A stretch of 36,407 bases of DNA, from positions 1-36,407 of the forward strand of contig NZ_JAPSMD010000013.1 in assembly GCF_027856955.1 (NCBI RefSeq). The letters run 5' to 3'. Positions 1 through 36,407 of the stretch are shown here, piece by piece. The position numbers were made by a program, and so were the translations under genes. The notes under the pieces were generated by a model. It made no database searches and was not told where the DNA came from. It was given only the letters and a program-made list of their open reading frames with translations. This DNA comes from Falsiroseomonas oryzae (GTDB lineage Bacteria > Pseudomonadota > Alphaproteobacteria > Acetobacterales > Acetobacteraceae). Numbering within the stretch: the stretch's first letter is position 1; each line of letters starts with the position of its first letter.

Positions 1-281
1 ATTCGCCGCGGTGGCGCCCCCGGCGGCAGCGCGCTGCGCACGCGGGCGGCAAGCACGCGCTCGGCGGCCTCGCGCGCGATCAACTCGGCGAGGTGCGCGG
101 CCGGGACGCCTGCGCGGTCCGCGCGCGGGTGAAGCACGAAGCCGACCAATCGGCGGCGATGGCGGAGGATGAGCGCGAGGCCCGTCTCGCCGTCCCGGAA
201 GGTGATGGCTTCGGGTGGGTCCTCGATCTCCAGGTTGACGATCCGGTACATGCCAGGGAAGGCCCCGGGTGATTGTCGCAT
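1..281 (-). CDS. Glycosyltransferase-like protein, N-terminal part only (runs off left edge)
   Basis: An open minus-strand frame runs from an ATG at 281 to the window edge without a stop, giving about 93 residues. It reads MRQSPGAFPGMYRIVNLEIE and continues through a stretch alternating hydrophobic beta-strand-like segments (TGLALILRHRRRLVGFVLH) with an Ala/Glu-rich helix. Such leaders occur in front of the catalytic domain of some GT2 proteins in polysaccharide clusters; that is recollection of a family pattern, and the catalytic domain itself is outside the window. A second in-frame ATG at 251 (MYRIVNLE) is an equally possible start. The gene lies 107 bases downstream of, and in the same direction as, the repeat protein ending at 389, so it may be the last gene of that transcript. 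The function assignment is tentative. Confidence 0.5.
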   Translation of the reverse strand, partial: MRQSPGAFPGMYRIVNLEIEDPPEAITFRDGETGLALILRHRRRLVGFVLHPRADRAGVPAAHLAELIAREAAERVLAARVRSALPPGAPPRR

Positions 282-388
282 TGTAAGCTCTCGATGCGAG
301 ACATCACGCCCGCGCGTCGCGACGTTGCGCCGGCGAAGCGCCGCGATGGCATGCCCGCCGGTCGCACGGTCTCGACGGTGGCCGCGGA

Positions 389-3300
389 TTACAGCACCTG
401 GTCTGCCGGCAGGTAGGTAACTTGCGCGAGGGCGAAGTCGGAGCTCTCGGGTGGCCCGCCGGCCGGGCCATTGTTGTAGGCAAGGGCCGTCAGCTCGATG
501 GCCATGAGATGAGCGGCGGGATTGATCGCGAAATCGTATGTGGCCGCCGCCACCGCTGTTGCGCCGCGCGGGTCGAGCAGGCCCTGGCCGACGACAGCGC
601 CCGTGGCGTCGAACGCCTTCCACGCACCGACCTCCGCCTTGCCGGGCGCATCTGCCGGATTGAGCCGGGCGAGCCGCAGGGTCGCGGCATCTATGGGAGC
701 GTCGAAGTCGAGGCGCAGCATCTCGCTGACACCGGTTGCGGGGTTGTAGTCCACTTGGCCGGCAAAGCGGCCACCAGCGACACCGAGCCCGTCGGTCGTC
801 TTGACAACGAGGGCCGCCGCGCCGTTCCAGTCTTTGGCGGAGACGTCGATGGGGCCCCAGCTCTGCGACCCGAGCGTCCCGGAAAGGCCGGTGGCTCCTC
901 CGACCACGACCGCGGATGGCGGCGGGGTGCCGGTGGTGGAGACGGTCAGGCTGTCCCAAGCTGCGGTGATAGGACCGGAGGAGCCGAAGGAGGTGGAGAT
1001 CACGCCGACGGCGAGTTCGCTCTGCTGCCCGCCCACCACGAGGTCGCCCTGCACCGCATCGAGCAGTGCGCCGGCCAGCGCCTTGGCCGCGCCCGTGCCG
1101 GCGCCGATCTGCGCCCCCGCCGCGTCGTGCAGCGTCCAGCGCGGCGTTGCCGTCGCGCCGCTGCCCGTCTTCGCCACGTCGAGGTAGAACAGCCCGTAGG
1201 CGACGTTGCCGGTCGGCACGCCGAGCCCGACCGTGGTGCCGTCCGGCGTGCCGGCGTTCTCGACCAGGAATTCGATGCCGCCGGCGCCGTTGTTCGAGTG
1301 GAACACCAGCTTGGCGTAGTTGTCCTGGTCGCCGGCGCCGAACATCACGCCGGCCGAGCGCCAGTTCTGTGCCGCGACCCCGCCGGCAAAGGGGTTGTCC
1401 ACCTTCGAGGCGACGGTGAAGGCGGCGACGCCCGCAGTGTCGACGCCGAGCTGGTAGGCGTTCTGCTGGGTGTTCAGGCTGCCGTAGGGATCGCCCGTGG
1501 TGGTCTGCACGACCAGCTTGCCGTTGGCCACGCTGCCCGAGGCGGCGAGCGCCGTGTAGGCCTGCGTGCCGTTCGCCATCACCCCGGTGAAGCCGCTGCC
1601 GAACGGCGTCGTGCCGGTGCCGAAGTCGAGTGTCAGCGTGCCGAGCTGCGCCAGGTTGTTGCCGCCCCCGTTGCTCGCATCCAGCGCGAAGCGGTCCAGC
1701 GTGTCCGACAGCCCGTCGCCGTCCGCATCCGCGGAGGCGGTGTCGTTGTCGGTGACGGCCACCGGGACCGGCGCCACCGGCAGTCCGTTGTAGGCGCTGT
1801 CGCCGCTGCTGGTGGCGAAGGTCAGGCTGGCGGTCTCCGCGCCTTCCACCGCGGTGTCGTTCACCGCCGCCACGGCAACCGTCTGTGCGACATTCCAGTC
1901 CGCCGCCGTGAAGGTCAGCGTCGCGCTGCTCGCCGGCGTGCCGCTGCCGGCCGCAACAGCCACATCGGCCGTGCCGGTCACCGTGACCGTCACGTTCGCG
2001 CCCGGCTGGCTCGCCAGCACCACGCTCAGCATGTCCGTCGCTCCGCCCTCCGTCACCGCCGTCGCGCCACCGCTCTGCGTCACCACCACCCCCGCCGCGG
2101 GCGGTGGCGGCGGCGTGCCGGTGGTTGAGATGGTCAGGCTGTCCCAAGCTGCGGTGATGGGTCCGGAGGAGCCGAAGGAGGTCGAGATCACGCCGACGGC
2201 GAGTTCGCTCTGCTGCCCGCCCACCACCAGGTCGCCCTGCACCGCATCGAGCAGCGCGCCGCCGAGCGCCTTGGCCGCACCCGTGCCGGCGCCGATCTGC
2301 GCCCCCGCCGCGTCGTGCAGCGTCCAGCGCGGCGTTGCCGTCGCGCCGCTGCCCGTCTTCGCCACGTCGAGGTAGAACAGCCCGTAGGCGACGTTGCCGG
2401 TCGGCACGCCGAGCCCGACCGTGGTGCCGTCCGGCGTGCCGGCGTTCTCGACCAGGAATTCGATGCCGCCGGCGCCGTTGTTCGAGTGGAACACCAGCTT
2501 GGCGTAGTTGTCCTGGTCGCCGGCGCCGAACATCACGCCGGCCGAGCGCCAGTTCTGCACCGCGACGCCGCCGGCAAAGGGGTTGTCCACCTTCGAGGCG
2601 ACGGTGAAGGCGGCGACGCTCGCGGTGTCGACGCCGAGCTGGTAGGCGTTCTGCTGGGTGTTCAGGCTGCCGTAGGGATCGCCCGTGGTGGTCTGCACGA
2701 CCAGCTTGCCGTTGGCCACGCTGCCCGAGGCGGCGAGCGCCGTGTAGGCCTGCGTGCCGTTCGCCATCACCCCGGTGAAGCCGCTGCCGAACGGCGTCGT
2801 GCCGGTGCCGAAGTCGAGTGTCAGCGTGCCGAGCTGCGCCAGGTTGTTGCCGCCCCCGTTGCTCGCATCCAGCGCGAAGCGGTCCAGCGTGTCCGACAGC
2901 CCGTCGCCGTCCGCATCCGCGGGTGGCACCTCCAGCCGTACGCGGGTGATGTCGCTGACCATGCTCGCCGGTCGGCCCTGCGCGTCCACCACGGCGCCGA
3001 CGATGTGGAAGACCCCACCCTCGGCCGCCGCCGCGCCGCCGAAGGTCAGGTCGACGCTCAAGGTGGCGGTTCCGTTCGCTCCAAGTATCACGTCGACGTA
3101 ATTCACATTCGTGGCGCGGTTCGCCTCGAAGGCGCCCTGGGCGGGTTCGAACAGGTCGTAGACTGCCCGGACCAGTTCCAGCCGCACCTTGCCGTTCGCG
3201 GGACCGCCGGAGATCGTGATTGTTGCATCGTTGTCGGTCAGCGTTCCGGTGCCACCGCTGGTGCCCTGTACGGTCACCGTCGGCGCCGGAGGCAGCGTAC

Positions 3301-3811
3301 CGGCGAGAAAGAGAACGGAGCCTCCCACCGTGCCATCGCCGAAGACCTCGCCGGTCTGGGTGGTGCCGTTGGCATACGTGACCGTCACGACGGAGCCGGT
3401 CAGCTCAAGGCCCGACATCTTCCCCTGCGGGCCGGCAGAGGGGTCGGATGTCGTCAGCCGCGACGGGTCGACATCGACCGAGAAGGCGAGCTTGTCGCCC
3501 GCATCGAAGCTGCCGAGGCTGAGCGTGAGCAGCTGTCCCAGTTCCCCGTCATAGGGTTTCGTGACCGTGCTGGCCGCGGTGATGCCACCCTGATTCAGGT
3601 CCACCGTGAAGGGCTTGCCGAGATCGTTTCCTGAGGAACCATCAGTCGCTGTATCGAACACCAGCCCGGCGAACAGCGCGGTCGAGATGTCGAGCGAGAA
3701 GCCGGTAATCTGCGATCCACTCGAGGTGTTCTCGATGATGTAGCTTTGCGGGTCGAAGACGCTGCGATCGATCGGCGCATTGGGCGTGATCGAGAACAGG
3801 GTGCTGCTCAT
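389..3811 (-). CDS. Giant cysteine-free repeat protein: lectin-like and Calx-beta modules (1140 aa)
   Basis: Probably a secreted or surface protein associated with the polysaccharide. The order of parts is: a unique N-terminal region (about 1-295), a ConA-lectin-like module opening with a calcium-binding type DADGDGLSDTLD motif (about 297-560), one Calx-beta-like repeat (about 570-690, with TEGG and VNDTAVEGAE motifs), a second almost identical lectin-like module (about 693-960), and a C-terminal module of about 170 residues that also occurs twice in the protein at 13415-16543. There is no Sec signal peptide and I find no cysteine. The protein ends ...YLPADQVL, close to the end of the neighbouring giant protein. 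The start ATG has an upstream gagagg. Adhesin, matrix protein and polysaccharide-binding protein are all possible, and no enzymatic motif is evident. The modules are near-identical at DNA level to those of the gene at 3989. Confidence 0.85.
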   Translation of the reverse strand: MSSTLFSITPNAPIDRSVFDPQSYIIENTSSGSQITGFSLDISTALFAGLVFDTATDGSSGNDLGKPFTVDLNQGGITAASTVTKPYDGELGQLLTLSLGSFDAGDKLAFSVDVDPSRLTTSDPSAGPQGKMSGLELTGSVVTVTYANGTTQTGEVFGDGTVGGSVLFLAGTLPPAPTVTVQGTSGGTGTLTDNDATITISGGPANGKVRLELVRAVYDLFEPAQGAFEANRATNVNYVDVILGANGTATLSVDLTFGGAAAAEGGVFHIVGAVVDAQGRPASMVSDITRVRLEVPPADADGDGLSDTLDRFALDASNGGGNNLAQLGTLTLDFGTGTTPFGSGFTGVMANGTQAYTALAASGSVANGKLVVQTTTGDPYGSLNTQQNAYQLGVDTASVAAFTVASKVDNPFAGGVAVQNWRSAGVMFGAGDQDNYAKLVFHSNNGAGGIEFLVENAGTPDGTTVGLGVPTGNVAYGLFYLDVAKTGSGATATPRWTLHDAAGAQIGAGTGAAKALGGALLDAVQGDLVVGGQQSELAVGVISTSFGSSGPITAAWDSLTISTTGTPPPPPAAGVVVTQSGGATAVTEGGATDMLSVVLASQPGANVTVTVTGTADVAVAAGSGTPASSATLTFTAADWNVAQTVAVAAVNDTAVEGAETASLTFATSSGDSAYNGLPVAPVPVAVTDNDTASADADGDGLSDTLDRFALDASNGGGNNLAQLGTLTLDFGTGTTPFGSGFTGVMANGTQAYTALAASGSVANGKLVVQTTTGDPYGSLNTQQNAYQLGVDTAGVAAFTVASKVDNPFAGGVAAQNWRSAGVMFGAGDQDNYAKLVFHSNNGAGGIEFLVENAGTPDGTTVGLGVPTGNVAYGLFYLDVAKTGSGATATPRWTLHDAAGAQIGAGTGAAKALAGALLDAVQGDLVVGGQQSELAVGVISTSFGSSGPITAAWDSLTVSTTGTPPPSAVVVGGATGLSGTLGSQSWGPIDVSAKDWNGAAALVVKTTDGLGVAGGRFAGQVDYNPATGVSEMLRLDFDAPIDAATLRLARLNPADAPGKAEVGAWKAFDATGAVVGQGLLDPRGATAVAAATYDFAINPAAHLMAIELTALAYNNGPAGGPPESSDFALAQVTYLPADQVL
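945..2132 (-). repeat. 1188-bp repeat unit, copy in first giant gene
   Basis: One full unit made of a lectin-like module and a Calx-beta module (396 codons). It begins on the plus strand with gtcaggctgtcccaagctgc, which recurs exactly 1188 bases later at 2133. Coding is on the minus strand. Confidence 0.9.
2133..2922 (-). repeat. Partial 1188-bp repeat unit (lectin-like module only)
   Basis: This is near-identical to 945-1734 at an offset of 1188. Similarity stops abruptly at about 2922, where the Calx-beta part is replaced by the unique N-terminal sequence of the gene. Confidence 0.9.
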
Positions 3812-3888
3812 GGCGACCTCTCAGGGTGCTCGGAACGCGCGGTCGACGAGGGACGGGCCCGGTGGCCGGCCCGCTCCTGGACGGATCG

Positions 3889-3919
3889 CCGCGGCGATGT
3901 CGGAGGGGCATCGCCGCGG
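3889..3919 (-). terminator. Strong intergenic hairpin between the two giant repeat genes
   Basis: ccgcggcgatg (3889-3899) pairs perfectly with catcgccgcgg (3909-3919) across a 9-base loop, an 11-bp GC-rich stem. It lies after the stop of the gene ending at 3989 and before the start at 3811, both minus strand. No T-tract follows, so it could be a Rho-independent-like terminator, an mRNA-stabilising structure or a processing site. Confidence 0.4.
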
Positions 3920-3988
3920 AAGCGTTGGCGGGGTGGGAAGCATCGTGGATACCCCGGGTTTGGCAGGATCGGTGTTTGTCGTGGGTAT

Positions 3989-6900
3989 TCAGATCAGCTG
4001 GTCGGGTTGCACGAAGGCGAACGGCGTGAACTCGGGATCGGTGCTGTCCTCGATCGGGGCTGCCGCCGCGATGTCGGCGGCCGGTAGCGGCGCGAAGGTG
4101 GTGAGAGCGTCGGTGTCCATGCTGGCGGCCGCCGTGCTCGATGCCGCACCGGCCGAGACAGTCAGGCTGTCCCAAGCTGCGGTGATGGGACCGGAGGAGC
4201 CGAAGGAGGTGGAGATGACGCCGACGGCGAGTTCGCTCTGCTGCCCGCCCACCACGAGGTCGCCCTGCACCGCGTCGAGCAGGGCGCCGGTCAGCGCCTT
4301 GGCCGCACCCGTGCCGGCGCCGATCTGCGCCCCCGCCGCGTCGTGCAGCGTCCAGCGCGGCGTTGCCGTCGCGCCGCTGCCCGTCTTCGCCACATCGAGG
4401 TAGAACAGCCCGTAGGCGACGTTGCCGGTCGGCACGCCGAGCCCGACCGTGGTGCCGTCCGGCGTGCCGGAGTTCTCGACCAGGAATTCGATGCCGCCGG
4501 CGCCGTTGTTCGCCTGGAACACCAGCTTGGCGTAGTTGTCCTGGTCGCCGGCGCCGAACATCACGCCGGCCGAGCGCCAGTTCTGTGCCGCGACGCCGCC
4601 GGCGAAGGGGTTGTCCACCTTCGAGGCGACGGTGAAGGCGGCGACGCCCGCGGTGTCGACGCCGAGCTGGTAGGCGTTCTGCTGGGTGTTCAGGCTGCCG
4701 TAGGGATCGCCCGTGGTGGTCTGCACGACCAGCTTGCCGTTGGCCACGCTGCCCGAGGCGGCGAGCGCCGTGTAGGCCTGCGTGCCGTTCGCCATCACCC
4801 CGGTGAAGCCGCTGCCGAACGGCGTCGTGCCGGTGCCGAAGTCGAGCGTCAGCGTGCCGAGCTGCGCCAGGTTGTTGCCGCCCCCGTTGCTCGCATCCAG
4901 CGCGAAGCGGTCCAGCGTGTCCGACAGCCCGTCGCCGTCCGCATCCGCGGAGGCGGTGTCGTTGTCGGTGACGGCCACCGGGACCGGCGCCACCGGCAGT
5001 CCGTTGTAGGCGCTGTCGCCGCTGCTGGTGGCGAAGGTCAGGCTGGCGGTCTCCGCGCCTTCCACCGCGGTGTCGTCCACCGCCGCCACGGCAACCGTCT
5101 GCGCGACATTCCAGTCTGCCGCCGTGAAGGTCAGCGTCGCGCTGCCCGCCGGCGTGCCGCTGCCGGCCGCAACAGCCACATCGGCCGTGCCGGTCACCGT
5201 GACCGTCACGTTCGCGCCCGGCTGGCTCGCCAGCACCACGCTCAGCATGTCCGTCGCTCCGCCCTCCGTCACTGCCGTCGTGCCGCCGCTCTGCGTCACC
5301 ACCACCCCCGCCGCGGGCGGTGGCGGCGGCGTGCCGGTGGTGGAGATGGTCAGGCTGTCCCAAGCTGCGGTGATGGGTCCGGAGGAGCCGAAGGAGGTCG
5401 AGATCACGCCGACGGCGAGTTCGCTCTGCTGCCCGCCCACCACGAGGTCGCCCTGCACCGCGTCGAGCAGGGCGCCGGTCAGCGCCTTGGCCGCGCCCGT
5501 GCCGGCGCCGATCTGCGCCCCCGCCGCGTCGTGCAGCGTCCAGCGCGGCGTTGCCGTCGCGCCGCTGCCTGTCTTCGCCACATCGAGGTAGAACAGCCCG
5601 TAGGCGACGTTGCCGGTCGGCACGCCGAGCCCGACCGTGGTGCCGTCCGGCGTGCCGGCGTTCTCGACCAGGAATTCGATGCCGCCGGCGCCGTTGTTCG
5701 CCTGGAACACCAGCTTGGCGTAGTTGTCCTGGTCGCCGGTGCCGAACATCACGCCGGCTGAGCGCCAGTTCTGTGCCGCGACGCCGCCGGCAAAGGGGTT
5801 GTCCACCTTCGAGGCGACGGTGAAGGCGGCGACGCCCGCGGTGTCGACGCCGAGCTGGTAGGCGTTCTGCTGGGTGTTCAGGCTGCCGTAGGGATCGCCC
5901 GTGGTGGTCTGCACGACCAGCTTGCCGTTGGCCACGCTGCCCGAGACGGCGAGCGCCGTGTAGGCCTGCGTGCCGTTCGTCATCACCCCGGTGAAGCCGC
6001 TGCCGAACGGCGTCGTGCCGGTGCCGAAGTCGAGCGTCAGCGTGCCGAGCTGCGCCAGGTTGTTGCCGCCCCCGTTGCTCGCATCCAGCGCGAAGCGGTC
6101 CAGCGTGTCCGACAGCCCGTCGCCGTCCGCATCCGCGGAGGCGGTGTCGTTGTCGGTGACGGCCACCGGGACCGGCGCCACCGGCAGTCCGTTGTAGGCG
6201 CTGTCGCCGCTGCTGGTGGCGAAGGTCAGGCTGGCGGTCTCCGCGCCTTCCACCGCGGTGTCGTTCACCGCCGCCACGGCAACCGTCTGCGCGACATTCC
6301 AGTCTGCCGCCGTGAAGGTCAGCGTCGCGCTGCCCGCCGGCGTGCCGCTGCCTGCCGCAACAGCCACATCGGCCGTGCCGGTCACCGTGACCGTCACGTT
6401 CGCGCCCGGCTGGCTCGCCAGCACCACGCTCAGCGTGTCCGTCGCCCCGCCCTCCGTCACCGCCGTCGTGCCGCCGCTCTGCACCACCGTCACCCCCGCC
6501 GCGGGCGGTGGCGGCGGCGTGCTGGTAGCCGCAGTGATCCGGATGCTCTCCCAGAAGGCCGGGAAGGTGGTACCGCTGCCGAAGGCGGTCGAGATGATGC
6601 CGACCGCAAGCGCGCTCGGCGTGCCGGCGACGCTGTAGCTGCCCTGCAGCGCCTGCAGCGTCGCGCCTGACAGCGGAACTGCGGCGCCGCTGCCCGCGAA
6701 CTCCGTGCCGTCTACCGTGTAGATCCAGCTTGGCGTCGCGGTCGCAGCGTCCCTGTTCACCAGCAGCTTCAGCGTGATGCTGTCGAGCGTCTGGATGCCG
6801 GCACCAGTGATGCCGGCACCGTAGACAGCGCTGCTGAACGTGCCGGCATTCTCGCTGGCGACCTCGATACCGCCGGCACCGCCATTCGCTGCGGCGACGA

Positions 6901-9334
6901 TCTTCAAGTAGTTGTCCTGGTCTCCGGTGCCAATGAAGAAGCCCTGCGATTTCCAGTTGACCGGCTCGGTGGACGGCGTGCCGCCGAACGGGTTGTCGAT
7001 CTTCGTCTCGATCGTGAAGCTCGACACATCCGGCAGCACGTCCACCCCGAATTGGAAGCCGTTCATCTGGCTGTTGCCGACGAGCGCGTCACCCGCGGAA
7101 ACCTGCTCCACCTGGAACCCCGCCGCGGCACCGCCGGGCTTGATGTTCGCCGGGTCATAGAGCGTCAGGTAGGATTGCGTGCCGTTCGACATCAGCCCGG
7201 TGAAGCCCATGTTGAACAGGCCGTTCGGCCCGGGCGGATCGATGTTCTGCGAGAAATTCCAGACCAGAGTCTGGCCCGCCCCGAGATCGGTGCCCTTGCC
7301 GTTCGCCGCATCCTCGGCGAAGGCATCGACGCTGTTCGACAGGCCATCGCCGTCCGCATCGGTGTTGGGTGGCTCGGTGGCGGCCGATGGCGTGAAGATG
7401 GTGATGGGGCCGCCGTAGTTGGCCACCCATATCGTGCCTGCAAAGGTTTCCCCGTCGCCCTGCGCGGTGACGTCGAGCGGCAGCCCGCCGCCGAGCACAC
7501 TGGCGCCCGCCGTCAGCTTGGTGACCGCCACCGCCTGCGTCCCATCGCTGTTGAGCACGACACGGTAGAGCTGGTCGTCCCATGCGACGGTGAGCAGATT
7601 GCCCTGCATCGCGCCTTCGAAAGCCTGCAGCGAGGTGTATTCCTCGAGCCCGTTCGTGGAGGCAGCCCAGCCGCTATAGAGCGCGCCGTCGGTGCCAGGC
7701 GCCTTGAAGTCGCCCTCTGCCGGGTTCGCCATGGACAACGGCACCGGCGGCCAGGTCGGCGGCACTGCCACAGGCGTGCCAGAGCCATCGGTATACCAGC
7801 CTGCGCCGCCCGGATTGGCACGGATTGGCGTCGGGTGGCCGGCATAGAAGCCCTGGGTGACCAGGTGAAGATGATCGGTGGTGTCGCTACCACCGTCATT
7901 CGGCTTGTTGGTAACGCTGCTTGTCCCGCCGGATGGCGGCGCCTCGTCGGGCGGCGGGCCGCCCCAGCCCGCATTGGCGCCGTTGTCGACGGTGTAGAGC
8001 CTGCCCGCCTCGGTCATCACCAGGTCGTAAGGATTGCGGTAGCCGGGCGAGTAGATCTGCACCGGGCCGCCCTGGACCAGCATCGCCTGGTTGAGACCAT
8101 CGAAGCCGCCGAATGGGTCCGTCAGGCTCGGATCGGCGGCATTCCCGTCCAGCGTCGGCAGGTCGTACTTGTAGAGGCTACCATCAAGGGCATCGACCTT
8201 GGTCGGCAGAGCATCCACCGCGGCGAGGTCGATGACGAGGATCGCGGCGGACAGCGCGTATTCCGGCGTGTAGGCGAAGTTGTTCGACGGGGCGCCCATG
8301 TTGGTGTTGCCGCCCACCGCGACATACAGCTTGGTCCCGTCGGCGCTGAGCTGCATCCCGTTGACCGAGTGGTTCTCCTCCGATCGAGGAAGGCCGCGTA
8401 CCAGATCGAGCCGCTCCCAGCTGCCATCCGCGTTCTGCGTGAGCCGCGAGATCACGCCGGAATTGGTGTCGAGGTTCACATCGCCGCCGCCCGGCCCCGC
8501 ACCGATGCGCGGGTCGCTCGAGCTGACATAGAGCACGACGGGCGTGGCGACCGGCGCGAGGGCGGCCGCAGTGATGTTGGACGCCTGCGGCTCGGTCCCC
8601 TGCTCGACAACGGAGACCAGCACCTTGACGCTGCTGGTGTTCTGCTGCGTGTCGGCTGCCAGTACCTGCAGCTCCGTCGGGCCCTTTGCGTTGCCGCGGC
8701 CGAGCTTGCCCGGATCGGCAACGGTGATGACGCCGGTGGCAGGGTCGATCCCGAAGGCGCCGTTGCCGTTGCCGCCCGGGTGCAGAGAATAGGTGACCAC
8801 GCTGCCCTGCGGGTCGGTGGCGTCCACGTCGGCGACGAAAGTGCCGGATGGCACGGGGGCCTGCCCCGGGGGCAGCTTGACGGAGGCTACCAGCGGCGCG
8901 GGCACCTCGGGCGCTTCCGCCGTCGCCTGCTTGGCTAGGCCGGGAGGCGATCCCCCGCCGTTGGCCTGTCCGGGCCCGCCGCTGGCAGCGGCCATGGTCG
9001 TGCTGGAGGACGATTCCGTGGTGGCCGACAAGGACGACGAGGCTGTCGCCGTCGCCGGCGCGACGAGGATGCCCGTGACCTGTCGCGAGCCCTGGTACTC
9101 GGACGGGGCGACGATCCCATCGTCGTTGTAGTTGGTGATGGCCTTGATTGCGTTGATCGTCTCGGTGGCCGACACGCTGTAGCCGTTCGTCGTCGCGCCG
9201 ATGGTGAATGCGTAGATCGTGCCGTCAACCTGGGCGGCATAGAGGCGTCCGTCGGGACCGAACTGCAAGGACGTCCAGTTGCTGTCCGGCACGTTCAGCA
9301 GCGTGCTCTGAGCGAAGCTGGGCTCGATGGCCAT
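3989..9334 (-). CDS. Giant cysteine-free protein: sugar-dehydrogenase-like propeller plus lectin/Calx-beta repeats (1781 aa)
   Basis: Likely an extracellular, carbohydrate-associated protein. After an N-terminal stretch (LQFGPDGRLYAAQVDGTIYA) and a Ser/Ala-rich linker comes a cadherin-like domain (about 135-250, with DPATGVITV). A propeller resembling the glucose/sorbosone dehydrogenase family follows (about 260-640), shown by ENHSVNGMQLSADGTKLYVA and YSPGYRNPYDLVM. Then come a divergent lectin-like module (about 655-930) and two 396-residue units of Calx-beta plus lectin-like modules (about 933-1725), joined by proline linkers such as GTPPPPPAAG. The tail ends FVQPDQLI. No signal peptide or cysteine is visible. 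Whether the propeller binds PQQ and oxidises sugars is unknown, and it may be only a scaffold. The ATG at 9334 has an aggaagg about 14 bases upstream. It is divergent from the flippase operon. Confidence 0.85.
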   Translation of the reverse strand: MAIEPSFAQSTLLNVPDSNWTSLQFGPDGRLYAAQVDGTIYAFTIGATTNGYSVSATETINAIKAITNYNDDGIVAPSEYQGSRQVTGILVAPATATASSSLSATTESSSSTTMAAASGGPGQANGGGSPPGLAKQATAEAPEVPAPLVASVKLPPGQAPVPSGTFVADVDATDPQGSVVTYSLHPGGNGNGAFGIDPATGVITVADPGKLGRGNAKGPTELQVLAADTQQNTSSVKVLVSVVEQGTEPQASNITAAALAPVATPVVLYVSSSDPRIGAGPGGGDVNLDTNSGVISRLTQNADGSWERLDLVRGLPRSEENHSVNGMQLSADGTKLYVAVGGNTNMGAPSNNFAYTPEYALSAAILVIDLAAVDALPTKVDALDGSLYKYDLPTLDGNAADPSLTDPFGGFDGLNQAMLVQGGPVQIYSPGYRNPYDLVMTEAGRLYTVDNGANAGWGGPPPDEAPPSGGTSSVTNKPNDGGSDTTDHLHLVTQGFYAGHPTPIRANPGGAGWYTDGSGTPVAVPPTWPPVPLSMANPAEGDFKAPGTDGALYSGWAASTNGLEEYTSLQAFEGAMQGNLLTVAWDDQLYRVVLNSDGTQAVAVTKLTAGASVLGGGLPLDVTAQGDGETFAGTIWVANYGGPITIFTPSAATEPPNTDADGDGLSNSVDAFAEDAANGKGTDLGAGQTLVWNFSQNIDPPGPNGLFNMGFTGLMSNGTQSYLTLYDPANIKPGGAAAGFQVEQVSAGDALVGNSQMNGFQFGVDVLPDVSSFTIETKIDNPFGGTPSTEPVNWKSQGFFIGTGDQDNYLKIVAAANGGAGGIEVASENAGTFSSAVYGAGITGAGIQTLDSITLKLLVNRDAATATPSWIYTVDGTEFAGSGAAVPLSGATLQALQGSYSVAGTPSALAVGIISTAFGSGTTFPAFWESIRITAATSTPPPPPAAGVTVVQSGGTTAVTEGGATDTLSVVLASQPGANVTVTVTGTADVAVAAGSGTPAGSATLTFTAADWNVAQTVAVAAVNDTAVEGAETASLTFATSSGDSAYNGLPVAPVPVAVTDNDTASADADGDGLSDTLDRFALDASNGGGNNLAQLGTLTLDFGTGTTPFGSGFTGVMTNGTQAYTALAVSGSVANGKLVVQTTTGDPYGSLNTQQNAYQLGVDTAGVAAFTVASKVDNPFAGGVAAQNWRSAGVMFGTGDQDNYAKLVFQANNGAGGIEFLVENAGTPDGTTVGLGVPTGNVAYGLFYLDVAKTGSGATATPRWTLHDAAGAQIGAGTGAAKALTGALLDAVQGDLVVGGQQSELAVGVISTSFGSSGPITAAWDSLTISTTGTPPPPPAAGVVVTQSGGTTAVTEGGATDMLSVVLASQPGANVTVTVTGTADVAVAAGSGTPAGSATLTFTAADWNVAQTVAVAAVDDTAVEGAETASLTFATSSGDSAYNGLPVAPVPVAVTDNDTASADADGDGLSDTLDRFALDASNGGGNNLAQLGTLTLDFGTGTTPFGSGFTGVMANGTQAYTALAASGSVANGKLVVQTTTGDPYGSLNTQQNAYQLGVDTAGVAAFTVASKVDNPFAGGVAAQNWRSAGVMFGAGDQDNYAKLVFQANNGAGGIEFLVENSGTPDGTTVGLGVPTGNVAYGLFYLDVAKTGSGATATPRWTLHDAAGAQIGAGTGAAKALTGALLDAVQGDLVVGGQQSELAVGVISTSFGSSGPITAAWDSLTVSAGAASSTAAASMDTDALTTFAPLPAADIAAAAPIEDSTDPEFTPFAFVQPDQLI
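4161..5348 (-). repeat. 1188-bp repeat unit, second giant gene, C-terminal copy
   Basis: A lectin-like plus Calx-beta unit. The plus-strand landmark gtcaggctgtcccaagctgc is at 4161 and again at 5349. It is near-identical to 945-2132 apart from scattered substitutions, for example FQANNG here against FHSNNG in the first gene. Confidence 0.9.
5349..6536 (-). repeat. 1188-bp repeat unit, second giant gene, inner copy
   Basis: A tandem copy of 4161-5348 in the same reading frame. Beyond about 6536 the next module (down to about 7370) has the same domain plan but has diverged strongly, so it is an older copy. Confidence 0.9.
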
Positions 9335-9410
9335 GTCTGATTCTTGCCTTCCTGCCGCGTCGCGCGCGGGTCCGATGCTGGCACTGTGCTACCGCACCGC
9401 GTCCCCTCCA

Positions 9411-9472
9411 TCTGCGCAGAAGGCTAGACCTTCATGGTGCTCTGGACCGATCGGGTTACCCATTCTGCGCAG
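9411..9472. promoter_or_regulatory. Paired CTGCGCAG palindromes in a divergent promoter region
   Basis: The 250-base gap between the giant gene (start 9334, minus) and the flippase (start 9585, plus) carries the palindrome tctgcgcaga at 9411-9420 and a second tctgcgcag at 9464-9472, 53 bases apart start to start. This spacing, about five helical turns, would suit an operator pair. No protein can be assigned and chance remains possible in GC-rich DNA. Confidence 0.3.
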
Positions 9473-9584
9473 TCAACGCCGCAGCCCGGCACCACCAAGA
9501 TGACGGCTGCAGCGGCGGCCGCCCGCTTCCGCGCGGGGGCGGTACCGGGTCTCTTGACCTGCGGACCGGGGAGACGAACGGACG

Positions 9585-10946
9585 GTGGGACCGGAGCGGA
9601 TCGGGCGAGACCGCGGACGGCATCCCGGCCGGTGGGCCGCAACCATTCGCGGCGCGGCGGCGCGCGCCGGCCAGCTGCGTGGCGCGTGGGGCCTGGCCGA
9701 TCAGGGCATCGCAAGCCTTGGCAACTACCTGAGCGGCGTGGTCCTGGTTCAAGCGCTGTCGAAGCAGGATTTTGGCACCTTCTTCCTGGTCTTCGGCGTG
9801 CTGCTGCTGCTGAACGGGCTGCACGCCGCCCTCATCACGTATCCGCTGTCTGTGCGCGGCGCCGAAGGCGATGCCGGGCACCTCCGGCAGCGCGCCGGCA
9901 TCGCAATCGCGGACACTCTTGTCCTGGCGATCCCGCTTGGCGGCGTCGTCGCTTCTGCGGCAATCCTGGCGCAGCGGCCGTCGCTGATCCCGTGGGCACT
10001 CGCCGCAATGCTGGCGTGGCAGGTGCAGGAGACGCTGCGCCGCGCACTGATGGCGCATCTCCGTCACCGGGACGCGCTGCCCGGCGATGCGGTCAGCTAC
10101 CTCGGACAGGCGCTGCTGCTGGCGGGCCTCGGGTATGCCGGGCTGCTGTCACTGGAAACGGCGTTCGGGGCCATGGCGGCTACGTCGCTGCTCGGGGCGC
10201 TTGTGCAGGGATGGCAGTTGCGGCCCGCCCGACCACGGGCGGCGGCGATCCTGGATGCGGCGCGCGGCGACTGGCGGTCCTGCCGCTGGATGCTGCTGAC
10301 GAGCGCGATCACGCTGGTCACGATGCAGTCGATGCCTTGGACACTCGGCTATTTCCACGGCCTGGCGACGGTGGCGGAATTCGGCGCCCTGTCGCTGGTG
10401 ATGGGTCTGGCCAATCCGGTGCTCATCGGCATGCTCGGCATGATCGTGCCGGCGGTGGCGGCGAGTCCGGACCTTGCCGCGGCGCGGCAGGTCACCCTCT
10501 CTCATGCGCTGTCTGCGGCGGCGCTGCTGGTGCCCTTCCTGCTCGCCGTGCTGGTTGTGCCGGGGCAGGCGTTGGTGATCGTGACGCAGCAGAGCGCCTA
10601 TTCCGAGCTCGGCACGCACCTGCGGCTTTTCGCGCTCGGTTACGCGCTGGCCTTCCCGGCGCAGGTCGTGCAGGCGATGCTGAACGGCCTCGGCCGGACC
10701 CGCGACGGCTTCGTCGCGCAATGCTGCTTTTCGGCGACGACGATCCTCGTGAGCCTGCCGATGGCAGCGGCCTTCGGCCTGACCGGCGCGGTTTGGGCGG
10801 GCCTGCTGCCCGGGCTGGCATTCAGCGTCGTGGCGATCACCCTGCTGCGCCGCATGACGCCGGCGGCGGACACTGCGGCGTGTGTCGCGACCTGCCACCC
10901 AAGCCCGGGGTGTGCAGCAACGCCAGTCCGAACGGAGGCCACATGA
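9585..10946 (+). CDS. Wzx-type polysaccharide flippase (MOP/MVF superfamily)
   Basis: A 453-residue polytopic membrane protein expected to flip undecaprenyl-linked oligosaccharide across the inner membrane. After a basic N-terminus it shows about 12 hydrophobic segments beginning with LADQGIASLGNYLSGVVLVQ, the opening pattern of Wzx/RfbX proteins in which the first helix carries a polar stretch and is followed by LSKQDFG. The GTG at 9585 has a ggggaga about 12 bases upstream, and no ATG occurs before the first helix. Its stop overlaps the next start as ATGA (10943-10946), so the flippase and the following GT2 are translationally coupled. The family call is firm; the transported unit is unknown. 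The C-terminal 25 residues are Cys/Thr/Pro-rich and not family-typical. Confidence 0.85.
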   Translation: MGPERIGRDRGRHPGRWAATIRGAAARAGQLRGAWGLADQGIASLGNYLSGVVLVQALSKQDFGTFFLVFGVLLLLNGLHAALITYPLSVRGAEGDAGHLRQRAGIAIADTLVLAIPLGGVVASAAILAQRPSLIPWALAAMLAWQVQETLRRALMAHLRHRDALPGDAVSYLGQALLLAGLGYAGLLSLETAFGAMAATSLLGALVQGWQLRPARPRAAAILDAARGDWRSCRWMLLTSAITLVTMQSMPWTLGYFHGLATVAEFGALSLVMGLANPVLIGMLGMIVPAVAASPDLAAARQVTLSHALSAAALLVPFLLAVLVVPGQALVIVTQQSAYSELGTHLRLFALGYALAFPAQVVQAMLNGLGRTRDGFVAQCCFSATTILVSLPMAAAFGLTGAVWAGLLPGLAFSVVAITLLRRMTPAADTAACVATCHPSPGCAATPVRTEAT

Positions 10947-11890
10947 TCAGCGTCCTCATGCCCGCCCACAACGCGGCGCCCTTCATCGGGGACGCAATTG
11001 ACAGCGTGCTGGCGCAGACCGTGCGCGACGTCGAGTTGCTCGTGATCGACGATGGATCCACCGACGCCACGCTCGCCATCGCCGAGGACCAGGCGCGCAA
11101 AGACCCACGCGTGCGAGTGATTTCGCAGCCCAATGCCGGCATCGCGCAGACGCTGAACCGCGGCTTGATGATGCTGGAGCGCGAATGGGTGTTCCTCATG
11201 CACGCGGACGACCTGATGCTACCGAATCGGCTGGAGCGGCAGTTGGCGTTCATCGCCCGGAACCCGCATCTCGCCGTCGCGAGTTCGCTGGTGTTGTACA
11301 TCAATGACGCCGGCCGGGTGATCGGCCATGGCCGATCGCCCTTCACCACTCCGGGCGCGGTGGAGGCGACGTTCCGTCGGGGCGAGATCGTTGCGCTGAA
11401 TCACCCGGCCTGCGTGCTACGGCGGGATGCTGTGCTGGCGGTCGGAGGCTACCGGCAGGCATTCTGGCCAGCCGAGGATTGCGACCTCTGGAGCCGGCTG
11501 CTGGCGGCGGGCCATGGAGTGGCCGTGCAGAACGAGTACCTGCTGAAGTACCGCATCCATGGTGCCTCTGCTTCGACGTCGCTGGTGCATACGATGGTCC
11601 GTAAGGCATCCTGGCTGGAACGCTGCATCGCCGCGCGCCGTGCCGGCGAGGTCGAGCCGGATTGGGAGCAGTATCTGCGCGAGCGGCAGGGAGCACCGTG
11701 GCCCGCGCGGCTGAACCTCGCTCGCCAGGAACTCGGTCGGTGCTTCTACCAGATGGCGCTCAATCATCTGGCCAGGGGCGACGTGTTGAAGTTGGCGCCG
11801 AGCTTCGCGGCGGCGGCGCTGCTGAAGCCGACGATGGTGCTGTCGCGCGTGCTGCCGCGCCTCGTCCCCCGGGGCGCGAGGCGGGTGTAG
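10943..11890 (+). CDS. Glycosyltransferase family 2
   Basis: A 315-residue cytoplasmic GT-A fold enzyme that adds a sugar to the lipid-linked repeat unit. The fold starts at once (MISVLMPAHNAAPFIGDAID), with the nucleotide-binding VIDDGSTDAT at about 35-45 and the metal-binding HADDLMLPNRL near 90. An acceptor-side region with NHPACVLRRD and the EDCDLW motif (about 170-180) corresponds to the catalytic ED of the family. The start has a gagg Shine-Dalgarno sequence and overlaps the flippase stop by four bases. The final 80 residues are a helical tail. Donor and acceptor cannot be read from sequence. It converges on the GT4 gene ending at 11930, with 39 bases between them and no clear terminator. 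Confidence 0.9.
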   Translation: MISVLMPAHNAAPFIGDAIDSVLAQTVRDVELLVIDDGSTDATLAIAEDQARKDPRVRVISQPNAGIAQTLNRGLMMLEREWVFLMHADDLMLPNRLERQLAFIARNPHLAVASSLVLYINDAGRVIGHGRSPFTTPGAVEATFRRGEIVALNHPACVLRRDAVLAVGGYRQAFWPAEDCDLWSRLLAAGHGVAVQNEYLLKYRIHGASASTSLVHTMVRKASWLERCIAARRAGEVEPDWEQYLRERQGAPWPARLNLARQELGRCFYQMALNHLARGDVLKLAPSFAAAALLKPTMVLSRVLPRLVPRGARRV

Positions 11891-11929
11891 CGCGGAGGAG
11901 GGAGGCGAGCGGCGCCACGGCCGACCGCA

Positions 11930-13081
11930 TCACTGGACGGGATTGGCGGTGTGGGTGCCGGGCGGCGTCGCGACGGCATCCTCGTAGAGGCGCATGAGGT
12001 CGCGGCGAACGCGCGGCCAGCCGAAGTTCTCCTCGACCAGTCGGCGTGCTGCTTGCCGCCGGCTCCGCTTCTCGGCCTCGGGCGCGCTGGCGAGGGCGGA
12101 AAAGGCGTCGGCGATCGCGTCCGGATCCCCGCGGCACACGACGCCGGCCCTGTAGCGCGTCACGATCGCGGCGAGGTTCGTTTCGGGCGTCACCAGCACG
12201 GGCGTCGCATTGGCCATGGCCTCAAGGACGGCCAATGGCAGCCCCTCCCATCGGCTGGTGTGGACGAAGGCCCGCGCACCGGCGAGCAGCCTCGTCTTCG
12301 CTTCGGCAAAGACCGGGCCGGGGAAGACGACCCGGTCTGCCATCCCCTCGGCCTCGGCCAGGCGCTGTAGCGTCGCGCGGCAGCCGCGCCAGTCCGGCCC
12401 TGCCAGCACCAGGCGCCCGGTACCGCCGCGCCGCGCGAAGCGCGCAAAGCCGCGCAACATGATGTCGAGGCCCTTGTGATCGGTCGCAAGCCGGCCAAGG
12501 AAGACGAAATCGTCCGATGCCGGCGGCACTCCGCCAATAAGGTCGGGCAAATCGACCGCGTTCGGCACATAGCGGATCGACAGTCCCGGCCAGCGCTGCC
12601 GGAGCGCGTCGCGCTCCGCCTCGCTCACGGCGTGAACGACGCGCGCCCGTTGAAGGTACCGCTCTTCCCACCCGGCAAGCCAGAGCCGCTTGGCAAACCG
12701 GTTGGAGCCGTCGAGCACGGCCTGCGCATAGCCGCCGTGGGGTGTCACGACATAGGGCACGCCGAGCAACCGCGCGGCGTGCACGTTGTGGCCGATGAAG
12801 ACGGAATGGAAGTGGACCAGGTCGACGCGGCGTTGCCGAATGGCGTCCCGCGTCGGATCGGGCAGGCCAGCCAGCATCCCCAGTGCGCGTCCGCGCGCGG
12901 GTAGGTCGAGGACGCGCACCCCGCGGATCGTCCGGTCACTGATCGCCGGCACCGCCGAAGAGATGTTCCAGCATTCCAACTCGACGCCGAGCCGCGCCAG
13001 ATGCTCCACGAGCGTGGCAACGGCGCGCGACACGCCGTTTGCAGCCTCCACCTCGAGATCGCAAACCTGAGCGACCCTCAT
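11930..13081 (-). CDS. Glycosyltransferase family 4 (GT-B fold)
   Basis: A 383-residue retaining glycosyltransferase. The N-terminal acceptor domain opens MRVAQVCDLEVEAANGVSRA and includes DLVHFHSVFIGHNVHAARLL and TPHGGYAQ. The C-terminal donor domain has FLGRLATDHKGLDIML and the hallmark SRWEGLPLAVLEAMA, an E-x7-E motif that contacts the nucleotide sugar. The frame stays open upstream to 13267, but homology starts at the ATG at 13081, so that start is chosen; the upstream bases belong to the divergent promoter region. There is no signal peptide, as expected for a cytoplasmic enzyme. Specificity is unknown. Confidence 0.88.
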   Translation of the reverse strand: MRVAQVCDLEVEAANGVSRAVATLVEHLARLGVELECWNISSAVPAISDRTIRGVRVLDLPARGRALGMLAGLPDPTRDAIRQRRVDLVHFHSVFIGHNVHAARLLGVPYVVTPHGGYAQAVLDGSNRFAKRLWLAGWEERYLQRARVVHAVSEAERDALRQRWPGLSIRYVPNAVDLPDLIGGVPPASDDFVFLGRLATDHKGLDIMLRGFARFARRGGTGRLVLAGPDWRGCRATLQRLAEAEGMADRVVFPGPVFAEAKTRLLAGARAFVHTSRWEGLPLAVLEAMANATPVLVTPETNLAAIVTRYRAGVVCRGDPDAIADAFSALASAPEAEKRSRRQAARRLVEENFGWPRVRRDLMRLYEDAVATPPGTHTANPVQ

Positions 13082-13414
13082 GCACGCAACCACCGCCTGC
13101 GGTGTCGTGCGACGCTCCAAGCACCGATGCAGCGGAATATCACAACCATCCGAACGTAAGCGGTCGGCGTCGCTCGGGCCACTTACGGCTCCGCGAGCCG
13201 AGTTCACCTCGGGCTGCGCATCCCGCCGTAATGCAGAAGTTGCTTTGGTGCGCCTGGATTCGACCAAAAGTGGAATGATTGCAACCCGAGATAGATGACA
13301 AAATGCGGCAATAAACTAATTGCATACTATCGGCCCGCAACGTTATGGCAGCTCACGCGTCCGTGAGCCGAACCGTCCTGGTTCGCCGCGCCAACCAGGG
13401 GGGACCCAGCTCGC
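13082..13414. promoter_or_regulatory. 333-base divergent promoter region
   Basis: This gap separates the GT4 (minus) from the beta-helix protein (plus). Most of it is GC-rich without genes, but 13255-13345 is clearly AT-richer than its surroundings, with aaaatgcggcaataaactaa and a tactat (13325-13330) that could serve as a -10 element for the plus-strand gene. No good -35 is seen. The downstream part (13351-13399) holds hairpins, listed separately. Confidence 0.5.
13351..13403 (+). promoter_or_regulatory. Hairpins in the leader of the beta-helix gene, one overlapping the ribosome-binding site
   Basis: gctcacg/cgtgagc (13351-13357 with 13362-13368) forms a perfect 7-bp stem. Next, gaacc/ggttc (13370-13374 with 13380-13384) competes with cctggtt/aaccagg (13377-13383 with 13393-13399). 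The second stem captures the first bases of the agggggg Shine-Dalgarno tract (13397-13403), and the two stems are mutually exclusive. This could be a translational switch; function is inferred only from base pairing. Confidence 0.35.
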
Positions 13415-16400
13415 ATGTCCGCATCGCTTCAGCCTGTCACCGTTGATCTCACGAAGTCCCTCACCGGTTCACTCGGCTCTCAGGCCTGGGGCGGGCTGAC
13501 GGTTTCGGCGAAGAATGCGTCCGGAGCCGCGGCGCTGGTGATCCGGGAGCCGGATGGGCTCGGCGTGGCGGGCGGGCGCTTCGCCGGCCAGGTCGACTAC
13601 GACCCGGTCACCCACACGAGCGAGACCCTGCGGCTCGACTTCGCAGCAGCCATTGACGCCGTGACCGTGCGCCTGGCCCGGATGACCCCGACCGAGGCGG
13701 TGAACAGGGCCGAGGTCGGCGCATGGCAGGCCTACAACGCGGCCGGCGTGATGGTCGCGGAAGGAATACTGGACCCGCGCGGCAAGACGCCGGTCGGCAC
13801 CGCCACCTACGACTTCACCATCGACCCGGCCGTCGACTTCCAGCGCATCGAACTCACCGCGCGCCCTTACAACAACGACCGCACGCTCGATGCGCCCGGC
13901 GGGAGCTCCGATTTCAGCCTGGCAGCGGTCACCTACAGGCCTGCGGGTGTTGCAACGGCCGGGCTGGTCATCACCGAGAGCGGCGGGTCCACGGCCGTCA
14001 CCGAAGGTGGCGCCACCGACACCCTGACCGTCGCACTCGCCACCCAGCCGACGGCGAATGTCACGGTGACGATCGCCGGCGACGCGGATGTTGCCGGCGC
14101 CGCCACGCTCACCTTCACGCCGCAGAACTGGAACGTCGCGCAGTCCGTCGTGGTCGCCGCGGTGAACGACACGCTGCAGGAGGCGGCAGAGGCCGCACGG
14201 CTGACCATCCGCTCATCCAGCACCGATGCCGCCTACGCCGGCCTCCAAGACCGCGTGGTGAACGTTGCCGTGACCGACAACGACTCCGCCCCGCTCGTCT
14301 CCGGCGCCGTCACGGTCGGGTCCGCCGCCGCGCTGACCGGCGCGTTGGGCGCGCAGAGCTGGGGTGGGCTGCTGGTCTCGGCGCAGGCCGCGTCCGGCGC
14401 GGCAACGCTGGTCACGAAGACGGCAGACGGTCTCGGCGTCACCGGCGGCCGCTTCGCCGCCCAGATCGACTACGACACTGCATCGCGCACCAGCGAGATG
14501 CTTCGCCTCAACTTCGGGACGGCCGTCGATTCCGCGACCTTGCGCATCGGCCGGCTCAATCCCGCCGAACCCGCGGGCCAAGCCGAGGTGGGCGCCTGGC
14601 GCGCGTACGACGTTGCCGGCGGCCTGGTTGGCGAGGGCCTCTTGGACCCGCGCGGCCGGACGGCCGTGGCGAACCTCACCTACGACTTCGTGGTCAACCC
14701 GGCCGCGGACTTCCACCGCATCGAACTGACCGCCCGGCCCTACAACAACGACGCCACGTCCGGTGCCACTTACGAAAGCTCCGACTTCAGCCTTGCCCAG
14801 GTTAGCTACATCCCGCGCACCGCGCCGCCTCAGGCGACCGCCGCGCTCGTCGTAACCGAGAGCGGTGGGTCGACCGCAGTGACGGAAGGCGGCGCCGGAG
14901 ACAGCGTCACGGTCGCGCTCGCAAGCAAGCCTTTGGCCAATGTCACGGTCGCAGTCACGGGTGATGCAGACCTGGTCGCCGGTGCGACCCTGACCTTCAC
15001 GCCGCTGAACTGGAACCAAGCTCAGACGGTCACGGTCGGCGCCGTGAACGACACGCTTGTCGAAGGGGCGGAAACAGCGAAGCTGACGTTCGACGCATCG
15101 AGCGCTGACGCGCAGTACGGCGCGCTCCCGAACCGCGTTCTCAACGTCGCCGTGGCCGACAACGATACCATGCCGAGTGGGGGCGGTGCCCCCGCGGGTG
15201 CCGTGGTGGTGAAGGTTGGCGCAGATATCCAGGCGCTGGTGAATGCGAACCCCGCAGGCACTGTCTTCTGGATCGAGGCTGGCGAACACAGGCTTCAATC
15301 GATCACGCCGAAGGATGGCCAGCATTTTATCGGCGCCGATGGCGCGATCCTGAACGGCTCGCGCGAGCTCACCGGCTTCAGCGTTAGCGGCAACACCTGG
15401 TTCGTGGACGGGCAGACCCAGGAAGGTGCACGGCGCGGCACCGGGGAAGCGACCAGCGGCTTCTCCCGTGCCGGCTACCCGGATGCGGTGTTCCTCGATG
15501 ACAAGCCGCTGCTGCATGTCGGTAGCGTGCAGGAGGTGCGGCCCGGCACCTACTTCTTCGACTATGCCGCCGATCGCATCTACATCGGGGACAACCCGGC
15601 GGGCCACCAGGTCGAGGCGGCCGTTCGCGATGCCGCCTTCAAGGGTTCGGCGACGGGCGTGACGATCGAGAACCTGGTGATCGAGAAGTACGCCACGCCC
15701 GCGCAGTTCGCCGCGATAGGCGGATCGTCGAAGCCGGTGGACTGGCTGATCAAGGACAACGAAGTCCGGCTCAATTACGGGGTCGGGATCCAGGCAGGCG
15801 AAAACACCGAGGTGATCGGCAACTTCATCCACGATAACGGCCAGATGGGCGTCGGCGCGAGCGGGAAGGGCGTGCGCTACGAGGCGAACGAGATCGCGGA
15901 GAACGGCTTCTGGTCCGGCCTCAACGTCTACTGGGAGGGCGGCGGCAGCAAGTTCGCCAACACCGACGGCTTGATCGTGCGCGGAAACTACGTGCACGAC
16001 AACAACGGAATGGGCCTCTGGACGGACATCAACAATATCCGCACGCTCTACGAAGGCAATCGTGTCGAGAACAACAGCGGGGCCGGCATCAGCCACGAGA
16101 TCAGCTACAGCGCCATTATCCGCAACAACACTTTGGCCGGCAACGGCGAGCCGGGCGTGCCCTGGATCTGGGACGGCGCCATCCAGATCCAGAACTCCTC
16201 GAATGTCGAGGTGTACGGCAACACCGTTGACATCAGCGGCGGCGGCAATGGCATTACCATGATCCAGCAGAACCGCGGCTCCGGCACCTACGGCCCGTGG
16301 GTCACGACAGGTAACCACGTGCACGACAACATCGTGGTGAATCGGACGGGCGAGGGCCGGTCCGGCGCGGTCGCCGACTACGATTGGGCGGGGCTGAAGG

Positions 16401-16543
16401 CGGGCGGCAACCTGTTCGACAACAACGAGTACCGCTTCGCGAATCTGGCTGACGACCACTTCGCGTTCAACAGCTTCCTGGGCTGGAACGCCTACCGCAC
16501 CGCGTCGGGCTGGGACGCCAACAGCGAACTGGTGCTGATCTGA
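13415..16543 (+). CDS. Giant cysteine-free protein ending in a right-handed parallel beta-helix (1042 aa)
   Basis: Probably a secreted polysaccharide-binding or polysaccharide-modifying protein. The order is module A (about 10-177), Calx-beta (about 182-290), module A again (about 297-468), Calx-beta (about 478-585), then a beta-helix of about 445 residues (597-1042). The helix shows repeated N-x-[VI] turns and the motifs NNGMGLWTDINN, GISHEISY and GPWVTTGN. Module A also ends the protein at 389-3811. The beta-helix is homologous along its whole length to the C-terminal half of the polymerase fusion at 20417-23269. There is no Sec signal, no cysteine, and a hydrophobic end SELVLI, which together suggest type I secretion. 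Beta-helix families include lyases, epimerases and hydrolases, and the catalytic type is unknown. The ATG is preceded by agggggg. Confidence 0.88.
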   Translation: MSASLQPVTVDLTKSLTGSLGSQAWGGLTVSAKNASGAAALVIREPDGLGVAGGRFAGQVDYDPVTHTSETLRLDFAAAIDAVTVRLARMTPTEAVNRAEVGAWQAYNAAGVMVAEGILDPRGKTPVGTATYDFTIDPAVDFQRIELTARPYNNDRTLDAPGGSSDFSLAAVTYRPAGVATAGLVITESGGSTAVTEGGATDTLTVALATQPTANVTVTIAGDADVAGAATLTFTPQNWNVAQSVVVAAVNDTLQEAAEAARLTIRSSSTDAAYAGLQDRVVNVAVTDNDSAPLVSGAVTVGSAAALTGALGAQSWGGLLVSAQAASGAATLVTKTADGLGVTGGRFAAQIDYDTASRTSEMLRLNFGTAVDSATLRIGRLNPAEPAGQAEVGAWRAYDVAGGLVGEGLLDPRGRTAVANLTYDFVVNPAADFHRIELTARPYNNDATSGATYESSDFSLAQVSYIPRTAPPQATAALVVTESGGSTAVTEGGAGDSVTVALASKPLANVTVAVTGDADLVAGATLTFTPLNWNQAQTVTVGAVNDTLVEGAETAKLTFDASSADAQYGALPNRVLNVAVADNDTMPSGGGAPAGAVVVKVGADIQALVNANPAGTVFWIEAGEHRLQSITPKDGQHFIGADGAILNGSRELTGFSVSGNTWFVDGQTQEGARRGTGEATSGFSRAGYPDAVFLDDKPLLHVGSVQEVRPGTYFFDYAADRIYIGDNPAGHQVEAAVRDAAFKGSATGVTIENLVIEKYATPAQFAAIGGSSKPVDWLIKDNEVRLNYGVGIQAGENTEVIGNFIHDNGQMGVGASGKGVRYEANEIAENGFWSGLNVYWEGGGSKFANTDGLIVRGNYVHDNNGMGLWTDINNIRTLYEGNRVENNSGAGISHEISYSAIIRNNTLAGNGEPGVPWIWDGAIQIQNSSNVEVYGNTVDISGGGNGITMIQQNRGSGTYGPWVTTGNHVHDNIVVNRTGEGRSGAVADYDWAGLKAGGNLFDNNEYRFANLADDHFAFNSFLGWNAYRTASGWDANSELVLI

Positions 16544-16548
16544 AGTTG

Positions 16549-16580
16549 GGCGGCGGGCGCGCTGATCAGCGCCCGCCGCC
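16549..16580. terminator. Bidirectional hairpin between convergent genes
   Basis: ggcggcgggcgc (16549-16560) pairs perfectly with gcgcccgccgcc (16569-16580) around the loop gctgatca. The 12-bp stem sits right after the stop of the beta-helix gene at 16543 and before the end of the convergent GT4 at 16636. It lacks a long T-tract but is well placed to stop transcription from both sides. Confidence 0.7.
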
Positions 16581-16635
16581 AAGCTCTCTCGCCCGAGGGA
16601 TCTGCACGCGCCAGTGGAAAGGCAAGCGGATACGA

Positions 16636-17898
16636 TCAGGCCGAGATCAACGACCGCGTCCGTCCCGCGCCGCGGGCTCGTGCGTAGATGTCCATCAGCG
16701 CCGCATAGTTCGGCGCCGCCGTGTAGCGCGCGAGAAACGCAGCGCGCGCTGCTGCACGCATGCGCCGATACGAAGCCTCGTCGCTCAGCATCGCAACGAG
16801 CCGCGCGGCGAGGTCATTCGGATCGCCTGGCGCAAAAAGGCCGCCGTTCTGCCCGTCGTCGACAAGTTCCGCGAGTGCGCCGACGCGGGCAGCGAGAACC
16901 GGTGTCCCAGCGGCGAAAGCTTCAATGACGACCAAAGGCATCAACTCGTACCACTTCGACGGTACGATGACCGCGGCTGCACCGCGCATGAGCTCCTGCA
17001 CCTCCAGCGGCGTACGCTGTCCCAGCAGTTCGATGCGGCGGTCGGCCGCAGCACGCATGGAGAGCTCGGCCGCGACCGGCCCATCCCCGACGATGCGCAG
17101 CCGAAGTGTCCCCGGGACGCGCGGCCAGGAATCAACTAGTGTGGTGACACCCTTCTCGGGCGAGAGGCGCCCGGCGAAGAGAGCATAGCCGTCACGTAGG
17201 CCGTCGCCTGCGCCGGGATCCGCAAGGAGGAAGTTGGGCTTCACGACAATCCGCTCTGCCGAGACGCCGCCTGCGATCAGCTTGCGCCGAACGAAGTCGT
17301 TCAGTGCGACCATGACGTCGACCTTGCGGCGCCAGGTTCCGAGAGCGCGGTGCGTGGCGATCAGGGCTGCGACGCCGGCACTCTGTTGGACGCTACCGCG
17401 GTAGCACGCATGGCGGATGCCGGGCCATGGCACGGACCGGCCCAGGCAGTCCTCACAAGGGCGGCCGTCCCGGAAGAACTGAGCATTGACGCAGAACAGG
17501 CGGAAGTTGTGGATGGTCTGCACGACGGGCACGCCCTCTGCGGCGGCTGCGTAGTAGGCGGCGGGCGAGATCAGCGGAAAGAGGTTGTGGGCGTGAATCA
17601 CCGCCGGGCGCGAAGCACGGATCCGCCGGCGCAGCTCGCCATAGGCTTCCCGGTTCCAGAGCGTCTTCGCAGCCAGGGTTGTCGCGCGCATGGTCGTCAC
17701 GGCGTCGTTGTGTTGCGTGAAGCGGACCACCTCGTGGCCATGCGCTTCCAGCAGCGCGGCTTCCGCTGCGAAGCACGCATCCTCGCCGCCCGGCCGCTGG
17801 TAGTGATTATGCAGCATAAGGATGCGCAGCGGAGCCGCGCCCCAGGGCGTAGGCGGTGCAATCGCAGTGCGGGCCGACGCGCTGGTTGAGGTGTTCAC
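16636..17898 (-). CDS. Glycosyltransferase family 4 (GT-B fold), coupled to the regulator
   Basis: A 420-residue retaining glycosyltransferase, cytoplasmic face. After a Ser/Ala-rich leader the acceptor domain begins RILMLHNHYQRPGGEDACFA. It contains a cysteine cluster (FRLFCVNAQFF, PCEDCLGR, HACYRGS; about 130-165) seen in a subset of GT4 enzymes and possibly metal-binding or structural. The donor domain carries FAGRLSPEKGVTTLV and YELMPLVVIEAFAAG, the family's E-x7-E motif. The start is a GTG at 17898 that overlaps the stop of the LuxR-type gene as GTGA, so the two genes are cotranscribed and translationally coupled. The transcript ends at the hairpin at 16549-16580. Sugar specificity is unknown. 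Confidence 0.87.
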   Translation of the reverse strand: MNTSTSASARTAIAPPTPWGAAPLRILMLHNHYQRPGGEDACFAAEAALLEAHGHEVVRFTQHNDAVTTMRATTLAAKTLWNREAYGELRRRIRASRPAVIHAHNLFPLISPAAYYAAAAEGVPVVQTIHNFRLFCVNAQFFRDGRPCEDCLGRSVPWPGIRHACYRGSVQQSAGVAALIATHRALGTWRRKVDVMVALNDFVRRKLIAGGVSAERIVVKPNFLLADPGAGDGLRDGYALFAGRLSPEKGVTTLVDSWPRVPGTLRLRIVGDGPVAAELSMRAAADRRIELLGQRTPLEVQELMRGAAAVIVPSKWYELMPLVVIEAFAAGTPVLAARVGALAELVDDGQNGGLFAPGDPNDLAARLVAMLSDEASYRRMRAAARAAFLARYTAAPNYAALMDIYARARGAGRTRSLISA

Positions 17899-18752
17899 GC
17901 TATGCGAAGCGGCAGGACGTTGCCGCCTCGGTGTTCCTGCGTATCGTGCGCGTCCGGCTCGCGTGGTGGCACGGGGGCCATCTCCGGCCCGGCGCTAGCG
18001 GGATCAGCCGGCGGTCCGTTCCAAATTCTGTTGTTCAGCGCCCAAATCGCCACCTGCGTCCGGTTCGCGAGCTGCGTCTTCCGTAGCACGCCCTTGATAT
18101 GCACCTTCACGGTCGCTTCGGTGATGTCGAGTTCCTTTGCGATCAGCTTGTTCGGCAGGCCTTCGATCAAGCATCGCATAACCTGGTGCTCGCGCGCTGA
18201 CAGGAGGCCGGTGCGCCTGGTGCCCGTTGCTGCACGTTCTTGCTGCTCTGCGGTGACCCGTGACGAGCCGCCAGCCCGTCCAGCCTCGGACGGGGGTAGC
18301 GGGTCCAGCAGCGATTGGACGACGCCGGCCGGGAACATCCGCTGGCCGAGCAGCACCAACTCGAGCGACCGTTTGAGCACGTCCGCCGAGATTTCCTGGG
18401 AGAGTACCGCCTCGACGCCGGCCCGCATAACCGCTGCGACTGCTTCGACCTGTGAGCAGTCTGTCAGCACCACCGCCTTCAGGCCGGGCATCGCGGCGCG
18501 TGCGTCCTTCATCAACGAGAGCGCGAGCGCTGCTTCTGCATCGGAGTTCAGACTTTGGATCAGGAGATCCGGCTTCGATCCGTCCGTGATGTCCCTGGCC
18601 GCGTCGGCAACGGTTCTGCCAGCGCCAGAAATTGTAAACCCGAGCGATATGAGCAGTTCGCAGAGTGCCTCCCGCGAGATGCGACTCTGGTGCAAGACCA
18701 GCACCTTGCCGCTGGTCGAGTCTGTCGCAACATGGGCACTTAATTTTACCAT
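17895..18752 (-). CDS. LuxR/NarL-type regulator with an atypical receiver domain
   Basis: A 285-residue DNA-binding regulator, probably of this locus. Residues 16-148 have the length and strand pattern of a response-regulator receiver (KVLVLHQSRISREALCELL), and residues 182-245 form a clear LuxR/GerE helix-turn-helix (LSAREHQVMRCLIEGLPNKL, then TEATVKVHIKGVLRK). The usual phosphorylation residues are missing: the acidic pair is H21-Q22, the acceptor Asp position is Q66/S67 (PDLLIQSLN), and the conserved Lys near 118 is replaced (VLSQE). It is therefore probably phosphorylation-independent. The frame is open up to 18974, but the ATG at 18752 is preferred because a ggggaa lies upstream and the bases beyond are AT-rich like a promoter. 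It is coupled to the downstream GT4 by a GTGA overlap. Confidence 0.85.
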   Translation of the reverse strand: MVKLSAHVATDSTSGKVLVLHQSRISREALCELLISLGFTISGAGRTVADAARDITDGSKPDLLIQSLNSDAEAALALSLMKDARAAMPGLKAVVLTDCSQVEAVAAVMRAGVEAVLSQEISADVLKRSLELVLLGQRMFPAGVVQSLLDPLPPSEAGRAGGSSRVTAEQQERAATGTRRTGLLSAREHQVMRCLIEGLPNKLIAKELDITEATVKVHIKGVLRKTQLANRTQVAIWALNNRIWNGPPADPASAGPEMAPVPPREPDAHDTQEHRGGNVLPLRIA

Positions 18753-19098
18753 CGCAATTAGTTCCCCATCAGCGCCAGAAAATACAGTTCGGCGTAATGT
18801 TATTGTTCCGCAAAAAAACGGACCAATGACGCGCAACTTCATTGTAGCGTATCGCGGATGCCTGACGCGGTCGTAGGTGATATTGGGAATCTCAGGGGAG
18901 GGGCGGCAACCCAACTTTTCGGATTTGGTCTGGATGCACAGAATGTTGACTCGCTGCCGCACCATACGTGTCAACCAACGCGCGCACGTCTGCCACGTGC
19001 TTCGCGTGCTACACTTCCATACTCTTGTGACCTACCTTGGCTCGTGCCCGCGCTGGCCGTCGCTCATGGTTGTCCGGAGCGCCCCGGATCGCTGCCCA
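18753..19098 (-). promoter_or_regulatory. 346-base gap with the promoter region of the regulator gene
   Basis: The 18753-18860 part is AT-rich for this genome (for example gttattgttccgcaaaaaaa). On the minus strand it carries a tacaat (18846-18841) that could be a -10 box about 90 bases before the start; no convincing -35 is present. The ggggaactaattgcg just before the ATG includes the ribosome-binding site. From 18870 to 19098 I see no gene, repeat or hairpin. Confidence 0.4.
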
Positions 19099-20412
19099 CT
19101 ACTTTGGTGGTGCGCCTACCCCGCCCGCGGCGAGCGCGGAGGACGCGACTACGTGGCCAGTCGGCATGCACGCGCCCGCCCTGCCGCGCCGCTCACGCCA
19201 CGCGGCGATCGCTGTCGCGTAATGTGCCTGCATGGCATCCGATCGCCGGTCCCAGGCGAAGTCTTCGGCGTGCCTTCGCGCTGCCGCCGACATCTCCGAC
19301 AGGCGCTCGCGATCGGCTGCCAAGTTATCGATGACATGCGCCATCGCTGCCGCCACCTGTGCGGGCCAGCCGACCGGGACCTTCATCGCCGCCTCTGCCG
19401 TCAGGTGCGCGCCGACGCCCTGATGGTCGATGCAGATGACGGGCGCGCCGCCGGCCAGTGCCTCCGGCACGACATTGCCGAAGGTGTCGCGGACGCTGGT
19501 GAACAGGAACACATGCGCAGAGCGATGCAGCGTCTGCAGTTCCGGCCAGGGGCGCGGCCCGAGGAAGGTGACCCGATCTCGGAGGCGGAGCCGCTCAGCC
19601 TGCCGCTGCGCCGCCTTTGCCAGCGGACCGTCGCCGGCGATCACAAAGCGGACGTCCGGTGCTGCCACACGCCGCGCGACGTCGAGGCAGAGGCCGATCC
19701 CCTTCCGCGCCTCGATGCGCCCCGCCCAGAGTACGACGAACGGTCCCGCCTTTGGCCGGGGGGGCGGGGGGTCCTGCAGTAGGTGGCGCGGGACACCGAC
19801 ATCGGCGAACAGGCGCGGCGCAGCAGCGCCGGCCTGGCGCAGCACGGATGTCGTCTCATGATTGGCCGAGAAGACCGCGGCGGCGCGCGATGCGGCGCGC
19901 CGCACGGCCGGTGTCATGGGCATCAGCGACACCCGTAGCGTGCGCAGCAGTTCGGACGGGATCGCACGGCCGAAGCTGCTGAGCAGCCGCCACGGTGTCG
20001 TCTGACCACCACCAAGCGGCCCCCAGATGAACGGCTTGTCAAGCCGCCAGAGCCGCGGCGGCGCGCTGACCGTTCCCCATCCGACATGGTGCATCAGGTC
20101 GAAGTCATGCACAGCGTCGAGCTCGGCGGCCAGGCGCATGACGCGGCGCTGCCACGCGACGTAATGCAGGCGGATCCAGCGGCTGGACGGCAATCGCAGC
20201 GGATCCCACCAGCCCAGCCGTCCCGTGTAGACGAAGCGCAGCCGCGGAATTGGCGTGTGCGCCAGGTACCGTTCGATCTGCGGCTGGAAGTAGGCGTGCG
20301 TGATCACCCAGACGTCGTTCGCCTTCGCAAGGTGAGCCGCCCAGTTCCAGGTGCTGCCGGGTTCCGATCCGGACTCGGGCGCGCAGCCATGGCCGATCAG
20401 CAGGATCCGCAT
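19099..20412 (-). CDS. Glycosyltransferase family 4 (GT-B fold)
   Basis: A 437-residue glycosyltransferase, third gene of the minus-strand operon behind the co-polymerase and the polymerase fusion. It begins MRILLIGHGCAPESGSEPGS, an opening common in GT4 enzymes, followed by the acceptor domain with HHVGWGTVSAPPRLW and KPFIWGPLGGGQTTP. The donor domain shows VVLWAGRIEARKGIGLCLDV and DTFGNVVPEALAGGAPVI, where the second glutamate of the E-x7-E pair is kept and the first is replaced by Asp. The ATG at 20412 lies four bases after the stop of the polymerase gene, so coupling is likely; the longer open frame to 20508 overlaps that gene and is not used. The last 25 residues are a low-complexity Ala/Gly tail. 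Confidence 0.88.
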   Translation of the reverse strand: MRILLIGHGCAPESGSEPGSTWNWAAHLAKANDVWVITHAYFQPQIERYLAHTPIPRLRFVYTGRLGWWDPLRLPSSRWIRLHYVAWQRRVMRLAAELDAVHDFDLMHHVGWGTVSAPPRLWRLDKPFIWGPLGGGQTTPWRLLSSFGRAIPSELLRTLRVSLMPMTPAVRRAASRAAAVFSANHETTSVLRQAGAAAPRLFADVGVPRHLLQDPPPPRPKAGPFVVLWAGRIEARKGIGLCLDVARRVAAPDVRFVIAGDGPLAKAAQRQAERLRLRDRVTFLGPRPWPELQTLHRSAHVFLFTSVRDTFGNVVPEALAGGAPVICIDHQGVGAHLTAEAAMKVPVGWPAQVAAAMAHVIDNLAADRERLSEMSAAARRHAEDFAWDRRSDAMQAHYATAIAAWRERRGRAGACMPTGHVVASSALAAGGVGAPPK

Positions 20413-20416
20413 GCCG

Positions 20417-23269
20417 TCACCTCGGATCGCGTGCAGGCATGACGGACAGCGTGCTATCCGCATCCTGTCCGGAACTGGCGCGGTACCCGGCCCATGGCTG
20501 CCAGCCATCCGTCCAGGCCCAGTAGGCCGCGCCGGGATCGGCCACGTGGTAGGCGTTGCCGCGGAAGATGTTGTGCCCGTTGCGCATCCCGTCCCGGTCG
20601 TGGTCGGCGACTGCCCCCGACCGGCCGTGAAGGGGGAGGGTGGCGATCACGACGTTGCCCACGACCTGGTTTCCGGTCGTCACCCAGGGCCCATGTCGGC
20701 CCGTGCCGCGATCCTGCTGGATCAGCGAGATCCCGTTGCCCTGGTGGGCGACGATCAGGTTGCCCTGCACCAGCACGTTGCGGGAATTCTGCACCTGGAT
20801 GGCGCCGCCCCAAAGCCAGACGTGGAAGCCGTCGCCGTTGCCGTCGAGGTAGTTGCCGCGGATCACCGCGTCGTAGCTGATCTCATGCGAAATGCCGCTG
20901 TTGACGTTACGCAGCACCAAGTTGCCTTCGTACAGCGTGTGCAGGTTATCGATATCGGTCCACAGGCCGATGCCGTTGTTTGCTTCGACGCGGTTGCGCC
21001 GGAAGGTCAGTCGCGTCGTCTGCGCGCACTTCACGCCGCCCCCTTCCCACAACGTATCGATGCCACGGAAGTAGCCGTTGCGCGAAATCTCGTTGTCCTG
21101 GAAGAGCACATCTTCGCCGCCACAGCCGGCGCCCATGTTGCCGTTGCCGTGGATGCGGTTATGCAGCACGCGGCTGCGCGCGCCGACCATCACGCCGATC
21201 GCCGAGTTCAGCCGGACCTCGTTGTTGCGAACGGTCCATTCCACTGGCTTCAGATGCAGTCCGATGGCGCCTGCCTGCGCGGCGGAGGCGTATTTCTCGA
21301 TCACCAACCCTGCGATCAGAACGCCACGGGCCCCGCCGATGAAGGCGGCCGGCGCCACACTCGCCTCGACGCGCCGACCGGCCGGGTTGCTGCCGACGTA
21401 CAGCCGGCGAGTCTCGTAGTCGAGAAAGAAGCTGTCCTCGCCGACCTCCGCCCGACTGCTGGCGTGGAACAGCGGGCGGTCGTCGATGAAGACGGCTTCG
21501 GGGAAGCCACAGCGCGGGCGATGCGCCGCGCATGGCACGTCCGGACGCTGCCAGCCGCGCTGGTCCTGCCCGCTGGCGACCCAATGCCGTCCATCGCGCA
21601 CGAAGCCCGAAACCAGCCGCGCCCCGTTCAGGATCGCGCCGGGCTCGCCGTGGAAGGCCTGGCGATCCCGCGGCGTGACCGTCTGCATCCGGTGGACACC
21701 CCGACCGAGACAGAAGACCGTCCCGTCCGGCGCCCGTCCGACGATAGCCGCCAGGTCGGCACCGGGCGGAAGGCGCATCGCAGAGGCGGGGCATGGCGGC
21801 TCCTGCGAGGCCAGCAACGGCTCGGCGGCGCTGGCACCGGGAGCGCCGGCGGCCAGCAACGCCCAGAGCAGGGTCGCCATCGGCACGGCGCGCGGCCAGG
21901 ACGGCGCGGCAGGCCGTAGCGCAACCAGGGATCGCTGCGTCCGATAGATCTGTGTCGCGCCGACGCCGATCCCGAACAGCACCCAGAACCAGATGCCGAG
22001 CATCGGACCCTCCAGCGCGACGTCGAAGGAGGCATTGATCAGGGCGGCGGCCAGGTAGCACGCGATGAACAGGAACAGCTTGAACCAAGCCTGGTCCGAG
22101 CGCGCGCGCGCTACGGCAATGTTGCGCACCATCATGCCGAACCAAGCCAGCAGGAGCAGCAGCCAGAGCGCGAGGCCAGGCACGCCCGCTCGCGCCAGCA
22201 TGGTCATGCTGATGTTGTGCGGACTGCGGAGCTCCGGCGCGCCCGGCGGCGTCACGCCGTCGAAGCCGTCGGCGCTCGCCAGCGCGATCCCGAATCCCTT
22301 GCCCGTCCAGAAGTACGGGCCGTGCAGCGTGTAGTCCACAATCGCTTGCCACCATAGCAGGCGCCACGCCTTCGTTCCGTCGAGATCGGAATTCGCCGAA
22401 TCGCCGAAGATGCTGGTGAAGTTCTCGACGACCTGCTCGACGCTCACTGAGCGTTCCCGTTCGATCATCGAGACATCGAGATCGAGGAGGAACGCCACTA
22501 CAACTACGATGCAGCCGGCCAGGAGCACGCCGGCGAGCTGGCGCACTCGGCCCGATAGCGCCAGCGCAACGCCTAACGGCAGCACCATCGCCAGCATGCC
22601 GCCGCGGCTGTGCACCCCAACCATCGCCATCCCGGTGATGAGAAGAGCGATCCAGGCTATGCTGATGCGCCGAAAGAAGAGCAGCCCGAAAACGGCGCTG
22701 CCGGCGAGGTGCACCGCCACGTCGCCCGGCTTCACCGCGATCAGCGGCAGGCCGGAGTTCGGCCACAACGGCAATAGGCCGCGGTTGCCGAGCAACTGCT
22801 GCATCGCATAGGCGATTCCGGCCGTCGCGCCAAAGGCGGCAGCGAAGCGGCCAAACAGCTTGATGCTGCGGTCCAGCCGCGCTGGCCGCTCGATCAGCAA
22901 CGCGCAGAGAATGAAGGCGAAGGCGCCGTAGAGCACCACGACGGCATCTCGCAGGGCGTCCATGCCGTGGACGGACAGGAATGGCACCGTCCGTGCCAGC
23001 GTCCAGGCGCCGAGCGCGAGCAGGAGCAGGTTCGGCACCGCCGCAAGCGTACCGACGACGCATCCGGTGCGGAACATCACCAGCAAGCCGACGCATACCA
23101 GCAGCTCGCCAACGAATAATGGTGGCACGCCGACATAGGCGAAGCTGCGGCCGAGGAGGGCGTAGCCGATCAGGCTCAGTCCAAGGGTGCGGATATAGAG
23201 CTCGGCGAGCGACCCTTCGCCCGGCGTCTTCCGGAGTGGAGCCGAGCCCGCCGAACCCGTACCACTCAT
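20417..23269 (-). CDS. O-antigen ligase/polymerase-like membrane protein fused to a beta-helix domain (950 aa)
   Basis: Residues 1-450 form a polytopic membrane protein with about 11-12 hydrophobic segments. They carry marks of the O-antigen ligase/Wzy_C family: HSRGGMLAMVLP at 220 and GKGFG...SPHNISMTMLARAGVPGL at 323-365 around a large periplasmic loop. It is expected to polymerise or ligate lipid-linked glycans. At 464 a hydrophobic segment MATLLWALLAAGAPGASAAE resembles a signal peptide with an A-S-A cleavage site at 479-481. Residues 490-950 are a right-handed beta-helix homologous end to end to that of 13415-16543, sharing GLWTDIDN, GISHEISY and GPWVTTGN, but with several cysteines. The frame is continuous, with no stop or ribosome-binding site at the junction. 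The start at 23269 overlaps the upstream stop as ATGA. Polymerase versus ligase cannot be decided. Confidence 0.85.
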   Translation of the reverse strand: MSGTGSAGSAPLRKTPGEGSLAELYIRTLGLSLIGYALLGRSFAYVGVPPLFVGELLVCVGLLVMFRTGCVVGTLAAVPNLLLLALGAWTLARTVPFLSVHGMDALRDAVVVLYGAFAFILCALLIERPARLDRSIKLFGRFAAAFGATAGIAYAMQQLLGNRGLLPLWPNSGLPLIAVKPGDVAVHLAGSAVFGLLFFRRISIAWIALLITGMAMVGVHSRGGMLAMVLPLGVALALSGRVRQLAGVLLAGCIVVVVAFLLDLDVSMIERERSVSVEQVVENFTSIFGDSANSDLDGTKAWRLLWWQAIVDYTLHGPYFWTGKGFGIALASADGFDGVTPPGAPELRSPHNISMTMLARAGVPGLALWLLLLLAWFGMMVRNIAVARARSDQAWFKLFLFIACYLAAALINASFDVALEGPMLGIWFWVLFGIGVGATQIYRTQRSLVALRPAAPSWPRAVPMATLLWALLAAGAPGASAAEPLLASQEPPCPASAMRLPPGADLAAIVGRAPDGTVFCLGRGVHRMQTVTPRDRQAFHGEPGAILNGARLVSGFVRDGRHWVASGQDQRGWQRPDVPCAAHRPRCGFPEAVFIDDRPLFHASSRAEVGEDSFFLDYETRRLYVGSNPAGRRVEASVAPAAFIGGARGVLIAGLVIEKYASAAQAGAIGLHLKPVEWTVRNNEVRLNSAIGVMVGARSRVLHNRIHGNGNMGAGCGGEDVLFQDNEISRNGYFRGIDTLWEGGGVKCAQTTRLTFRRNRVEANNGIGLWTDIDNLHTLYEGNLVLRNVNSGISHEISYDAVIRGNYLDGNGDGFHVWLWGGAIQVQNSRNVLVQGNLIVAHQGNGISLIQQDRGTGRHGPWVTTGNQVVGNVVIATLPLHGRSGAVADHDRDGMRNGHNIFRGNAYHVADPGAAYWAWTDGWQPWAGYRASSGQDADSTLSVMPARDPR

Positions 23270-25563
23270 CGCGGGGAGTCGCGCGCGGGCGCAGCGGCGG
23301 CTGCTTCGTCGCGGAGCAGCAGCCGTTCGAAGAAGCGGGGCTGTTGCGTGTAGAAGGAACACTGATCCAGCACGCGCAGGTGAGCGTGACGGCGAAGGTC
23401 CACGCGGGTCAGCACCACGCCGTCCGGCTGAACAGCGTGTTCCTGCATGCGGCGCAGGGCGGCCGCAACAATCCGCCGCTTGGTGCTGGCCCAACGGGTG
23501 ACGTGGACGATGTTGTCGGCCACATGGCCGAGCACCAGCGAATCGGCAACCAACATGACCGGCTCGCCCTCCAGGATGATGACGTCGAAGTGCCGGCGCG
23601 CATCCTCGATCAGAGTGCCGAACCCGCCCTGCCCGTTGATGTCCGCACGCTGTCTGAAGCTGCGCCTCCGGTCCAGTACGACCAGCCTAGACGCCGAGAC
23701 GGCCAGGCCGGGTACGGTCTCGGCAGGCGAAGCGCCGGCTGGCTCGGCGCCCGCGAGGTCCGTGGCAGTCGCGTTGCCGATGAACATCACGCGCTTGCCC
23801 GCCTCGGTCAACGTGCGCGCCATCTCCCGGCACAGCATCGACTTGCCCTCGCCCGGCACCGAGGACGTGACCAGCACCACTCGGCACTCACGCGACGGCC
23901 CGAATAGATGAGTGCTGGCGCAAATCGCGTAGACTGCCTCGTCGAAGGCCGCGCGCTCCGGCGCAGGTGCCGTCCGACTCGGCCGGTCGGGCAGCATGCC
24001 AAGGCAGCGTGTGTCGAGTGCTCGCCGCACGTCGTCGCCCGTGAGCAGACCGCTGTCGCGCCGGTCGAGCAGCACTGCGATGCCCGTCCCAGCCGAGAGG
24101 CCGGCAAGCAGCGCGAGCGCCATGACGACCAGTGGCTTCGGTGCTTCCGGGCCGCGCGGCGGATCGGCCGCTGCGACAAGGCTCGCGACAGACGACGCCC
24201 GTTGCGCCGCTGCCGCCGCCGTCTCGCTGTTCTGCACCAGCACGCCCAGCCGGTCGCGCAGGGACTGCGCATTGGCCAGCATGTTGCGCAACTCCGTCTC
24301 GCGCTGCTTGCCCGCGACCATCGCAACCTGCTGCGCATCAAGCCGGCGCTGAAGGTCCTCTTCGAGCCGGCGCGCTGTTGCCAACTCGCCGCTGATGATC
24401 GTCACGGCGCGGGCGACTTCAGCCTGCAGGCGGCCACGGATCTCCGCGAGGCCGGCCTGTGCTTGGCGCACATCCGGGTGCCTGGACCCGAAGCGCGCGG
24501 ACGCTTCGCTCAACTCACGCCGCGCCGTCGATTCGCGGTCGAGCAGGAGCGAGAACAGCGGCAGTCCCGGAACATCGGAGGCCGACGGAATCGTGCCCGC
24601 CGCGATCAGGTCCTGCACGCGTGCGAGGCGCCGTTCCTCGTTGATGCGCGCGAGGGTCGCGGCGTTCAGCTGTTGCGACAGGGCGCGCAGGCGCTGCTGC
24701 GGGACGTTCTCCGAATCGCCATTCCCGTCAGGTCTCCCGGGCTCGAGGAGGCCTGTTTCCGTGCGGAATGCGTCGATCTCCGCTTCTGCCTGCCGGAGTG
24801 CCGCCGTGGTGTTGCGGACCCGCGAGGCCAGCCATTCGCTGACCCGGCTCGCGGCATCCGCGCCGTCCTGCTGGCGGCGCCGCAGATATTCTTCGGCGAA
24901 GGCGTTGGCGATCCGCGCTGCTTGGACCGGGTCGGGCGCGGCGTAGATGATGGAGATCAGGTAGGAGCGGTTGTCGTTGGTCACGGAGAGGCGCATCAGC
25001 ACCTGGTCAACGGCACGTGCGATACGGTCCTGGCGCTGTTCGGCGGCCGATGGCTCGCGGGCCGGCGTCTCAGGGACTGACGTGGGCCGGAGCATCCGCC
25101 CGACCGCCTCCGCTGCCGCGCCGATCCGGTAGACGAGGGCTGGCGGCGCATCGGCGTAGGCGGGGTCGTCGGCCAACCCGAGCGTCTCCACGACCTGCCG
25201 GGCCATCGGGCGGGAGCGGATGATGCGCGCCTCGCTCTGGATCATGGGGCCGGCCTCGACCAGGACGCCACGCGAGCGTTCCTGGACGCCTGAGGCGATG
25301 CTCTGCGCGCTGAAGTCGAGCTGGACGACAGCTTCGGCTTGGTAGCGCTTCTCGATCGAGGCGAGCACGACGACACCAATCGCGAGACAGACGACGATGG
25401 CGAGTACGAGAAAATGGATGTAGCGCCAAAGCGCGAGCAGCATGCCGGATACGGCGCGCTCGGCCTGCATGCGCACCGGCAGCTCGGCGAGGCCAGGCGA
25501 GAAGGGCGCGTCGAACGTAAGCCGGTCCACCTTGCGGATGCCCTTGGATACACCGGCGCGCAC
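23266..25563 (-). CDS. Wzz/Wzc-like polysaccharide co-polymerase with degenerate kinase domain (765 aa)
   Basis: An inner-membrane protein expected to control chain length and export. It has a first transmembrane helix at about 48-68 (YIHFLVLAIVVCLAIGVVVL), a long periplasmic Wzz/GNVR-type region with coiled-coil stretches (about 220-480), a second helix near 508-530, and a cytoplasmic P-loop domain. Walker A is present (SSVPGEGKSMLC, about 566-577). The Walker A' Asp motif is replaced by VMFIGNATATD, the later Walker motif reads IILEGEPVM instead of an IIDTPP-like form, and no C-terminal tyrosine cluster is seen. Kinase activity is therefore doubtful. The start is uncertain: GTG 25563, GTG 25530 and ATG 25470 are in frame, none with a strong ribosome-binding site. 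It is the first gene of the operon to 19099. Confidence 0.87.
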   Translation of the reverse strand: MRAGVSKGIRKVDRLTFDAPFSPGLAELPVRMQAERAVSGMLLALWRYIHFLVLAIVVCLAIGVVVLASIEKRYQAEAVVQLDFSAQSIASGVQERSRGVLVEAGPMIQSEARIIRSRPMARQVVETLGLADDPAYADAPPALVYRIGAAAEAVGRMLRPTSVPETPAREPSAAEQRQDRIARAVDQVLMRLSVTNDNRSYLISIIYAAPDPVQAARIANAFAEEYLRRRQQDGADAASRVSEWLASRVRNTTAALRQAEAEIDAFRTETGLLEPGRPDGNGDSENVPQQRLRALSQQLNAATLARINEERRLARVQDLIAAGTIPSASDVPGLPLFSLLLDRESTARRELSEASARFGSRHPDVRQAQAGLAEIRGRLQAEVARAVTIISGELATARRLEEDLQRRLDAQQVAMVAGKQRETELRNMLANAQSLRDRLGVLVQNSETAAAAAQRASSVASLVAAADPPRGPEAPKPLVVMALALLAGLSAGTGIAVLLDRRDSGLLTGDDVRRALDTRCLGMLPDRPSRTAPAPERAAFDEAVYAICASTHLFGPSRECRVVLVTSSVPGEGKSMLCREMARTLTEAGKRVMFIGNATATDLAGAEPAGASPAETVPGLAVSASRLVVLDRRRSFRQRADINGQGGFGTLIEDARRHFDVIILEGEPVMLVADSLVLGHVADNIVHVTRWASTKRRIVAAALRRMQEHAVQPDGVVLTRVDLRRHAHLRVLDQCSFYTQQPRFFERLLLRDEAAAAAPARDSPR

Positions 25564-25712
25564 GTCCAGTCGGGGCGCCCTGGATGTGAGCCGGCTGCCG
25601 CATTCTGCGCGGCCGGCGGTCGGGCGCTTAGGGCAAAAAAGGGGTAGTCCGGCGGCGTGTATCCTTCTGCCCTGCTGCCCTTCTACGGGCGGCGCGGCAC
25701 TCTGGTCGACGG

Positions 25713-25736
25713 TGCGACACGATCTGCGACACGATC
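25713..25736 (+). promoter_or_regulatory. 12-bp perfect tandem repeat before the WecG-type gene
   Basis: tgcgacacgatc occurs twice back to back (25713-25724 and 25725-25736), nine bases before the ggaggga ribosome-binding site. It lies in the 194-base divergent region between the co-polymerase (25563, minus) and the sugar operon (25758, plus). It could be an operator with two sites on nearly the same helix face, or a chance short duplication. Confidence 0.35.
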
Positions 25737-25757
25737 GATGCCGCCGGAGGGACCACG

Positions 25758-26558
25758 ATGCAGCCTGCTCTTGGGACCGATCGCGTCAACATACTTGGCA
25801 TCGGCGTCAGTGCGATCACGATGCGCGACGCAACTGCGACCCTTGAGTGCTGGATCCGGGACCGTACGCCCGGCTACGTCTGCATCACCGGTGTGCACGG
25901 CGTCATGGAAAGCCGGCGAGACACTGCGTTGCAGACGATCCACAACGCCGCAGGCATGGTAACGCCCGACGGCATGCCCCTGGTGTGGATGGCGCGGCTG
26001 CTCGGCTTCCCGCATGTGGAACGCGTCTACGGCCCCGACCTGATGCGAGAGATGAGTGCGATCTCCGCCGCGCGCGGCTACCGGAACTTCTATTTCGGCG
26101 GTGCGACGGGCGTTGCCGAGCAGTTGCGCGACAGCATGTGCCGCGCCTGCCCGGGTCTGCAGGTGGTGGGCACGGCCTGCCCGCCTTTCCACCCGCCCAC
26201 GGAGGAGGAAGACGCCGCGGCCGTGCGCGCCATCAATGCAGCGAGGCCGGACATCGTCTGGGTGGGGTTGAGCACGCCCAAGCAGGAACGCTGGATGGCG
26301 GCACATCGCGGGCGGCTCGACGCACCCGTGCTGGTCGGCGTGGGCGCGGCCTTCGACTTCCTGTCCGGCCGCAAGCGCCAGGCGCCGCGGTGGATGCAGC
26401 GCAATGGCCTGGAATGGGCGTTCCGTATGGCGACAGAGCCTCGACGGCTGGCGGGCCGCTACCTTCGAAACAACCCAGCCTTCTTGGTCAGCGCGCTACG
26501 TCAGCTTGCGCAGCCCAGCGCCTATCCTCACGGCCGCGGCGGTGCGGCGACACCGTGA
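25758..26558 (+). CDS. WecG/TagA/CpsF family glycosyltransferase (GT26)
   Basis: A 266-residue enzyme that usually adds the second sugar to an undecaprenyl-diphosphate-linked residue. Family motifs appear in order: NILGIGVSAITM at the start, CITGVHGVMESRRD (about 35-48), VTPDGMPLVWMARLLG (about 70-85), RVYGPDLM, NFYFGGATGVAEQL, VWVGLSTPKQERWMA (about 170-185), and GVGAAFDFLSGRKRQAP with WMQRNGLEWAFRM. The length fits the family. The ATG is preceded by ggaggga. It is the first gene of a plus-strand operon that also contains the initiating sugar transferase, which fits a role as the next transferase in assembly. Donor sugar is unknown. Confidence 0.92.
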   Translation: MQPALGTDRVNILGIGVSAITMRDATATLECWIRDRTPGYVCITGVHGVMESRRDTALQTIHNAAGMVTPDGMPLVWMARLLGFPHVERVYGPDLMREMSAISAARGYRNFYFGGATGVAEQLRDSMCRACPGLQVVGTACPPFHPPTEEEDAAAVRAINAARPDIVWVGLSTPKQERWMAAHRGRLDAPVLVGVGAAFDFLSGRKRQAPRWMQRNGLEWAFRMATEPRRLAGRYLRNNPAFLVSALRQLAQPSAYPHGRGGAATP

Positions 26559-26632
26559 GGGTGCACCGGTGCAGGACCGTCGTCATCGCATCTCATAGCA
26601 GTCCGTCTCAGCGCAATCAGGGAGAGTAGACC

Positions 26633-27634
26633 ATGTCGAGAACGCGCATTCTGGTGACCGGAGCCGGCGGTTTCATCGGGCATCACCTGGTCCGCTACCT
26701 CGTGCAAAAGGGCTATTGGGTTCGCGGTGCCGACCAGAAGCGGCCCGAATACGCGGCCACCGACGCGCATGACTTCCAGGTCGCCGACCTGCGCGACCCG
26801 GCCTCGTGCCGGGCCGCGGTCGGAGGAATCGATCAAGTCTATCATCTGGCGGCCGACATGGGTGGCATTGGCTACATCAGTGCGCAGCGCGCCACGATCG
26901 CCCGCAACAACACGCTGATGAACGTCGGCATGCTCGACGCGGCAGTCGCAGGCGACGTACAGCGCTTCCTCTACTCCTCCTCGGCTTGCGTCTATCCGCA
27001 TCACCTACAGACCAGTGCCGACGTGGTGGCGCTGCGCGAGGACGATGCCTGGCCTGCTCAACCCGAGGAAGGCTACGGCCTCGAGAAGCTGTTCGCCGAG
27101 AAGCTTTGCGAGTACTACCGCACCGATCATGGGCTCGAGACCCGGGTCGTGCGCTTCCACAACGTTTACGGCCCGCTCGGCACCTATGCCGGCGGGCGCG
27201 AGAAGGCGCCCGCGGCCATCGCGCGCAAGGTGGCCAGTGTACGCGACGGCGACGAGATCGACGTCTGGGGTGATGGCGAGCAGACGCGCTCCTTCATGTA
27301 CATCGACGACTGTGTGGAGGGCATCTACCGCATCATGCACTCGGACTACGCCGGCCCGCTCAACCTTGGCACCGACGAGATGGTGACAGTGAACGACCTC
27401 GTGGACCTGGTCGCGGCGGTGGCGGGGAAGCGCATCGGCAAGCAGCACGACCTTTCGAAGCCGCAGGGCGTGCGCGGGCGCAACAGCGACAATAGCCGCC
27501 TGCGCGAGGTCCTGAAGTGGGAGCCGCGGATCAGCCTGAAGAAGGGGCTGCAGCCGACTTACCGCTGGATCGCGAAGCAGGTCGAAGAGGAGGCGAGGGC
27601 AGCCGAGCGCCGCGCTGTGGCCGCGGCCGATTAG
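26633..27634 (+). CDS. GDP-mannose 3,5-epimerase-like SDR enzyme
   Basis: A 333-residue extended SDR protein. It has the Rossmann motif TGAGGFIGHHL at the N-terminus, YSSSACVYP near 115-123 and the catalytic YGLEK near 145. It matches the plant-type GDP-mannose 3,5-epimerase pattern (EC 5.1.3.18) more closely than other epimerases: HLAADMGGIGYISAQ, RFHNVYGPLGTYAGGREKAP, WGDGEQTRSFMYIDDCVEG and LNLGTDEMVTVNDL. The known reaction converts GDP-D-mannose to GDP-L-galactose, with GDP-L-gulose as a by-product. The ATG follows agggagag, and the gene is 74 bases after the WecG-type gene and 34 before the sugar transferase. The exact substrate in this organism is inferred from homology. Confidence 0.85.
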   Translation: MSRTRILVTGAGGFIGHHLVRYLVQKGYWVRGADQKRPEYAATDAHDFQVADLRDPASCRAAVGGIDQVYHLAADMGGIGYISAQRATIARNNTLMNVGMLDAAVAGDVQRFLYSSSACVYPHHLQTSADVVALREDDAWPAQPEEGYGLEKLFAEKLCEYYRTDHGLETRVVRFHNVYGPLGTYAGGREKAPAAIARKVASVRDGDEIDVWGDGEQTRSFMYIDDCVEGIYRIMHSDYAGPLNLGTDEMVTVNDLVDLVAAVAGKRIGKQHDLSKPQGVRGRNSDNSRLREVLKWEPRISLKKGLQPTYRWIAKQVEEEARAAERRAVAAAD

Positions 27635-27668
27635 CCTCAGGCAGCGCATCCGGCACGGAACTGGTACG

Positions 27669-29075
27669 GTGAGCGAGTTCTCACGCCCCTTGCCTGGCAG
27701 CTTCGCCGGCGTACAGGCCCCTGCGGCAGGGCGCCCGGGCGCGGGGCAACTGCCGGCCGGCATCGTCCTGGCGCTTGGTGACATCGCAGTCACGCAGGTG
27801 GTCGTGGCCGTTGCGGCGCTCGCTGTCGCGCTGGTCGTGGGGTTCGACGATCTCGTCGCCACCTGGCGGCCGGACCATGCGGCGGCGGTGACTGCGGCGC
27901 TGCTCGCGGCCAACTGGCAACTCGGCTTGTACGAGACCTGTGGGCGCGGGCCCGTGGAGCGGTTTCGCCTCCGCGTCCTCGGAGGGGCCATCATGCCCGT
28001 TGCTGCCTTGGCGCTGATCGCGCTGTTCGACCCCGCGCCGCGCGACGCCCTGCCGCTGCTGGCCGGTGCCGCCCTGCTTGCCGTACCGGCGACGCTGGTC
28101 TGCGAGGCGCGGCTGCAGGACGCGCTGATCGCGCGCGGTGCCTGGGGCTGCACCGCGGTGCTGGTAGGGCCGGAAGGTGCGACCGCGCGTCTCGCCGCAG
28201 CGTTGCTGGCCCGGCCCGAAATCGGCTTCAGGCCGGTCGAGCGGTGCGGTGATGCCGCGCGACTCACCCAGCCGGCGGCGGAGATCGCGCTGGTTCTTGC
28301 GGCTCGCGGCACGCCTGCGCTGGCGGACCTCATGCGGCTGGAGGTCCGGCGCATCATCGTCGTGCCGGAGTTGGACGCGTTGCCTGGTTTGTGGCTGCAG
28401 GTGCGCACTGTCGGCGACGGGGCAGGTATTGAGGTCCCGCATCGGTCCCGTTCTGTGGCGTGTCAGCGCACGAAGCGCGCCTTCGACCTGTGCATAGCGG
28501 TGCCAGCGCTACTCGCCTGTGCACTGCCGATCTGCATCCTTGCGCTGGCCATCAAGGCGATCAGCCCCGGGCCAGCCTTCTACGTGCAGCGCCGCGTCGG
28601 CTTGCGCGGGCAGCCAGTCCCCACTTTGAAGCTGCGCACGATGTATCCTGACGCGGAGCAGCGGCTGAAGGACTTGCTCGATGGCGACGTCGTGCTGCGC
28701 ACCGAGTGGGAACGCTGCGTCAAGCTGCCGCACGATCCGCGCATACTGCCGATACTAGGTAAGGTGCTGCGGCGCTTCAGCCTGGATGAATTGCCGCAGC
28801 TTTGGAATGTCGTGCGCGGCGAGATCAGCATGGTCGGGCCGCGGCCTTTCCCAGCCTATCATGTTGCCCGCTTTCCGCCAGAGTTCCAGGCGTTGCGTGC
28901 CAGCGTGAAGCCCGGACTGAGTGGTCTATGGCAGATCTCGGACCGCAGCGACGCCGACCTGCAGCGGCAGCAGGAAATTGACAGCTTCTACATCCGCAAC
29001 TGGTCGCTCTGGCTCGATGCCTACATCGTGGCGAAAACGCTGCCCGCGCTGCTCAGAGCGCGCGGCGCGCGGTGA
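27669..29075 (+). CDS. WbaP-type undecaprenyl-phosphate sugar phosphotransferase
   Basis: A 468-residue membrane enzyme that starts polysaccharide synthesis by moving a phosphosugar from a nucleotide sugar to undecaprenyl phosphate. The N-terminal half has about four hydrophobic segments followed by a poorly conserved Rossmann-like region (ALIARGAWGCTAVLVGPEG). The C-terminal catalytic part (about 265-468) is a canonical bacterial sugar transferase domain: KRAFDLCIAVPALLA, PAFYVQRRVGLRGQPVPTLK, and the catalytic RRFSLDELPQLWNVVRGEIS with VGPRPFPAYH. The family's end motif KPGLSGLWQISDRSD is present. The start is a GTG at 27669 with only a weak upstream ribosome-binding site. Sugar choice (galactose or glucose phosphate are usual) cannot be read here. 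Confidence 0.92.
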   Translation: MSEFSRPLPGSFAGVQAPAAGRPGAGQLPAGIVLALGDIAVTQVVVAVAALAVALVVGFDDLVATWRPDHAAAVTAALLAANWQLGLYETCGRGPVERFRLRVLGGAIMPVAALALIALFDPAPRDALPLLAGAALLAVPATLVCEARLQDALIARGAWGCTAVLVGPEGATARLAAALLARPEIGFRPVERCGDAARLTQPAAEIALVLAARGTPALADLMRLEVRRIIVVPELDALPGLWLQVRTVGDGAGIEVPHRSRSVACQRTKRAFDLCIAVPALLACALPICILALAIKAISPGPAFYVQRRVGLRGQPVPTLKLRTMYPDAEQRLKDLLDGDVVLRTEWERCVKLPHDPRILPILGKVLRRFSLDELPQLWNVVRGEISMVGPRPFPAYHVARFPPEFQALRASVKPGLSGLWQISDRSDADLQRQQEIDSFYIRNWSLWLDAYIVAKTLPALLRARGAR

Positions 29076-29119
29076 GAAGCGCACGGTGACACAACACTGC
29101 CAAGGTGAGGAAGAACGAC

Positions 29120-30133
29120 ATGATGCGCAAGCGGGTACTGGTCACCGGGGGGGCCGGGTTCCTAGGCTCCCACCTCTGCGAGCGGCTGCTTTCGACGGGC
29201 CACGACGTGCTGTGCGTCGACAACTACTTCACAGGAAGCAAGGACAACATCCTGCATCTACTGGCAGATCCGCGCTTCGAAGTGCTTCGGCACGACATCA
29301 CCTTCCCGCTCTACGTCGAGGTGGACGAGATCTACAATCTGGCCTGTCCAGCCTCCCCAGTGTACTACCAGTATGATCCGGTGCAGACCACAAAAGTGAG
29401 CGTTCTGGGGTCGATCAACATGCTCGGCCTTGCGAAGCGGGTCGGCGCGCGCATCCTGCAGGCCTCCACCAGTGAGGTATACGGCGATCCCACCGTGCAC
29501 CCGCAGCCCGAGGAGTACCGAGGCAACGTCAACCCGCTCGGACCCCGCGGCTGCTATGACGAAGGCAAGCGCTGCGCGGAGACGCTGTTCTTCGACTATG
29601 CCAGGCAGCATCGCGTGAGGATCCGCGTCGTGCGCATCTTCAACACCTACGGCCCTCGCCTCAATGCCAGCGATGGTCGGGTGGTGTCGAACTTCATTGT
29701 CCAGGCGCTCCGCGGCGACGACATCACGATCTATGGTGACGGCGGCCAGACGCGCGCCTTCTGCTATGTGGACGACCTGATCGACGGACTGATGGCGATG
29801 ATGGGCGCCGATGACGACGTTACTGGCCCGGTGAACCTCGGCAACCCGCACGAGATCCCCGTGCTTGAACTGGCCGAACGGATCCTCGCGCTCACGGGGT
29901 CGCGTTCACGGATCATCAGGAAGCCCCTGCCGGTTGACGACCCGACGCAGCGCTGCCCGGAGATCTCGCGGGCTCGGCAATTACTGAAGTGGGAGCCAAG
30001 GATCGACCTGGACGAGGGTCTACGGCGAACGATCGCCTATTTCGTGCAGAAGATGCAAGGCGCGGAGCCACCTCGCGCGTCAAACGACGATCTTGCGCGG
30101 GCAGGGGCCGCGGCGCTGCGTGGCGCGGTGTAG
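29120..30133 (+). CDS. uxs: UDP-glucuronate decarboxylase (UDP-xylose synthase)
   Basis: A 337-residue SDR enzyme converting UDP-glucuronate to UDP-xylose and CO2 (EC 4.1.1.35), supplying xylose for the polymer. It shows the NAD-binding [23 protein letters not shown], the family-specific [27 protein letters not shown], the catalytic CYDEGKR with its Tyr and Lys, [10 protein letters not shown] and [16 protein letters not shown]. Length and motif order fit bacterial UXS closely. The ATG at 29120 is chosen over the GTG at 29105 because the latter lies inside the likely ribosome-binding site gtgagga; a second ATG follows at 29123. It is the last gene of the plus-strand operon, followed by a hairpin at 30168. 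No UDP-glucose dehydrogenase is in the window, so UDP-glucuronate must come from elsewhere. Confidence 0.93.
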
Positions 30134-30167
30134 GACGGTCCTTCGTGGCAATCTGCAGAGAACGGGC

Positions 30168-30190
30168 CTGCGGGTGCGTTGCACCCGCGG
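30168..30190 (+). terminator. Hairpin after the UDP-xylose synthase gene
   Basis: gcgggtgc (30170-30177) pairs perfectly with gcacccgc (30181-30188) around gtt, and one wobble and one GC pair extend the stem to 30168/30190. It lies 35 bases past the stop codon. There is only a short gtttc after it rather than a T-tract, so termination strength is uncertain. Confidence 0.45.
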
Positions 30191-30251
30191 CGTTTCGGCT
30201 CTGGCGGAGTCAGGCGAACGACGCGCGCACAATCTCGCCGATGGTCTGGGG

Positions 30252-30495
30252 TGTAGAAGTTTCGACTTGATCTGACGGTGCGGTGTTGTGGTGGGGAGAG
30301 AGGCCGGGGCGTGGAGCCACAGGCGAAGCGCAGCCCCCGGCCGTCCCGATGGGAGAGCCCCATGACCCAGACCGATTGGAAGGTGAGGCGAGCACCGATC
30401 AGGGCGGCTGGTGCTTTGGCAAGACGCCGTCGCAGACCTTCCTGGACAGCCGCCCGCCCGCGCGCGAAACACCGCAGATCGGCGAGGCCGCGTAA
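30252..30495 (+). pseudogene. Remnant of an IS481-like insertion sequence
   Basis: A short plus-strand reading frame (30391-30495) encodes TDQGGWCFGKTPSQTFLDS, which matches the C-terminal tail typical of IS481/IS3-type DDE transposases (pattern GKTPxQTFLD). Nothing of the catalytic core remains. At 30252-30276 the sequence tgtagaagtttcgacttgat resembles ends I associate with this IS group, which would make the piece an internally deleted element; this part is from memory and less sure. It sits exactly between the polysaccharide locus and the unrelated transporter genes. The rest of 30191-30629 holds no gene that I can support. Confidence 0.45.
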
Positions 30496-30629
30496 CCGGC
30501 AGCGCCTGGCAGCTTCGACCTGGCGGACACGCGTCGCGCCAAGTCCGTGACCGCAAGATCAGCTCCAGACATCTACATTCTTTCCGCCTCGCCGCCGTTT
30601 GGGATCCGCCCTTCATCCCATGCTGTTTC

Positions 30630-31655
30630 TCAACGTCCCGTGCGGCCGTCGTCCATCCGGGTGGCCAGCATCTGCGCGACGCCGAAGCGGGTCCAGCCCG
30701 GAACCTGAGCGGCCAGGTTCACCTCCAGCCATTTCGCATGACGCGGCGGACGCCGGAATTCGTCGAAGCGGGCAAAGAACGCTTCAACGAAGCGGGCCAC
30801 CTTGCGATGGCGTTCGGTGCCCGGTTGCCAAGCATAGACCGCCATCGCTGCGCCCACTGCCAGCGTCTCCACCTCCTGCCCCTCCGGCACCAGGGTCGGG
30901 TAGCGCGCGGCGGTCAGGCGGGCCGGGAGATAGGTGTCGAGCAGCGCAGGCGTCAGCGGAAGGGGCAGAAAACGGAGCCCCGACCCCTGCGGGAGCTGCG
31001 CGAAGATCCGCGCCGGCTGGCCTGCGACGAAGGCCATCGCCGCTATCTCCCCGGTGCGCAGCCGCTCCAGGGCCACATCCTGCGGGTCGTGCGCTGCCTC
31101 GATGCGGATGCCGAGCCCCTCGAAGACCAACTGCGCTGTCATCGCTGTGCCGCTGCCGCGGCGGTCGACATTCACCACCCGCCCCTCCAGATCCTCGACG
31201 CCAGCGATGCCTGGCGCGGCCAGGAGGTGCAGTTCCTCGTCGTAGAGCTTGGCGATGTAGTGGACCATGGTCGTCACGCCGGGGAACATCCGCTGGCGCT
31301 GCGCGAAGGCCAGGACGTCCGACTGCACGATGCCGATATCGACCCCGCGCAGGAACATGATGTCGGCCAGGTTCTGCACCGAGCCGCGCCCGATGATCGG
31401 CAGCACGCGCAGTTCGTCTCCGCTGTCGAGCACTGCGGCCAGGTCCGCGGCGATGCGCACATAGGTCCCGTCTACCCCGCCCGAGACAATACCAACCGTC
31501 CCCGCATTGGCCCGTGCCGACATCGCCTGAAGCGAGGCGGGGGGAGTGCCGGGCAACGGCGCCTGTGCGCGCACAGGCAGAGCTACGCCTCCGCCGAGCA
31601 TGCCACCGAGCACGCCGCCCAGCAGCCTGCGCCGCTCCAGCCCTTGCCCGCTCAT
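30630..31655 (-). CDS. TAXI-family TRAP transporter solute-binding protein
   Basis: A 341-residue periplasmic receptor of the TAXI type. The N-terminus (LERRRLLGGVLGGMLGGGVA) is a Tat-like leader with an Arg pair and cleavage after VRAQA near residue 32. The mature part opens with GTVGIVSGGVDGTYVRIAAD, and continues with LPIIGRGSVQNLADIMFLRG, DIGIVQSDVLAF and RVVNVDRRGSGTAMTAQLVF, all typical of TAXI/NMT1-like receptors. The ATG at 31655 has an aggagagga ribosome-binding site. No TRAP membrane subunit is adjacent, so it either works with a distant transporter or is an orphan. It lies 41 bases after the Sel1-repeat membrane protein and is probably cotranscribed with it. The ligand is unknown. 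Confidence 0.85.
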   Translation of the reverse strand: MSGQGLERRRLLGGVLGGMLGGGVALPVRAQAPLPGTPPASLQAMSARANAGTVGIVSGGVDGTYVRIAADLAAVLDSGDELRVLPIIGRGSVQNLADIMFLRGVDIGIVQSDVLAFAQRQRMFPGVTTMVHYIAKLYDEELHLLAAPGIAGVEDLEGRVVNVDRRGSGTAMTAQLVFEGLGIRIEAAHDPQDVALERLRTGEIAAMAFVAGQPARIFAQLPQGSGLRFLPLPLTPALLDTYLPARLTAARYPTLVPEGQEVETLAVGAAMAVYAWQPGTERHRKVARFVEAFFARFDEFRRPPRHAKWLEVNLAAQVPGWTRFGVAQMLATRMDDGRTGR

Positions 31656-31696
31656 TGTTGTCCTCTCCTTTCTCTGGGCTCATCCTTGGGGCGCCG

Positions 31697-33592
31697 CTAT
31701 CGGCCGCCCTGCACGCTCCGCAGCAACGGCTCAGCCCCTGCCTCACCAAGTGCGAGCGCCCGCCGGTACCAGTCTGCCGCAACCGCCGGGTCTGCCCGCA
31801 GGCCGCGAGCGCCCAGTGCGTTGAGTACCGCCGGATCATGGGTGCGGCCGAGCGCAAGTGCCGCTGCGCCGCTGCCCTCGTTTGCGGCCCGCCCGTAGAG
31901 AAGCCGCGCCGCCGAGATGTCGCCCATCGCCAGCATGGCATCGCCGCGCCGTATCAGCGCCGCGACCACCGCAGCGGGCAACCCAAGCCCGGCCGGGCGA
32001 GCGTCCTGGGCTGGCTGGGCCGGCGGCAGCGCCTCTGGCACCGGCGCGGAACTCGGGGCAGCGACGGCGGCCGGCGGCACGCGTGCCGGGACCAGCTCTG
32101 CCGGCAGCGCCGTCTGTACGGGGGATCCAGCCGCAATCTCGACATCGGAAGGCGGGGCGATGGTCGTTGCTGGCGCCTCTGCTGACGGCAGCGGCATCGG
32201 CTCCGGATCAGGGAAGGACTCTGCCGCCGGCAACGGCAACGGGGTGCTGCGCGGCATCGCGATGTTGGATGGCGGGACAACGGACGGCGCTGGTGGCGCG
32301 GTCAGGACCGGAGCCGGATAGGGCAGCGCAACCTCGGCCGGCGCGACAACAGGCGCCGGCACAGGGGCAAGGTCGGCCGATGCAGGCGGCCTCGACGGCT
32401 CGCCCTCCGCAGCCGACGCAGGCTCGGCCGGTTCCTCCAGTTGCTCGCTGGCGGCAGGCGAAGGATGCGTGGGCGCGGCTTGGCGAGGCACTACAGGCTC
32501 TACGGTCGCGGCAGGGCCTGGCTTGACCAGCTTGAGGTCCGGCAGTGGGAGCAGCAGCGGCACCGCCGCGCTCTCGGCGGGCACCGGCGGGGCAGACTCA
32601 GCGGTCGCGGTCTCCACGTCTGCCCCGGCGGACGGCGCCACCTCGGTCTGCGGCGTGGGCGCCGCTTCCCAAGCCGCATCTGCCGGTGCGCCGCGCGAAT
32701 CACGAAGGGCGTCGAAGCTCCCAGCAGCCTGCGCCACCGCGTTCGGCACGGCAAACTGCGCGGGCTGGGGCTCGCGCGGCGGCGTCTCCGGGCCGAGATG
32801 GCGCACACCGCGAAGGGCATCCCGCGCGTCGGCCAGCGCAAGGGCAAGCGGGGTCTCATCCGCTTGCCCCTGCACCTTCGCCTCCTGGCGTGGCAAAGCC
32901 AGGTTGGAGGCGCTGCCACGCGCCTGCTCGAGCAGGATTGGCGCGGCGTCCGACTGCCGGGCAGGCGCCGCGCCGTCGTCGCGGGTCATGACCAGAAAAA
33001 GCAGCGTCGCAGCCGCCCCGGCGGCCGCCAGCGGCGCCAGCCAGCGACGTGGCCGTGCCGGGTCTGGCCTGTCCACCGGCCGCGGCGCGGAGGCTGGAGG
33101 TGCCGCCACGGGAGGCAGCAAGCGCCGCCCGCCTACGAGCAGATCCTGTAGCGCGTCGGCCCAGGCCCCGCCTGGCGGCATCGACATGCGTTCCTGCCAG
33201 ACGACGGCCTCGGACAGGATCGCCTCGACCTCGTGCATGCTGGATCGGCTCAGGCGGCGGTAGATCACCGGGAGGTAGCCGGGGAACGCCGCCTCGAAGC
33301 CGCGGTCGCGCAGCATGGCGCGAAAACGAGGCAACGCGTCCGGGTGCCAAGCCGGCTCCACATCCAGTAGCGCAACGCCGAACGCGGGCCCGATCAGGAC
33401 GATATGCAGCATGATCTCGTCGCCTGGAGTCCGGCCCGGCGGGGCCATGCCGATCCGGGCGTTGGTCACCAGGCGCCAGCCGTTGCGCAGCCGCTCGACC
33501 GAACTCCGCGCTAGCGGAGCCGCGCCCTCCAGAGGGTGGCGCCACGACGTGTCCTGCACCGCCGTCGCCGGCTTGGGGACATACTTGCTCAC
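31697..33592 (-). CDS. Membrane protein with Pro/Ala-rich region and Sel1-type C-terminus (631 aa)
   Basis: I do not recognise the N-terminal domain (1-160), which contains VERLRNGWRLVTNARIGMAP and HIVLIGPAFGVALLDVEPAW. A single transmembrane helix (about 184-202, WLAPLAAAGAAATLLFLVM) follows a basic proline-rich linker. Then comes a roughly 330-residue Pro/Ala/Glu-rich stretch, and finally Sel1/TPR-like repeats (about 555-625) with GDISAARLLYGRAANEGSG and DPAVAADWYRRALALGEAGA. The likely topology is cytoplasmic N-domain and periplasmic spacer plus Sel1 domain, suggesting protein-protein contact across the periplasm. The GTG at 33592 is chosen because the longer open frame to 34027 runs over the YrdC-like gene; a Met at residue 49 is an alternative. 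It is upstream of the TAXI receptor by 41 bases. Confidence 0.72.
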   Translation of the reverse strand: MSKYVPKPATAVQDTSWRHPLEGAAPLARSSVERLRNGWRLVTNARIGMAPPGRTPGDEIMLHIVLIGPAFGVALLDVEPAWHPDALPRFRAMLRDRGFEAAFPGYLPVIYRRLSRSSMHEVEAILSEAVVWQERMSMPPGGAWADALQDLLVGGRRLLPPVAAPPASAPRPVDRPDPARPRRWLAPLAAAGAAATLLFLVMTRDDGAAPARQSDAAPILLEQARGSASNLALPRQEAKVQGQADETPLALALADARDALRGVRHLGPETPPREPQPAQFAVPNAVAQAAGSFDALRDSRGAPADAAWEAAPTPQTEVAPSAGADVETATAESAPPVPAESAAVPLLLPLPDLKLVKPGPAATVEPVVPRQAAPTHPSPAASEQLEEPAEPASAAEGEPSRPPASADLAPVPAPVVAPAEVALPYPAPVLTAPPAPSVVPPSNIAMPRSTPLPLPAAESFPDPEPMPLPSAEAPATTIAPPSDVEIAAGSPVQTALPAELVPARVPPAAVAAPSSAPVPEALPPAQPAQDARPAGLGLPAAVVAALIRRGDAMLAMGDISAARLLYGRAANEGSGAAALALGRTHDPAVLNALGARGLRADPAVAADWYRRALALGEAGAEPLLRSVQGGR

Positions 33593-33772
33593 GCAATTTG
33601 AGGCTAGGTCGGCGAGGCGTTGGCTGCCATTCAAGATTGGGTCAGCTTCCTCGCACGCCGACCAACCACGCCGAGATGGGCCTGGAGCGGACGACCCAGG
33701 CCTGCTGGCTGATCGGTTGAACGGGTGGTGCCGAAAGGCCGCCGACGGTAGGCTCATATCGAGGAGGCGCTG

Positions 33773-34492
33773 ATGATGCAGCCTGCCAAGACTGCGCAGC
33801 ACGTGTTGACATCCGACGTCAGGGATCTGGCCTCTCTGCGTGCCGAGGCGGAGTTGGTCCATGAACGCCTGATCGCCGGTGCGATGGCGATCATTCCGCT
33901 CGATGTCGCCTACGCCGTCGTGGGTTGTCGCGAGGCCGCGATCCGCCGGTTGTTTACCGCCAAGCAGCGCAGCTACGACAAGCCGAGCGGCATGTTCGGC
34001 AGCCTGGCCTGGAGCCGGGAGCTCCACATCCTGCCCGAGGAACGCCGCGAGGTTGCGGAGGCGTTGGCATCAGCCGGGTTGCCCTTCTCGATCGTTGCGC
34101 CCTTCCGGCCGGATCATCCGGCGCTGCGCGCGACCGACCCCTTCGTGGTCGCGACCTCGTCCAAGGACGGGACGATGGACATGCTGCTGAATGCCGGGCA
34201 GTTCCACAACGCGCTGGCGGAGGTCAGCCTGGCACGGGGCGTGCCGGTCTTCGGTTCCTCCGCCAACCGCTCGCTGACCGGCAGCCGCTACCGCGTGGCG
34301 GACATCCACCCGGAGGTCGTTGCCGCGGCGGAGGTGGTGGTGGATCACGGCCTCAGTCGCTGGCACAACGCCGAGGGGCTGTCCTCTACCATCCTCGACT
34401 TCAGGGACTTCGCCGTGGTGCGGCGGGGCGTGTGCTTCGACGCGATCGCGGAGGTGCTGCGCACGCGCTTCGGCATCACGCTGGCGCCGTGA
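33773..34492 (+). CDS. Divergent YrdC/Sua5-like protein
   Basis: A 239-residue protein with the layout of the YrdC/Sua5 fold, whose best-known members make threonylcarbamoyl-AMP for tRNA t6A. Recognisable parts are GAMAIIPLDVAYAVVG (the family's PTDTVYGL position), AKQRSYDKPSGMFG, VPVFGSSANRSLTG (family SAN-x-SG) and LSSTILDF (family PSTIVD). Several core positions differ: PTDT is PLDV and the Lys/Arg clusters are altered. A role outside t6A synthesis, such as a paralogue with carbamoyl- or nucleotide-binding function, is therefore plausible. The ATG at 33773 follows gaggagg; a second ATG is at 33776. It is divergent from the Sel1-type gene and convergent with the GntR gene, three bases apart. 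Confidence 0.72.
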   Translation: MMQPAKTAQHVLTSDVRDLASLRAEAELVHERLIAGAMAIIPLDVAYAVVGCREAAIRRLFTAKQRSYDKPSGMFGSLAWSRELHILPEERREVAEALASAGLPFSIVAPFRPDHPALRATDPFVVATSSKDGTMDMLLNAGQFHNALAEVSLARGVPVFGSSANRSLTGSRYRVADIHPEVVAAAEVVVDHGLSRWHNAEGLSSTILDFRDFAVVRRGVCFDAIAEVLRTRFGITLAP

Positions 34493-34495
34493 GTG

Positions 34496-35251
34496 CTATC
34501 GGGCGGCGCCGCCCTTGCGCAGCGTCATCGCATAGGTGAAGCGGTCGGCGGGATGGATGGTGACGGAGAGTTCCACCAACCTCTCGCCGGCATCGAGGTA
34601 GCGCCGCGCGATCCGCAAGGCCGGCGCGCCTTCCTCGGCACGCAGCAGCCGGGCAAGCTTCGCATCCAGCACCATCGCCGCGATCTCCTGCTGCACCTCC
34701 ACCAGCGCGAGGCCGAAGCGCTGCTCGACCTGGGCGAAGATCGCGGTGCGGTGCACGCCGGGCTGCGCGACCGGCTCGGCATAGGCGGCGTCCAGCCAGA
34801 CCTCGGTGAAGCCGAGCGGTAGCGCCTCGCCGGGAACCTCGCGCAGCCCGCGCAGATGCAGCCAGGCATGGCCCGGCGTGCAGGACAGCGTCTCCGCCAA
34901 GGCGCCATCCGCGACGATCCGCCGCGTCGCCGTCACGCGGAACACCGTTTCCCGCGCGAAGCGGAACACATCGGGCAGGCTGGCGAGCGACTGGCGGAAG
35001 GTCAGCCGCGGCCTTGCAGCCTCCACGCGCGTGCCGAGCCGCTTGCGCGCGGAAACCAGCCCCAGCTCGCGCAGGCGCTGATGCGCCTGGCGGATGGTCT
35101 GGCGACTGACACCGAAGGCCGCCGCGAGTTCCAGTTCCGTCGGCAGCAGCGAGCCGACGGGATGGCGCCCGTCGGCGATCCGCGCCTCCAGTTCCCGCGC
35201 GACGCGCAGGAACAGGGGCTCGGCTGGCGGCTCGGCGACGCGGGCGCTCAG
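34496..35251 (-). CDS. GntR-family transcriptional regulator with UTRA-type effector domain
   Basis: A 251-residue regulator of the HutC type. The winged helix-turn-helix lies at about 10-80 (PLFLRVARELEARIADG, GSLLPTELELAAAFGVSRQT, IRQAHQRLRELGLVSARKRL, GTRVE). It is followed by a UTRA-like ligand domain (about 95-245) containing HLRGLREVPGEALPLGFTEV and the end ELSVTIHPADRFTYAM. No ATG or GTG lies before the DNA-binding domain. The most likely start is a CTG at 35251 that overlaps the Bug receptor's stop codon as CTGA, matching the four-base overlaps elsewhere in this operon; this rare start needs proof. It probably controls the Bug receptor/CoA-transferase operon it belongs to. Confidence 0.82.
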   Translation of the reverse strand: MSARVAEPPAEPLFLRVARELEARIADGRHPVGSLLPTELELAAAFGVSRQTIRQAHQRLRELGLVSARKRLGTRVEAARPRLTFRQSLASLPDVFRFARETVFRVTATRRIVADGALAETLSCTPGHAWLHLRGLREVPGEALPLGFTEVWLDAAYAEPVAQPGVHRTAIFAQVEQRFGLALVEVQQEIAAMVLDAKLARLLRAEEGAPALRIARRYLDAGERLVELSVTIHPADRFTYAMTLRKGGAAR

Positions 35252-36261
35252 TTGGTCAGCTCGATCTTCGCCTCGGTGGCCACCGCGACGAAGCGCGGCA
35301 GCTCGCGCGCGATCAGCTCGGCCAGGCGGGAGGGCGGGCCGGGCTGCGCCGCCTCGACGTTCTGGCTGGCAAGCCGTCGGCCGAAGGCCGGATCCTGCAG
35401 CAGCGCGTTGATCTGCCGGTTCCAGTACTCGATCACGGCCGGTGGCGTGCCGGTGGGGCCCAGCAGGCCGGTCCAGCCCATCGCGGCCATGCTTTCCAGC
35501 TGCGGCATGCCGGATTCGCCGAGCGTCGGGATGTCGGGCGCCAGCGCCGAGCGCTGCCCGGCCAGGACACACAGCGCGCGCACCCGCCCGCCCTGCACCT
35601 GCGGCAGGGAGGATGTCATCGCATCCACCATCATGTGCACGCGCCCCTGGCTGAGATCGAGCAGTGCCTGCGCGCTGCCGCGATAGGGCACGTGTTCCAG
35701 CCGCGTGCCGGTGACCTGCATGATCTGCTCGGTCACCAGATGGCCGAAGGTGCCGGTGCCCGGGTTGGCGGCGCTGTATCGCCCGGCGGGCGCCGCCTTG
35801 AACACGGCGATCGCCTCCGCCAGGTTGCGCGCCGGGAAGTCGGGGGGCACCACGATGAGGAAGCCCGTGCCGCCGACCAGCGCCATCGGCACCAGGTCGC
35901 GCTGCACGTCGAAGGGCAGGTTGCGCGTGACAGCGGGGTTCACCACCAGAGGCGAGTTGCTCGACAGCAGCAGGTTGTAGCCGTCCGGTGCGGAGCGGGT
36001 GACGGCCTGGATGCCGATGGCGCCGGTGCCGCCCGGGCGGTTCTCCACCACCACGGTCACGCCGTGGCGGGTCTGCATCTCCTCCACGATCACGCGGCCG
36101 ATCAGGTCGGACATGTTGCCCGGTGGGAAGGGCACGATGAGACGCACGGGCCGCGAGGGATAGGCGCCGCCGGGCGCCTGCGCGCGCGCCACGGCAGGCG
36201 CGGCGAGCAGCCCGCCGGCGCCGAGCAGAGCGGCGCGGCGGCGAATGGGTGGCGTGGTCAC
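35248..36261 (-). CDS. Bug-family periplasmic receptor (tripartite tricarboxylate transporter type)
   Basis: A 337-residue solute receptor. It has a Tat-like leader (IRRRAALLGAGGLLAAPAVA, cleavage after ARAQA near 28) and the Bug signature YPSRPVRLIVPFPPGNMSDL, then VENRPGGTGAIGIQAVTRS, PDGYNLLLSSNSPLVVNP, VPYRGSAQALLDLSQGRVHM and IPTLGESGMPQLESMAAMGW. Bug proteins bind small organic acids or amides and are very numerous in Acetobacteraceae and Burkholderiales. The GTG at 36261 overlaps the stop of the upstream CoA transferase as GTGA. No TctA/TctB membrane genes are next to it. The ligand is perhaps the acid activated by the CoA transferase; that is context inference. Confidence 0.92.
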   Translation of the reverse strand: MTTPPIRRRAALLGAGGLLAAPAVARAQAPGGAYPSRPVRLIVPFPPGNMSDLIGRVIVEEMQTRHGVTVVVENRPGGTGAIGIQAVTRSAPDGYNLLLSSNSPLVVNPAVTRNLPFDVQRDLVPMALVGGTGFLIVVPPDFPARNLAEAIAVFKAAPAGRYSAANPGTGTFGHLVTEQIMQVTGTRLEHVPYRGSAQALLDLSQGRVHMMVDAMTSSLPQVQGGRVRALCVLAGQRSALAPDIPTLGESGMPQLESMAAMGWTGLLGPTGTPPAVIEYWNRQINALLQDPAFGRRLASQNVEAAQPGPPSRLAELIARELPRFVAVATEAKIELTN

Positions 36262-36407
36262 GTGATGGTTCCTCCCTGCTTCAGCTCTTCGATCTTGGTC
36301 TCGTCCAGTCCGAGCCGCCGTGCGAGCACGGCCGCGGTGTCCGCACCCAGCGCCGGCGCTGCGACCTGCCGGCCCGGCCCGCCGTTCACGCGCACCGGGC
36401 CGGTCAG
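36258..36407 (-). CDS. CaiB/BaiF-type CoA transferase, C-terminal 49 residues (cut by right edge)
   Basis: The minus-strand frame entering from the right edge reads LTGPVRVNGGPGRQVAAPAL, then a helix with LARRLGLDETKIEELKQGG, and stops at 36258. This is the usual end of class III (CaiB/BaiF, formyl-CoA-transferase-like) CoA transferases, which finish with an Asp/Thr-rich stretch and an alternating helix ending in a short tail. These enzymes move CoA between small acids. The stop overlaps the Bug receptor's GTG by four bases, so the genes are coupled. A transferase next to a Bug receptor and a GntR regulator is a common arrangement in these bacteria. The catalytic region is outside the window. 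Confidence 0.75.
   Translation of the reverse strand: MTGPVRVNGGPGRQVAAPALGADTAAVLARRLGLDETKIEELKQGGTIT

Follow-up and report, generated by a model that had tools for sequence, protein, structure and literature searches.

The window, by which we mean the whole stretch of 36,407 nucleotides of Falsiroseomonas oryzae DNA that was analyzed, looks like a Wzx/Wzy-type exopolysaccharide locus because it carries glycosyltransferases, a sugar transferase of the polymer-initiating kind and a WecG-type enzyme. Within it lies a fused gene, whose product is referred to below as P0001, in the following setting:

13415..16543, plus strand: second protein of the locus, with a C-terminal domain (15188-16540) of the same beta-helix family as that of P0001 (50% identical over 450 amino acids)
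19099..20412, minus strand: group 1 glycosyltransferase, directly 3' of the fused gene (Pfam)
20417..23269, minus strand: fused gene of 950 amino acids (P0001), Wzy_C-type part, internal signal-peptide-like segment and beta-helix
20420..21802, minus strand: right-handed beta-helix domain, residues 490-950, with the family-invariant K747, D772 and E796 (Pfam profile, AlphaFold2)
21827..21919, minus strand: joining segment, residues 451-481, with arginines, a hydrophobic stretch (464-476) and A-S-A (479-481) (sequence)
21920..23269, minus strand: Wzy part, residues 1-450, with 12 predicted membrane helices and a large loop at 262-352 (AlphaFold2 model, WaaL fold match)
22160..22651, minus strand: Wzy_C (PF04932) match, residues 207-370, including HSRGG and SPHN (Pfam profile)
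23266..25563, minus strand: Wzz-domain (Wzc/GumC-like) chain-length protein, its stop overlapping the start of the fused gene in ATGA (Pfam)
25758-26558: WecG-type enzyme (Pfam)
27669-29075: sugar transferase, polymer-initiating kind (PF02397)

Further glycosyltransferases in the window were recognized by Pfam, and a possible flippase gene at 9585-10946 had no Pfam match. The gene at 29105-30133 is, judging by its motifs, UDP-xylose-synthase-like.

Translation of the minus strand from 23269 to 20417 gives 950 codons and a stop in a single frame, and the plus-strand reading of the same interval contains seven stops. Both halves score above their Pfam cut-offs: Wzy_C (PF04932) at residues 207-370 with E 2e-15 (57.3 bits against 31.7) and Beta_helix (PF13229) at residues 670-828 with E 3.6e-18 (66.1 bits against 25.9). 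This bears out the preliminary description, which had proposed a Wzy-type protein joined to a beta-helix in one 950-codon frame without giving the strand. With the TIGR03097 profile (PEP_O_lig_1), P0001 reached 30.8 bits, below the curated cut-off of 188.1. The open frame extends 5' of the ATG at 23269 as far as 23686 (1089 codons in all); the overlap of this ATG with the stop of the Wzz-domain gene upstream makes it the likely start. The GC content at third codon positions is 0.85 upstream of, within and downstream of the joining segment. A full-length AlphaFold2 model of P0001 (pLDDT 83.1, pTM 0.54) matched both WaaL (7tpg, TMt 0.59) and beta-helix enzymes in a structure search.

P0001 shares the Wzy_C domain and the WaaL fold with WaaL and Wzy proteins; we know of no C-terminal beta-helix in characterized members of either group. 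In the model, the Wzy half has 12 helices, their boundaries chosen by hand on the predicted structure, and the loop 262-352 lies between helices 9 and 10. A published account (PMC12004945) gives Wzy_C-type proteins 10-14 membrane helices and a large periplasmic loop, a topology that the predicted helices and loop of P0001 fit. The short loops of the Wzy half contain 14 lysines and arginines on the side assumed to be inside and four on the outside, which fits a cytoplasmic C-terminus of this half. The 12-helix model and the loop charges together would place the loop 262-352 in the periplasm, the end of the Wzy half in the cytoplasm, and the beta-helix in the periplasm after one more crossing. 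The neighboring Wzz-domain gene and the glycosyltransferases suggest that P0001 may be a polymerase rather than a ligase.

Residues 490-950 were predicted separately as a beta-helix with a mean pLDDT of 95.6, as expected in the preliminary description. The folds closest to it belong largely to carbohydrate enzymes and phage tailspikes (XylC, GH110, GH87, GH28, capsule lyases and mannuronan epimerases), and these matches are loose, the best having a TMq of 0.58 and an rmsd of 8.4. By sequence, the best matches in the PDB are mannuronan epimerases (AlgE4, E 1.3e-7). Among relatives of the domain, one from Azospirillum carries two CBM60 modules and an Ig-like domain, and one from Hansschlegelia carries RTX repeats. 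Given these two relatives and the second copy in the window, which sits on a large repeat protein, the beta-helix family may occur in both periplasmic and secreted forms.

The relatives of P0001 show that the two parts also occur as separate genes. P0001 was matched in 4 of the 15 genomes of its genus, and only the window is fused (1/15): in G011 and G014 the Wzy and beta-helix genes are separate, with about 10 kb between them, and only the Wzy part is present in G001. Across the family, scanned with up to two candidates scored per genome, 39 of 347 genomes matched at 1e-3, mostly weakly and in the Wzy part, and again only the window was fused (1/347). None of the six other family genomes with matches above 300 bits has the fusion. 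The beta-helix gene lies directly 3' of the Wzy gene in another frame in G120 and G065; at a contig end in G301, the Wzy stop is followed by a start resembling a signal peptide, the two parts of G255 are on different contigs, G337 shows the beta-helix only, and the sixth is G019. A further genome (G1178, L172 1321-4350) encodes the two parts in the same frame, separated by just one TGA, an arrangement that is apparently a pre-fusion state. In Falsiroseomonas tokyonensis (L057 7751-11368), two beta-helix genes of the family are arranged head to head, their open frames 15 bases apart.

A contig search with the single protein returned no relatives; relatives were found with alignment A1. A scan with 13 beta-helix sequences gave 149 loci, and the best 80, classified by our own counting rule over up to 10 kb on each side (less on some shorter contigs), comprised 9 with a fused gene, 12 with a Wzy gene directly upstream of the beta-helix gene on the same strand, 19 with Wzy elsewhere and 40 without Wzy. 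A hydrophobic stretch precedes the domain in 11 of the 12 adjacent-gene loci, the exception (L066) having RTX repeats. The nine fused loci belong to six Bosea strains, one Boseaceae isolate and two metagenome-assembled genomes. Of the 67 genomes sampled from the genus of Bosea sp. Root483D1, 21 matched: 14 carry the complete fusion as a single frame, one has it broken and six have two genes. The 14 fusions, which overlap with the nine loci, are 74-86% identical to the Root483D1 protein, and three of them lie at contig positions beyond 4 Mb. Since the fusion recurs in Bosea, homologues of the two halves are not always separate genes, as they would have to be to refute the preliminary description; within its own genus and family samples the window stands alone. 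The order sample had matches in 11 of 397 genomes, of which three, all from the genus of Root483D1, are fused, and the class sample in 7 of 385, of which only the window was seen fused and one (G1043) matched in a Wzy part ended by the contig end. These two samples thus contained no fusion beyond the Bosea genus and the window. Two candidates were discarded: L123 was not counted because it had been taken for a two-domain protein only on a partial Wzy match of 33 bits and a full Wzy lies elsewhere, and G744, which seemed fused from an open-frame value of 1176, has two frames. The Bosea-type fusion of G419 (L151) is the broken one, its frame being interrupted within Wzy.

Phylogenetic analysis of the beta-helix half began with a tree of 107 of 134 sequences (score limit and choice of loci, duplicates dropped), and a 47-sequence tree served for the one-clade test. 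In the latter, the domain of the window groups with separate Falsiroseomonas genes (support 98/95), and forcing it together with the other fused sequences, 14 fused rows in all, costs 113 log units (AU p 1.1e-10), which rejects a single origin. The Wzy tree, built from 49 of 71 Wzy matches (score limit and choice of loci to drop duplicates), places the 14 Bosea fusions in one clade (100/100) and the window among four separate genes of its family on a branch that is not firm (84/80). The fusions were united in none of 200 bootstrap trees of the Wzy half, and the one-clade test of this half (p 0.108) did not reject a single origin. Because the beta-helix tree rejects one clade and the Wzy tree agrees without rejecting it, two origins are well supported by the beta-helix half of the sequences and not contradicted by the Wzy half. 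The fusion was probably derived more than once from two neighboring genes. In seven pairs of Bosea fusions, dN/dS was 0.12-0.18 for the Wzy half, 0.11-0.22 for the beta-helix and 0.13-0.52 for the joining segment; on such sequence comparisons the Bosea fusion is kept by selection.

Substrates of signal peptidase I have a basic start, a short hydrophobic stretch and small residues at positions -3 and -1. When this rule is applied directly to the sequence rather than through a predictor, the joining segment fits it in the window, where the stretch beginning at M464 leads to A479-S480-A481, with A479 and A481 as the small residues and a putative site after residue 481, and in 13 of the 14 Bosea fusions. 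The internal signal-peptide-like segment with A-S-A is present as first described. Residues 452-487 have a pLDDT below 50 in the full-length model. The 14 distinct Bosea segments are the least conserved part of the protein (mean entropy 1.11 bits, compared with 0.46 for the Wzy half and 0.52 for the beta-helix). All 14 keep a hydrophobic stretch and an alanine at the putative -1, and 13 have serine or alanine at -3, with sites placed by eye; the remaining one (L102) has proline at -3. This preserved cleavage-type pattern points to release of the beta-helix, not to its retention on the polymerase. The possible release by signal peptidase raised in the preliminary description thus gains from Bosea, and its other suggestion, a beta-helix held at the site of polymerization, loses. 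That the polymer may be trimmed or modified, which it also proposed, is plausible.

The reading that we favor, at a probability of about 0.58, is a natural fusion giving a single precursor, whose beta-helix is exported through an internal signal and probably freed by signal peptidase I to act on the cell's own polysaccharide. Two exopolysaccharide genes would have been fused into one precursor gene; the Wzy part would insert as 12 helices with its C-terminus in the cytoplasm; and the basic segment with the short hydrophobic stretch would serve as a signal peptide inside the chain, taking the beta-helix into the periplasm. A cut by signal peptidase I, probably after A-S-A481, would yield equal amounts of two products, the polymerase in the membrane and the beta-helix enzyme free in the periplasm, and the freed enzyme would act on new polysaccharide, more likely as a glycosidase than as a lyase or epimerase. 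A similar logic is known from FbcH, the cytochrome b/c1 precursor of Bradyrhizobium, in which a polytopic membrane protein and a periplasmic protein are joined through an internal signal peptide and cut apart; unlike P0001, FbcH belongs to a respiratory complex and not to glycan synthesis. Mannuronan C5-epimerases of the AlgG/AlgE type exist in periplasmic and secreted versions. They differ from P0001 in being encoded by separate genes and in their DPHE/DPHD catalytic motif: the aligned positions of the beta-helix are different, and membership in this family was rejected. Another parallel is WceF of Pantoea stewartii, described in one paper (PMC7949094) as a stewartan hydrolase that cuts the cell's own polymer; the same paper cites longer chains in knock-outs. 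Like the domain of P0001, WceF is a right-handed beta-helix that has an export signal and comes from an exopolysaccharide gene cluster. It differs in being a separate protein without a fused polymerase, with a Tat signal, a trimeric state and further tailspike-like domains. WceF shows that a beta-helix enzyme from a locus of this kind is able to cut the polymer of its own cell.

A doubtful alternative holds that the fusion is real and remains uncut, so that the periplasmic beta-helix stays attached to the polymerase and acts on the chain during its synthesis. The continuous chain and its maintenance by selection in Bosea agree with a tether, and the two origins indicated by the beta-helix tree suggest that the linkage itself is useful. 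Against it stand the alanine at -1 and the small residue at -3, kept within an otherwise variable segment, because a tether would not need a cleavage site. The fuller version, a Wzy polymerase with a tethered editing enzyme that cuts or modifies the growing chain, sets its length or composition and arose independently in the lineage of the window and in Bosea, is tentative to the same degree.

Somewhat less probable still is a non-catalytic beta-helix, a carbohydrate-binding or scaffold domain that would hold or guide the polymer. No known catalytic motif was matched in the domain, the absence of DPHE/DPHD included. Three residues, K258, D283 and E307 of the domain (K747, D772 and E796 of P0001), are nevertheless invariant in 65 of 65 relatives. 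They follow one another at intervals of 24-25 residues, roughly the length of one coil, as the residues of an active site might. The best fold match, the GH120 beta-xylosidase XylC (3vst; E 2e-11, TMq 0.58), is 11% identical at an rmsd of 8.4. Its catalytic pair, Asp382 and Glu405, lies 23 residues apart, and the pairs of homologues 23, 33 or 37 apart, according to a published study (PMC8954004). XylC also has an Ig-like domain. The invariant D283 and E307 are 24 apart, and this likeness in spacing serves as a lead only. We consider a hydrolase (glycosidase) more likely than a lyase or an epimerase. Xylose as the substrate, suggested by the XylC fold and the UDP-xylose-synthase-like gene, was set aside as not general because a homologue of that gene lies near none of the nine fused loci, six of the 12 adjacent-gene loci and 19 of the 59 others among the best 80 of 149.

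It is less probable again that the joined frame of the window comes from an error in sequencing, or from a mutation of very recent date, that hides a stop between two normal genes. The fused gene of F. oryzae is known from one draft assembly of 1040 contigs, in which a stop codon could have been misread, and the fusion in this lineage rests on that assembly because no other genome in the genus and family samples is fused. Wherever relatives in the genus and family possess both parts, two genes encode them, and G1178 is one TGA away from a fusion. Codons 411 to 546, on the other hand, contain no stop in any of the three frames, so a single-base insertion or deletion at the junction would not yield an ordinary gene pair. 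The in-frame starts nearest the hydrophobic stretch, GTG 462 and ATG 464, have no AGGAGG-like piece upstream, and a signal peptide begun at either of them would lack basic residues. By contrast, the six separate beta-helix proteins compared (G011, G014, G120, G301, G065 and L059) have basic starts of their own. The same layout also occurs in Bosea. An internal translation start as the normal route to a separate beta-helix is unlikely, and the chance of one slightly lowers our confidence in the favored reading. In 14 of 14 Bosea fusions an ATG lies in frame where the last Wzy helix ends, and a beta-helix started there could in principle have a long signal peptide. This ATG looks like a Wzy residue, because no AGGAGG-like piece of at least three bases precedes it and 15 of 23 unfused Wzy proteins likewise have methionine at this position. 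In 6 of the 14 fusions, the roughly 20 codons before the hydrophobic stretch contain no ATG, GTG or TTG.

Among the matches listed in a search of titles and abstract openings of the open-licence literature, no Wzy-beta-helix fusion was found, in keeping with the preliminary view of the layout as undescribed. That the layout might be peculiar to this genome did not hold, with 14 of 67 Bosea genomes sharing it, and it looks derived from a gene pair; the architecture is new as far as these searches reach, and its parts and logic were already known. Beta-helix glycan enzymes such as WceF occur in exopolysaccharide loci, and a fusion kept across Bosea species and in another lineage suggests that the enzyme and Wzy serve one step of one pathway. 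Soil bacteria thereby offer a test of the coupling of polymerase and glycanase. Should P0001 be cut as the favored reading proposes, it would be a candidate for a second bacterial precursor of a membrane and a periplasmic protein split at an internal signal peptide, beside FbcH.

Some features of the surrounding genes are recorded here in their own right. One Bosea fusion (L128 1-6246) has NRPS-like genes upstream of it (condensation, AMP-binding, class III aminotransferase and thioesterase), and because of them the polymer of that locus might carry amino-acyl groups. In the window, the giant minus-strand neighbors 389-3811 and 3989-9334 share four 300-nucleotide stretches that are 92-98% identical (window positions 917-5642), with spacings of 1188, 2028 and 1188, which suggests that repeat modules were recently duplicated or underwent gene conversion. 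The N-terminal modules of the repeat protein encoded at 13415-16543 resemble, by eye, the C-terminus of the 389-3811 protein.
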